A DNA stretch of 51,904 nucleotides, taken from contig JAKVAQ010000036.1 in assembly GCA_022447665.1 (NCBI GenBank), positions 1 to 51,904 of the forward strand, in the 5' to 3' direction. This document shows, piece after piece, positions 1-51,904 of the stretch. The stretch's first letter is position 1, and the number at the start of each line of letters is the position of its first letter. Both the position numbers and the translations under genes were made by a program. The DNA comes from Crocinitomicaceae bacterium. Its GTDB lineage: Bacteria > Bacteroidota > Bacteroidia > Flavobacteriales_D > Crocinitomicaceae. Below the pieces are notes generated by a model, which made no database searches, was not told the origin of the DNA, and saw only the letters and a program-made list of their open reading frames with translations.

Positions 1-1
1 T

Positions 2-1648
2 TTAATTAATACAGCTTCGACATTAGAAATTCATGAAGGAATTGATATGATAGGATCAATCACGGCCACAGATGGAGAGATTTCGTTTATAGGAATTGTT
101 GAGTCATTCTTCGATCCGGGAGGAGGGTCAGTGACCCTAAATGATGTTTCAGTCTCATGCTCAGACCCTGCAGGTATGACTTTTTATGAAGGTGAATTTG
201 TTGTAAACGGTACATTTGCTCCTAATGGTGGATTAATTACCATCGAGGCAACAACTGACTTTATTATAAATTCATCGGGAACTTCTAATTCAGGAAGAGT
301 AGGAATTATCGATCCTGGCTGCACAATTTTAGGAAATGTTAAAACAAGAAGATTTATTCCTGCTGGTTCCGCGAACTGGAGAGATATCTGCTCACCATTG
401 GTAGGTTCAGATATTTCAATGTGGGATGACTCCATTGCTATCAGTGGAACAGGTATGCCTGATGGATGTGCATTTGATGCATCTGGTTGCTTCCACTCTG
501 CTGTTTATTACATTAATGATATTAAATTTGAGATTGCTAACCCTACAGAACCTTTGACAAACACGAGAGGATTTGAAGTATTTTTAGGAGATGACTTAAC
601 AACATTCTCTGGTGTGACTCTTGAAGTATCTGGTAGCCTGAATTCCGTTGGTGATATTGTTGTGTCTTGCCCGGGTAACTTTAGCACAATAGGAAACCCT
701 TACGCCTCTCAAATAGATTTCACAGCTGCAAGTAGGTCTGGAGTTGGAAATTACTACTATGTATTTGATGAAGGATCATCTTCTTATCAATACTATGACG
801 GTGCTTCAGGTTCAGGTAGTATTACTTCTTTAAATACAGGAATCATTCCGATGGGCCAAGCATTTTGGTGTAAAGGACCTGGAACCATTACTTTCAATCA
901 GGCTTGTAAAACGGATGCTTCAGCAACCTTTACTAGAGCATCTTCTGTATCGGAAGATAGATTAATAATTGCATTAACAAGTGCCTCTAAACCAAACCAT
1001 TACGGATCAGTAATGTTTGAAGAAAATTTCGATGTGAGTGATGGAGTTGATGAATTATTGGATATCCCAAGCTTAATAAGTGACAACGCCTTAAGCTCTA
1101 CTATTGGCGTTATTATAGATGAATCAATACTTAGAAAGAACTATATAGAGAAGAACTTTAGAGATAAAACTTTTGAGTTACATACTGATATTAAATATGC
1201 TGATACTTATACTATTTCACTTGAAAATTTCGATGATTATAGAAGTTATAGAAGTGTTATCCTTGTTGATAAACTAACAGGAGAAAAAGTAGATTTAAAA
1301 GTTGAGAACGAATACTCTTTCTTCAGTGAAGAATTTGAAGGGAACCGGTTCACTTTAGTACTTTCTAATTCAATTAATTCTTCTAATGAAACTATCTCAG
1401 GTTTCGGCACGACGACGGAATTTAACATGTATGAAGAAGCAGGAAACTTATACATCAGCGCAGATGAGGACTTTGGAACTAGTCAAATAATGATCTTTAG
1501 TCTTTCTGGGCAACAAGTTGGTATTACTGAAGTCATTAATGTAAATGCTGGTGTTATAGAATATGTGTTACCAGATAACCTTAAAGGACTTTACATCGTT
1601 ACTATTAACAACGGATTTGAAACGATCAGTAAAAAAGTTGTACTTTAG
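2..1648 (+). CDS. T9SS type A sorting domain protein, 5' end outside the window
   Basis: The reading frame is open to the left edge of the window, so the true start lies upstream and 548 C-terminal residues are visible. The protein is rich in Gly, Ser, Asp and aromatic residues, as expected for a secreted beta-rich adhesin or structural protein. The last roughly 75 residues form a T9SS type A sorting domain: an AGNLYISADEDF strand, a core reading MIFSLSGQQV, then GLYIVTINNG and a basic end in KKVVL. In this family the domain directs passage through the type IX secretion pore and is then removed. The central region has no domain I can name. It lies 20 nt upstream of the PID-tail mini-protein, so the two could share a transcript. 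The sorting signal is confident; the function of the body is unknown. Confidence 0.85.
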   Translation, partial: LINTASTLEIHEGIDMIGSITATDGEISFIGIVESFFDPGGGSVTLNDVSVSCSDPAGMTFYEGEFVVNGTFAPNGGLITIEATTDFIINSSGTSNSGRVGIIDPGCTILGNVKTRRFIPAGSANWRDICSPLVGSDISMWDDSIAISGTGMPDGCAFDASGCFHSAVYYINDIKFEIANPTEPLTNTRGFEVFLGDDLTTFSGVTLEVSGSLNSVGDIVVSCPGNFSTIGNPYASQIDFTAASRSGVGNYYYVFDEGSSSYQYYDGASGSGSITSLNTGIIPMGQAFWCKGPGTITFNQACKTDASATFTRASSVSEDRLIIALTSASKPNHYGSVMFEENFDVSDGVDELLDIPSLISDNALSSTIGVIIDESILRKNYIEKNFRDKTFELHTDIKYADTYTISLENFDDYRSYRSVILVDKLTGEKVDLKVENEYSFFSEEFEGNRFTLVLSNSINSSNETISGFGTTTEFNMYEEAGNLYISADEDFGTSQIMIFSLSGQQVGITEVINVNAGVIEYVLPDNLKGLYIVTINNGFETISKKVVL

Positions 1649-1668
1649 CAGAAGTATTCGTTATAAAA

Positions 1669-1920
1669 ATGATGAAAGAGAGATTATATTCAATGCTAAA
1701 TAAAGGCGGCCTAACGTTGTTCTTTGTTTTATGCACTACGGCAGAACTATTGGCTCAACCTCCTGTGGGTGGACCTCCAGGTTCTGGTGGTGGTTCAACT
1801 GGTACAACACCACCTTGTTGGGAACCTCCTTGTATTCCGATTGATGGCGGACTTGGATTCTTACTTGCAGCTGGAACGTTTCTTGGTATCAGAAAGTTGT
1901 ACAACGGCAAAAACGCCTAA
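1669..1920 (+). CDS. Gly/Pro-rich mini-protein with PID-type C-terminal sorting signal
   Basis: This 83-residue protein starts with a signal peptide (about residues 1-29, ending LLAQ). A very short Pro/Gly/Ser/Thr-rich stretch follows, with two cysteines in PPCWEPPC. The tail has the motif PIDGGLGFLL, a hydrophobic segment (LLAAGTFLGI) and a basic end (RKLYNGK). That layout of short motif, membrane helix and basic end is typical of CTERM sorting signals, and the PIDGG version matches the PID-CTERM type known in Bacteroidota. The exosortase gene starts 19 nt downstream, so this is probably its substrate; the pairing is inferred from adjacency. Only about 25 residues would remain between signal peptide and sorting motif, so the mature product would be a tiny peptide. 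Its role is unknown. Confidence 0.72.
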   Translation: MMKERLYSMLNKGGLTLFFVLCTTAELLAQPPVGGPPGSGGGSTGTTPPCWEPPCIPIDGGLGFLLAAGTFLGIRKLYNGKNA

Positions 1921-1939
1921 CATCCTTCAATAATAAGAC

Positions 1940-2476
1940 TTGGAGAAACTTAATCTCAAGAATCCAGTTGTTAAATTCCTTCTAACCGCAGGTGGATTAT
2001 ATATTCTGTGGTTAATTATTTATTACTTATTAATTAAGCCTTACACCAATTGGGATTATTACCTCAATTTAAATATCGTTTGGCTAACTCATGAGTTCAT
2101 GTCCTGGTTCGGGATGCTAACTTATATTGATATCGAAAGTGATATGGTGGTATTAATCATGGAAGGTGGAAATGACATGGGCCTTAAAATTGGTGATCAA
2201 TGCAATGGATTTAAGCTCTTTTCAATCTTCAGTATTTTCATTATTGCCTTTCCTGGCTCCTGGAAAAAGAAACTTTGGTACATTCCGCTAGGGTTAATTT
2301 TAATTCACTTTGCTAATGTATTTAGAGCGGCTTGCCTGGTGTACATTAACAATTACTATCCACGATACTTGGATTTCAATCACCTGTATACCTTCACCAT
2401 CTTTGTATACAGTATAATTTTCTTGCTTTGGTATATATGGGCTAAAAAACATGGGGGCATAAATGCAAAAGGTTAA
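1940..2476 (+). CDS. xrtF: exosortase family protein XrtF
   Basis: This 178-residue polytopic membrane protein has about five hydrophobic segments (roughly residues 12-32, 44-60, 92-106, 112-129 and 150-167). The three residues of the exosortase active site are present: Cys88 in GDQCNGF, Arg129 in NVFRAACL and His148 in FNHLYTF. Exosortases cleave C-terminal sorting signals at the inner membrane and pass the protein on to a further acceptor. The short length and the partner gene downstream fit the flavobacterial XrtF subfamily. The start is a TTG at 1940, because an in-frame stop lies two codons upstream and no ATG precedes conserved sequence. It overlaps the next gene by 14 nt, which implies translational coupling. 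The likely local substrate is the PID-tail protein just upstream. Confidence 0.85.
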   Translation: MEKLNLKNPVVKFLLTAGGLYILWLIIYYLLIKPYTNWDYYLNLNIVWLTHEFMSWFGMLTYIDIESDMVVLIMEGGNDMGLKIGDQCNGFKLFSIFSIFIIAFPGSWKKKLWYIPLGLILIHFANVFRAACLVYINNYYPRYLDFNHLYTFTIFVYSIIFLLWYIWAKKHGGINAKG

Positions 2477-2921
2477 ATCTATTGCGTTAATATCAGTAAT
2501 TGTTCTTCTAGGATTTTTAAGAGAATATCTATTTATCAATATTAATTGGATATACCTTACCTTAACTATTAATAGACGTAACGCGGCCAGAGAAGAATTC
2601 TATTTCCTTCTAGATTGGAACCCAAGCAACATTAACATACTTAAGTTTTTCTTGACACTTGTATTCTGTTGCTTATTTATGGGCTTAACATGGCTAATTA
2701 TCAATCATCTTTTTAAAAACCGATTGTACAATCGTATTGTCCTATATACCTTTGGGGTTTTAATTGTTGTATCCCTTATATTTCAAGGAATTAACTATTT
2801 TTTTGATTCATTCTTAATTTACGGTATAGTCCGTACCTTAATGGGTTATGCACAATCTTTTATTCCATTGTTAATACTTGGTTTAACATTTTATTTCATT
2901 CCTAAGGTTCAAAATAAATAA
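2463..2921 (+). CDS. exosortase F system-associated membrane protein
   Basis: This 152-residue protein has four hydrophobic segments: residues 5-20, about 59-82, 92-111 and a C-terminal segment near 128-147. Between the first two lies a polar loop with the sequence [11 protein letters not shown]. Membrane proteins of this size with a transmembrane-loop-transmembrane plan are the regular partner of XrtF in flavobacteria, and I assign it on that plan plus position. The gene overlaps xrtF by 14 nt, so the two are surely co-expressed. No catalytic motif is visible. The biochemical role of this family is not established; it may help substrate presentation or transfer after cleavage. An unrelated small membrane protein is a less likely alternative. 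Confidence 0.75.
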
Positions 2922-2926
2922 AGAAG

Positions 2927-2934
2927 TAATTTTG
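2927..2934 (+). promoter_or_regulatory. possible -7 promoter element for glyA
   Basis: TAATTTTG matches the Bacteroidota -7 consensus TAnnTTTG and lies 15 nt before the preferred glyA start. A convincing TTTG box about 19 nt upstream was not found, so the call rests on one element only. Confidence 0.35.
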
Positions 2935-2949
2935 CGAAAAAAAAGCAAA

Positions 2950-4227
2950 ATGAGTATCCAGGACAAGGAAATTTTTAACCTAATAGACCAGGAAAGAGAG
3001 CGTCAAATCAATGGTATTGAATTGATCGCATCTGAGAACTTCGTAAGCGAGAATGTTCTTAAAGCGGCAGGCTCAATCCTTACCAATAAATACGCAGAAG
3101 GCCTTCCTAACAAGCGATATTATGGTGGCTGTGAAATTGTTGACCAAGTGGAATCTTTGGCCATTGAGAGACTAAAAAAGGTTTTTAATCTTACTTGGGC
3201 AAATGTTCAACCTCACTCTGGTTCTCAAGCAAATGCCGCTGTTATGCTAGCATGTCTTAAACCTGGAGATAAGATTTTAGGATTTGACCTAAGTCATGGA
3301 GGGCACTTAACACATGGTTCTTCGGTAAACTTTTCCGGTAAACTTTACGAACCACACTTTTACGGTGTTAGTAAAGAAACTGGATTAATTGATTATGACG
3401 CACTTGAAAATAAAGCTAAAGAGGTAAAGCCCAAAATGATAATCGTTGGAGCTTCTGCCTATTCAAGAGATTGGAATTACGCAAGAGTTCGAGAAATTGC
3501 AGACAGTATCGGAGCTATTGTTTTAGCCGATATTTCTCATCCAGCAGGTTTAATCGCTGCTGGATTATTAAATGACCCTTTTGACCATTGTCATATTGTT
3601 ACTTCTACAACTCATAAAACTTTGAGAGGACCAAGAGGTGGAGTAATTATGATGCGTGAGGATTTTGAAAACCCTTTCGGGATCAAATTGAAGAGTGGGA
3701 ACTTAAGAAAGATGTCTTCTTTACTTGATTCAGCTGTTTTTCCTGGATCCCAAGGAGGACCGTTAGAGCACATAATCGCTGCAAAAGCGGTTGCTTTTGG
3801 AGAAAGCCTTGATCCAAAATTTAAGGAATATGGAAAGCAAGTTATCGCAAATGCACAAACATTAGCCCAAGAATTAGTGAGCAGAGGTTATAAGATCATA
3901 TCAGAAGGAACAGATAATCACTCACTTCTAATCGACCTTAGAAACAAGAATGTAACGGGTAAAATAGCCGAAGAAGCCCTAGGAAAAGCTCACATCACAG
4001 TGAACAAAAACATGGTCCCATTTGATACAGAATCACCATTTGTAACCTCTGGAATACGCTTAGGAACTCCTGCATTCACAACTCGAGGAGCCGATGCGGA
4101 AGCTTTTAAAAAAGTGGCAAACTTGATTGATCGTGTGATCATGAACGCTGAAGATTCGACTGAACTGGAGAAAATTGGCCAAGAAGTAAAAGCACTAGCA
4201 TGTGGATTACCACTTTTTGCTTGGTAG
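2950..4227 (+). CDS. glyA: serine hydroxymethyltransferase
   Basis: GlyA is a cytosolic pyridoxal-phosphate enzyme that interconverts serine plus tetrahydrofolate with glycine plus methylene-tetrahydrofolate, the main source of one-carbon units. The 425-residue product has the family hallmarks: [10 protein letters not shown] near the N-terminus, [15 protein letters not shown], the cofactor region [13 protein letters not shown], and [13 protein letters not shown] with the lysine that binds the cofactor. The ATG at 2950 is preferred because homologues begin close to this point; an in-frame TTG at 2932 would add six residues (MRKKSK) and cannot be excluded. It follows the exosortase pair after a short gap and converges with the thioesterase gene with only 2 nt between the two stop codons. 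Confidence 0.97.
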
Positions 4228-4229
4228 AA

Positions 4230-4634
4230 TTACCATTCTTTTCCAGATCTATAGCAAGTTCCTTTGAATTGTGCTACCAGAACTCCATCTTGATTGGTGA
4301 CATCTACGCTATGTATTCCAATTTTATTAGATAGACTTATTTGATTTGCTTGAGCTGTTAAAACGTCCCCTACGTGGACAGGCTTAATATGAGATATTGA
4401 AGTTTCAATACTCATAGACTTAATTCCGTGACCATTTATGGAAAAGGCCAAGCACGAATCTGCTAGGCTATATGTTATGCCTCCATGAGCGACTTGAAAG
4501 CCATTTACCATCTCTTTACGCACGGTCATTTGAATCTTACAATGACCTTTTGTATAATCAAGGATGGAAATACCAAGCCATTTACTAAGCTCATCACCTT
4601 CCATCATTTTGTTGAGTATATCCTTGTTCTCCAC
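4230..4634 (-). CDS. PaaI-like hotdog-fold acyl-CoA thioesterase
   Basis: This 134-residue protein is of normal length for the PaaI thioesterase family, which hydrolyses acyl-CoA or hydroxyphenylacetyl-CoA thioesters in the cytosol. The key hotdog segment is NGFQVAHGGITYSLADS, with the conserved HGG and the Asp of LAD that serves as catalytic acid in the family, followed by a strand with the sequence MSIETSISHIKPVHVGD. The likely start is a GTG whose first base is the last base of the murB stop codon (TAGTG), a one-base overlap that implies coupled translation. There are no phenylacetate degradation genes nearby, so its real substrate is open. A role as a general housekeeping thioesterase is as likely as one in phenylacetate breakdown. 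Confidence 0.88.
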   Translation of the reverse strand: MENKDILNKMMEGDELSKWLGISILDYTKGHCKIQMTVRKEMVNGFQVAHGGITYSLADSCLAFSINGHGIKSMSIETSISHIKPVHVGDVLTAQANQISLSNKIGIHSVDVTNQDGVLVAQFKGTCYRSGKEW

Positions 4635-5656
4635 TAAATAATATTAACTTCTCGTTCCAAGATTATCCCAAATTTCGATTCAACATCTTCCAATATGTCT
4701 TGAGACAAACTATAGACCTGAGCTCCCTTCGCATTCCCGTAATTCACGAGAACGAGCGCTTGATTATTGTGCACACCATAATCCTCAAAACGCTTTCCTT
4801 TCCACCCCGCTTTTTCAATCAGCCAACCAGCGGCTAATTTAATTTTTCTACTTGGAGCTGGATAGTTAGGGATTTCTGGAAATCTACCTTGCAATTCTTC
4901 AAACTTCTTAACCTCTACAACTGGATTCTTAAAAAAGCTACCACTATTCCCTATATCATTAGGGTCCGGTAATTTTGAACGGCGTATATCAATTACCGCT
5001 CTACTAATATTTGAGAGAGAGGGCTCTAAACCAAGCTCTAACAGCTTAGCATTAATAGCGCCATATGAAGTGTTTAAGTTGTGATTTTGAGTAGTGAGTC
5101 TAAGCACTACTGAAACTATAATGAACTGATTTTTTAATTCTCTCTTGAAAACACTTTCCCTATATCCGAAATTACATTCTTCATTATAGAATGTTTTAAT
5201 CTCTCCGGTGCTTATTTCGAGTGCATTTAATGAGTGAAATACATCTTTAAGTTCTACTCCATAAGCACCAATATTCTGCATTGGTGCAGCACCCACTGAG
5301 CCCGGAATTAAAGATAAATTCTCGATACCACCGTAACCATTTTCTACAGCGTATAGGACCGAATCATGCCATACCTCTCCGCTGCCAAACTCGATTAAAA
5401 CATAATCATCCCCGCGCCCTACCTCCGAAATACCTTTTAATTGATTATGGAGTACAACACCTTCAAAATCCTTCGTAAACAGGACATTACTCCCCCCCCC
5501 TAACACCATTGATTTTGAAGTAAGATATTCATTTGATTGTATAATCTCACTCAATTCTTCTATAGAAGAAAATGGAATATACAAACTTGATTTAGTGGAA
5601 ATACCAAATGTAGTGAAGTGCCGCAGCTCTTTATTTTTTTCAAAAGATAAGCTCAT
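4634..5656 (-). CDS. murB: UDP-N-acetylmuramate dehydrogenase
   Basis: MurB is the flavoenzyme that reduces UDP-GlcNAc-enolpyruvate with NADPH to UDP-MurNAc, the second committed step of peptidoglycan precursor synthesis in the cytosol. The 340-residue length matches the E. coli-type enzyme. Visible motifs are the FAD-binding VLGGGSNVLF, the segment SLIPGSVGAAPMQNIGAYGV, the catalytic Arg in GYRESVFK, the proton-donor Ser in SGSFFKNP, and the C-terminal region AGWLIEKAGWKG. The glutamate of the ILEREV end matches the last catalytic residue of the family. It is the first gene of a two-gene operon with the thioesterase. A TAGTTTTG box lies just upstream of the start. Confidence 0.96.
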   Translation of the reverse strand: MSLSFEKNKELRHFTTFGISTKSSLYIPFSSIEELSEIIQSNEYLTSKSMVLGGGSNVLFTKDFEGVVLHNQLKGISEVGRGDDYVLIEFGSGEVWHDSVLYAVENGYGGIENLSLIPGSVGAAPMQNIGAYGVELKDVFHSLNALEISTGEIKTFYNEECNFGYRESVFKRELKNQFIIVSVVLRLTTQNHNLNTSYGAINAKLLELGLEPSLSNISRAVIDIRRSKLPDPNDIGNSGSFFKNPVVEVKKFEELQGRFPEIPNYPAPSRKIKLAAGWLIEKAGWKGKRFEDYGVHNNQALVLVNYGNAKGAQVYSLSQDILEDVESKFGIILEREVNII

Positions 5657-5660
5657 AGAA

Positions 5661-5668
5661 CAAAACTA
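5661..5668 (-). promoter_or_regulatory. possible -7 promoter element for murB
   Basis: Read on the minus strand this is TAGTTTTG, a full match to TAnnTTTG, 4 nt upstream of the murB start codon. I found no good -33 box at the right distance. If it is used, the transcript would be almost leaderless. Confidence 0.4.
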
Positions 5669-5737
5669 TACACTACAACAATAGAAATCCTAAAACCCAG
5701 CTTTACTTTTCAAATGTTTGAGGTGAGAAAAGTGCAT

Positions 5738-5760
5738 AAAAAAGGGAGCTAATCGCTCCC
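5738..5760 (-). terminator. intrinsic terminator of the DUF2795 gene
   Basis: A perfect 6-bp stem GGGAGC/GCTCCC (5744-5749 with 5755-5760) with a 5-nt loop is followed on the minus strand by six Ts (5743 to 5738). It lies directly downstream of the DUF2795 stop codon and upstream of the murB promoter, so it separates the two units. Confidence 0.85.
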
Positions 5761-5766
5761 CTTTAT

Positions 5767-5988
5767 CTAATATTCATCTTCATTGAAGAAAAAATCTTCC
5801 TTGGTAGGATAATCCGGCCAAATATCTTCTATGCTTTCATATACCTCTCCTTCGTCTTCAATTTCCTGCAAGTTTTCAACAACCTCAAGAGGTGCTCCTG
5901 TACGAATTGCAAAGTCGATTAATTCGTCTTTTGCTGCAGGCCAAGGTGCATCTTCTAAATATGATGCCAATTCCAACGTCCAATACAT
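5767..5988 (-). CDS. DUF2795 domain mini-protein
   Basis: This 73-residue, strongly acidic cytosolic protein belongs to DUF2795, a small family that is highly conserved in Bacteroidota. The sequence starts MYWTLELASYLEDAPWP, continues with a helical core around ELIDFAIRTGAPLEVVENL, and ends in an aromatic acidic tail, EDFFFNEDEY. The length is typical for the phylum's version. The gene stands alone, with its own consensus promoter upstream and a clear intrinsic terminator downstream, which suggests independent and probably strong expression. No catalytic residues are evident. The function is unknown; its size, charge and conservation would suit a protein-binding factor, but that is a guess. 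Confidence 0.9.
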   Translation of the reverse strand: MYWTLELASYLEDAPWPAAKDELIDFAIRTGAPLEVVENLQEIEDEGEVYESIEDIWPDYPTKEDFFFNEDEY

Positions 5989-6010
5989 AGTTTACAGTTC
6001 TTATTTTCGG

Positions 6011-6041
6011 CAAAAATAGGTTTTTTAACCATAAATCCAAA
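6011..6041 (-). promoter_or_regulatory. consensus Bacteroidota promoter of the DUF2795 gene
   Basis: On the minus strand TTTG (6041-6038), a 19-nt spacer and TATTTTTG (6018-6011) match the Bacteroidota sigma factor consensus TTTG-N19-TAnnTTTG exactly. The -7 box ends 22 nt before the start codon, giving a short leader. Confidence 0.7.
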
Positions 6042-6080
6042 TTTTTGGACTCAAATGTTATAAACCATCTCTCATCCCTT

Positions 6081-6629
6081 TTATTTACGTGGTTTCCAAG
6101 GTATTTCTTCTGCTTCCAATTTCGCGCAGAGATACCTAGAATATACAAACAAGTAATCGCTTAATCTGTTCAAATAAGAAATTACTAAATCGCTAACAGG
6201 AATAACCTCAGAAGCTCTCACAACCAATCTCTCAGATCTTCTACAAACGCATCTTGCTATATGACAATAGGATACATTCACGTGGCCTCCAGGCAAAACG
6301 AAAAACTTCATAGGCTCCAATGACTCCTCCATTTCATCAATTGCTTTTTCTAAATAATCAACATCGGACTCCATTAATTCAGGCAATTTCATCTTTGATT
6401 TTTCTTCATCATTCGCCAACCAAGACCCAAGGGTGAATAAACGATCTTGTATCTCAATCAATTGATCTTTCCTCAAATCATCTACGGCAGTATCACGCAG
6501 CAACCCAGTATAGGAGTTTAGTTCGTCCACCGTTCCATAGGCTTCAATTCTTACATGTGCCTTTGAAACACGAGTACCTCCTATAAGACCAGTTTCTCCT
6601 TTATCTCCTTTTTTTGTATAAACTTTCAT
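6081..6629 (-). CDS. cob(I)yrinic acid a,c-diamide adenosyltransferase, PduO type
   Basis: This 182-residue enzyme transfers the adenosyl group of ATP to cob(I)alamin to make coenzyme B12. The PduO-type signature is clear: the ATP-binding N-terminus KVYTKKGDKGETGLIGG, then AYGTVDELNSYTG, the basic segment RCVCRRSERLVV, and LNRLSDYLFVYSRYL near the C-terminus. The length matches the family. It lies 2 nt downstream of a methyltransferase gene, so the two form an operon. No cobalamin biosynthesis genes are in the window, so the enzyme may activate scavenged B12 for enzymes encoded elsewhere, such as methylmalonyl-CoA mutase; that link is inferred. Confidence 0.94.
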   Translation of the reverse strand: MKVYTKKGDKGETGLIGGTRVSKAHVRIEAYGTVDELNSYTGLLRDTAVDDLRKDQLIEIQDRLFTLGSWLANDEEKSKMKLPELMESDVDYLEKAIDEMEESLEPMKFFVLPGGHVNVSYCHIARCVCRRSERLVVRASEVIPVSDLVISYLNRLSDYLFVYSRYLCAKLEAEEIPWKPRK

Positions 6630-6631
6630 CC

Positions 6632-7387
6632 CTAATATTTCAATATAAAATGCTCTTTTCTCTGCCCTTTTCTTTTAGAAACAATGCCGAATTTAAATAT
6701 ATCAATCGACACTGTAATAATCGGATCTTCAACAATAATATTCCACGCTTCTTCCATCTCTTCACTCCAGTGAATATCATCAAAGATCATCAATCCATTT
6801 TCACTTAAATGATTAAGTAACATTTTAAAGTACCTTAATGTTGGGGACTTTTTATGATTACCATCTATATATATGAAATCGTATTTACCTGTAATTGGCA
6901 AGTTTTCATCATCAAAAGTCATGTTTAGTACTTCTACCCTGTTTCCATACATCTTCGTTAGCCCTTTTCTCGAAAAGTTTGCAGTTTCAGTGCAACCCTC
7001 AATAGATGTAAGAACAACTTCGTCATTTTCTAAAATAAAAGCAGCTCCAATTCCAACCGATGTTCCAAACTCCAGAGCCCTATTGAAGTTATAAAATTCA
7101 ATTATTCTAGAAAGCAGTCTTCCGTACTTCGAACTCACACCTGCCACCCTAGCAATATCTTTAACTAGCGCCTTGTGCTTTAATACTTTTGAACCAGCAC
7201 CGAAATCATTACGATCAATTTCAACCTTGCTCTGCAAACATTCATCTCTATACTTTTCTGCCTTAGTAGTTTTATGTTTTTTTGCTTTCTTCAATACTTC
7301 ATTGTAAAATTCAAATACATAGGGCGAATGCAGATCGTAAGCATTCTTTCGATTGAATAGGTGTGAAATGTATGATTTAACTAGCAC
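6632..7387 (-). CDS. class I SAM-dependent methyltransferase
   Basis: This 251-residue protein has a Rossmann-type methyltransferase core. The SAM-binding glycine motif reads ALEFGTSVGIGAAFI (about residues 109-123), the acidic second strand gives TSIEGC, and the later motifs are KYDFIYIDGNH and GLMIFDDIHWS. The DxNH and FDDIHWS segments resemble small O-methyltransferases of the catechol or caffeoyl-CoA type, so a small-molecule acceptor is plausible, but none can be named. The N-terminal 100 residues are basic and helical. No ATG is available: the start is a GTG at 7387, four codons after an in-frame stop. A TAAATTTG box sits 4 nt upstream. It is the first gene of an operon with the adenosyltransferase. 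Confidence 0.85.
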   Translation of the reverse strand: MLVKSYISHLFNRKNAYDLHSPYVFEFYNEVLKKAKKHKTTKAEKYRDECLQSKVEIDRNDFGAGSKVLKHKALVKDIARVAGVSSKYGRLLSRIIEFYNFNRALEFGTSVGIGAAFILENDEVVLTSIEGCTETANFSRKGLTKMYGNRVEVLNMTFDDENLPITGKYDFIYIDGNHKKSPTLRYFKMLLNHLSENGLMIFDDIHWSEEMEEAWNIIVEDPIITVSIDIFKFGIVSKRKGQRKEHFILKY

Positions 7388-7391
7388 AAGC

Positions 7392-7399
7392 CAAATTTA
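7392..7399 (-). promoter_or_regulatory. possible -7 promoter element for the methyltransferase operon
   Basis: TAAATTTG on the minus strand is a full match to TAnnTTTG, only 4 nt upstream of the GTG start, so transcription could begin close to the start codon. No clear -33 box was found. Confidence 0.4.
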
Positions 7400-7474
7400 G
7401 GAGTATGAATTCAGACATAGAATATAAATCTTGCTTTTTATACGCAACAAATAAACCAATTGCACGTAAATTAG

Positions 7475-8896
7475 ATGCCAATGGATGTTAGCAAAAAAAT
7501 TGAAGAACAGCGAAAGCTTCTAGAAGCTGGGAACCCAAAAATCGACATATCCCGAGCCTGCCGCATAGAAGATGGGATTCAGAGAATTCAAGATGAGGAA
7601 GAATTAGGTCTTATTCGACTGTTTGAAAAGAAGGCGAAAAATCTTAGTATTTGCTTTTTTGTACCTGCCAGTGGTTCGGGGTCCAGAATGTTCAGCTTTC
7701 TTTATGATTTTTTAAAGGCACAAGGTGATCAAAGCTCTGAAGAATTGACCCAACATTTTCTAAACAAAATTGAGAGTTTCGCTTTTTACAATAAATTACC
7801 ACAGCGTTTAAAAGATGATATAGCAACTGGCGATTTTAATTTTGAAGAATTAATTGAATATCTATTGGAGAAGGAAGGACTTTCTTTCTCAAATCTGCCG
7901 AAAGGACTTATACCTTTTCATAGTTATGGATCTTTTATGATCACGCCTATCCAAGAACACTTAATTCAAGGTTATTATTTAGGTGGAAATGAATGCACAT
8001 TTCATTTTACAATTAACGAGAACTATAAAACTCAAATTCTAAAGAATAAAGAAATTTTAGAGGAGTTTACCGGCTTAAAATATAATTTAGATTGGTCTAT
8101 TCAAGACCCAACAACGAACTCAGTAGCATTTAATGAAAATTTAACTCCTCTTGAAATTGATGGGAAGGTTGTTACTAGACCTTCGGGCCATGGTGCCTTA
8201 TTGCACAACCTCAACAGTATTGATTCAGATATTGTATTCATTAGAAATATTGATAATATACAGCATAGCGACAAATCTGAGACATCTATAAGGACAAGAA
8301 AATTATTAGGAGCCAAGCTCATTGATTTTAGAGAAAGTGTTAAGCAAATACTTCAAGGATTGGAAATTGATTTTGAAGTCACTGAAAAAATAGACTTCTT
8401 GAATCACACTTTTAATCTGCGACTTTCGGACGAGCAGATCACCGATAAGGAATTTATGAAATCCTATTTGAATAGGCCAATGCGAATTTGCGGTATGGTG
8501 GTGAATGAAGGGCAACCCGGTGGAGGTCCATTTTGGGTAAAAAATAGTAATGGAATTGAACAAAGGCAAATAATTGAAAAAGCCCAACTTTCAACCCAAA
8601 CAGATCAATTAAAGTTAGTTACTAGATCAACACATTTTAACCCGAATGAAATTGTTTGTTATTTGAAGGATTACAAAGGGAACAAGTTTAATCTTCTTGA
8701 CTTTGCAAATAGTGAACAATATTTTGTGGTGAAAAAGAAGATGAATGGTCAAGACATTACTTTTATTGAAAATCCAGGTTTATGGAACGGCGGAATGGCG
8801 AATTGGTTAACGCTTTTCTATGAAATTGACGCCAAATGTTTCAGTCCGGTAAAAACAGTTCTTGACTTGCTAAAGAAACCTCACCTCGAAGATTAG
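7475..8896 (+). CDS. DUF4301 family protein, nucleotidyltransferase-like
   Basis: This 473-residue cytosolic protein matches DUF4301, a Bacteroidota family of unknown function. The strand-loop VPASGSGSRM (residues 63-72) looks like the GxGxR nucleotide-binding loop of sugar-nucleotide pyrophosphorylases. Other conserved-looking segments are GLIPFHSYGSFMITPIQEHL, the RPSGHGALLHNLN region and IVFIRNIDNI, which in a GT-A fold would sit near the metal site. NEGQPGGGPFWVK follows later. I infer a nucleotidyltransferase-like fold, but the reaction and substrate are not known. Two in-frame ATGs lie six bases apart at 7475 and 7481; the first is used here. The gene stands alone, divergent from the methyltransferase operon. 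Confidence 0.85.
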   Translation: MPMDVSKKIEEQRKLLEAGNPKIDISRACRIEDGIQRIQDEEELGLIRLFEKKAKNLSICFFVPASGSGSRMFSFLYDFLKAQGDQSSEELTQHFLNKIESFAFYNKLPQRLKDDIATGDFNFEELIEYLLEKEGLSFSNLPKGLIPFHSYGSFMITPIQEHLIQGYYLGGNECTFHFTINENYKTQILKNKEILEEFTGLKYNLDWSIQDPTTNSVAFNENLTPLEIDGKVVTRPSGHGALLHNLNSIDSDIVFIRNIDNIQHSDKSETSIRTRKLLGAKLIDFRESVKQILQGLEIDFEVTEKIDFLNHTFNLRLSDEQITDKEFMKSYLNRPMRICGMVVNEGQPGGGPFWVKNSNGIEQRQIIEKAQLSTQTDQLKLVTRSTHFNPNEIVCYLKDYKGNKFNLLDFANSEQYFVVKKKMNGQDITFIENPGLWNGGMANWLTLFYEIDAKCFSPVKTVLDLLKKPHLED

Positions 8897-8999
8897 CCAA
8901 TAAAAGTCTAATTGGCATAATTCATGCACACTAGTTGATCATAGAATGTAACCTAAATTAATTTTTGGAGTAAATTCAAGTACCAACAATCAATACGTC

Positions 9000-10727
9000 A
9001 TGAAAATTAGATTCGGCCTAATCAGTTTTTTCCTATTTGGAATTCTGAATTTAACTAATGCTCAAACTGAGCGTTGCGCAAAATTACAGGTTGCTTTAGA
9101 GGCACCATTAAATCAGTATAATTTAGATCTTTCTTCATGTAATATAAGCTCATTACCAGAAAATATGGGAGAGATGAAAAATCTCATGTTTTTAGACTTG
9201 AGCTCTAATGAAATTAAATTCCTACCAGAAAGTTTTGGTCAACTTGAGAAATTAAGTATGCTTAATTTACAAGGTAATTCTATTGCGGCGCTTCCAGCAT
9301 CGATTGCCAACATGATCGAATTAACCTCATTACAATTAGCTGAAAACAAGATCCCTAAGTTACCATCAGTAATAGGTAATCTTGTAAACTTAAATTATTT
9401 GGGAGTTTCAAGGAATGATCTAGCCTCTATTCCAAGTACTATAGGGAAATTGTCTGAATTGAACTCTTTAGACCTTGATTTTAATCAATTGGAAACGTTA
9501 CCCGATGAAATCGGAAACTTAAAAAAACTCACCTCCTTAAATGTGAGTAACAATAATATTGCTCAATTGCCAAAAGGAATGTTCAATCTAAAGAACATGG
9601 CTTATTTGAACCTTTCTGCGAATAAAATAAGTGAACTTTCAGAAGATATTAAGAACTTAAAGAATCTAAACGACCTTAATTTAGACCTTAATAACCTAAC
9701 CACTTTACCAAGTGAGATTGGAGCATTAGAGAATTTAGAATGGTTAGGATTAGAGGAGAATCAAATCTCCACATTACCATCAGAAATAGGAAATTTAGCC
9801 AATTTGAAATCTCTTAATGTATCCTACAACCAGTTAACTCAGTTACCTGTTTCAATTGGAAACCTTGCTAACTTAACACAATTGTACATTAACGACAATC
9901 AAATTTCTTCACTTCCAACTTCGATTGAAAAGTTAGGAATGTTAGAGGAGCTTAACATTTCGGGAAACATGATTATAACACTACCCAATGAGATTGGAAA
10001 TTTGGCAGCTCTGCACACATTGGAAATTGGTGAAAATCAAATATCTGAACTCCCGGAGTCTATTGGGAAATTAGTAAATCTTGTTAATGCGAACTTTAGC
10101 GGTAATTCATTATCTCAGCTACCAGATGGCATTGGAAGTTTAGTTAAACTACAAAGCCTCGACGCTTCACGAAATCAAATCAATTCTATCTCCGCAATGA
10201 TTAGCGGACTTACAAGTCTGAAATCTCTGAACTTACGAGAAAATCAAATTACAGCTTTTCCCATTGAACTTACTAAACTAGTAGTGTTAGAGGAATTAAT
10301 TCTTAGTGAAAATCAGATAAAAGAACTTCCAAAGAATATTGGTGACTTAGTTAACCTTTCTTCGTTGTCTCTTGATGGAAACTTTATTAAAGAGTTACCA
10401 GATGAAATTTCCAGCTTAACGAATCTTAAAAAACTATACTTATCAGGAAATTCATTGGAAGATTTACCGGATGAAATTGGAGAACTACATAACCTGAACT
10501 ATTTAAGTCTTGATGGAAATCAATTATCTTCTATTCCGAAAGAAATTGGAGATCTTTCAAGCTTAACTTATCTCAGTTTAGAAGGCAACTTGCTAAAGAA
10601 ATTACCGGAGGAAATAGGAAATCTTGAAAACCTTCAGTTTCTTTTCTTAGGAGGTAATTTATTTACTTACAAAGAACAGCAGAAAATTAAATCTTGGCTA
10701 CCTGAAGGGTGCAACGTTACATTTTAG
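9000..10727 (+). CDS. secreted leucine-rich repeat protein
   Basis: This 575-residue protein has a signal peptide (residues 1-22, ending TNAQ) and then almost only leucine-rich repeats. I count about 22 full units of exactly 23 residues with the pattern LxxLxLxxNxIxxLPxxIGNLxN, plus a first partial unit containing LDLSSCNISSLP and a C-terminal cap ending SWLPEGCNVTF. The 23-residue period and the LP.EIG.L phrase place it in the bacterial/plant Ras-group type of LRR. Such solenoids bind proteins or glycans. There is no T9SS sorting domain, lipobox or membrane anchor, so it is predicted to be periplasmic or released. It stands alone and meets the DUF2130 gene head-on with no base between the stop codons. 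The ligand is unknown. Confidence 0.92.
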   Translation: MKIRFGLISFFLFGILNLTNAQTERCAKLQVALEAPLNQYNLDLSSCNISSLPENMGEMKNLMFLDLSSNEIKFLPESFGQLEKLSMLNLQGNSIAALPASIANMIELTSLQLAENKIPKLPSVIGNLVNLNYLGVSRNDLASIPSTIGKLSELNSLDLDFNQLETLPDEIGNLKKLTSLNVSNNNIAQLPKGMFNLKNMAYLNLSANKISELSEDIKNLKNLNDLNLDLNNLTTLPSEIGALENLEWLGLEENQISTLPSEIGNLANLKSLNVSYNQLTQLPVSIGNLANLTQLYINDNQISSLPTSIEKLGMLEELNISGNMIITLPNEIGNLAALHTLEIGENQISELPESIGKLVNLVNANFSGNSLSQLPDGIGSLVKLQSLDASRNQINSISAMISGLTSLKSLNLRENQITAFPIELTKLVVLEELILSENQIKELPKNIGDLVNLSSLSLDGNFIKELPDEISSLTNLKKLYLSGNSLEDLPDEIGELHNLNYLSLDGNQLSSIPKEIGDLSSLTYLSLEGNLLKKLPEEIGNLENLQFLFLGGNLFTYKEQQKIKSWLPEGCNVTF

Positions 10728-12017
10728 TTAGAAGTCTTTAGGCTCAGGTAATCCATCTGCGTCGTCAAGTTCCAATGATGATATTTTCTTTACCGATGAA
10801 CCGGCTATTCCTTTGACAGAGCCGTACAAATCAATCGTGTTCATAATCACTTTTTCGATTTGTTTTTCCCGATCTTTCCAGATCTTTTGCATGGCTCTTT
10901 TTTCACGATCCAATTCGGATTTAAGCGAGGTAAAGCCATCTACGATTGCCTCAACTTGATGACGGAATTCATTCCCAGTGAGATAATCATAAAGCATATG
11001 CATTTTCTCACCTTTATTCTCATTTGAAGATTTAGTCGCGTTAATTTTTATTATTCCGTCACGTAATACGGCAGCCAGACTTTTAAACTCATCAAATGAA
11101 CATACCCATACTCCGTCTAACAGCGTAAATGATTTTTGATCTTTCGGTAAAGTTTGTGTGATCAAGACCGCAACATCAGCACCGGAAGAAAGCATATCTC
11201 CCTTTAATTTCGGAATCCAATCGTTAGCAAAATTTTGAGTTCTTTTTGACTCATAAATTATTTTTCCGCATATTTCTTGAGATGAATTTATGACCGTCTG
11301 AATGCAATCAGCTCCTCTAATTCCTTTTGATACCTCTTCAACGATATCAAATGGAAATAAACGAGACAATTCGGATTCTATAAGAAGTTCTTGCACCTCT
11401 CCTTGCAATTGCATCGAACCTTGTTCTTGCTTTCTTCGCATTTCCTCTGCAAGCTTCTTCTGATCCTCTATTTGCTTGAGGTACTCTTTCTCCTTTAATT
11501 CAAATTTAGCTGCTAATTTCTTCGCTGCTTCCTCTTCAACCTTCTTAGAGTTTTCCAGTACTCTCTTCTGTACTTCAATTTCCATTTTCTCTCTAGCCTC
11601 TTTCAAGTCCAGTTCTTTCTTCATGAATTGAACTTCCTTCTCCTGCAGCTTTTTATTCTCTTCTTTCTTTTTATCCAAATCTTCGCGCAAGGACTTCACC
11701 AGAACCTCCATGCTTTCTTTTGCATCTTTAGCAGCTTTAGTTTTAGCCTCAGCCTCAATTTTCTCTCGATCTGATTTTAGTCGCTCTTGATAAGCCGCAC
11801 GTGCTCTTTCTTGATCTTCCTCAAACTTTTTTTGTTTCGCTAAAAAAGACTCCTGCTCCTCTAAAAACTTCTTTTTTCTTGACTCTTGTTCCGCCAAAAA
11901 CGCTTGATTTTTCTTTTGATATTCTTCGCGCAATTTCTCCTCTACTCCATGAGCAATGGCATCTTCCGGACTAAAAGAGGTCCCACAACTAGGGCAAGTT
12001 ATTTTTACTTCACTCAT
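10728..12017 (-). CDS. DUF2130 coiled-coil protein with PD-(D/E)XK-like core
   Basis: This 429-residue cytosolic protein has a CPSC half zinc-knuckle at the N-terminus (residues 8-11), a long Glu/Lys-rich coiled coil (about residues 25-205), and a C-terminal DUF2130 region. In that region Asp237 (GIRGADCIQTV) and the pair Glu256/Lys258 (IIYESKRTQNF) have the D...ExK layout of PD-(D/E)XK nucleases, with Glu208 a candidate helix acid. A region with the sequence FANDWIPKLKGDM follows. The nuclease-like fold is inferred from these residues; activity is not shown. It is the last gene of the minus-strand operon that begins with the M42 peptidase. Its function is unknown; DNA or RNA processing on a coiled-coil scaffold is a possibility. 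Confidence 0.87.
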   Translation of the reverse strand: MSEVKITCPSCGTSFSPEDAIAHGVEEKLREEYQKKNQAFLAEQESRKKKFLEEQESFLAKQKKFEEDQERARAAYQERLKSDREKIEAEAKTKAAKDAKESMEVLVKSLREDLDKKKEENKKLQEKEVQFMKKELDLKEAREKMEIEVQKRVLENSKKVEEEAAKKLAAKFELKEKEYLKQIEDQKKLAEEMRRKQEQGSMQLQGEVQELLIESELSRLFPFDIVEEVSKGIRGADCIQTVINSSQEICGKIIYESKRTQNFANDWIPKLKGDMLSSGADVAVLITQTLPKDQKSFTLLDGVWVCSFDEFKSLAAVLRDGIIKINATKSSNENKGEKMHMLYDYLTGNEFRHQVEAIVDGFTSLKSELDREKRAMQKIWKDREKQIEKVIMNTIDLYGSVKGIAGSSVKKISSLELDDADGLPEPKDF

Positions 12018-12052
12018 AATCTTACTTCAAATGAAGGAATTAAGAACGTAAT

Positions 12053-12475
12053 CTATTTATGTTTCTTTCGAATGACAATTTTATTGCCATCTGCAATCAA
12101 ATCCCATTTATAAAAATCAAAAATTCTAGGGAGATAACGCAAATAAAGTTTGGTTCTTTGAGACTGCTCCGCTGCTTCTCCTGGCTTAAAAATTCCAGTA
12201 AACTCAAATACTTGCGTGTTTGGATGCTTTTCATGGTAGACGCGAAGAATTTCAATAATTGTTCGCATTACCTTAAACACATCTCCCTTATTCGTAAGCG
12301 CGTATTCGTCTTCTTCGTACTCATCATTTAGCACTCCAAAAGCAATAACAGCATGCAAGATGTTTTCTTTCTTTCGAGCAAACCTCACCTCATACTCCAC
12401 CTCATATTCCGTAACGAAATGGTATACTTGACCAGTAGGTATATTTGGTTTTACAATGTGATAATGGTCACTCAT
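12053..12475 (-). CDS. conserved hypothetical protein, 140 residues
   Basis: I do not recognise this family. The protein has no signal peptide or membrane helix and is predicted to be cytosolic. It starts with a His/Val-rich stretch (SDHYHIVKPN), continues with paired strands (TEYEVEYEVRFAR, ILHAVIAFGV), then a helix around FKVMRTIIEILRVYH. The end is basic (NKIVIRKKHK), after a segment TKLYLRYLPRIFDFYKW. The alternating pattern suggests a small alpha/beta fold. The start codon overlaps the stop of the WD40-caspase gene by 4 nt (ATGA), so the two are translationally coupled, and the DUF2130 gene follows after 35 nt. The coupling suggests a linked role, yet the caspase is exported and this protein is not. 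Confidence 0.75.
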   Translation of the reverse strand: MSDHYHIVKPNIPTGQVYHFVTEYEVEYEVRFARKKENILHAVIAFGVLNDEYEEDEYALTNKGDVFKVMRTIIEILRVYHEKHPNTQVFEFTGIFKPGEAAEQSQRTKLYLRYLPRIFDFYKWDLIADGNKIVIRKKHK

Positions 12476-15400
12476 TCTAATGCAAAAATAGGGTAATCTT
12501 GGCTAATATTCTCCTCTCTTGAGCTAGGTATTTGTTTTCCTCCCGAAAGTTGAGCCACTAAATTGTTTACATATGCACGTATTTCAGACACTTCCACCAT
12601 TCCATTTTTATTTAAATCAGTTTTCGGATTTCTCAAACCACTTAAAAAACAGTAAGTAAATAATCCATTTTTCCAATCATCACTCTCCATGGCATATTCT
12701 GCACCACCCGCACTAGCAATTACAGTCGCACCACTACCCTTTCTTGTATCTGAAAAAACATCTTGCAAATAACCAACACTATTCTCATTGCCAAATCCTT
12801 CCTTAGTGCGCACACCATTAACTCCTCTAAATTCAATGTTTCCGTCTTCTACCTCAGGATCCGGTCCCTGCTCAATCTCATCCTTATCCAATTCACCCGA
12901 ATGACAGGTATCCATGATTAGTAGCTTCTTGTAGGACTTAATCTTATTCAAAAGTTTATGAATATCATCATAGGCCAGGCCTTTGGCCTTAGGAGCATTA
13001 AAATCCATATCATACGTACCAAAATAATAATCAAAGTTCTCATCTAATACTCCATGTCCTGCAATGAATATCATTGCAATGTCCTCATGACTACAAGGCT
13101 CAAAAAAGGCGTCCAAACTCTTAAAGTTTTCCGTGGTAGCTTCCTCATTTAGCAATAATTTAACCTCAATTTTCTTGTAAAGTTCCGAAGAAGCCCTCAT
13201 GCTGGTTACAAAGTCGTTTACATCCTTCGTTGGGTACTTAAGATTAAAACTCTGGTCGGCATAATCACTAACTCCAATTGCTGCGATAAATAAATTATTC
13301 ATACCTCCTTCGTCCTCACGGATCATCTCAACAGTCTCAAAAAAGGACTCCGCTCCTTTATCGTTCAAGCATGAAAATTGAATTTTGTTCACTCCCGCAA
13401 TAAGAGGAACTTCAATCTCTTTTCTGTAGGATTTTACCTCTTCCGTTATCTGAAAACCTAATTCCCCATAAACCGGAACATCATTCACATATACATTTAT
13501 TTGCTTAAGGTTATAGTTATCATCCCAAGCCTTGATCCAAAATTTTTGTGTCTCCTCGCTCGTCACAAGCTCCGCATTTGTTTCGATCAGAATTTTAGGA
13601 ATATTAAAGTCCAATTTCAAATTACCTTCTTCCAAATTAAGTCTTTTGAGTCGCTTCTTAAAGAGATAATAATAAGCGTTAATTATTTTATCAGACGACT
13701 TCCCAATTCTCTTAGTAACTATGTCGGGTCTGTTCAAATAAATATCGAACTGCTCAAACGGAACCAACTTATCTCCGATTCTAAAGGCAATACCATTCAG
13801 TGCTTTTTTAGAAGCCATGTAATAATTATCGGGGGTGTAGATCATGAACTCCGAATTATTAATCCCGACAAAAGTGGCAACCACACCGCAATCTTCGTAG
13901 CCGCAGTATTTAACCGTACCATCTGTAGAAGCCGTAAAAGCCCTCGTAGATCCCTTATCAAAAATTACTTTGTTAACCCCTGCTTGATGATCAGCTACCT
14001 GACAAATCTTATTTCCTGAATTCAAATCCCAAAAAATCAATGAATTATCTGCCTCCCACACAGCGTTATTGCCCGCTACAGATGCTAGTACTGTTCCGTC
14101 ATGATTATAGTCAATAGAAGTAATTGTATTCGTATGTCCTTCCAAAACAAGCCTTGTGAACCAATCATTTGTGCTCCTAATGTATATAGTCTTATCCCAT
14201 GAAGCACTAGCCAATTCCTCTCCTGATGGACTAAACATAACACTGGAAATTACAATTGTCTGGTCAGTGAATTGTTTAATCTCTTCCTCTTTTTTATAAT
14301 CCCAGATTCTGACAGTTCCATCATGTGAACCAGAAGCAATCCAATTTTTTTCTGGATGAAAATCGAGTGCCATAATACCTCCAGTATGTCCATTTAAGTT
14401 AGCAACTCGCTCTTTGCTTTCTAGATCCCAAACTTTAACGATATTCATAAAACCACCTCCAGCTAAATATTTTCCATCGTCAGAAACTGCCAGCCGTTGA
14501 ATTAATTCTGAGTCTGTTTTTAACTCACCTACTTGAGAACCTGATTCTATATCAAATATTCCAAGATTTAACATGAAATTCATGGCTATAAGATGTTTCC
14601 CATCAGCTGTAAATTCACAAGGAAAAAAGCCTTTAATATTTTTAACCACCTTATTTTTTTCTAAGTCCCATATATCAATTGTGATCTTATCAGAAGCTAC
14701 AGCTAAAAACTTACCCTTTTGATCATAGGCCATGTTTTCGATGCTCTGAGTTTGTCCTCTAAGCGTTTTAAATACTTTGCTTGTTTGTGTATCATAAAAC
14801 CGAATAACGTCCATGTTAGCAATGATTACGGTTCCACCACGGGGATCTTTAGCCATACAACTAACCGAGTAGACCTCATTCGCAATCTCAGAAACAATCT
14901 TTTTTGAGTTATAGTTAAATACCTTAGTAGATCCATCATGCTGCGCTACATAAACCAACGGCTCCTTTTCATCAAACCTAAGGTCAATCATTTTTGACGC
15001 ATACTTCTTACCCGTGTAAACGAACTTACCTTTTTTTGTATCAAAGAGTCTTAGTTTATCGTCATTAAAACCAAAAGCAATTAAATCACCGTTCGGAGAA
15101 ATAGCACTTCTGGAAAAGGGGTAAACAAATTCTTCAAATAATTGATATTGCTCCTCAACAGCTCTCAACTTATTATCTATCTTATACAGTTCTCCTTTTA
15201 ACCCCAGAGCATAGGTCTTTCCATTTTCTTTGTCTGTTATAGTAAGCGTAGAATAAACGTCTGGAACTACTGCCACTTCACCTGTCGCTATATTTAAAAA
15301 TGATACTTGAGAACTTTCGCCAGTATAAATTATTTGTTTATCGTCTTGCGTAAAAGCTAATCCCCGAGTTCCGCCAGTTGCAGGAATTTGATGTAATATA

Positions 15401-15714
15401 TCTCCGGAAATAACATCCCAAACATACAGCTCATCACTACTTGATTTGCCTGTAAGAACTTTACCATCAGAGCTAAAATCGAGCTCTCCTACTCGTCCGT
15501 TGGTACCTGATATGGTTCTAAACTCTTTGGTAGTAGCAACGTGCCAAATCTTAATTATCTTATTGTTACTGGCACTCGCTAAAAATTGAGCGTTCTCTGA
15601 CATTGACATGGCATGAACCATATCGTTGTGACCAGTTGTAAGCACAACAGTTGGATTTTCTTGAGCGAATACCCAAAAATTTAGAAAGGTTAACAGAAGA
15701 AAGAACTTATGCAT
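12472..15714 (-). CDS. exported WD40-repeat caspase family protein
   Basis: This 1080-residue protein has a signal peptide (residues 1-18, ending VFAQ). WD40 repeats fill roughly residues 25-640, probably two beta-propellers; the clearest units read HTGGIMALDFHPEKNWIASG and DGTVRIWDYKKE. A linker with immunoglobulin-like strands (residues about 700-800) follows, then a caspase-type peptidase domain (about 805-1075). The catalytic dyad is visible: His887 in IAGHGVL and Cys937 in MDTCHSGE, 50 residues apart as expected for caspase folds. Enzymes of this group cleave after basic or acidic residues; the specificity here is not known. The signal peptide puts it in the periplasm or outside. It starts 5 nt after the M42 peptidase gene and overlaps the 140-aa gene, so it lies in the middle of an operon. 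Confidence 0.9.
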   Translation of the reverse strand: MHKFFLLLTFLNFWVFAQENPTVVLTTGHNDMVHAMSMSENAQFLASASNNKIIKIWHVATTKEFRTISGTNGRVGELDFSSDGKVLTGKSSSDELYVWDVISGDILHQIPATGGTRGLAFTQDDKQIIYTGESSQVSFLNIATGEVAVVPDVYSTLTITDKENGKTYALGLKGELYKIDNKLRAVEEQYQLFEEFVYPFSRSAISPNGDLIAFGFNDDKLRLFDTKKGKFVYTGKKYASKMIDLRFDEKEPLVYVAQHDGSTKVFNYNSKKIVSEIANEVYSVSCMAKDPRGGTVIIANMDVIRFYDTQTSKVFKTLRGQTQSIENMAYDQKGKFLAVASDKITIDIWDLEKNKVVKNIKGFFPCEFTADGKHLIAMNFMLNLGIFDIESGSQVGELKTDSELIQRLAVSDDGKYLAGGGFMNIVKVWDLESKERVANLNGHTGGIMALDFHPEKNWIASGSHDGTVRIWDYKKEEEIKQFTDQTIVISSVMFSPSGEELASASWDKTIYIRSTNDWFTRLVLEGHTNTITSIDYNHDGTVLASVAGNNAVWEADNSLIFWDLNSGNKICQVADHQAGVNKVIFDKGSTRAFTASTDGTVKYCGYEDCGVVATFVGINNSEFMIYTPDNYYMASKKALNGIAFRIGDKLVPFEQFDIYLNRPDIVTKRIGKSSDKIINAYYYLFKKRLKRLNLEEGNLKLDFNIPKILIETNAELVTSEETQKFWIKAWDDNYNLKQINVYVNDVPVYGELGFQITEEVKSYRKEIEVPLIAGVNKIQFSCLNDKGAESFFETVEMIREDEGGMNNLFIAAIGVSDYADQSFNLKYPTKDVNDFVTSMRASSELYKKIEVKLLLNEEATTENFKSLDAFFEPCSHEDIAMIFIAGHGVLDENFDYYFGTYDMDFNAPKAKGLAYDDIHKLLNKIKSYKKLLIMDTCHSGELDKDEIEQGPDPEVEDGNIEFRGVNGVRTKEGFGNENSVGYLQDVFSDTRKGSGATVIASAGGAEYAMESDDWKNGLFTYCFLSGLRNPKTDLNKNGMVEVSEIRAYVNNLVAQLSGGKQIPSSREENISQDYPIFALE

Positions 15715-15719
15715 ATATG

Positions 15720-16808
15720 CTAAGAAAAATATCGAAAATCGTGCCCTTTTTTAATCTTTAGCAACGTTTCATACATCAATTTTATGCCATTCTCAACATC
15801 ATCCTTATGGGCCATTTCTACAGTTGTGTGCATATATCTTAACGGAGTTGAAATTAACACACTTGCAACACCCATATTACTGTAAGCAAAGGCATCCGTA
15901 TCTGTACCGGTAGCACGAGAAACTGCCGCACGTTGAAAAGGTATTTTCTTCTTAGTAGCTGTATCAATAACTAGGTCAAGCAAATTATTCTGAACAGCTG
16001 GACCATAAGAAAGCGTAGGACCTTTTCCACTTTTTATATCGCCTTGCACTATTTTATTAATCATAGGTGTACACGTATCATGACATACATCAGTTACAAT
16101 AGCAACGTCCGGCTGAATACGTTCAGCAATCATTTGAGCACCTCTTAGTCCAACTTCTTCTTGAACAGAATTCGTTATATAAAGTCCAAATGGCAATTTC
16201 TTTTTATTTAAATGTAGTAGACGTGCAACTTCGGCGATCATAAATCCCCCAATTCTATTATCTAAAGCTCTTCCTACGTATCGATTTTGCGCTTCCACAA
16301 ATTCATCGGGATAAGTTACAACACAACCTACATGAACTCCTAATGCTTCTACTTCGTCCTTGCTATCACATCCGCAATCTAGAAATATGTTGTCATTCTT
16401 CGGTGGAAGTTCTTTCGCACCTCTTCTGGTATGAATTGCAGGCCAGCCGAAAAAGGCATCAACCAGTCCCTTTTTTGTATGAATGTGTACTCGTTTTGAA
16501 GGAGCAATTTGATGATCCGAGCCACCATTTCTCCTTAAATAAATGAACCCATCATCAGTGATGTAGTGAACAAACCACGAAATTTCGTCAGCGTGAGCCT
16601 CAATAACAACCTTATAATCCGCTTCGGGATTTATAATTCCAACAACACTTCCGTAGGTATCTACCCAATAATCATCTATATAAGGTTTAATGTATTCCAA
16701 CCATAATTTTTGTCCCTCCTGTTCAAAACCGGTAGGTGAATAATTGTTGTGGTATTTAGACAAGAAATCTTTTGACTTTTTATTAAGAATAGATTTGGCT
16801 TTAGCCAT
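15720..16808 (-). CDS. M42 family metallo-aminopeptidase
   Basis: This 362-residue cytosolic enzyme belongs to the M42 glutamyl aminopeptidase/endoglucanase-M family, which form large dodecameric shells with two metals per subunit and trim peptides from the N-terminus. Metal and catalytic residues are visible: EAHADEIS (first His and the acid), GRALDNRIGG (bridging Asp), SVQEEVGLRGA (catalytic Glu pair), TDVCHDT (Asp), and a C-terminal His in TTVEMAHKDD. The protein has no signal peptide. It is the first gene of a four-gene operon with the exported caspase. A role in finishing peptide breakdown would fit, but the two peptidases are predicted to sit in different compartments. Confidence 0.93.
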   Translation of the reverse strand: MAKAKSILNKKSKDFLSKYHNNYSPTGFEQEGQKLWLEYIKPYIDDYWVDTYGSVVGIINPEADYKVVIEAHADEISWFVHYITDDGFIYLRRNGGSDHQIAPSKRVHIHTKKGLVDAFFGWPAIHTRRGAKELPPKNDNIFLDCGCDSKDEVEALGVHVGCVVTYPDEFVEAQNRYVGRALDNRIGGFMIAEVARLLHLNKKKLPFGLYITNSVQEEVGLRGAQMIAERIQPDVAIVTDVCHDTCTPMINKIVQGDIKSGKGPTLSYGPAVQNNLLDLVIDTATKKKIPFQRAAVSRATGTDTDAFAYSNMGVASVLISTPLRYMHTTVEMAHKDDVENGIKLMYETLLKIKKGHDFRYFS

Positions 16809-16831
16809 ATTATTTTCGTTTTAGCATGAAT

Positions 16832-16862
16832 TTTGAGTAACCATTATAAAATTATAAATTCG
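16832..16862 (+). promoter_or_regulatory. promoter of the first TPR/PorE-like pair
   Basis: TTTG (16832-16835), a 19-nt spacer and TAAATTCG (16855-16862) match TTTG-N19-TAnnTTTG at all but one position. The -7 box ends 20 nt before the start of the TPR gene. The same TAAATTCGC sequence precedes the second TPR gene. Confidence 0.6.
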
Positions 16863-16882
16863 CATAGAATAAACTAGGAATA

Positions 16883-17980
16883 ATGATAAAAATATTGCCT
16901 CTCCTATGTTTCTCCTTTATCGCCCTACAAGTCAATGCTCAAGGAGACTCAACATTAACTGGTAAAGGAGTAGATCAAGATATTCTGGATTCTCTCGGAA
17001 TGAAGAATCCTGAAGTAATTAAAAAATATAATGATGGTATTACACAGTACACTTCAAAGAATTATTTAGGTGCCGTTCAAGCATTTACAGAATGTGTCCT
17101 TATGGATACAGTATATATTGAAGCCTACTACCAGCGCGCTCAGGCTTTCGTTATGATGGAAAAGCCTTCTGAAGCAATTAAAGACTTTTCTACTACATTA
17201 AGATTAGATCCTACAAACGCAGACGCAGCTTATCAAATAGGTAGTCTCCACATGAAAAGTGGTGACTATGAAAATGCTATTAAAGCCTTTGAAAAGGCCG
17301 AAAATATTGATGTCGCCAATGAAAAGTATCCTTACAAAAGAGGAATTGCTTTGTTCGAACTTCAAAATTATGAAGGCGCCATTGATGCATATAACGAAGC
17401 AATCAAAAGAAATCCAAAATTCGGGAACGCCTACAATGACAGAGGTTCATGCAAACTAATGCAAGAAGATCTAGATGGTGCAATTGCAGATTATAAGTTG
17501 GCCGTTCAATACGATAATAAGTTGAGTTTTGCCTACAACAACTTAGGAAGTGCATACCGAAAGCAAGAAAACTATGATGCTGCCATTAAATATTACAATG
17601 AAGCCATTAAACTGAAGATAGATTATTATGTCGCTTTTAATAATAGAGGTTCGGCAAAACTGATGAAGGGTGATATTGAAGGAGCAATTTCAGATTTTAA
17701 CAAAGCCATAGAGATAAAACCAGACTATGCTTTTGCTTATAACAACTTAGCTGGTGCTTTCATCAAAAAGGAAGACTATAAGTCAGCAGTGGAAGCTTGT
17801 GACAAAGCGATTGAGTTAAGACCAGAGTACATGGAGGCTTACCTGAATAGAGGAATAGCAAAAGAAATGTTAAAAGACGTTGACGGTGCATGCGCAGATT
17901 GGGAAGATGCATTCATACTAGGTTCAGAAAACGCGGCCAGTTACGTAGATGGTCCTGCATGTCAATCATTGAAAAAATAA
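16883..17980 (+). CDS. exported tetratricopeptide repeat protein (copy 1)
   Basis: This 365-residue protein has a signal peptide (ending QVNAQ, about residue 20) and about nine tetratricopeptide repeats from residue 45 to 350. The repeats carry the usual AY..RG and A....A motifs, for instance NAYNDRGSCKLMQEDLDGAI. The C-terminus has the sequence CADWEDAFILGSENAASY and ends PACQSLKK, nearly the same as the copy at 20151. TPR solenoids mediate protein contacts; the likely partner is the PorE-like protein encoded 3 nt downstream, which itself starts with a short TPR region. It is predicted to act in the periplasm. A consensus promoter lies directly upstream. Confidence 0.9.
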   Translation: MIKILPLLCFSFIALQVNAQGDSTLTGKGVDQDILDSLGMKNPEVIKKYNDGITQYTSKNYLGAVQAFTECVLMDTVYIEAYYQRAQAFVMMEKPSEAIKDFSTTLRLDPTNADAAYQIGSLHMKSGDYENAIKAFEKAENIDVANEKYPYKRGIALFELQNYEGAIDAYNEAIKRNPKFGNAYNDRGSCKLMQEDLDGAIADYKLAVQYDNKLSFAYNNLGSAYRKQENYDAAIKYYNEAIKLKIDYYVAFNNRGSAKLMKGDIEGAISDFNKAIEIKPDYAFAYNNLAGAFIKKEDYKSAVEACDKAIELRPEYMEAYLNRGIAKEMLKDVDGACADWEDAFILGSENAASYVDGPACQSLKK

Positions 17981-17983
17981 GAA

Positions 17984-20065
17984 ATGAAGAAACTTTTTAT
18001 ACTTACAACATTCTGCATCCTTTCATTTAATTTCATTGGTTTTGGTCAGGATGTACCGTTTGAGAAGGATCTCTTTAAAGGTCGTAAAGATGAATTCAAA
18101 GCTGCAGTAAAACACATTAAGATTGGTGATGATATGAGACTTGGCTATCCTGCAGACTACAGAGGGGCTGTCAATGAATATATGATGGCCTATGAATTTA
18201 ATCCTAAAAGCGCTGATTTAAACTACAAAATAGGGTTGGCTTATTTTCATTTTGATAAACATTCTATGGGGCAATACTTTGAAGCTGCATATGAACTAAA
18301 ACCTACTGTGGCCCCAGACATTCTTTACTTTGTTGGTTTAAGTCATCATTTGGATGCACAATGGCAAGAAGCAATAGATTACTACAATAAATTCATTTCT
18401 TCTGCAACGGACCCCGAACTTCAAGAAATGAAAACCGTGGCTATCAAAAAGGTTATGGAATGTAAAAGTGGAATTGCTTTAGCCGGAAACCAAGGTAGAG
18501 TTTGGATTGATAATCTTGGACCAAACATTAATACCGAATACCCTGACTACGCTCCAGTTGTATCAACAGACGAGGCGATAATGGTATTTACTGCTCGTAA
18601 ACCAGATAGCGATATTAGCTCTCCAGTGGGAGGATATTTTGAAGACCTCTTTATTACAAAACGAGTTGGTGGCACATGGATGAGAGCTAAGCCTATTGGT
18701 GAGCCAATTAATGTAAAAGGTCAACATGACGCTACTATTGGAATTTCGCCAGATGGTCATACCCTATTTGTTTACAACGATAAAAAAGGGGGCGGAGATA
18801 TCTATGCTTCTACTAACTTAGGTGGAGAATGGTCAAAACCTCAAAATCTTGGCAAGAACATTAATACCGATTATCATGAGCCAGATGCATCCCTTTCTTT
18901 TGATGGTAAAAGACTTTATTTTACATCAGACAAGCCAGGTGGAAAAGGCGGTCATGATATTTACTTCTCTGATTGGGATGACGATAAAGAAGAATGGGGA
19001 GAAGCGTTTCCTATCCCTGGCCCTATTAACACACAATATGAAGAGCGTTCAGTATTTATCCACCCGGATGGCGAAACGATGTATTTCTCGTCAAACGGAC
19101 ATAACACCATGGGAGGGTATGATTTATTCTTTTCAAAATTAGTTAATGGTGTATGGCAAGAGCCCGTGAACTTAGGCCCGCCTCTTAACACACCATATGA
19201 TGATGTTCAATTAGTGGTAGCCGGTAATGGTCGTTTTGGTTATTATTCTTCTTACAGAGAAGGAGGATTCGGAGAGAAAGACATTTATCTTATCACTTTT
19301 CTTGGACCTGAAAAACCACCCTTACTTTCAAATGAAGACAATCTTCTGGCTTCTGTTGCTCAACCTATTAAAGAGACATTCAAAGAGCCAGAGTTGGTAA
19401 ACGAAGGAAGTAATATGGCGATTCTAACTGGCGTAATTACTGACGCCAAAACAAAGCTGCCGCTCAAAGCAGATGTTGTATTGATAGATAACGAGAAAAA
19501 TGTTGTCATTGCTGAATTTCAATCAGAACCTAAAACTGGTAAATATCTGGTGTCTTTACCAGCGGGTAGTAATTATGGAATCGCAGTGAAACACGATGGA
19601 TATCTTTTCCATTCAGAAAACTTTGTATTAGAAAGATCTAGCGGATTTAAACAGTATGAGAAAGATGTTGAATTGAAGAAGATTGAAGTCGGGGAATCAA
19701 TTATTTTAAGGAATATTTTCTTTGATTTGGACAAATATACGCTGCGTCCTGAGTCCGTGAATGAACTGGAAAGACTTATAAAGTTAATGAATGACAATCC
19801 TACCCTTAGAATTGAGATCTCTGGGCACACTGACACAAGGGGCAGTTCAAGTCACAATCAAGAGCTCTCTGCGAACAGAGCTAAAGCGGTAGTAGACTAC
19901 TTAGTGGATCACGGTATTGATGCTTCTAGACTCGAATCAGCAGGATATGGAGAATCAAAGCCGCTTATATCAGATGCTCAAATTACAGATATGCCTACCA
20001 AATCTCAAAAAGAAGAGGCACATCAAAGCAATAGAAGAACAGAATTTAAAATCTTGAGTAAGTAG
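17984..20065 (+). CDS. PorE-like TPR-PD40-CRD-OmpA protein (copy 1)
   Basis: This 693-residue protein has a signal peptide (ending GFGQ) and four modules in order. These are a TPR-like helical part (residues 30-160), a PD40 beta-propeller of repeats such as HDATIGISPDGHTLF and RLYFTSDKPGG (about 175-445), a carboxypeptidase-regulatory-like domain (about 480-555), and an OmpA C-terminal domain (about 570-693). The OmpA part contains SGHTDTRG and LSANRAKAVVDYL, with the Asp and Arg that bind the diaminopimelate of peptidoglycan. This order is that of PorE, the T9SS part that holds the machine to the cell wall. The role is inferred from architecture; related proteins without a secretion role also exist. 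It is translated with the TPR gene 3 nt upstream. Confidence 0.9.
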   Translation: MKKLFILTTFCILSFNFIGFGQDVPFEKDLFKGRKDEFKAAVKHIKIGDDMRLGYPADYRGAVNEYMMAYEFNPKSADLNYKIGLAYFHFDKHSMGQYFEAAYELKPTVAPDILYFVGLSHHLDAQWQEAIDYYNKFISSATDPELQEMKTVAIKKVMECKSGIALAGNQGRVWIDNLGPNINTEYPDYAPVVSTDEAIMVFTARKPDSDISSPVGGYFEDLFITKRVGGTWMRAKPIGEPINVKGQHDATIGISPDGHTLFVYNDKKGGGDIYASTNLGGEWSKPQNLGKNINTDYHEPDASLSFDGKRLYFTSDKPGGKGGHDIYFSDWDDDKEEWGEAFPIPGPINTQYEERSVFIHPDGETMYFSSNGHNTMGGYDLFFSKLVNGVWQEPVNLGPPLNTPYDDVQLVVAGNGRFGYYSSYREGGFGEKDIYLITFLGPEKPPLLSNEDNLLASVAQPIKETFKEPELVNEGSNMAILTGVITDAKTKLPLKADVVLIDNEKNVVIAEFQSEPKTGKYLVSLPAGSNYGIAVKHDGYLFHSENFVLERSSGFKQYEKDVELKKIEVGESIILRNIFFDLDKYTLRPESVNELERLIKLMNDNPTLRIEISGHTDTRGSSSHNQELSANRAKAVVDYLVDHGIDASRLESAGYGESKPLISDAQITDMPTKSQKEEAHQSNRRTEFKILSK

Positions 20066-20129
20066 TGATTCTGGATTTTCTTTTTTAAGACAAACTCTGT
20101 TTTTTTATCGATAAATTCATCGAATTAAC

Positions 20130-20137
20130 TAAATTCG
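20130..20137 (+). promoter_or_regulatory. possible -7 promoter element of the second TPR/PorE-like pair
   Basis: TAAATTCG is identical to the -7 box of the first pair and ends 13 nt before the second TPR gene. The position expected for -33 reads ATCG, so that box is weak or absent. Confidence 0.4.
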
Positions 20138-20150
20138 CGATAGGTATACT

Positions 20151-21191
20151 ATGAGTAAGTTATATTTAGTATTAATAGCGGCCCTCTTTTGTGTGAATAC
20201 TTTCGCGCAAAATAAATATTCTTTGGCTGCCAAAAAATCCTTTAAAGAAGGGAATAAGGCGTATACAGAGAACAGAAATGAAGATGCAATAAAATTCTTC
20301 ACTGAGGCCCTAGAAAAAGAGAGCGGATTTGCAGAAGCTTATCTAAATAGATCAATTGTTTATTTGAAAATGGTAGATTATAAAAATGCCTTTTCAGATG
20401 CGAAGAAAGCCTACGCCATTGCTCCACTTCAGAGTGCAATTCATAACCAACTAGGTAAGTGTTATTATAATGATGGACACTTAGATAGCGCCAAGTATTT
20501 CCTAGAAAAAGGTACTAATGTATCCTCCCCTAGTGATGAGGACCTATACTACTTAGCCAATGTACATTCTGACTTAGGAGACTATAATAGCGCTATTGAA
20601 TCTTATTCGTCATTGCTAAAAAATCATCCAGAAAATTCTGCTATTCTCAATCAAAGAGGAATATCGTATTTTAAGATTGGAGAATATTCAAAAGCAGAAG
20701 AAGATTTCTTGCACGCTTTAGAGCACGAACCTGAAAACATCTCAATTTATTCGAACCTTGCAAATGCCGCTATTGAAGCAAATGATACAACTAAAGCTAT
20801 ACAGTACATTGATCGTGGAATTAATAAAGCTACGGGACATGCTAAGATGGAGTTTCTTATTCTTAAAGGAAATTATTTCTTCAAGCTTGAGCGATACAGT
20901 GAAGCAAGTGAATTTTATAATGAGGCTTACGCTATTGAAAACGAGAATCCAATAGTTTTGACCAACCAAGCTTCAATTATGATTCAGACAGGAAATTATG
21001 AAGGTGCTATATCGAAATGTACAGCGGCTATAGAGCATAACCCTGAATTCATGCAAGCTTATTTTAATAGAGGAATTGCTTACGAAATGTTACGTGATAC
21101 GCGTCAAGCCTGTATGGACTGGGAAGAAGCATTCATTCTAGGTTCAACACAAGCGGAAGAATACTTAAATAGCCCAGCCTGCTCTGAATAA
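20151..21191 (+). CDS. exported tetratricopeptide repeat protein (copy 2)
   Basis: This 346-residue protein is the paralogue of the TPR protein at 16883. It has a signal peptide (ending NTFAQ, about residue 20) and about eight tetratricopeptide repeats, for example AYLNRSIVYLKMVDYKNAF. The C-terminus reads ACMDWEEAFILGSTQAEEYL and ends in PACSE; this Cys-DWE-AFILGS-Cys motif is the best conserved part of the two copies. The middle repeats have diverged, which suggests different partners or an old duplication. It is followed after 2 nt by the second PorE-like gene, the same arrangement as in the first pair. It is predicted to be periplasmic. Confidence 0.9.
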   Translation: MSKLYLVLIAALFCVNTFAQNKYSLAAKKSFKEGNKAYTENRNEDAIKFFTEALEKESGFAEAYLNRSIVYLKMVDYKNAFSDAKKAYAIAPLQSAIHNQLGKCYYNDGHLDSAKYFLEKGTNVSSPSDEDLYYLANVHSDLGDYNSAIESYSSLLKNHPENSAILNQRGISYFKIGEYSKAEEDFLHALEHEPENISIYSNLANAAIEANDTTKAIQYIDRGINKATGHAKMEFLILKGNYFFKLERYSEASEFYNEAYAIENENPIVLTNQASIMIQTGNYEGAISKCTAAIEHNPEFMQAYFNRGIAYEMLRDTRQACMDWEEAFILGSTQAEEYLNSPACSE

Positions 21192-21193
21192 AC

Positions 21194-23323
21194 ATGAAGA
21201 ACTTATTACTCTTTATATTAACTATGACCCTCGGGCTTGCATCAATTGCTCAGCAAGAGGACGTTCCTTTCGACAAGCGATTATTTGCAGACAATAAAGA
21301 AGGGTTCGATAACGCCGTTAAAGAAATTAAAAAAGGAGATTTTCATTTCTTTGATGGAACCGAAACTGACTTGAATATTGCATTAGGACATTACTTAACA
21401 GCTCAGGAATTCAATCCATACAGTTCCGTGTTGAATTATAAAATTGGGATTTGCTATCTGTACAGTAACAAAAAATTTAAAAGCTTGGATTATTTGAAGT
21501 TTGCTCATGATGTAAATCCTGAAGTAGACCCTAATATCAACTTCTATCTAGCGCAAGCATATCACTTAAAAATGGATTTTGAAAAAGCCATTGAGCATTA
21601 CAACATCCAGAAAGATCTTATTGGTACGAAAGATGAATTTCAAAGAATCTATATCAATAAAAAGATTAGAGAATGTCGCACTGGTATGGAAATGGTCAAG
21701 AAACCTGTGAGAGTTTGGATTGAAAACTTAGGGGATAGCGTAAACACTGAATATTCAGAATATTCTCCAGTTATTTCGGCTGATAACAGAGTTTTATTTT
21801 ATACAGGTAGACGACCTGACTCAGAAGGTGGAGAGCAGGATAAGTCGGGTATTTATTTAGAAGACATTTACTCTAGCACGCGTGGATTCGGAGAAGATTG
21901 GGGAGAAAGTGTAAACCTCGGAACACCCGTAAACTCTAAAAACCATGATGCTACTGTTGGTCTTGCTCCTGATGGAAAAAGTCTTTTAATTTACAAAAGT
22001 ATTTCTGGTAAAAATGGGGACATCTTTATTACTCGCCAAGGTGATGACGGTATATGGGATGAGCCATCTTCGATTGGAGAAAACATTAATACTAAATTTC
22101 ATGAATCAAGTGCAACATTAACATTTGACGAAAAGGTTTTATTTTTTGATTCCGATAAACCTGGCGGAGAAGGTCAGCACGATATTTATGTGAGTTACTG
22201 GGATGAAGAAACGGGAGAATGGGGAAAACCTGAAAACTTAGGGCCTACGATCAATACAAAGTACGAAGAGAAGGGTGTCTTTATTTCTGATGACGGGAAG
22301 ACGCTATATTTCTCCTCTGATGGACATAGCAACATGGGAGGCTTAGATATTTTCAAATCTACTTTTGATGATGAAACAGGAAAATGGTCTGAACCGGAAA
22401 ACCTTGGTTATCCAATTAATACTCCAGATGATGACGTGTATTTCGTAGTAACAGGAAACGAAAGGTATGCTTACTATTCATCTTACAGAGAGGATGGTTT
22501 AGGAGAAAAAGATATTTACAGAATTACCTTCTTGGGTGATGCTAAACTTCCACTAATTGCCGATGCAGATTTAGTAGGGAGTGATTTTGATACAGAATTA
22601 AACCAACCATTAACTGAATTGTTTACTACTCCAAACACAGGAACTGGAACAAGTGATGAAGTAGCAGAAAAACTGGTCACAATTAAAGGAAAAGTAATGG
22701 ACGGATCCTCCAACAAACCTTTAGGAAACGCCCAGATAGACATTGTAGATTCTAAGACAAACAAAATAATCCAGACGTTAACATCAAATTCTGACGGTAC
22801 TTATTCGATCAATCTTGAAGCTGGAAAGAGCTATGCCTTTACCGTATCTAAGAAAGACTTCACCATTGACTCTAAAACAGTGGCTACCACGAAAAAAGAT
22901 GGTGGTAAAACAAAAACTATAGATTTCTCGATTGTCACACCAGCACCTGATGTAGAGTTCACACTCAATAATATTTATTTTGATTTCGATAAAGCGGATC
23001 TAAGAAACAAATCAGTTCTTGAACTTGACAAATTAGTACAAATCATGAAAGAACATCCTACTATGATCATAGAGTTGTCTGGACATACAGATAGACGAGG
23101 TAGCGATGAGTACAACATGGCTTTATCTAAGCGCAGAGCTGAAATTGCTAAAGATTATCTCGTATCCAAAGGGATTGATGCCTCTCGAATCAAAACTAAA
23201 GGGTATGGTGAAACTCGTCCTGCCATAGATGGAGCAACCATCTCTGCTATGAAAACAAGAAAAGAGAAAGAGGCTGCGCACCAAGCAAATCGTCGCACGA
23301 TGATTAAAATCATCAGCCAATAG
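21194..23323 (+). CDS. PorE-like TPR-PD40-CRD-OmpA protein (copy 2)
   Basis: This 709-residue paralogue of the protein at 17984 has the same plan: signal peptide (ending SIAQ), TPR-like region with EFNPYSSVLNYKIG, PD40 propeller with HDATVGLAPDGKSLL and FDSDKPGGEGQHD, a carboxypeptidase-regulatory-like domain near residues 500-575, and an OmpA domain at the end. The peptidoglycan-binding residues are kept in SGHTDRRGSDEYN and LSKRRAEIAKDYL. A Thr/Gly-rich linker (TTPNTGTGTSDE) separates the propeller from the CRD and is longer than in copy 1. It is predicted to sit at the outer membrane and peptidoglycan. A T9SS anchoring role is inferred from its architecture. Confidence 0.9.
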   Translation: MKNLLLFILTMTLGLASIAQQEDVPFDKRLFADNKEGFDNAVKEIKKGDFHFFDGTETDLNIALGHYLTAQEFNPYSSVLNYKIGICYLYSNKKFKSLDYLKFAHDVNPEVDPNINFYLAQAYHLKMDFEKAIEHYNIQKDLIGTKDEFQRIYINKKIRECRTGMEMVKKPVRVWIENLGDSVNTEYSEYSPVISADNRVLFYTGRRPDSEGGEQDKSGIYLEDIYSSTRGFGEDWGESVNLGTPVNSKNHDATVGLAPDGKSLLIYKSISGKNGDIFITRQGDDGIWDEPSSIGENINTKFHESSATLTFDEKVLFFDSDKPGGEGQHDIYVSYWDEETGEWGKPENLGPTINTKYEEKGVFISDDGKTLYFSSDGHSNMGGLDIFKSTFDDETGKWSEPENLGYPINTPDDDVYFVVTGNERYAYYSSYREDGLGEKDIYRITFLGDAKLPLIADADLVGSDFDTELNQPLTELFTTPNTGTGTSDEVAEKLVTIKGKVMDGSSNKPLGNAQIDIVDSKTNKIIQTLTSNSDGTYSINLEAGKSYAFTVSKKDFTIDSKTVATTKKDGGKTKTIDFSIVTPAPDVEFTLNNIYFDFDKADLRNKSVLELDKLVQIMKEHPTMIIELSGHTDRRGSDEYNMALSKRRAEIAKDYLVSKGIDASRIKTKGYGETRPAIDGATISAMKTRKEKEAAHQANRRTMIKIISQ

Positions 23324-23349
23324 TCCTTTCTTAGCTAATTACTTTGATT

Positions 23350-24438
23350 ATGAAGACAATTTTCTTCGCTGCATTTTTAACTGTAGCAAGCATTGCCTGT
23401 GGGCAGAATACCTACACCTTGGAAGACTTTTTTGTTTACGATGCTGAACTAGAACAAAAGGTTGATGATTACTTTGATCAAATGAGCGATACGGCTCGAG
23501 TAGGACAAATGATAATTCCTGCAGCTGGAGGCCATGGAAAACCAACCGAACATATTAATGGACTAATAAAGAGAAACTTTATTGGTGGCATCCTTCTTCT
23601 AAACGGAACTAAAGAAGGCTTTACCGAAATGGTAAAAGACTTTAGCTCTCTGAATAGCGCTTCGGGAGGACTACCATTGCTATACTCGGCAGATGCCGAG
23701 CCAAGTCTAATCGGATATAAAATTAAAGGTTGTTCTCCTGTCAAAAAAGCAAACCTTATGATTAGCCGTGAGGAAGTATCTACTTTTGCAAATAGCATTT
23801 GTAATGATCTAATCGATATTGGAATTAATTATAATTATGCTCCAGTTGTCGATATGTCTCCAAATGAAGTTGTATCCTGGAGAAGCTTTGGAGACAATCC
23901 TGACACGGCTCAAATCTGGTCACAAATCTTCATAGAAGAAACTCAAAAAAGAGGGATTGTAGCCACTGCGAAGCACTTTCCCGGTCATGGCTATGTTGTT
24001 GGTGACACCCATAAAAAACTCGTTTACATAGATGGAGAAATGAAAGAGGTGGACAATTATACCCCATTAATAAAAGCTGGAGTACTATCTATTATGGTAG
24101 CACATATTGCCATAAAAAATAACGATGAGTATAACACAAACGATATGCCATCAACCGTTTCTAGAAATATTGTAACAGGATTATTAAAAAAGAAAATGGG
24201 CTTTAAAGGATTAATCGTTACTGATGCCTTAAACATGGGCGGAGTTGTCAATATCCCTGATTGTGAACTCAAAGCAGCTCAAGCCGGTTGTGATCTATTA
24301 TTAATGCCGGTGGATGAAGAAAAGGCAGTAAAAGACATCGTAACGGCGATTGAAGAGGATGAAGATTTTAGAAAGCAAGTTTATGCCTCAACTCGTAAAA
24401 TTATTCGACTAAAAATTTGTTTGGGAATACTCCAATAA
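23350..24438 (+). CDS. exported GH3 family glycoside hydrolase, NagZ-like
   Basis: This 362-residue protein holds only the N-terminal barrel of glycoside hydrolase family 3, as in beta-N-acetylhexosaminidases of the NagZ type. The active-site loop AKHFPGHGYVVGDTHKKL contains the Asp-His pair that acts as acid/base, and VTDALNMGG contains the nucleophile Asp. Unlike NagZ of E. coli it has a signal peptide (residues 1-18, SIACGQ), so it is exported; the Cys at position 17 sits in an imperfect lipobox, so lipidation is possible but uncertain. The ATG at 23350 is preferred over a TTG at 23344. It follows the PorE-like gene by 26 nt and may be co-transcribed. Peptidoglycan fragments are a likely substrate by family, not proven here. 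Confidence 0.9.
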   Translation: MKTIFFAAFLTVASIACGQNTYTLEDFFVYDAELEQKVDDYFDQMSDTARVGQMIIPAAGGHGKPTEHINGLIKRNFIGGILLLNGTKEGFTEMVKDFSSLNSASGGLPLLYSADAEPSLIGYKIKGCSPVKKANLMISREEVSTFANSICNDLIDIGINYNYAPVVDMSPNEVVSWRSFGDNPDTAQIWSQIFIEETQKRGIVATAKHFPGHGYVVGDTHKKLVYIDGEMKEVDNYTPLIKAGVLSIMVAHIAIKNNDEYNTNDMPSTVSRNIVTGLLKKKMGFKGLIVTDALNMGGVVNIPDCELKAAQAGCDLLLMPVDEEKAVKDIVTAIEEDEDFRKQVYASTRKIIRLKICLGILQ

Positions 24439-24439
24439 A

Positions 24440-24649
24440 ATGATCAAAGGAGTATTAACATGTTCTTTTTCTTTGCTCTTTGGGTATATTACATTAAAGC
24501 TAGTCAGTTCTGATTATGGTATAGCCAATGAATACTTTTCATCTCTATTATGGTGGCTTCCATTTCTAACTGGAATAGTTTCTGTCGTTTTCTTATTTTT
24601 TTTCATTCTGATTTTAAGAAAATATATCAAACAAAAAAGAGCGCTTTAA
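24440..24649 (+). CDS. small two-helix membrane protein
   Basis: This 69-residue protein has two hydrophobic helices (about residues 4-21 and 38-60) joined by a short loop with the sequence SSDYGIANEYFSS, and a basic end, RKYIKQKRAL. I recognise no family. Its ATG comes one base after the GH3 stop codon, so translation is probably coupled. The stop codon falls inside the loop of a strong hairpin that serves as the eno terminator. Coding is supported by the tight spacing and the clean membrane topology, but a chance reading frame cannot be ruled out. Confidence 0.6.
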   Translation: MIKGVLTCSFSLLFGYITLKLVSSDYGIANEYFSSLLWWLPFLTGIVSVVFLFFFILILRKYIKQKRAL

Positions 24650-24657
24650 GCGCTCTT
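24633..24657 (-). terminator. intrinsic terminator of carA-eno, possibly bidirectional
   Basis: The 8-bp stem AAGAGCGC/GCGCTCTT (24637-24644 with 24650-24657) has a 5-nt loop and is followed by Ts on the minus strand (24638 to 24633). It lies 25 nt downstream of the eno stop. On the plus strand the tail is only moderately T-rich, but the hairpin may also end the GH3 transcript. Confidence 0.8.
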
Positions 24658-24681
24658 CTATATTTCTATGTGATATCTCTT

Positions 24682-25968
<1,287 letters not shown>

Positions 25969-27084
25969 TTATACTAGATCTTTATTGGCTGACACTCCAA
26001 CCATATTCTCTACAAATTGATCAAAAAGGTATCTTGAATCATGCGGTCCTGCACTTGCTTCTGGGTGATATTGAACTGAAAAAACCTTTTTATCTTTCAA
26101 TTGTATTCCAGCCACCGTGTCATCATTCAAGTGAATATGTGTCAATTCAATATTTGGATTGTTTTCAATAGAATCTCTACTAACAACAAAACCGTGATTT
26201 TGAGAAGTGATTTCACCCTTTCCTGTTAACAAATTCTTCACCGGATGATTAATACCTCGATGCCCATTATGCATTTTCTCAGTTTCCAACCCTTGACTAA
26301 TTGCCAATACTTGATGCCCAAGACAAATTCCAAATACAGGCTTCCCAGTATTCACAATATCCTTTACTAATTCAACCGTATTTGACATAGCTCCGGGATC
26401 ACCAGGCCCATTACTTAACATGAAACCATTTGGTTCAAATGCCAACATTTCATCTAAAGAAGAATTCATGGGGAAAACCTTAACATAGCACCCGCGTTCA
26501 GCTAAACATCGTGCTATATTTCTTTTAACTCCTAAGTCTAACAAAGAAACTCTAATCTCTGAATTTTCATCTCCCATGGTCCATGGTGATTTTGATGTCA
26601 CCTCAGAGGAAAGCTCTAACCCTTCCATAGAAGGAACTCTCGCTAATTCTGCTTTTAGCTTATCTACATCCAAATTATCAGATGAAATAATGGCGTTCAT
26701 AGCACCTGCATTTCTAATGTGTCTTACAAGCGCTCTTGTGTCAATATCAGAAATACCAACGCAACCATCCTTCTCCATAAACTCTTGAAGAGAACCATTA
26801 CCGGCAGGGCGAGAATAATAAGGCGAGAATTTTTTTACCACCAAACCCGATATTTTCATTGAATCTGATTCTATTTCATCTTCATGAACACCGTAGTTCC
26901 CAATGTGGGCGGTATTCATTATTAAAATTTGGCGATGGTAAGAAGGATCTGTAAAAACCTCTTGATAACCGGTCATTCCAGTATTAAAGGCAATCTCTCC
27001 CGTAGTCGTTCCGATTTTACCGATAGCCTTTCCTTTGAAGACTGTACCATCGGCAAGAACTAGCACTGCTGGCTTATTTTCCAT
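25969..27084 (-). CDS. carA: carbamoyl-phosphate synthase small subunit
   Basis: CarA is the glutaminase subunit that feeds ammonia to CarB for carbamoyl phosphate, used for pyrimidines and arginine. The 371-residue product has the N-terminal CarA-specific domain (ADGTVFKGKAIG, TGMTGYQEVFTDPSY) and a C-terminal class I amidotransferase domain. That domain has the nucleophile Cys in GICLGHQVLA and the His-Glu pair in VQYHPEASAGPHD. The catalytic triad is therefore complete. The large subunit gene carB is not in this window. It is the first gene of an operon with eno and has a good promoter about 30 nt upstream of the start. Confidence 0.97.
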   Translation of the reverse strand: MENKPAVLVLADGTVFKGKAIGKIGTTTGEIAFNTGMTGYQEVFTDPSYHRQILIMNTAHIGNYGVHEDEIESDSMKISGLVVKKFSPYYSRPAGNGSLQEFMEKDGCVGISDIDTRALVRHIRNAGAMNAIISSDNLDVDKLKAELARVPSMEGLELSSEVTSKSPWTMGDENSEIRVSLLDLGVKRNIARCLAERGCYVKVFPMNSSLDEMLAFEPNGFMLSNGPGDPGAMSNTVELVKDIVNTGKPVFGICLGHQVLAISQGLETEKMHNGHRGINHPVKNLLTGKGEITSQNHGFVVSRDSIENNPNIELTHIHLNDDTVAGIQLKDKKVFSVQYHPEASAGPHDSRYLFDQFVENMVGVSANKDLV

Positions 27085-27114
27085 TTTATGTGTCTACTAT
27101 TAGTAATCGGAGCA

Positions 27115-27144
27115 CAAAGTTACGATTAAAGACTTGGTCTCAAA
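27115..27144 (-). promoter_or_regulatory. promoter of carA-eno
   Basis: On the minus strand TTTG (27144-27141), an 18-nt spacer and TAACTTTG (27122-27115) match the Bacteroidota consensus with a spacer one base shorter than ideal. The start codon of carA lies about 30 nt downstream. Confidence 0.6.
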
Positions 27145-27205
27145 AGTATTGTTGAAAACAATATGAGATTCTTTAAAAAAAAGTAGACTTCAGGAATTTA
27201 CGCAT

Positions 27206-27233
27206 AAAAAAAGGGAACCTATTAGGTTCCCTT
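27206..27233 (-). terminator. intrinsic terminator of the ribosomal protein operon
   Basis: A perfect 10-bp stem AAGGGAACCT/AGGTTCCCTT (27211-27220 with 27224-27233) with a 3-nt loop is followed by Ts on the minus strand (27212 to 27206). It lies 21 nt downstream of the rplQ stop codon and closes the operon that begins at rpsL. Confidence 0.9.
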
Positions 27234-27254
27234 TTGCTTTGAGTGTGAATTATT

Positions 27255-27722
27255 TTATTCTTCTTCTTTCTTAGCTTCAGTTGCTTTTTTAGCAGCACCA
27301 CCTTTACCACCTCTACGTGATCTTCTAGCTGGCTTCTTAGCATCAGATTTGTTAGAATAGATTTCATTAAAGTCAACTAACTCAATCATACACATTTCAG
27401 CGTTATCACCAAGACGATTACCAGTTTTAATAATTCTAGTGTATCCACCTGGACGATCAGCTACTTTAGGAGCGATCTCTCTGAATAACTCACTAACTGC
27501 GTACTTGCTTTGTAAGTATCCAAAAACAACTCTTCTTGAATGCGTAGAATCTGTTTTCGATTTAGTAATTAATGGCTCAACATAACCTCTTAAAGCTTTA
27601 GCCTTAGCTACAGTCGTGTTGATTCTTTTATGCTCAATTAACGAACATGCCATGTTTGAAAGCATTGCTTTTCTATGCGCTGACTTTCTTCCTAAATGGT
27701 TGAATTTCTTTCCGTGTCTCAT
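27255..27722 (-). CDS. rplQ: 50S ribosomal protein L17
   Basis: L17 is a large-subunit protein near the exit tunnel. The N-terminal 115 residues match the family: [20 protein letters not shown], the segment [20 protein letters not shown], and [19 protein letters not shown]. The 155-residue product has an extra C-terminal tail rich in Lys, Arg, Ala and Glu ([18 protein letters not shown]), a common feature in Bacteroidota that is expected to be disordered and RNA-bound. It is the last gene of the ribosomal operon, 213 nt after rpoA, the longest gap in that operon, and it is followed by a strong terminator. Confidence 0.97.
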
Positions 27723-27892
27723 TTCTTTCTTTTTTAACTTTCAGGCCTTCTTTAGTACCTGATCGCTGTTTAACTTAAACTACACCTTAATTTTTTGTTA
27801 CTCCCTCACAAGGATTTTGGGAGAGTCGTCACGAATCTTTTTCTTTGCGCCCAGTTCGTGTGCTAAGCGACAAGAAATTATTCAAAAGAGAA

Positions 27893-27915
27893 GACATGGA
27901 CAAACTGCCCATGTC
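27893..27915 (-). promoter_or_regulatory. hairpin in the rpoA-rplQ spacer
   Basis: A perfect 7-bp stem GACATGG/CCATGTC (27893-27899 with 27909-27915) with a 9-nt loop lies 20 nt after the rpoA stop. The minus-strand tail is pyrimidine-rich but not a clean T-run, so it may attenuate or be processed rather than terminate. The rest of the 213-nt spacer has a weaker stem (27801-27805 with 27819-27823) and no gene. Confidence 0.4.
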
Positions 27916-27935
27916 AACTTTATAAAATACTATTC

Positions 27936-28928
27936 CTAGTCTTTGTCTAATTTGTACTTAGAAACGTTCATTCCGAATGAAAGACCTTTTGACTCTACTA
28001 AGTCTTCAAGCTCTGTTAATGACTTCTTACCGAAGTTTCTAAATTTCAATAAATCGTTTTTGTTGTATGAAACTAAGTCACCTAAAGTTTCAACGTCAGC
28101 AGCCTTAAGACAGTTAAGTGCCCTTACTGAAAGATCTAAGTCAACTAACTTAGACTTCAATAATTGACGCATGTGAAGTGAAGTTTCATCAAACTCTTCC
28201 GTCTCAGACTTAATTTCAGTATCAAGAGTGATACGCTCATCCGAGAACAACATGAAGTGGTGAATCAAAATCTTAGCAGCTTCTTGTAAAGCATCCTTTG
28301 GAGTAATTGATCCATCAGTTTGAATATCAAAAACTAATTTTTCGTAATCTGTTTTTTGCTCTACACGGTAGTTCTCAACGTTGTAGTTAACATTTTTGAT
28401 AGGAGTGTAGATTGAATCAACAGCAATAGTCCCTACAGGAGCACTTGAAGATTTGTTTTCTTCAGCAGGAATATATCCACGTCCCTTAGAAATTTCAAGT
28501 TCCATGTTAATTTTCACTGATGACTCCATACGAGCGATAACTAAGTCTGGATTTAACACTTGGAATGCAGTTGTAAACTTCCCAATATCTCCAGCAGTTA
28601 AAGTCTCTTGTCCTGAAACAGAAACGATTACTTTTTCAGAATCCGTTCCTTCAATTTGTTGCTTGAAACGTACCTGCTTCAAGTTTAGGATGATCTCAGT
28701 TACATCATCAACCACTCCTTTGATCGTAGAAAACTCGTGATCTACACCTTCAATTTTAACCGAAGCGATTGCGAACCCTTCCAATGATGAAAGTAAAATT
28801 CTACGTAATGCATTACCAACTGTAATACCATAACCCGGTTCAAGTGGACGGAATTCGAATTGACCTCTAGCGTCATCCGATTCAATCATAATTACCTTGT
28901 CCGGTTTTTGAAAATCTAATATTGCCAT
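27936..28928 (-). CDS. rpoA: DNA-directed RNA polymerase subunit alpha
   Basis: The alpha subunit dimer is the assembly platform of RNA polymerase. The 330-residue product has the N-terminal assembly domain ([20 protein letters not shown], then [15 protein letters not shown]) and, after a flexible linker near residues 235-255, the C-terminal domain. That domain reads [20 protein letters not shown] and [16 protein letters not shown], with the helix-hairpin-helix surface that contacts DNA and regulators. The length is normal. It sits between rpsD (130 nt upstream) and rplQ (213 nt downstream), and both spacers hold stem-loops. It is the usual alpha-operon position. Confidence 0.98.
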
Positions 28929-28963
28929 TGTTTTATCTTCTTTTAATTGTCTCGAGGTTGCGC

Positions 28964-28997
28964 GGTTTGCTTACTTGAAGATTACGGTAAGCAGACC
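28964..28997 (-). promoter_or_regulatory. strong hairpin in the rpsD-rpoA spacer
   Basis: An 11-bp stem with one G-U pair joins 28964-28974 (GGTTTGCTTAC) and 28987-28997 (GTAAGCAGACC), with a 12-nt loop. No T-run follows on the minus strand, so it is not a simple terminator. It lies 36 nt upstream of the rpoA start and could be a structured leader, a processing site or a protein-binding site. A TATTTTTG box (29033-29026) stands just upstream but lacks a -33 partner. Confidence 0.45.
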
Positions 28998-29058
28998 CTT
29001 TAGCCCCGATTCAATGATTAATACGCAAAAATATTGCGATTAGGTTTATATTAACTTA

Positions 29059-29658
29059 TTACTTAGAGTAAAGTTCAACAATCAATTGTTCCTTGATGTT
29101 CTCAGGGATCATTTCTCTTGAAGGAACTGACATGAATTTACCTTCACTTCCATTCCAATCTAACCAATCGAAAGAGTTCACGTTAGTTGCAAGTGAATTT
29201 GTAATCGCCTCTAGAGACTTTGATTTTTCACGCACTGCAACGATATCACCAGGGCGTAATGTGTAAGAAGGAATATTTACTTTCTCACCATTTACAGTGA
29301 TATGTCTGTGATTTACCAGCTGACGTGCTGCTCTACGAGTTGGAGCAATACCTAAACGGTAAACTGTATTATCTAATCTTGATTCACATAATGCAAGAAG
29401 GTTCTCACCTGTAATTCCTTGCATTCTTGAAGCTTTCTTGAAAAGATTAGAGAATTGCTTTTCCAAAATACCATAAGTGTATTTTGCTTTTTGCTTCTCC
29501 ATTAACTGAGTCGCGTATTCCGACTGCTTTCCTCTTCTCTTATTTGGACCATGTTGTCCAGGAGGATAGTTTTTTCTTTCTAAAGCTTTGTCTTCTCCAA
29601 AAATTGGATCGCGGAAACGTCTTGCAATTTTAGACTTTGGTCCTGTATATCTTGCCAT
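29059..29658 (-). CDS. rpsD: 30S ribosomal protein S4
   Basis: S4 is a primary 16S rRNA binder that starts small-subunit assembly, and in several bacteria it also represses its own operon. The 199-residue protein has the N-terminal [15 protein letters not shown] and the [19 protein letters not shown] region. The S4 RNA-binding domain follows with [20 protein letters not shown] and [18 protein letters not shown]. There are no zinc-binding cysteines, so it is a C-minus form. It lies between rpsK and rpoA, and a 9-bp hairpin stands in its leader, a candidate site for control. Confidence 0.98.
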
Positions 29659-29682
29659 TTCTATTTGTTTTTTTTAGATCTG

Positions 29683-29707
29683 TGATATAGGGGTCTCACC
29701 TATATCA
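29683..29707 (-). promoter_or_regulatory. hairpin in the rpsD leader
   Basis: A perfect 9-bp stem TGATATAGG/CCTATATCA (29683-29691 with 29699-29707) with a 7-nt loop lies 24 nt upstream of the rpsD start. It is followed on the minus strand by ACAGATCT and then As, so it cannot terminate transcription. A role as a ribosomal protein binding site or RNA processing signal is inferred. Confidence 0.45.
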
Positions 29708-29733
29708 ATGGTCTTATCTGTTTATATTAATTA

Positions 29734-30120
29734 TTATACTCTTCTTCTCTTAGGAGGACGACATCCGTTGTGAGGTAATGGAGTAACATCATTAATTTCT
29801 GTTACTTCAATTCCTGAGTTATGTAAAGAACGAATTGCGCTCTCTCTACCAGAACCTGGTCCTTTTACATAAACTTTGACTTTTCTCAATCCTAAATCGT
29901 GAGCTTCTTTAGCACACTCTTCAGCAGCAACTTGTGCCGCATAAGGAGTATTCTTTTTAGACCCTTTGAATCCCATTTTACCTGCAGAAGACCATGAAAT
30001 AACTTCTCCCGCATTATTCGTTAATGAAATGATGATGTTATTGAATGAAGCGCGAATATGAGCTTCTCCAACTGCATCAATCTTTACATTTTTCTTTTTA
30101 GCTTTTCCTGCTTTTGCCAT
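29734..30120 (-). CDS. rpsK: 30S ribosomal protein S11
   Basis: S11 lines the platform of the small subunit near the mRNA exit. The 128-residue product has a basic N-terminus ([13 protein letters not shown]), the segment [20 protein letters not shown], the [20 protein letters not shown] stretch and the C-terminal [17 protein letters not shown] typical of the family. Length and sequence are normal. It is placed between rpsM (47 nt upstream) and rpsD (75 nt downstream), the usual alpha-operon order. Confidence 0.98.
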
Positions 30121-30167
30121 AACTTTCTTTTTTTTACCGACCTAAATCGGCATAATGCTATTAGTTA

Positions 30168-30542
30168 TTACTTAGTTGCTTTTTTCTTGTTAGCAACCGT
30201 CTTACGTCTTCCTTTACGAGTTCTTGAGTTATTCTTAGTTCTTTGTCCTCTTAAAGGTAAACCAGCTCTGTGACGAACTCCTCTGTAACATCCGATATCC
30301 ATTAAACGCTTGATGTTTAATTGAACTTCAGATCTCAAGGCTCCTTCCACCTTCATCTCACTAATAGTTCCACGAATTCCAGCAAGCTGGTCATCTGACC
30401 AATCTTGAACTTTAATGTTGTGGTCTACTTTATTTTGATCTAAGATCTTAGCTGCAGTGCTTTTTCCAATACCATATATATACGTAAGACCAATAACCCC
30501 ACGCTTATTCTTTGGTAAATCAATTCCAGAAATTCTAGCCAT
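30168..30542 (-). CDS. rpsM: 30S ribosomal protein S13
   Basis: S13 sits in the head of the small subunit and contacts the P-site tRNA and L5. The 124-residue product starts [19 protein letters not shown], has the helix-turn-helix part [15 protein letters not shown], and the conserved [20 protein letters not shown] basic C-terminal tail ([15 protein letters not shown]) reaches the decoding site. The length is normal. The gene follows rpmJ by 66 nt and precedes rpsK. Confidence 0.98.
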
Positions 30543-30608
30543 AATATCTTGTATTAAGATTTCGGATTAAGAACAAAAACAATGTCTTCATTCGTATCCA
30601 AAATCAAT

Positions 30609-30725
30609 TTATCCTTGTCTTTGTTTAAACTTAGGGTTCTTCTTGTTTATCACGTAAACCTTCCCTTTACGTTTAACGATCTTGCAATCTGCAGATCTCT
30701 TTTTTACTGATGCTCTTACTTTCAT
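30609..30725 (-). CDS. rpmJ: 50S ribosomal protein L36
   Basis: This 38-residue protein was translated by hand from the minus strand. It starts [20 protein letters not shown] and ends KFKQRQG. The pattern matches L36, the smallest large-subunit protein. The zinc ribbon of many L36 proteins needs three Cys and one His; only one Cys (in SADCKIV) is seen here, so this is the zinc-free form. It lies between infA (30 nt upstream) and rpsM, which is the expected position. Confidence 0.95.
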
Positions 30726-30755
30726 TTTATTTCAGTGTTTCGCTTAACAATACAT

Positions 30756-30974
30756 CTATTTGTATCTGTAAGTAATTCTTCCTTTTGTTAAATCATAAGG
30801 AGACATTTCAACCTTAACTCTATCTCCAGGCAAAATCTTGATATAATACATTCTCATTTTACCAGAAATGTGCGCAGTGATAACATGACCATTTTCCAGC
30901 TCTACTCGGAACATTGCGTTCGAAAGCGCCTCGATAATCGTACCATCCTGCTCTATTGATGCTTGTTTAGCCAT
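30756..30974 (-). CDS. infA: translation initiation factor IF-1
   Basis: IF-1 is a single S1/OB-fold domain that occupies the A site of the small subunit during initiation. The 72-residue length is standard. The sequence starts [19 protein letters not shown] and has the characteristic [20 protein letters not shown] and [20 protein letters not shown]. It follows secY by 3 nt; the map and adk genes found between secY and infA in many bacteria are absent here. It is followed by rpmJ. Confidence 0.98.
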
Positions 30975-30977
30975 TTA

Positions 30978-32303
30978 TTATATAGTACTTGTTGATTCGT
31001 TACCTCTTCTACCTCTAATTTTTCCGCCTTCCATCAATCCATCATAATGACGGTTTAATAAATACGTTTCAATTTGTTGTAGTGTATCTAATACTACTCC
31101 CACCATGATTAACATAGATGTACCTCCCATGAACATGGCAAAAGAATCACCCACTCCAGCCAACATCGCGAACGCAGGAATAATTGCAACACCTGCTAAC
31201 ATTAATGAGCCTGGGAATGTAATTCTCGAAAGAATTGTATCGATAAAATCTGCTGTCTCAGTTCCTGGCTTTACTCCGGGAACGAAACCACCATTTCTTT
31301 TCAAGTCATCTGCAATTTGCTTAGGATTAATTGTAATTGCCGTATAGAAATAAGTAAATACAATAATCAAGAGAGCAAATAATGCGTTATACCAAAATCC
31401 TCGATAATCAGATAGTGCATTAAGGAAAGCATTCCCGCCTGCATTATTAATCATACCTGGAACAGTCATAATTGCCTGAGCAAAAATGATTGGCATTACA
31501 CCAGAAGCATTCACCTTTAAAGGAATGTAGCTACGTGCTGTTTGTTCCATTTTTCCTGAACCAGCCATACGCTTGGCGTAGTTGATTGGAACACGTCTGA
31601 CACCTTGAACAATGAGAACGGTGACAAGAACAATTGCAAAGAATGCCAGAAGTTCAATGATAAACATTAGAATTCCACCTTCTCCACCCATTCTCATATT
31701 GAATTCTGTAATTGTTGCCATTGGAAATCTAGCAAGAATACCAACGGTAATTAATAATGAGATACCATTTCCGATTCCGTTATCCGTGATTCTTTCTCCT
31801 AACCACATTGCAAACATCGTACCTGCAATAAGCAACATGATGGAAGTTGTCCACCATAGAACAGAAGGATCTGTGATACCACCTTTACTGATTACATACA
31901 TACCTATGTAAGAAGGGCCTTGGAAAGCACAAATAACAATTGTTAAAAATCTCGTGTAACCATTTAGCTTTCTTCTACCGCTTTCTCCGTCCTTTTGCAT
32001 CTTTTGCACAGCCGGAACAGCCATACCTAATAGCTGCATAATAATGGAAGCAGAGATATAAGGCATGATCCCGAGCGCCATAATTGAGGCGTTAGAGAAT
32101 GCACCACCGGCGAATAAATCCAGTAAGCTTTCTAATCCATTAGGGTTAGCCGAGCTCTGAGCTAATGCAGCCTGGTCAATACCTGGAAGTACGATGAAAG
32201 ATCCTATTCTATAAACAAGAATAAGCATAAGCGTAAAAATTATACGCTTACGCAGTTCTTCAACTTTCCAAATATTTTGTAATGATTCTATAAATTTTTT
32301 CAT
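30978..32303 (-). CDS. secY: preprotein translocase subunit SecY
   Basis: SecY forms the protein-conducting channel of the inner membrane with SecE and SecG. The 441-residue protein has ten predicted transmembrane helices. Family landmarks are LVYRIGSFIVLPGID in the first helix, ALGIMPYISASIIMQLL (channel lining), TDNGIGNGISLLI, and the cytosolic loops with YAKRMAGSG and IPLKVNASGVMPIIFA, which bind the ribosome and SecA. The length is typical. It follows rplO by 13 nt, as in the classical spc operon. Confidence 0.98.
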   Translation of the reverse strand: MKKFIESLQNIWKVEELRKRIIFTLMLILVYRIGSFIVLPGIDQAALAQSSANPNGLESLLDLFAGGAFSNASIMALGIMPYISASIIMQLLGMAVPAVQKMQKDGESGRRKLNGYTRFLTIVICAFQGPSYIGMYVISKGGITDPSVLWWTTSIMLLIAGTMFAMWLGERITDNGIGNGISLLITVGILARFPMATITEFNMRMGGEGGILMFIIELLAFFAIVLVTVLIVQGVRRVPINYAKRMAGSGKMEQTARSYIPLKVNASGVMPIIFAQAIMTVPGMINNAGGNAFLNALSDYRGFWYNALFALLIIVFTYFYTAITINPKQIADDLKRNGGFVPGVKPGTETADFIDTILSRITFPGSLMLAGVAIIPAFAMLAGVGDSFAMFMGGTSMLIMVGVVLDTLQQIETYLLNRHYDGLMEGGKIRGRRGNESTSTI

Positions 32304-32316
32304 GTGAAGCTTCTTA

Positions 32317-32769
32317 CTATTTTGCTACCACTTCTACAGTTCCTCCCGCAGATTCGATTCCCGCTTGAGCAGTCTTAGTAAATGCGTGAGCCGATACCTT
32401 AACTTTAGCAGTAAATTCTCCTCTACCTAAAATTTTCACTAGGTCGTGCTTACCAGCTAAACCATTTTCTTTGATATCAGCAACAGTAACCTCTTTTAAC
32501 TTCTTGTTTGCAACTAACTCAGAAAGAGTGTCAAGATTTACTCCTTTGTACTCAACTCTGTTTAGGTTTTTGAAGCCAAACTTAGGAACACGTCTTTGTA
32601 ACGGCATTTGTCCACCTTCAAATCCAATTTTCTTAGAGTAACCTGATCTTGACTTTTGTCCTTTGTGACCACGTGTTGAAGTACCACCATGACCAGAACC
32701 TTGTCCACGACCAATTCTCTTCGTAGATTTTACAGCACCTTTTGCCGGTTTAACATTATTCAGTTTCAT
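32317..32769 (-). CDS. rplO: 50S ribosomal protein L15
   Basis: L15 is a late-assembly large-subunit protein with a long N-terminal extension that reaches into 23S rRNA. The 150-residue product begins MKLNNVKPAKGAVKSTKR and has the Gly-rich GRGQGSGHGGTSTRGHKGQK, then GFEGGQMPLQRRVPKFGFKN, all diagnostic. The C-terminal half is the globular domain ending GGTVEVVAK. It lies between rpmD and secY. Confidence 0.98.
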   Translation of the reverse strand: MKLNNVKPAKGAVKSTKRIGRGQGSGHGGTSTRGHKGQKSRSGYSKKIGFEGGQMPLQRRVPKFGFKNLNRVEYKGVNLDTLSELVANKKLKEVTVADIKENGLAGKHDLVKILGRGEFTAKVKVSAHAFTKTAQAGIESAGGTVEVVAK

Positions 32770-32791
32770 TATCTAAATCTTTAAAATCTTA

Positions 32792-32968
32792 TTACTCAAC
32801 AATTTCAACTAAGTGAGAAACTTTATTGATCATCCCCATAACTTGAGGTGTAGCTTCTTTCTCAATTACTTGATTTAATTTCTTCAAGCCTAAAGCTTCA
32901 ATTGTTCTTTTTTGTCGTTGCGATCTATTAATCGCGCTACGAACTTGTTTTATTTTAACTTTTGCCAT
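32792..32968 (-). CDS. rpmD: 50S ribosomal protein L30
   Basis: This 58-residue protein was translated by hand from the minus strand. It starts MAKVKIKQVRSAINRSQRQK, continues with TIEALGLKKLNQVIEKE, and ends HLVEIVE. The size, the basic N-terminus and the LGLKKLNQ helix are typical of bacterial L30. It lies between rpsE (11 nt upstream) and rplO (22 nt downstream), as in the standard spc order. Confidence 0.95.
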   Translation of the reverse strand: MAKVKIKQVRSAINRSQRQKRTIEALGLKKLNQVIEKEATPQVMGMINKVSHLVEIVE

Positions 32969-32979
32969 TGTATAATGTC

Positions 32980-33489
32980 TTATCCGTTAAATACTTTGTC
33001 TAGTGATACACCTCTATCGTGAGCAACAGTCACTGCATCTCTTAACTGTGAAAGTGCATCAATGGTTGCCTTAACCACATTGTGTGGGTTAGAAGATCCT
33101 TGAGATTTTGCAAGGATATCTTTAATTCCAGCACTTTCCAATACAGCACGCATTGCACCACCAGCAATAACACCGGTACCATTTGAAGCAGGACGAATGA
33201 AAACTCTAGCTCCAGAGTACTTTCCTTTTTGAGCGTGAGGAACAGTACCTCTTACTACAGGAACTCTGATAAGGTTTTTCTTAGCATCGTCTACACCTTT
33301 AGAAATTGCCTCAACAACTTCTTTTGCTTTTCCAAGCCCGTGTCCAACAATACCATCCTCGTTACCAACTACAACCACAGCAGAAAAACTGAAAGTACGT
33401 CCACCTTTAGTAACCTTAGTTACACGGTTAAGCGTCACCAATTTATCTTTTAATTCAATATCTGTTGATCTAACTTTATTCGCTTTCAT
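32980..33489 (-). CDS. rpsE: 30S ribosomal protein S5
   Basis: S5 binds near the decoding centre and affects fidelity. The 169-residue protein has the double-stranded-RNA-binding N-domain with [20 protein letters not shown] and [18 protein letters not shown], and the C-domain with [20 protein letters not shown] and the [20 protein letters not shown] segment. Length and order are normal. It sits between rplR and rpmD. Confidence 0.98.
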
Positions 33490-33504
33490 AATTTCTAATG
33501 CGTA

Positions 33505-33858
33505 TTATAGTTTTAAACCTCCTTCACGTGCACCATCTGCAAGAGCCTTTACTCTTCCGTGATACTTGTATCCGTTTCTGTCAAATATAACTTCTGAAAT
33601 TCCAGCTTTTACAGCTTTTTCTGCTAATTCTTTACCTACAAGTCCAGCCGTTTCTGATTTATCTTTACCAGCTACTGCTTTATTGTTATATGATGAAGAT
33701 GAAGCTAATGTTACACCTGCAACATCATCAATGATTTGCGCGTAAATTTGCTTGTTTGAACGAAAAACGCTCAATCTTGGCTTTTCTGAAGTACCGTTAA
33801 CTTTCTTACGGATTCTTCTTTTAACTTTTGCTCTTTTCTCTACTTTACTTGAAGCCAT
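33505..33858 (-). CDS. rplR: 50S ribosomal protein L18
   Basis: L18 binds 5S rRNA and joins it to the central protuberance with L5. The 117-residue product begins with a basic stretch ([18 protein letters not shown]), then [19 protein letters not shown], and ends [18 protein letters not shown] and GAREGGLKL, all typical. It follows rplF by 8 nt and precedes rpsE. Confidence 0.98.
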
Positions 33859-33866
33859 AACAATTA

Positions 33867-34418
33867 TTATTTAGCAGCTGATTTACCAGCTTTTCTTCTA
33901 ATGTATTCATCTTTATATCGGATACCTTTTCCTTTGTACGGCTCAGGCTTACGAAGTGCTCTAATTTTAGCAGCAACTTGTCCGATTAATTGCTTATCGT
34001 GCGATTCTAAAGTTACAACTGGTGCCTTACCTTTTTCAGTATTGGCAGAAACTTTAATATCTTCCGGAAGTGCAATAGCAACAGCATGCGAGTAACCAAT
34101 TACTAATTCTAACATCTGCCCTGTAGCATTTGCTCTAAACCCGACACCGTGCAATTCTAATTCTCTTTTCCATCCTTCACTAACACCTAAAACCATATTC
34201 TGAACTAAGGCTCTGTATAAACCGTGCTTAGAACGGTGATCTTTATGATCTGATTCTCTAGTGAAAATAATTTCTTCTCCTTCGTGCTTAATTGTAATCG
34301 CTGGATCATATTCCTGCGATAACTCTCCTTTTGCTCCTTTAATGGTAATAACAGATGCGTCGATCTTTACTTCAACACCTGCAGGGACCTTAACTGGAGC
34401 GTTACCTACTCTTGACAT
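33867..34418 (-). CDS. rplF: 50S ribosomal protein L6
   Basis: L6 stabilises the factor-binding site next to the sarcin-ricin loop. The 183-residue product has two similar domains; it starts [19 protein letters not shown], then [14 protein letters not shown]. The second domain has [19 protein letters not shown] and ends [20 protein letters not shown], the family signature, plus KAGKSAAK. The length is normal. It lies between rpsH and rplR. Confidence 0.98.
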
Positions 34419-34438
34419 AATTTCTTTTTTTCAGTGTT

Positions 34439-34831
34439 TTAATAAACGTAGCAAAGTACTTCGCCACCAACGTTCTCTTTTCTAGCCTCTTTATCAGTAA
34501 TAACTCCTTTAGAAGTACTTAGAATAGCAATACCTAACCCGTTAAGAACTCTTGGAAGTTCTGACGCGCCAGCATATTGTCTAAGTCCTGGAGTACTTAC
34601 TCGCTGAATTTTGCGAATAGCCGGTGTTCTGTTAATATACTTCAAGGCGATTTTGATTTTGCCTTGCTTGTTATCATCTTCGAATTTGTAGCTAAGGATA
34701 TAGCCTTTGTCGAAAAGAATCTTTGTGATTTCTTTTTTAAGGTTAGAACCTGGAATTTCTACAACCTTATGACCTGCCATTTGAGAGTTTCTCAAACGCG
34801 TCAGGTAATCTGCAATTGGATCTGTATTCAT
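34439..34831 (-). CDS. rpsH: 30S ribosomal protein S8
   Basis: S8 binds helix 21 of 16S rRNA and in E. coli represses the spc operon at the rplE message. The 130-residue product starts [20 protein letters not shown] and ends with [20 protein letters not shown] and the [11 protein letters not shown] tail, both diagnostic. The 87-nt spacer before it, after rpsN, is longer than most in this operon and shows no clear structure. Confidence 0.98.
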
Positions 34832-34918
34832 TTTTACTATTTATTTAGTCAACAGTTTGAAGTATCTATTGAAGTTCCCACCTCTTCTAGACTTCCAAAC
34901 CTGATTTAAATTTTTATT

Positions 34919-35206
34919 CTACCAGCTAGCCTTTGTTACTCCTGGAATTTTACCTGCAACAGCCATTTCTCTGAATGTAACACGAGAAATTCCGAATTGA
35001 CGCATGTAACCTTTAGGTCTTCCAGTCAATCCACATCTGTTGTGAACTCGGATCTTCATACTATTCTTTGGTAGCTTCTGTAAAGCCATCATAGCATCCC
35101 AATCACCTTCGTTCGCCTTTTTTCTTAATTCAGCTCTTTTTTCGGCATACTTATCAGCAAGATGAATTTTCTTGCGTTGCTTTGCCTTCATTGATTCTTT
35201 AGCCAT
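34919..35206 (-). CDS. rpsN: 30S ribosomal protein S14, zinc-free type
   Basis: S14 is in the head of the small subunit. The 95-residue protein begins [20 protein letters not shown], and its second half, [20 protein letters not shown] followed by [15 protein letters not shown], is diagnostic. Only one Cys of the two CxxC pairs of the zinc form is present, so it is the longer zinc-free form. It has a few more residues than the common 89 (the NEGDWDAMM part). It follows rplE by 3 nt. Confidence 0.97.
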
Positions 35207-35209
35207 AGC

Positions 35210-35761
35210 TTAATTTTTAACGAATGGGAATCCAAAAGCTTCTAACAATGCTTTGCTCTCTTCATCAGAGTCAGTGTTAGTTACTATAGTAATATCCATT
35301 CCGAATATTTTATTTACTTTATCAATATCAATCTCTGGGAAGATAATGTGCTCTTTAATCCCCATGTTAAAGTTGCCTCTTCCGTCAAAACCTTTAGCGT
35401 TAATTCCCCTAAAGTCACGTGTTCTAGGAAGTGCGATGTTGATTAATCTGTCTAAGAATTCGTACATACGATCTTTTCTTAGAGTAACCTTAACACCAAT
35501 TGGCATTCCTTTACGCAATTTAAAGTTGGAAACATCTTTCTTTGACATGGTCGCAACACATTGCTGACCTGCAATTAAAGACATATCCTTAACAGCGCTC
35601 TCAATTAATTTTTTATCTGCAACAGCATCACCAATACCTTGGCTAAGTACAATTTTTTCAATTTTCGGTACTCTCATTGAAGATTTGAATCCGAAATCAG
35701 CTTGCAATTTCTTTGCAATATCGTTGCTGTATTTTTCTTTAAGTCTAGGTGTATAGCTCAT
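35210..35761 (-). CDS. rplE: 50S ribosomal protein L5
   Basis: L5 binds 5S rRNA and contacts the P-site tRNA and S13. The 183-residue product has the family segments [40 protein letters not shown], and a C-terminal part with [19 protein letters not shown] and [15 protein letters not shown]. The start ATG overlaps the rplX stop codon by one base, so the two are coupled. The length is normal. Confidence 0.98.
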
Positions 35762-36072
35762 TACTTAACAATTTCACCGTTCTTTTTTAAATATCTTACC
35801 GATTGGTCTCCGTCTTTCTTACGACCAATTCTAGAAGCAACACCACCTGAAACAACCATAAGGTTAGAAATGTGAATCGTTCCTTCCATCTCCTCAATTC
35901 CTCCTTGAGGGTTCGCAGCACTTGGCTTCATATGTTTTTTAATCATATTCACACCTTCAACAACTGCTCTATTTTTAGCTCTATCGATAGTAAGTACCTT
36001 ACCTTCGCTTCCTTTAGAAGTTCCACTAAGAACCTTTACCGTATCGCCAATCTTTATGTGTAATTTTCCCAT
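35761..36072 (-). CDS. rplX: 50S ribosomal protein L24
   Basis: L24 starts large-subunit assembly and lies by the exit tunnel. The 103-residue product has a KOW motif at the N-terminus ([20 protein letters not shown]), followed by [20 protein letters not shown] and [14 protein letters not shown], as in the family. It ends with a basic segment. It is one base overlapped with rplE and follows rplN by 10 nt. Confidence 0.98.
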
Positions 36073-36082
36073 GACTGCTTAA

Positions 36083-36451
36083 TTAAAGTACCTCTGGTGC
36101 CAGAGACACTACTTTCATGTATTCTTTTTCTCTTAACTCACGTGCAACAGGGCCGAAAATACGAGTACCTCTCATTTCACCTGCTTCGTTTAATAACACT
36201 ACTGCGTTGTCATCAAATCTAATATAAGAACCGTCAGGACGACGAACTTCTTTCTTAGTTCGAACAACAACCGCTTTGGTTACTTGTCCTTTTTTAACGT
36301 TCCCTGCTGGTGTAGCATTCTTTACAGAAACCACAATTTTGTCTCCGATAGAAGCATAACGTCTTTTAGTACCACCAAGAACTCTAATACAAAGAACTTC
36401 TTTAGCGCCGCTATTGTCTGCAACAGTTAACCTACTTTCTTGCTGAATCAT
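36083..36451 (-). CDS. rplN: 50S ribosomal protein L14
   Basis: L14 lies at the subunit interface and forms bridges with 16S rRNA. The 122-residue product starts [20 protein letters not shown], has [20 protein letters not shown] and ends [20 protein letters not shown] and SLAPEVL, a near-textbook L14. It lies between rpsQ and rplX with spacers of 8 and 10 nt. Confidence 0.99.
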
Positions 36452-36459
36452 TGCTCAAA

Positions 36460-36720
36460 TTATTTAGCTCGTTCTACAATTTCTACTAATCTCCAGCATT
36501 TTCTTTTGCTCAGAGGTCTTGTTTCCATGATCTTCACAGTGTCACCAGGGTTACACTCGTTCTTTTCATCATGAGCCACAAATTTCTTCGTTTTCTTAAC
36601 GAATTTCCCATATTTCGGGTGCTTCTCTTTACGCTCGACAGAAACCACGATTGACTTATCCATCGCGTTACTTGTTACCAAGCCGATACGTTCTTTTCTT
36701 AAATTTCTTTTCTCTTCCAT
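36460..36720 (-). CDS. rpsQ: 30S ribosomal protein S17
   Basis: S17 is an OB-fold primary binder of 16S rRNA. The 86-residue product has the family pattern [40 protein letters not shown], then [20 protein letters not shown] and [17 protein letters not shown]. The length is normal. It lies between rpmC and rplN in the S10 order. Confidence 0.98.
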
Positions 36721-36736
36721 TGTAAAGCTCTTTTAC

Positions 36737-36931
36737 CTAAGCCTGAAGCTCGCGGTTTCGAATTTCAGTTTTTACTCGTGCAATGTCTTTTCTATTGCTT
36801 CTTAATTGTAAAGGGTTTTCAATTGAAGAAACAGCGTGAGCTAATTGTAACTTCTCGTAAGCAGTTACCAACTCCTCTAACTTTTCATTCAAGTCCTCTA
36901 CAGACAAATCTTTTAATTCTGACGCTTTCAT
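36737..36931 (-). CDS. rpmC: 50S ribosomal protein L29
   Basis: L29 is a small helical hairpin at the tunnel exit, next to L23, and part of the docking site for trigger factor and SRP. The 64-residue product has the two helices ELKDLSVEDLNEKLEELVTA and LQLRSNRKDIARVKTEIRNR, with typical length. It follows rplP by 3 nt. Confidence 0.97.
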   Translation of the reverse strand: MKASELKDLSVEDLNEKLEELVTAYEKLQLAHAVSSIENPLQLRSNRKDIARVKTEIRNRELQA

Positions 36932-36934
36932 ATT

Positions 36935-37354
36935 CTATCCTTCAAAATCTTTTCTAACAACAAATTTGCACTTGATTGGAAGCTTTTGTGCAGCTAAACG
37001 CATCGCTTCTCTTGCAGTTTCCAATGGCACACCGTCAGCTTCGAAAAGTACAGTACCAGGTTTAACAACGGCAACCCAGTGACTTAAAGCACCTTTACCT
37101 TTACCCATACGTACTTCAGCTGGCTTTGAAGTAACAGGTTTGTCTGGAAATATTCTAATCCAAACTTTACCTTCCCTTTTCATGTAACGCGTTACTGCGA
37201 TACGAGAAGCTTCAATTTGTCTTGAAGTGATCCAACCTGCCTCTAAGGCCTTAATACCGAACGAACCAAAAGCAATTTGAGCTCCTCTTTGAGCAACCCC
37301 ACGGTTTCTACCCTTCTGTGCTTTTCTATGTTTTCTTCTTTTTGGCTGTAACAT
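36935..37354 (-). CDS. rplP: 50S ribosomal protein L16
   Basis: L16 organises the A-site region and is needed for the peptidyl transferase centre. The 139-residue product starts [19 protein letters not shown], then [40 protein letters not shown] and [20 protein letters not shown], all diagnostic. It lies between rpsC and rpmC. Confidence 0.98.
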
Positions 37355-37373
37355 GATTAATTACTTTTCCTAA

Positions 37374-38084
37374 TTATTTCTTTTTGTTAAAACGAGATCC
37401 TTTACCTTTTCCTCCGCCTTTCTTTTGTTGTAAACCAACATTTGGAGAAAGATCACGTTTTCCAAAAACTTCTCCTTTACAAATCCACACTTTGATACCG
37501 ATACGACCGTAAGTAGTGTGTGCTTCAGATAATGCGTAATCAATATCAGCTCTGAATGTATGAAGAGGAGTTCTTCCATCTTTATACATCTCACTACGAG
37601 CCATCTCAGCACCATTTAATCTTCCTGAGATTTTGATCTTAATTCCTTCTGCACCCATTCTCATAGTAGAGGAAATAGCCATTTTTATCGCACGTCTGAA
37701 AGATATTCTTCCTTCAATTTGACGAGCAACACTATCCGCTACTAATTGAGCATCAAGTTCGGGACGCTTAATTTCAAAGATGTTAATTTGAACATCTTTA
37801 CCAGTAACTTTCTTCAGCTCTTCTTTAAGCTTATCAACTTCCTTTCCGCCTTTCCCGATGATTACTCCCGGACGAGCTGTGTTGATCGTAATTGTAACAA
37901 GCTTAATAGTTCTCTCGATAATGATCTTCGAGATACTCGCTTTAGACAATCTAACCATAAGGTAGTTTCTGATCTTATCATCCTCAACTAATTTAGCTGA
38001 GTAATCTTTTCCACCGTACCAGTTAGAATCCCATCCTTTGATGAAACCTAGTCTATTACCAATTGGATTTGCTTTTTGTCCCAT
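37374..38084 (-). CDS. rpsC: 30S ribosomal protein S3
   Basis: S3 is part of the mRNA entry helicase of the small subunit. The 236-residue product starts [20 protein letters not shown], has a KH domain with [20 protein letters not shown], and the C-domain with [20 protein letters not shown] and [20 protein letters not shown]. The C-terminal tail is Gly/Lys-rich ([12 protein letters not shown]). It lies between rplV and rplP. Confidence 0.98.
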
Positions 38085-38093
38085 TCTCTCTTA

Positions 38094-38489
38094 TTATTTT
38101 TGCGTATCAACAACGATCGTTGTGTGGTTTGATCTTTTTCTAATTCTGTGCGCTCTTCCCTGAGGAGCCGGTTGAATTCTTTTAAGCATTCCTGCTACAT
38201 CAACTCTAATTTCAGAAACGATTAGAACTTGATCTTCTATATTTAGATCTTCATTCTTTTGTTCCCAGTTGGCGATAGCCGATCGCAACAATTTCTCAAG
38301 ACGAATAGACGCCTCTTTAGAATTGTGTTGCAAAATATTTAGCGCTTTATTTACTTCAACCCCTCTTACTAAATCCGCTACTAAACGCATTTTTCGAGCT
38401 GATATAGGACAATTGTTAAGCTTTGCAAAAGCGATATTGCTCTTACGCTCTTTCAATTGTTCTGCCATTAATCTTTTACGAGCACCCAT
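38094..38489 (-). CDS. rplV: 50S ribosomal protein L22
   Basis: L22 lines the exit tunnel with a long beta-hairpin. The 131-residue product has a basic N-terminal extension ([17 protein letters not shown]), then [20 protein letters not shown], the helix [20 protein letters not shown], and the hairpin [20 protein letters not shown] with [13 protein letters not shown]. The N-terminus is longer than in E. coli. It lies between rpsS and rpsC. Confidence 0.97.
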
Positions 38490-38513
38490 TTGAATAATCT
38501 TTTAAACTTCTTA

Positions 38514-38786
38514 TTACTTCTTCTTTTTCTTATCAGCGTGACCACGGAAAGTTCTAGTTGGAGCAAATTCTCCTAACTTATGTCCTACCATATTTTCTGT
38601 CACGTATACTGGTATGAATTTATTACCATTATGAACCGCAATTGTCAACCCTACAAATTCAGGAGTGATTGTTGAAGATCTAGACCAAGTTTTGATCACT
38701 GACTTCTTTTGCGATTGTTGTGCCTCTTCTACACGATTCATTAACTTGTAATGTACGAAAGGAGGTTTTTTTAACGATCTACTCAT
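38514..38786 (-). CDS. rpsS: 30S ribosomal protein S19
   Basis: S19 lies in the head of the small subunit and forms a complex with S13. The 90-residue product begins [20 protein letters not shown], continues [20 protein letters not shown] and [20 protein letters not shown], and ends [20 protein letters not shown], a standard S19. It follows rplB by 7 nt. Confidence 0.99.
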
Positions 38787-38793
38787 ACCTTAA

Positions 38794-39618
38794 TTATTTC
38801 TTTCTTTTTTCAATTATATACTTAGAAGACTTCTTCTTAGGCTTTCTAGTTTTATACCCTTTAGCAGGCATGCCATTTCTTGATCTTGGATGTCCTCCAG
38901 ACGCACGTCCTTCACCACCACCCATTGGATGATCAACAGGGTTCATTACTACTCCTCTTACTCTAGGTCTTCTTCCTTGCCATCTTGATCTACCAGCCTT
39001 ACCAGATCTAGTAAGCATGTGTTCCGAATTTGAAACAGTTCCGATAGTAGCCATACAAGTCAATAAGATCATTCTTGTCTCACCTGAAGGCATTTTTACG
39101 ATTGCAAATTTTCCATCTTTTGCTACCAATTGTCCATAAGCTCCAGCAGTTCTTGCTACGGCAGCACCTTTTCCAGGAGCCAACTCAATATTATGGATAA
39201 TTGTACCCAAAGGAATCTCGCTTAAATAAAGAGCATTACCAACGTTCGGTTGAACTCCTTTTCCTGAAACGATCTCGTCTCCTACGTTTAATCCTTCTGG
39301 AGCAATGATGTATCTTTTTTCACCGTCTTTGTAAAATAATAAAGCGATTCTTGCAGTTCTATTTGGATCGTATTCGATCGCGTTTACAACAGCAGGAATT
39401 CCTTCCTTATTTCTTTTAAAGTCGATTACACGGTATCTTCTTTTATGACCACCACCAATGTATCTCATGGTCATTTTACCAGTATTATTTCTACCACCTG
39501 ATTTCTTAATCGGTGCTAACAAAGACTTCTCAGGAGTTGATTTTGTCACATTGGCAAAATCACTCGAGATTTTGTGTCTTTGACCTGGTGTCATTGGTTT
39601 AAGTTTTCTTACGCCCAT
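38794..39618 (-). CDS. rplB: 50S ribosomal protein L2
   Basis: L2 is the most conserved large-subunit protein and is needed for subunit joining and peptidyl transfer. The 274-residue product has the N-terminal [20 protein letters not shown], the SH3-like core with [20 protein letters not shown], and the C-terminal [20 protein letters not shown], which contains the conserved His near the active centre. It lies between rplW and rpsS. Confidence 0.99.
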
Positions 39619-39629
39619 GTCTGAAATTC

Positions 39630-39929
39630 TTAAATGTTTCCGTAAAGATCTATAGTCTCACCTTCGGCAACATCAACGATTGCTTTTTTCCAAAGTTTAG
39701 ACGTCTCTTCAACAATTCCCTTATTTGTGAACTTACGGTTTGGAACTCCTCCTCCATAACGCATAGTTCTAACTTTCTCAACGCTCACTCCATATAGCTC
39801 TTCAATAGCAGCTTTAATTTCAATTTTGTTCGCGTTCTTATCCACTACAAACGAAAAGCGGTTTTTTAACTCGCTATCAAGCGTCGCCTTTTCAGTAAGT
39901 ATTGGTTTCTTAATAATTATCTTGCTCAT
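39630..39929 (-). CDS. rplW: 50S ribosomal protein L23
   Basis: L23 sits at the tunnel exit and docks trigger factor. The 99-residue product has [20 protein letters not shown] at the N-terminus, then the helix and loop [20 protein letters not shown] and [13 protein letters not shown]. The family order of strands is intact and the length is normal. It lies between rplD and rplB. Confidence 0.97.
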
Positions 39930-39941
39930 GATCTCTCCTTA

Positions 39942-40568
39942 TTAATTCAGGTTTGATTCAATTTTTGCCAGCGCACCTTCTAAGATCACTAGTTTGTTGG
40001 CATTCATTATTTCATAAGTGTTTAATGAATCAGCAGTAACAACGTTGCTACCAGGAATATTCCTCGCTGATAAATAAACATTTGAGTTGTTCTCAGGAAG
40101 AACAAAAAGTACTTTTTCGTAAGCTAAATCTAAACCGTTAAGTACACTCATGAAGTTTTTCGTTTTCACTTCAGCTATTTGTAAATCATCCATCACTAGG
40201 ATATCTTCGCTTTTAGCTTTGTAACTTAAGGCGGACTTACGTGCTAACTTCTTAAGTTTTTGGTTTAGTTTGAATCCGTACTTATGTGGCTTTGGTCCGA
40301 AAACACGTCCTCCGCTTCTAAATAAAGGATTCTTTAAGCTACCTGCACGAGCTGTACCCGTACCTTTTTGCTTCTTTATTTTTCTAGTACTTCCTTTAAT
40401 CTCTGCTCTTTCTTTAGACTTGTGAGTTCCTTGTCTCTGGTGAGCTAAGTAATTCTTAACATCTAAGTAGATAGCGTGATCATTCGGCTCAATAGAGAAG
40501 ATAGATTCCGCTAAATCTGTCGTTTTGGAAGTCTCTTTTCCTTGACTATTTACAATCTTTACTTTCAT
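39942..40568 (-). CDS. rplD: 50S ribosomal protein L4
   Basis: L4 reaches into the exit tunnel and in E. coli represses the S10 operon. The 208-residue product has the loop with RQGTHKSKERAEIKGSTRKI and KKQKGTGTARAGSLKNPLFR, then GGRVFGPKPHKYGFKLNQKL, typical of bacterial L4. The C-terminal domain ends NKLVILEGALAKIE. It follows rplC by one base. Confidence 0.98.
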   Translation of the reverse strand: MKVKIVNSQGKETSKTTDLAESIFSIEPNDHAIYLDVKNYLAHQRQGTHKSKERAEIKGSTRKIKKQKGTGTARAGSLKNPLFRSGGRVFGPKPHKYGFKLNQKLKKLARKSALSYKAKSEDILVMDDLQIAEVKTKNFMSVLNGLDLAYEKVLFVLPENNSNVYLSARNIPGSNVVTADSLNTYEIMNANKLVILEGALAKIESNLN

Positions 40569-40569
40569 C

Positions 40570-41184
40570 TTACTTCAATATTTTAACAAATGAACCCTTT
40601 GCTCCAGGAATAGATCCCTTTACTAAGATTAAATTTTTGTCTGCTAACACTTTTACTACTTGAAGATTCGGTTGAGTCACTTTAGCATTTCCTGTTTGAC
40701 CCGCCATTCGCATTCCTTTGAATACACGAGCTGGATAAGATGCTGCACCGATAGAACCTGGAGCTCTTAATCTGTTGTGCTGACCGTGAGTTGACTGACC
40801 AACTCCACCGAATCCATGTCTTTTAACTACACCTTGAAAACCCTTACCTTTCGATGTTCCTTGTACGTCAACGAATTCACCTTCTGCGAATAAGTCAGCA
40901 CTGAATACATCACCCAAGTTTGCATCATCGAAACCATCGAACTCAGCTACCTTTTGTTTAGGCGTAGTTTTCGCTTTTTTGAAATGACCCTGAAGAGCTT
41001 TTGGCGTATTCTTGTCGCTTTTCTCTCCGTAAGCCAACTGAACAGCATTGTAACCGTCCTTTTCCTCAGATTTAACTTGTGTTACTACACAAGGACCAGC
41101 TTCTATAATCGTGCATGGTGTAGCCTTACCCTCGACACTGTAGATGCTAGTCATCCCAATTTTCTTACCTATTAATCCTGGCAT
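40570..41184 (-). CDS. rplC: 50S ribosomal protein L3
   Basis: L3 starts large-subunit assembly and reaches the peptidyl transferase centre. The 204-residue product starts [20 protein letters not shown] and has [20 protein letters not shown] and [20 protein letters not shown], the diagnostic L3 loop and core. The length is normal. It follows rpsJ by 19 nt and is one base from rplD. Confidence 0.98.
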
Positions 41185-41203
41185 ACTTTAAATTGTTTAC
41201 TAA

Positions 41204-41509
41204 TTAAACTTTAATCTCTACGTTAACGCCGCTAGGAAGTTCCAACTTCATTAAAGCATCAACTGTTTTAGCAGAAGAACTGTAAATATCAATTAGTCTT
41301 TTGTAAGCACATAATTGAAATTGCTCTCTTGCTTTTTTGTTTACGTGCGGTGAACGAAGCACCGTGTAAATTCTTTTGTGAGTAGGAAGCGGAATTGGAC
41401 CACTTACTACAGCACCTGTAGTCTTAACTGCTTTTACAATCTTCTCAGCAGACTTGTCTACTAGGTTGTGATCGTAAGACTTTAATTTTATTCTAATCTT
41501 TTGACTCAT
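41204..41509 (-). CDS. rpsJ: 30S ribosomal protein S10
   Basis: S10 is in the small-subunit head and, as NusE, also joins antitermination complexes. The 101-residue product has [40 protein letters not shown] and [15 protein letters not shown], all typical. It follows fusA by 11 nt; there is no tuf gene between them, unlike the str operon of E. coli. Confidence 0.98.
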
Positions 41510-41520
41510 GTTCGTCCTTA

Positions 41521-43656
41521 TTAAGCTTCTACTTGTCCTTTAACTTTTTTAATCACTTCGTCAGCGATATTTCTAGGTGCTGGTGCGTAGTGTGAGAACT
41601 CCATTGTTGAAGTTGCACGACCAGAAGAAAGTGTTCTTAATGTTGTAACATATCCGAACATTTCTGCTAGAGGCACGTCAGCTTTAACAACTTTAGCTCC
41701 CGCTCTGTCATCCATTCCTGCCATTTGACCTCTACGTTTGTTAAGGTCACCTACGATATCACCCATGTTCTCCTCAGGAGTAACAACTTCTACTTTCATA
41801 ATAGGCTCTAATAACTCAGGACGTGCATTTTTTAATGCATTTCTGTAAGCCATTTTAGCACAGATTTCGAAAGAAAGTGAATCTGAATCCACATCGTGGT
41901 AAGATCCATCAATTAATTCAACTTTCATCGAATCGATAGGGAATCCTGCAAGAACACCATTCTTCATTGATTGTTCAAAACCTTTCTCAACAGATGGGAT
42001 GTATTCTTTTGGAACGTTACCACCTTTAATACTGTTGATGAATTCTAATCCTGTCTTTTCATCGTCATCTTGTGGAGAAATCTTAACCACAATATCAGCG
42101 AATTTACCACGACCACCAGACTGCTTTTTGTAAGTCTCTCTGTGATCAACAGGAACGTTAATTTTCTCTTTGTATGCTACCTGAGGAGCTCCTTCATTAA
42201 CCTCTACCTTAAACTCACGCTTAAGACGATCGATAAGTACTTCTAAGTGAAGCTCACCCATTCCGGAGATTACTGTTTGTCCTGAATCCTCATCTGTAGA
42301 AATTTGGAAAGTTGGATCCTCTTCAGATAACTTAGATAATCCAATACCTAATTTATCAACATCTGCCTGAGTCTTAGGCTCAATAGCGATACCGATTACT
42401 GGATCAGGGAACTCCATAGATTCAAGCACGATTGGCGCTTTCTCATCACATAAAGTATCACCTGTTCTAATATCTTTAAAACCAACACCAGCTCCGATAT
42501 CACCAGCTTCGATGAAATCAATCGCTTGTTGTTTGTTAGAGTGCATTTGGAAAATACGTGAGATACGTTCTTTCTTTCCAGATCTGGTGTTGAAAATGTA
42601 AGAACCAGCATCTAACTTACCTGAATACATTCTGAAGAAACAAAGTCTTCCTACAAATGGGTCAGTTGCAATTTTAAACGCTAGAGCAGAAATAGGCTCT
42701 TCTGGCTTTGGCTCTCTCGATTCTTCTTGGTCAGTATTTGGATTAATTCCAGTTACCGCTCCTTTATCGTACGGAGAAGGAAGGAATGCCATAACAGCAT
42801 CAAGCATAGTTTGAACACCTTTATTCTTAAAAGCAGAACCACACATGATTGGCTGTACACTCATATTGATAGTCGACTTACGGATAGCGTCGAACATCTC
42901 CTCTTTTGTAATTGAATCTGCATCTTCGAAGAACTTCTCCATAAGCGCTTCATCTGATTCCGCTACAGCTTCGATTAATTTCTCTCTCCATTCGTTAGCT
43001 TCATCAACAAGGTCAGCAGGAATCTCTACTTCTTCCCAAGTAGAACCCATATCTTCTTCATTCCAGATAATCCCTTTCATTGTTACTAAATCAACAACTC
43101 CTTTAAAGTCATCTTCAGCTCCAATTGGAATTTGAAGAGGTAACGGGTTACCACCTAATCTTTCTCTAATCTCATTTACACATCTCATGAAGTCTGCACC
43201 TGCACGGTCCATTTTATTCACGAAACAAATTCTTGGCACACCATACTTGTCTGCTTGTCTCCAAACAGTTTCTGATTGCGGCTCAACACCTGAAGCAGCA
43301 CAAATAAGAGCAACTGCACCATCTAATACACGTAATGAACGCTCAACCTCTACAGTAAAGTCAACGTGACCAGGAGTATCAATAATGTTGATTCTGTAAT
43401 CCTTGGTTCCATCAACTGGCTTACCCTGAACAGTTGGATACTTCCAGAAACAAGTTGTAGCAGCAGAAGTAATTGTAATACCTCTTTCTTGCTCTTGCTC
43501 CATCCAGTCCATTGTTGCAGCACCATCGTGTACCTCACCAATCTTATGACTAACACCAGTATAATATAAAATACGCTCAGTTGTTGTGGTTTTACCAGCA
43601 TCAACGTGCGCCATAATTCCGATATTTCTAGTAAATGCTAAATCTCTTTTTGCCAT
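41521..43656 (-). CDS. fusA: elongation factor G
   Basis: EF-G is the GTPase that drives translocation of tRNAs and mRNA on the ribosome. The 711-residue protein carries the full set of G motifs: [19 protein letters not shown] (P loop), [16 protein letters not shown] (switch I), [17 protein letters not shown] (switch II) and [12 protein letters not shown]. Domains II to V follow, including [20 protein letters not shown]. The length fits. It lies 6 nt after rpsG and 11 nt before rpsJ, linking the str and S10 groups. Confidence 0.99.
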
Positions 43657-43662
43657 GGTATA

Positions 43663-44133
43663 TTAAAATCTAAAATGAGAGAATGCTTTGTTTGCCTCTG
43701 CCATACGGTGCATATCTTCTTTCTTCTTGTATGCTGCACCCTCTTCCTTAGCCGCTGCGATAATTTCACCAGCTAATTTCTGAGACATTGTTTTTTCGTT
43801 TCTTTTTCTTGCGAAACCTATTAACCATTTCATAGCTAATGATTCCTTGCGCGCATCACGCACTGGGGTAGGGATTTGAAAAGTTGCTCCACCAACTCTA
43901 CGAGAACGAACTTCAACACCAGGACTAACATTTGATAATGCTTTTTTCCAAATATCAAGAGCAGGCTCCTCTTCGTTCTTAGACGCAACAATATCCATTG
44001 CATCGTAGAAGATTTTGAATGCTAAACTCTTTTTACCATGCAACATTAAGTTGTTTACAAACTTCGTTACTTGAACATCCTTAAACTTAGGATCCGGTAA
44101 AATAGCGTGCTTTTTGGCTTTTCTTCTTCTCAT
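43663..44133 (-). CDS. rpsG: 30S ribosomal protein S7
   Basis: S7 starts assembly of the small-subunit head and lies at the E site. The 156-residue product begins [20 protein letters not shown], then [20 protein letters not shown], the beta-hairpin region [20 protein letters not shown] and the C-terminal helix with [16 protein letters not shown]. It lies 7 nt after rpsL. Confidence 0.98.
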
Positions 44134-44140
44134 TGTCTAA

Positions 44141-44515
44141 TTATTTTTTAGGACGCTTAGCTCCGTATTTTGATCTTCTTTGTAATCTACCTTCTACACC
44201 AGCAGTATCTAAAGCTCCACGAACAATGTGGTAACGTACACCAGGTAAATCTTTCACCCTTCCACCTCTTACTAACACAATCGAGTGTTCTTGTAAGTTG
44301 TGTCCTTCTCCACCGATGTATGCGTTGACTTCCTTTCCATTTGTAAGTCTAACCCTAGCTACCTTTCTCATTGCTGAGTTTGGCTTCTTAGGTGTCGTAG
44401 TATATACTCTCACGCATACTCCACGTCTTTGTGGACATGAATCTAAAGCAGCCGATTTCGACTTCTTTACTTGCTTAGTACGTCCTTTACGGACTAATTG
44501 CTGTATAGTTGGCAT
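44141..44515 (-). CDS. rpsL: 30S ribosomal protein S12
   Basis: S12 lies at the decoding centre. The 124-residue product starts [19 protein letters not shown], has [20 protein letters not shown] and [19 protein letters not shown]. The lysines in TPKKPNS and RVKDLPG, where streptomycin-resistance changes arise, are the wild-type residues. It is the first gene of the 32-gene operon, and a consensus promoter lies about 68 nt upstream. Confidence 0.99.
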
Positions 44516-44582
44516 ATTAAAATCCCTTTATTTTCAATATTTTCTCGGTATAAATACCCTAATTTCCCAAAAAATCGGAGTG

Positions 44583-44612
44583 CAAAGGTATATAGTTTTT
44601 TTTATAAAACAA
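44583..44612 (-). promoter_or_regulatory. promoter of the str-S10-spc-alpha operon
   Basis: On the minus strand GTTG (44613-44610, core TTG), a 19-nt spacer and TACCTTTG (44590-44583) match the Bacteroidota consensus. The -7 box ends 67 nt before the rpsL start, leaving a leader of about 60 nt. Confidence 0.7.
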
Positions 44613-44751
44613 CTTTTGTTAAAATAATTTTCAATATTTCTTTCAATAATCTACAATTGGGGAATTTCGACTCATGAATGCATCTTTTTTGCCGTTAAAA
44701 AATTTATGGTATCGTGATGCATCTTAATAGTATTCTTGCGTTTAATATTCT

Positions 44752-44759
44752 TAGTTTTG
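44752..44759 (+). promoter_or_regulatory. possible -7 promoter element of the helicase gene
   Basis: TAGTTTTG matches TAnnTTTG but ends only 4 nt before the ATG, and the nearest TTG upstream is at the wrong distance. It may produce a nearly leaderless message or be chance. Confidence 0.35.
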
Positions 44760-44763
44760 TGTT

Positions 44764-47031
44764 ATGCAGTATTTAGAAACGTTGAATCCCCAGCAGCTGG
44801 CAGCCGTTAAGCAAACAGAAGGTCCAGTAATGGTGATAGCAGGAGCAGGATCAGGAAAGACCAGAGTACTTACATATAGAATTGCCTATTTAATAGAAAA
44901 TGGAGTTGATCCTTTTAATATTCTTGCACTAACGTTTACTAACAAGGCTGCGCGAGAAATGAAATCTCGTATTGCAGAAATTATTGGAAATTCTGAGGCG
45001 AAGAATTTAAGCATGGGAACTTTCCATTCTGTATTTTCTAGAATACTTCGTCATCACTCCGACAAGATTGGATACCCAACCAACTTTACAATATATGATA
45101 CGCAGGACTCAAGAAGTCTCATCAAAACAATTGTTAAAGAACTAAAGTTGGACGATAAAGCTTATAAACCAAATTTAGTCCACGGTCGTATTTCATCAGC
45201 CAAAAACAATCTCATCTCGGCAGCAGCTTATGAAGCAAATAGTGATATTGTTTATGAAGATCGAATGAGCGGGAAGCCTCGTTTATTTGAAATTTATAAG
45301 CAGTACGAGAAAAGATGCTTTAATGCTGGAGCGATGGACTTTGATGATCTTCTGTTCAAGACGAATGTATTATTGAGGGATCACCCAGATGTATTACACT
45401 TCTATCAGCACCGATTCAAATACATACTAGTGGACGAGTATCAGGATACTAATTATTCGCAATACCTTATTGTAAAAAAATTAGCCGATGTATTTAATAA
45501 TATATGTGTAGTAGGGGATGATGCACAATCGATATATAGTTTTCGTGGAGCAAACATTGAAAACATTTTGAATTTCAAAAATGACTACCCAGAAAACAAA
45601 GTATTTAAACTTGAGCAGAACTACCGAAGTACGCAGACCATAGTGAATGCTGCTAACAGTGTTATCGCTAACAATAAGGACCAGATCAAAAAGACCGTCT
45701 GGACATCTAATGATACCGGAAATAAAATTAAGGTAATACGAACGCTGACTGATGGAGAGGAAGGGCGAATTATTGCGGAATCAATATATGAAACGCGCAT
45801 TAATAACCAGGCCGAGAATAAGGACTTTGCAATATTATATAGAACTAATGCACAGTCTAGATCATTTGAGGAATCTTTGAGAAAGCTCAATATACCTTAT
45901 AAGATATACGGAGGTCTATCATTTTATCAGCGAAAAGAAATAAAGGACTTGCTTGCTTATTTTAGGTTAACAGCAAATCCGAAAGATGAAGAAGCACTTA
46001 AACGTATCATTAATTATCCTAAAAGAGGAATAGGGAAAACTACCATTGACAAATTAATTGTTCTTGCGGATAAATTCAATGTTAGCATTTGGGATGTTAT
46101 TGAAAACCCGAGTGAGTATCCTAGTGGTTTAAATGGCGGCACATTGAACAAAATAGGTCAATTTGTTACATCAATTAAAAGTTATCAAGTTCTTCTAGAA
46201 AAGAATGATGCGTACGATGTGGCACAACATATCGCTAAAAATTCGGGTATCCTGAAAGAATTGTACGATGATAAGTCTCCAGAAGGGGTCTCACGATATG
46301 AGAATATTCAGGCGTTATTAGCAGGTATTAAAGAGTTCAGTGAATCTGTAGAGGGAGATGAAATAGCTTTATTGAGTGATTTTATGGTAGATGTGGCTTT
46401 GTTGACAGATGCCGACACGGATAATGATGAAGACAATGATGTTGTCACATTAATGACTATCCATGCCTCTAAAGGTTTAGAGTTTCCGTATGTGTTTATT
46501 GTTGGCTTAGAAGAGAATCTATTTCCTTCTCAAATGGCCCTTAATTCAAGAACAGAATTAGAGGAAGAGCGACGATTGTTTTATGTTGCTCTAACACGAG
46601 CAGAGAGAAAGGCAACACTTTCGTTTGCCATGAGTCGTTATAGATGGGGAAACTTAGTAACCAGCGAACCCAGCAGATTTATTGAAGAAATTGATTCAGA
46701 TCATTTAGAAATGGCCGCGGCCAGTGCTAGTAAAGGAAGATCTTTGAAACAAAAGAGTTTTGAAAATAGAGCATTCGGTAAACCTAAAAAACAACCCCTG
46801 TTTACTAATAAGAATCTAAAGCGTGTTTCAGCAGAAGATAAAGTTAAATCGGGTAAGGCAGCAAGTAGCCTCAATTTAAAAGTTGGAAATAACGTGATGC
46901 ACGAGAAGTTCGGAAAAGGAAAAGTTGTAGGACTCGAAGGTGACCCAGCAATTAAGGCCACTGTATTTTTTCCGAAAGTTGGAAACAAACAACTATTGTT
47001 GAAATTTGCTCGACTCGAACTTATTGACTAA
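44764..47031 (+). CDS. pcrA: ATP-dependent DNA helicase PcrA/UvrD
   Basis: This 755-residue superfamily 1A helicase unwinds DNA 3' to 5' in repair and replication restart. The conserved motifs are in order: LNPQQLAAVKQTEGPVMVIA (Q motif), GAGSGKTRVLTYRIAYL (Walker A), ILVDEYQDTNYSQYL (Walker B), VVGDDAQSIYSFRGA (III), EQNYRSTQTI (IV), VTLMTIHASKGLEFPYVF (V) and LFYVALTRAERKA (VI). The C-terminus has a Tudor-like fold starting HEKFGKGKVVGLEGD, as in PcrA, which contacts RNA polymerase. The start ATG lies 249 nt from the rpsL start, divergent. The stop overlaps the maf stop region by 11 nt. Confidence 0.96.
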   Translation: MQYLETLNPQQLAAVKQTEGPVMVIAGAGSGKTRVLTYRIAYLIENGVDPFNILALTFTNKAAREMKSRIAEIIGNSEAKNLSMGTFHSVFSRILRHHSDKIGYPTNFTIYDTQDSRSLIKTIVKELKLDDKAYKPNLVHGRISSAKNNLISAAAYEANSDIVYEDRMSGKPRLFEIYKQYEKRCFNAGAMDFDDLLFKTNVLLRDHPDVLHFYQHRFKYILVDEYQDTNYSQYLIVKKLADVFNNICVVGDDAQSIYSFRGANIENILNFKNDYPENKVFKLEQNYRSTQTIVNAANSVIANNKDQIKKTVWTSNDTGNKIKVIRTLTDGEEGRIIAESIYETRINNQAENKDFAILYRTNAQSRSFEESLRKLNIPYKIYGGLSFYQRKEIKDLLAYFRLTANPKDEEALKRIINYPKRGIGKTTIDKLIVLADKFNVSIWDVIENPSEYPSGLNGGTLNKIGQFVTSIKSYQVLLEKNDAYDVAQHIAKNSGILKELYDDKSPEGVSRYENIQALLAGIKEFSESVEGDEIALLSDFMVDVALLTDADTDNDEDNDVVTLMTIHASKGLEFPYVFIVGLEENLFPSQMALNSRTELEEERRLFYVALTRAERKATLSFAMSRYRWGNLVTSEPSRFIEEIDSDHLEMAAASASKGRSLKQKSFENRAFGKPKKQPLFTNKNLKRVSAEDKVKSGKAASSLNLKVGNNVMHEKFGKGKVVGLEGDPAIKATVFFPKVGNKQLLLKFARLELID

Positions 47032-47599
47032 ACCTCTTAAGCTCAGCGTATAGTTTTTGCACCGGTAATCCCATGACGTTATAATAGGAACCTTCCATCT
47101 TTTCGATCCCTATATAACCTATCCATTCTTGAACTCCATAAGAACCAGCTTTATCGTATGGTTTGTATTTGCTGATATAATAATCAATCTCAGTATCCAA
47201 AAGATCAATAAAAGTGACATTGGTTTCGTCTGAAAAGGTATACGTATCAGACTTAGTTTTTAAACAAACACCTGTGATGACCGTATGAGTTCTTCCCGAT
47301 AGCGCGCGTATCATTTGGATCGCTTCTTCTTTAGATTTAGGTTTTTCAAGAATAATGCCTTCAACAAGAACGATTGTATCTGCTGTTATCAATAATTCAT
47401 CTTCTTGAAGTAAGTCTTCCTGGGCATTCGCTTTTTCAAGAGCAAGATAAGAAGGAACATCAATTGGACTCAGATCAGATGGGTAAACTTCATCAGTCTC
47501 AACAACACGTGAAGAAAAATCTATATCGAGGCCTTTCAGTAATTCTACTCTTCTGGGTGATTTAGATCCCAATATGATATTTAAATCTATTTGTAACAT
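47021..47599 (-). CDS. maf: Maf family nucleotide pyrophosphatase
   Basis: Maf proteins hydrolyse dTTP, UTP or modified nucleotides to monophosphates and act as house-cleaning enzymes. The 192-residue protein has IILGSKSPRRVELLKGLDI, the SPRR motif, VVETDEVYPSDLSP, the metal-binding LLITADTIVLVEG, and GSYGVQEWIGYIGIEKMEGS. These features fit the YhdE-like dTTP/UTP branch. It starts directly at the end of the prenyltransferase gene and is the last gene of a four-gene operon. It meets the helicase gene tail to tail. Confidence 0.95.
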   Translation of the reverse strand: MLQIDLNIILGSKSPRRVELLKGLDIDFSSRVVETDEVYPSDLSPIDVPSYLALEKANAQEDLLQEDELLITADTIVLVEGIILEKPKSKEEAIQMIRALSGRTHTVITGVCLKTKSDTYTFSDETNVTFIDLLDTEIDYYISKYKPYDKAGSYGVQEWIGYIGIEKMEGSYYNVMGLPVQKLYAELKRFSQ

Positions 47600-48553
47600 C
47601 TATAAAAAAAAGATCAATGAAACTCCGGCTAGCATAGCTAACTTATAAAAGTTTGAACTCAGTTTATAGAGTTTTGTACTTTTTGAGAATATTGTAAGGA
47701 TTACTGCAAACATAAAATTTGCCACAAAGACTACAAGAACAAAATAAACAACATTTAAGTATTTGTTAAAAGCTAGTTGATGATCAAACCTATTTAATAA
47801 AAGTTCATTTAATTCCGAGTAAAGAAAAAATAGAAAGGAAATATATGCCGCTGCCAAAATAGAAATTAAAATCTTTGTTGAAGGCACACCATATTTAATA
47901 GGATAGGTGTTGGCATCAATCTTTTTATCACCCAAAATATCTGCTAGATCCTTAGTGATTTCTCTTAGCAAGTTGATAAAAAATGCGCAGCTCGCGAATC
48001 CCATTACGATCATGAAAACATAGTAATCCGTATGCTCTCTCTGTAAACCTTCAAGAATATGTATATCCGCCCTATAAAACAAGAGAACATAAACGGGAAC
48101 TAAAGCTACCATAAGAGCAACAGCAATATTCCCAATAAGAACCCTTCGTTTAAGTAGCATAGAATATAGCCAAAGCAATACAATTGAAAAGGTCGCTAGT
48201 AAAACTATGAGGTATTGATCTGTCTTGATACTAATATATAATGCTAATGAAAACCCAATGAAATTTAGTATCCAATTAAACATTATACCCCACCTTCTTT
48301 TAATGTACTTACCTATTATGAGCCTGTCGGGTTTATTTACCCTATCCGCCTTAACATCAAAGTAATCATTAATAATATTGCCGGCAGCTGCAATTAGCAC
48401 AACAGAGAAAACAAGTAAAATGAAATCAAAATCCAATATTCCTGCATCTGAAGAGTAATTTGAAATAAAATACTGAACAGCATACATTGTAAAGACAATG
48501 ACAAGAAGATTTAAACTTCGAATTAGTCTTAGAAACTGATAGAGTTTTGCCAT
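47600..48553 (-). CDS. UbiA-family prenyltransferase
   Basis: This 317-residue membrane protein has about eight or nine hydrophobic helices and the two Asp-rich motifs of UbiA prenyltransferases: NIINDYFDVKADRVNKPDR (NDxxDxxxD) and TKDLADILGDKKIDANTYP (DxxDxxxD). These bind the magnesium and diphosphate of an isoprenyl donor. Bacteroidota proteins of this size next to maf are often named geranylgeranylglycerol-phosphate geranylgeranyltransferase, but the acceptor cannot be read from sequence; quinone or lipid acceptors are also possible. It lies 7 nt after the PorE-like gene and abuts maf. Confidence 0.88.
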   Translation of the reverse strand: MAKLYQFLRLIRSLNLLVIVFTMYAVQYFISNYSSDAGILDFDFILLVFSVVLIAAAGNIINDYFDVKADRVNKPDRLIIGKYIKRRWGIMFNWILNFIGFSLALYISIKTDQYLIVLLATFSIVLLWLYSMLLKRRVLIGNIAVALMVALVPVYVLLFYRADIHILEGLQREHTDYYVFMIVMGFASCAFFINLLREITKDLADILGDKKIDANTYPIKYGVPSTKILISILAAAYISFLFFLYSELNELLLNRFDHQLAFNKYLNVVYFVLVVFVANFMFAVILTIFSKSTKLYKLSSNFYKLAMLAGVSLIFFL

Positions 48554-48560
48554 TTAACTT

Positions 48561-50609
48561 CTATAATTCCGTAACTACATAAACCGTTCTCCTATTTAAT
48601 TGATGCGCTGCTTTCTTTTCTTTTTCTGTTGGCAAGGAATTTATGTATTCTTCAGTTAATTCGATCTTTTCGCCATTTGGACCATCAATAAAAGATGGCT
48701 GAGTTTCACCATATCCTTTCGATGTCAATCTACCTTCATCTATACCTTGTGAAACTAAGTAGTCTTTTACAGCCTTGGCTCTATTTTTAGAAAGCTCCAT
48801 GTTTTCGTCATCATCACCTTGGGCATCCGTATGTCCTTGAAGTTCGATTTTAATTGTGGGTCTCGACTTTAAATATTCTACCAAATTATTCAACTCGATA
48901 TAAGATTCCTTCCTCAAATTGTATGATCCCAAATCAAAAAAGACATTTTCTAAGGTAATTGGATCTCCGATTCCTTTTGTTAAGGGAACATCTTGATGGT
49001 ATGGTTCATCAGAATTTTCTGGAACCGTTAATGTGAAGTTCACCGAATAAGGATGGTATTCGGGTTTATTTACAATTAAAGCATAATCCTTGTTTATCGG
49101 CAAGGTAACTAGGAAATTCCCTGTGACTCTATCACTTCTTGAATAAACAACTTCTTTGCCAGTTTCTATATCTTTCAAAATAAACTCAGCTTCTAGTTTT
49201 TCATCTGTTTTCGCATCAAAAACAGTACCTGTCATGTAAATTGTTTTCGTTGGTCGAATACTTTCAGGCATTTCGAATTCATATAGATCGAGTTCTCCTA
49301 TCCCTCCTTCTCTATCCGATCCAAAAATCGCCAACTCACCATCTGCAAATACTAAAAGTGAATTCTCATTATTGTGCGTATTAATGGGATAACCTAAGTT
49401 TACTGGATCGCTCCAACTACCATCGTCTTGTAGTTCGGTTTTATAGAGATCATATCCCCCCATGCCAATATGTCCGTTTGATGAGAAATATAGTGTTTTT
49501 CCATCTGGGTGGATTAAGCAAGAAGACTCTGAAGCTGAAGTATTGATATTATCTGGTAGTTTTTCAGCTGTACTCCAAGAACCGTCAGGGAGTAAATGAG
49601 AAACATAGATATCTCCATTTCTCATATTTCTTCCACCACTGCTTCTCTTGTTTCCTCTAATGAAATAAAGTGTTTTTCCATCGGACGATAAGGAAGGTTG
49701 AGTTTCCCAGTTAGGTGAATTGACATTACCAGGTAAATTGATTGGATCCAACCATTGATCGCCTACTTTTTCAGTTATGAATAAGTCACAACTCCCGTAC
49801 CCTCTTCTTCCCGGTCCATACCCTACTCTTTCGACAGCACACCCCACAAATATTAAAGTTCTTCCGTCCGGCGCGAACGTAGGCGCACCTTCATTGAACG
49901 ATGTATTAATATTGTTCGGCATTGGTTTGGCTCTGCCCCAGTAGCCTTCAAAATCCTGGGCTACAAAGAAATCCTCTTGCCAAGAACCATTCGCACTGAC
50001 TATTCTCCGAGTGAATAATAATTCACTTTGATCAACCGTAAGAGTAGGAAAGTACTCCGGATCTGGCGTATTTACACCTGCACCTACGTTAATTGGTTCA
50101 AAAGGAACTGGGTTTGCTGCTGCATTTACCGCAAATTCACAGTTTACAATTAACCATTCTATTTCTTTTAACATATCTGGATTAGCTGCCTTGTATGTTT
50201 TGAACTTCTTTCCATGTTCAAGAGCTTCTGCATATTTTCCTTCACTCCATTCCAGCATAGCGAGTTCAGCATATATGAACCCAGTCTTTGAATATTCCGG
50301 ATTAAGTTCAATCACTTTTGTATATGCCTCTATTGCAGTTTCATTATCACCCATCATGATAGCGAAATCACCTTTGTATAAATAAGCTTCTATAAAATTG
50401 GGGTCCTTATCTATTGCTTTATTAAACCAATATATACCTCCTCTATAGTTCGGTAATCCGGTCTCCATGTCTAGACCTCGCTCTTCCTCCAAACCTCTTT
50501 CAACGTATTTGATTGCTTTTTTACTTTTAGTGCTCCATTGACCAGGTTGGGCTACGGCACAAGAAGTAATTAGTACTAATGCTATTAAAGAGTAAGCTAA
50601 TTTTATCAT
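48561..50609 (-). CDS. PorE-like TPR-PD40-CRD-OmpA lipoprotein (copy 3)
   Basis: This 682-residue protein has the same four-part order as the two copies near 20 kb. It differs at the N-terminus: LVLITSC ends in Cys17 with a good lipobox (ITSC), so it is predicted to be a lipoprotein. TPR repeats (residues 30-150) include DPNFIEAYLYKGDFAIMMGD. A PD40 propeller (about 170-445) has SPNWETQPSLSSDGKTLYFI. A carboxypeptidase-regulatory-like domain (about 455-540) follows, then the OmpA domain with LQGHTDAQGDDDENMELSKN and the conserved Asp and Arg. Of the three it is the closest in overall plan to PorE, which is inferred. It lies one base after queE and 7 nt before the prenyltransferase gene. Confidence 0.9.
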   Translation of the reverse strand: MIKLAYSLIALVLITSCAVAQPGQWSTKSKKAIKYVERGLEEERGLDMETGLPNYRGGIYWFNKAIDKDPNFIEAYLYKGDFAIMMGDNETAIEAYTKVIELNPEYSKTGFIYAELAMLEWSEGKYAEALEHGKKFKTYKAANPDMLKEIEWLIVNCEFAVNAAANPVPFEPINVGAGVNTPDPEYFPTLTVDQSELLFTRRIVSANGSWQEDFFVAQDFEGYWGRAKPMPNNINTSFNEGAPTFAPDGRTLIFVGCAVERVGYGPGRRGYGSCDLFITEKVGDQWLDPINLPGNVNSPNWETQPSLSSDGKTLYFIRGNKRSSGGRNMRNGDIYVSHLLPDGSWSTAEKLPDNINTSASESSCLIHPDGKTLYFSSNGHIGMGGYDLYKTELQDDGSWSDPVNLGYPINTHNNENSLLVFADGELAIFGSDREGGIGELDLYEFEMPESIRPTKTIYMTGTVFDAKTDEKLEAEFILKDIETGKEVVYSRSDRVTGNFLVTLPINKDYALIVNKPEYHPYSVNFTLTVPENSDEPYHQDVPLTKGIGDPITLENVFFDLGSYNLRKESYIELNNLVEYLKSRPTIKIELQGHTDAQGDDDENMELSKNRAKAVKDYLVSQGIDEGRLTSKGYGETQPSFIDGPNGEKIELTEEYINSLPTEKEKKAAHQLNRRTVYVVTEL

Positions 50610-50610
50610 A

Positions 50611-51222
50611 TTATGGTATGTTCATGTACTTATGTGTTTGGAGAGATACCTGCCACATAGTATTTGATTTAACGTAATCTATTATTAAAGGTAACATGAT
50701 TTCTTGTTTATCCCATTCTGGTTGAAGGAAGAACTTACAGTCTTTATTTTTAACAAGTGATCTTTGCTCCTCGCACCAGGATAAATCATGTTTATTTAAT
50801 ACTATAACCTTCAACTCCTGTGCCAACTTATAATTTGATATTGTTGGAGGCTTGAATTTTTTAGGAGATAGGCATACCCAATCAAAAGTACCATTTAATT
50901 CATATGCTCCAGAAGTTTCAATGGCAATATAGCATCCAATATTATGCAATTGGTTCGTAAGATTGTTAAGATCATACATAGCAGGTTCACCTCCTGTAAT
51001 CACCACAAAATCAGCCTTTGCTTTTTCAACTTCTGAAATAATATGGTCAATTGAAAGTTCTTCGTGATCGCCCGCATTCCAACTTTCTTTAACATCGCAC
51101 CAAACACAACCAACATCGCAGCCAGCAAGACGAATGAAGAAGGCAGGTTTGCCAGAGTGGAAACCTTCTCCTTGAAGGGAATAGAACATTTCCATGATAG
51201 GAAGTTTTTGTTTCTCTGACAT
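50611..51222 (-). CDS. queE: 7-carboxy-7-deazaguanine synthase
   Basis: QueE is a radical SAM enzyme that makes 7-carboxy-7-deazaguanine on the path to queuosine in tRNA. The 203-residue protein has LPIMEMFYSLQGEGFHSGKP, the cluster motif AGCDVGCVWCDVKESWN (CxxxCxxC), VVITGGEPAMYDL, and KFFLQPEWDKQEIMLPLI near the end. The ATG at 51222 is used because the upstream reading frame would run through the rRNA terminator and into the 5S gene; the family also begins near this point. It is the first gene of an operon with the PorE-like lipoprotein. Confidence 0.95.
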   Translation of the reverse strand: MSEKQKLPIMEMFYSLQGEGFHSGKPAFFIRLAGCDVGCVWCDVKESWNAGDHEELSIDHIISEVEKAKADFVVITGGEPAMYDLNNLTNQLHNIGCYIAIETSGAYELNGTFDWVCLSPKKFKPPTISNYKLAQELKVIVLNKHDLSWCEEQRSLVKNKDCKFFLQPEWDKQEIMLPLIIDYVKSNTMWQVSLQTHKYMNIP

Positions 51223-51271
51223 AGTATAAAGATAGATTCTTTCTCTCGAATTTGATGAAAGATATGACCAT

Positions 51272-51306
51272 AAAAAAACCCCACTCTTAAAAAGAGAGGG
51301 GTTTTT
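51272..51306 (-). terminator. intrinsic terminator of the rRNA operon
   Basis: A stem of CCCC plus CTCTT pairs with AAGAG plus GGGG (51279-51288 with 51292-51301), with one A-A mismatch, and A/T tracts on both sides extend it (51274-51278 with 51302-51306). On the minus strand it ends in a run of Ts. It directly follows 5S rRNA and is probably bidirectional. Confidence 0.85.
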
Positions 51307-51311
51307 AGAAA

Positions 51312-51425
51312 AAGTGGCATCCACATACTCTCCCATCCGCGGAACGGACAGTACCATCTGCGCAGGTTGGCTTAACTTCTCTGTTCGAAATGGTAAGAGG
51401 TGGACCCAACCGCCATAGACACCGA
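51312..51425 (-). rRNA. rrf: 5S ribosomal RNA
   Basis: Read on the minus strand this stretch has the order of a bacterial 5S rRNA: a start at CGGTGTCTATGGCGGTTGGG, a loop with CACCTCTTACCATTTCGAAC, then AGAAGTTAAGCCAACCTGCG, and the 3' part ending GGGAGAGTATGTGGATGCC. The 5' and 3' ends pair, as they should. The exact ends are judged by eye and may be off by a few bases. It lies about 135 nt after 23S rRNA. Confidence 0.92.
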
Positions 51426-51559
51426 AAGTCTTTCAGTTCTTTGGAACTGGAATAATTTCTTGAGACTGCTAAGTATAGATTATCTATGGTATTATCTATA
51501 CAAAGATCCTCTTTCGCTTGAAGCTATAGAGGATAAGAATGGAAATAGATGAAGTAAAG

Positions 51560-51904
<345 letters not shown>

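Follow-up and report, generated by a model that had tools for sequence, protein, structure and literature searches.

Bacterial relatives of caspases have mostly been discussed as intracellular death proteases. Fragipain, an exported protein with a caspase fold, belongs to family C11 and is not known to carry propellers. The fragipain of Bacteroides fragilis is a cysteine protease that activates secreted proteins with an Arg-Ala cut (PMC8406203), and when set by description beside the protein studied here it provides a working precedent for a Bacteroidota cysteine protease acting on secreted proteins. Prokaryotic caspases with N-terminal helices, possibly signal peptides, were reported in 2012, with WD40 as the commonest partner domain; WD40-containing bacterial caspases numbered 73 of 671 (PMC3501461). 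Orthocaspases of the MaOC1 type process themselves in E. coli (PMC5756287). Plant type II metacaspase 4 has a strand at linker residues 221-223, and its Lys225 sits as a plug in a pocket made up of Asp137, Ser84, Asp352 and Ser350 before being cut (PMC7206013).

The window, a stretch of 51,904 nucleotides from a Crocinitomicaceae bacterium, encodes a protein that the original prediction described as 1080 residues joining probable double WD40 propellers to a caspase domain (Table 1). Both parts were recovered. Pfam matched WD40 families and Peptidase_C14 in the ORF, the latter above its cut-off (E 2.4e-13; 50.8 bits against 21.4), and in the AlphaFold model 56 strands make up 14 blades of four. 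Whole-protein Foldseek matches were filled by propellers, with the tandem propellers 1nr0 and 8i7o_P1 among the matches listed. From its strands in the model, we read the beta-sandwich that follows as Ig-like. A TPDNYY...NRPD stretch is conserved in the connector; the alignment comprised members with a recognisable D-x-C motif (101 of 107 listed, plus the window protein), and its invariant Cys is no evidence. The proposed dyad, His887 and Cys937, lies where expected, in GHG (residues 886-888) and DTCHSG (935-940), and eight full-length orthologues with 39-56% identity have the same layout and dyad, far beyond chance. The 5-nt gap between the M42 gene and the caspase start and the 4-nt overlap with the downstream ORF (12472-12475) are both exact.

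Table 1. Features of the caspase locus, in window coordinates
Feature	Position	Strand	Basis
Exported WD40-Ig-caspase (orthocaspase), 1080 aa, export predicted	12472..15714	(-)	ORF and Pfam
Predicted Sec signal peptide, residues 1-17, cut after V-F-A	15664..15714	(-)	Home-made rule
Two seven-bladed WD40 propellers, residues 22-618	13861..15651	(-)	AlphaFold strands and Foldseek
Connector and putative Ig-like beta-sandwich, residues 619-805	13300..13860	(-)	Alignments and model
Caspase (Peptidase_C14) domain, residues 806-1080	12475..13299	(-)	Pfam; VIA-align
Catalytic His887	13054..13056	(-)	Family alignment
Catalytic Cys937	12904..12906	(-)	Family alignment
p20-p10 linker, residues 941-991 (about 51 residues)	12742..12894	(-)	Low model confidence
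Arg963, proposed self-inhibition/self-cleavage residue	12826..12828	(-)	Linker conservation
M42 aminopeptidase, predicted cytosolic core gene, neighbour	15720..16808	(-)	Pfam; genome survey; signal rule
DUF6934 protein, no signal peptide predicted, neighbour	12053..12475	(-)	Pfam; signal rule
DUF2130 gene, next downstream	10728..12017	(-)	Pfam
Divergent TPR gene and TPR-PD40-OmpA (PorE-like) gene	16883..20065	(+)	Pfam

The caspase domain is metacaspase-like. A phmmer search with this domain alone gave no real PDB relative, but a profile search did, the nearest solved structures being metacaspase 4 (E 1.6e-5) and GSU0716 (E 4.1e-5). Among the VIA-align matches listed for the C-terminal model, nearly all were caspases, metacaspases or MALT1 (Z 20.1-22.7); metacaspase 4 (6w8r, 6w8s) stood top of those listed (Z 22.7, rmsd 3.2, 226 residues aligned), tied with MALT1 and with GSU0716 (3bij, Z 21.9), while Foldseek placed MALT1 first among its listed matches. 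C14 was among the best 25 of 49 Pfam families shown, whereas C11 was not; nor was any T9SS sorting domain, the caspase domain forming the C-terminal end of the protein. With the orthocaspases MaOC1 and GSU0716 the window protein shares the caspase fold, the His-Cys dyad and a predicted basic specificity; it differs from them in being apparently exported and in carrying a 14-blade platform and an Ig-like part in front. Because Asp831, Asp935 and Glu1010 are acidic, the enzyme should cut after Arg or Lys.

Within the C-terminal model, confidence is lowest in the linker between p20 and p10, where a short strand, 960-962, comes directly before Arg963. Its columns are variable (median modal frequency 0.46 in the subset of members found by whole-protein search), yet in that subset Phe962-Arg963 occurred in 63 of 63 long-linker members, and Arg963 in none of the eight with a short linker. 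All dyad-intact members taken together retained Arg963 in 104 of 115 cases; the family was gathered by similarity to the window protein's C-terminal part, a query that contains the linker and so somewhat favours its motif. In profile alignment the GSU0716 linker reads IRYRAM against the family's ikfrav, giving Y-R where the window protein has F-R. Plant metacaspase 4 likewise has a basic residue in its p20-p10 linker, the counterpart of the candidate plug here, and its Asp137 occupies the Cys-2 position, as does Asp935. The window protein differs in being bacterial and predicted to be exported, in its shorter linker, and in having Ala885 (112 of 116 members) at the position of Ser84, and its pocket therefore differs from that of metacaspase 4. 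In our reading, Phe962-Arg963 is a candidate site of self-inhibition and self-cleavage, like Lys225 of metacaspase 4. Arg963 could alternatively be structural, and the divergent short-linker clade, which lacks it, must be controlled some other way.

Taken as a whole, the model that we favour, and to which we give an even chance, is that of an exported zymogen orthocaspase that activates itself and trims exported proteins. The Sec machinery would export the protein and residues 1-17 would be removed. By their folds, the two propellers and the Ig-like domain may form a platform on which a partner or substrate docks. Conservation and the metacaspase 4 precedent suggest that, before activation, the linker would cover the active site and place Arg963 in the basic-specific pocket, and that docking or another trigger, for example Ca2+, would lead to a cut at Arg963 that opens the enzyme. 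The C-terminal domain, cutting after Arg or Lys as its acidic residues predict, would then trim exported proteins made by the cell itself or by its neighbours, and the M42 and DUF6934 genes would probably be co-transcribed neighbours at a core locus and not working parts.

An unlikely alternative is a role in cell death or neighbour killing, with the exported caspases acting on the envelope of their own or kin cells. Roles in surface death or fratricide were proposed for extracellular prokaryotic caspases in 2012 (PMC3501461), and one genome (G025) has up to 10 caspase copies. Against this, no toxin or immunity gene was recognised among the 18 neighbour families that recur in at least four caspase loci (some were checked in Pfam, three of those without a match), and PADLOC gave nothing beyond a repeat match, of a HEAT-ARM model to propeller residues 399-510. 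SpoIIE-type neighbours in 10 caspase loci (Pfam-confirmed for two) were considered as a lead and dropped, because 14 genomes have 6-57 such genes each, an estimated 1% or so of genes, and with eight neighbours per locus about as many are expected by chance. SprB-like giant proteins were seen near 12 caspase loci, in mixed positions (SprB identity for one).

It is also improbable that the three adjacent genes form one system, in which the exported caspase would make peptides that the M42 aminopeptidase (Pfam M42, E 9.5e-72) and the DUF6934 protein digest or regulate. The original prediction had called the set co-expressed parts and the downstream gene unknown; the overlapping gene is there, and Pfam assigns it to DUF6934 (E 1.1e-7). 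Conservation of the operon was found in part. The order M42-caspase-DUF6934 recurs in seven genomes of one clade, and the spacing is tight in several genera (5-12 nt and -4 to +3 nt in the six triad genomes with an intact caspase, while the outer flanks change). The culturable relative Crocinitomix algicola (L056) also has the intact triad. Outside that clade, both neighbours were absent from the fetched stretches around all 12 orthologues, though some of these stretches stop at a contig end. DUF6934 occurred in 11 of 14 caspase-family genomes against 3 of 45 others (Fisher p 4e-7, the genomes not being independent), in a count over 59 genomes that left G054, a contig-end fragment with divergent matches only, out of the caspase set and a weak G010 match out of the DUF6934 set. 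For genomes of at least 3.2 Mb the figures were 11 of 14 and 2 of 21 (p 5e-5); against this association, genomes that carry either gene are larger.

Several further observations argue against a joint system. By the home-made signal-peptide rule, 0 of 12 M42 rows and 1 of 17 DUF6934 rows passed (in these counts, as in that for DUF2130, a genome that was fetched twice contributes its rows in duplicate), and the two proteins are therefore predicted to be in a compartment other than that of the caspase. The M42 gene is a core gene, present in 42 of 59 genomes, its own included, and 3 of 10 genomes with this caspase (G003, G024, G044) lack that M42. Conversely, G004 and G008 have M42-DUF6934 without the caspase; compared with three caspase genes, the gaps at these empty sites (123 and 157 nt) gave scores inside the shuffled-sequence range, and so no caspase remnant was seen. 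An M42 tree placed both genomes among the triad genomes, without resolution. M42 and DUF6934 were accordingly rejected as dedicated partners, the claim of one working system found no support, and the gene neighbours look like passengers. DUF2130 also adjoins DUF6934 in G020, G025, G004 and G008, and the divergent TPR and TPR-PD40-OmpA genes also lie beside M42 in G048 and G045, where caspase and DUF6934 are absent.

Export of the WD40-caspase, the central claim of the original prediction, is supported. The N-terminus, MHKFFLLLTFLNFWVFA followed by QEN, combines a hydrophobic core with a V-F-A cleavage site. A first version of the signal rule was too lax (14 of 17 DUF6934 rows positive) and was replaced by a stricter one, which 106 of 109 family members with their own start passed, 96 of the 109 at the first start; the rule remains lax, as 577 of 1097 other ORFs also passed. 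That the N-terminal segment is no signal peptide and the caspase stays in the cytosol or inner membrane is very improbable: the call comes from a home-made, lax rule, but 106 of 109 members retain a signal-like segment, in proteins that elsewhere vary widely.

The dyad is likewise kept in relatives, as the zymogen model would have it. The whole-family alignment gave His887 in 115 of 116 members, Cys937 and Asp935 in all 116 and Asp831 in 115. As some loci had been fetched with the patterns K[LV]LIMDTC, which holds Cys937, and W[KQ][NG]GLFTY, the whole-protein-search subset was counted separately, with Cys937, Asp935 and Asp831 in 71 of 71 and His887 and Glu1010 in 70 of 71. Apparent dyad losses in a few members, suggested by a regular expression, were discarded, since in the alignment only L169 has lost its His. 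A surface or periplasmic scaffold with proteolysis lost, which the propellers as the largest portion of the protein might suggest, is scarcely credible with the dyad intact in 115 of 116 members.

The family is not uniform: four of six mostly long members scanned (L054, L125, L130, L089) had C14 only, with no WD40 match at E 1e-6, which counts against uniformity. A C14 survey of other Bacteroidota gave at least 22 of 80, having missed the window's own gene; from 37 C14 places outside that genome, 20 stretches were fetched, and the reading covered 19 ORFs that carry a D-x-C-like motif. Ten of the 19 passed the signal rule, and the F-R motif was absent from all 19. Linkers elsewhere in Bacteroidota included GNITYR, in one L199 copy, and KYRFM, in L196.

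To call this a new type of control or maturation system was too strong, since signal-like helices and WD40 partnering had already been reported in 2012 (PMC3501461). With those WD40-containing caspases the family shares the partner domain, and export was suspected for part of them; the available text of that study gives no description of the linker motif or of the spread of the family. Literature searches aimed at this WD40-caspase family found no paper naming it among those listed.

More tentatively, cells of Crocinitomicaceae and relatives may possibly run an extracellular zymogen cascade of as many as ten caspases, all exported and self-inhibited, in which each platform would sense a different ligand or partner, use the same Phe-Arg self-cut and mature different envelope or secreted proteins. 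The Phe-Arg site, present in 63 of 63 otherwise variable long linkers of the whole-protein-search subset, makes activation a question for a single mutant. A large, conserved family of predicted exported caspases with an apparent built-in activation site would point to a testable role at the envelope or in secretion.

The caspase encoded in the window was matched in Pfam by WD40 families over its N-terminal part and by Peptidase_C14 over residues 812-1067. An AlphaFold model of the whole protein (nine sequences, mean pLDDT of 82) shows 56 strands in residues 22-618, forming 14 blades and hence two propellers, and tandem propellers were among the Foldseek matches listed for the whole protein, in agreement with the double WD40 propeller of the original prediction. 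Behind the propellers a connector leads to an Ig-like sandwich, after which comes the caspase domain. Residues 613-1080 were also modelled separately (102 sequences, pLDDT 88), and comparison of this second model with solved structures gave tied scores for metacaspase 4 (Z 22.7), MALT1 (22.2) and GSU0716 (21.9). In a profile search of PDB sequences, metacaspases and GSU0716 were matched, and no animal caspase was matched at E values up to 1.

The proposed catalytic dyad was correctly assigned, with His887 in a GHG motif and Cys937 in DTCHSG. Among 116 aligned family members, Cys937 is found in 116, His887 in 115, Asp935 in 116 and Asp831 in 115; part of this set was fetched with a pattern holding the Cys. 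In the subset of 71 obtained by whole-protein search the dyad is also kept (Cys937 71, His887 70), as are Asp935 (71), Asp831 (71) and Glu1010 (70). Asp935 lies two residues before the Cys, as does Asp137 of metacaspase 4, which belongs to the pocket that binds Lys225 (PMC7206013). In the profile match, Asp831 corresponds to the Asp in the ND motif of metacaspases. On the basis of these acidic residues the caspase is predicted to cut after Arg or Lys. In contrast to metacaspase 4, which has Ser84, the counterpart here is Ala885 (112 of 116 members).

The p20-p10 linker (residues 941-991, about 51 residues) is weakly conserved, with a median modal frequency of 0.46, and has low confidence in both models. 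Phe962-Arg963 was nevertheless present in all 63 long-linker members of the whole-protein-search subset, defined by at least 35 of 51 linker columns being filled, and in none of the other eight (n=71). Arg963 occurs in 104 of 115 dyad-intact members, and is missing or unaligned in the short-linker clade, in loci L107 (two) and L067, and in one copy in L089. Judged by eye, the commonest form of the motif is GD-V/I-x-F-R-A/S-V-G. GSU0716 has IRYRAM at the aligned position. In the model from 102 sequences, residues 960-962 form a strand before Arg963, resembling the strand at residues 221-223 that precedes Lys225 in metacaspase 4 (PMC7206013). Conservation of the motif within a variable linker, together with these two likenesses, leads us to propose that Arg963 would be a site of self-inhibition and self-cleavage.

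Export was scored by a rule requiring a hydrophobic core near the start and small residues at -3/-1, with an inner Met accepted. Of 109 family members that have a start of their own and are 600 aa or longer, 106 passed, including the window's protein; 96 did so at the first start. The three that failed comprise a disrupted gene, one short ORF and an ORF whose start is uncertain. Among neighbouring proteins the rule was passed by M42 in 0/12 rows, DUF2130 in 0/6 and DUF6934 in 1/17. Other ORFs of the same loci passed in 577 of 1097 cases; the rule is therefore lax and the loci are rich in exported proteins. The export originally proposed is thus favoured, as a prediction, by the signal peptide. 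No T9SS sorting domain was found among the best 25 of 49 Pfam families for the protein, which ends in the caspase domain, so that the periplasm is taken as the default location, with the surface or medium as alternatives.

The window's protein was matched in 43 of 59 genomes (its own included), many matches being confined to the propellers. A whole-length orthologue was found in 10; the copy in G030 (contig 7, locus L046) is disrupted in its propeller half, with the caspase half still open. The family set comprised 119 different ORFs, some of them fragments, from these genomes and 60 named loci, whose hosts are chiefly Crocinitomicaceae and further Flavobacteriales; some Bacteroidales and a single Cytophagales record are also represented. 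In a midpoint-rooted tree of 114 C-terminal regions, built by a quick method, many paralogue clades extend across genera, and the window's gene falls in a 19-row clade (SH-aLRT 96). Genomes carry up to 10 members (G025), and the window's own genome has seven C14 places, one of which is broken up into short ORFs. N-terminal parts differ, four of six scanned members, mostly long, having no WD40 match. SpoIIE-type phosphatase genes are abundant in 14 caspase-bearing genomes (6-57 per genome, e.g. G000, G004, G025), frequently in long open frames.

Features of the window and of two other caspase loci
Feature	Sequence	Coordinates	Strand	Description
Caspase	window	12472-15714	-	1080 residues; predicted signal peptide, residues 1-17
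M42 aminopeptidase	window	15720-16808	-	
DUF6934 gene	window	12053-12475	-	
DUF2130 gene	window	10728-12017	-	
Repeat protein	window	9000-10727		exported-looking, nearly all leucine-rich repeats
TPR, OmpA-PD40 and GH3 genes	window	16883-24438		two successive TPR gene + OmpA-PD40 gene pairs, then GH3; OmpA-PD40 genes PorE/CHU_0125-like, under curated cut-offs
ORF series	window	27255-44515	-	long series, mostly small
Split C14 copy	L052 (own genome, contig 34)	7848-8455		split over two short ORFs; probably undergoing decay
Tandem caspases	L089 (Lutibacter agarilyticus)	1-15189		four family ORFs, first truncated by locus end

The gene spacings in the original prediction were all exact, and the order M42, caspase, DUF6934 is not unique to this genome. 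It was found in seven genomes, the window's among them; the others are G020, G025, G011, G030, where the caspase is broken, and those of the named loci L055 and L111. The caspases concerned form one clade (SH-aLRT 100). In the six with an intact caspase, spacings are 5-12 nt between M42 and caspase and -4 to +3 nt between caspase and DUF6934. Co-transcription of the three genes is likely in this clade, as had been suggested; their reading as a joint functional system was not supported. M42 adjoins DUF6934 without a caspase in G004 and G008 (gaps of 123 and 157 nt), and G003, G024 and G044 have the caspase and lack that M42. An M42 orthologue (at least 69% identity) was found in 42 of 59 genomes, in three cases only in part, and 35 of the 42 lack a window-type caspase. 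For the other 12 rows of the 19-row clade, neither M42 nor DUF6934 is present in the stretches fetched, some of which end early. DUF6934 was present in 11 of 14 caspase-family genomes vs 3 of 45 others, a tendency also seen among larger genomes; the genomes in these counts are not independent. In G024, G045 and G048 DUF6934 adjoins a gene that, judged from its N-terminus, resembles htpG. In G048 and G045, M42 stands opposite the TPR and OmpA genes that it also faces in the window, at a site that has neither caspase nor DUF6934. The TPR, OmpA-PD40 and GH3 genes are retained wholly or partly beside M42 in genomes with the three-gene order. Relatives of the leucine-rich repeat protein adjoin the three genes in L046/L065, L055 and L111, and DUF2130 in G008.

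In a 2012 survey (PMC3501461), WD40 is the commonest prokaryotic caspase partner (73/671), N-terminal helices were noted as possible signal peptides, one Bacteroidetes genome has 28 copies, OmpA occurs in 14 caspase operons, and extracellular roles are suggested. Fragipain, a Bacteroides cysteine protease, can activate secreted proteins at an Arg-Ala site (PMC8406203). C14 matches occurred in at least 22 of 80 Bacteroidota genomes (own included), and 10 of 19 C14 ORFs of other families passed the signal rule; exported caspases thus seem not to be uncommon among Bacteroidota. As far as our searches of the literature on this family can tell, the size and conservation of the exported family and the Phe-Arg linker site are new. 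The window's caspase itself is a promising candidate for an exported protease that activates itself.
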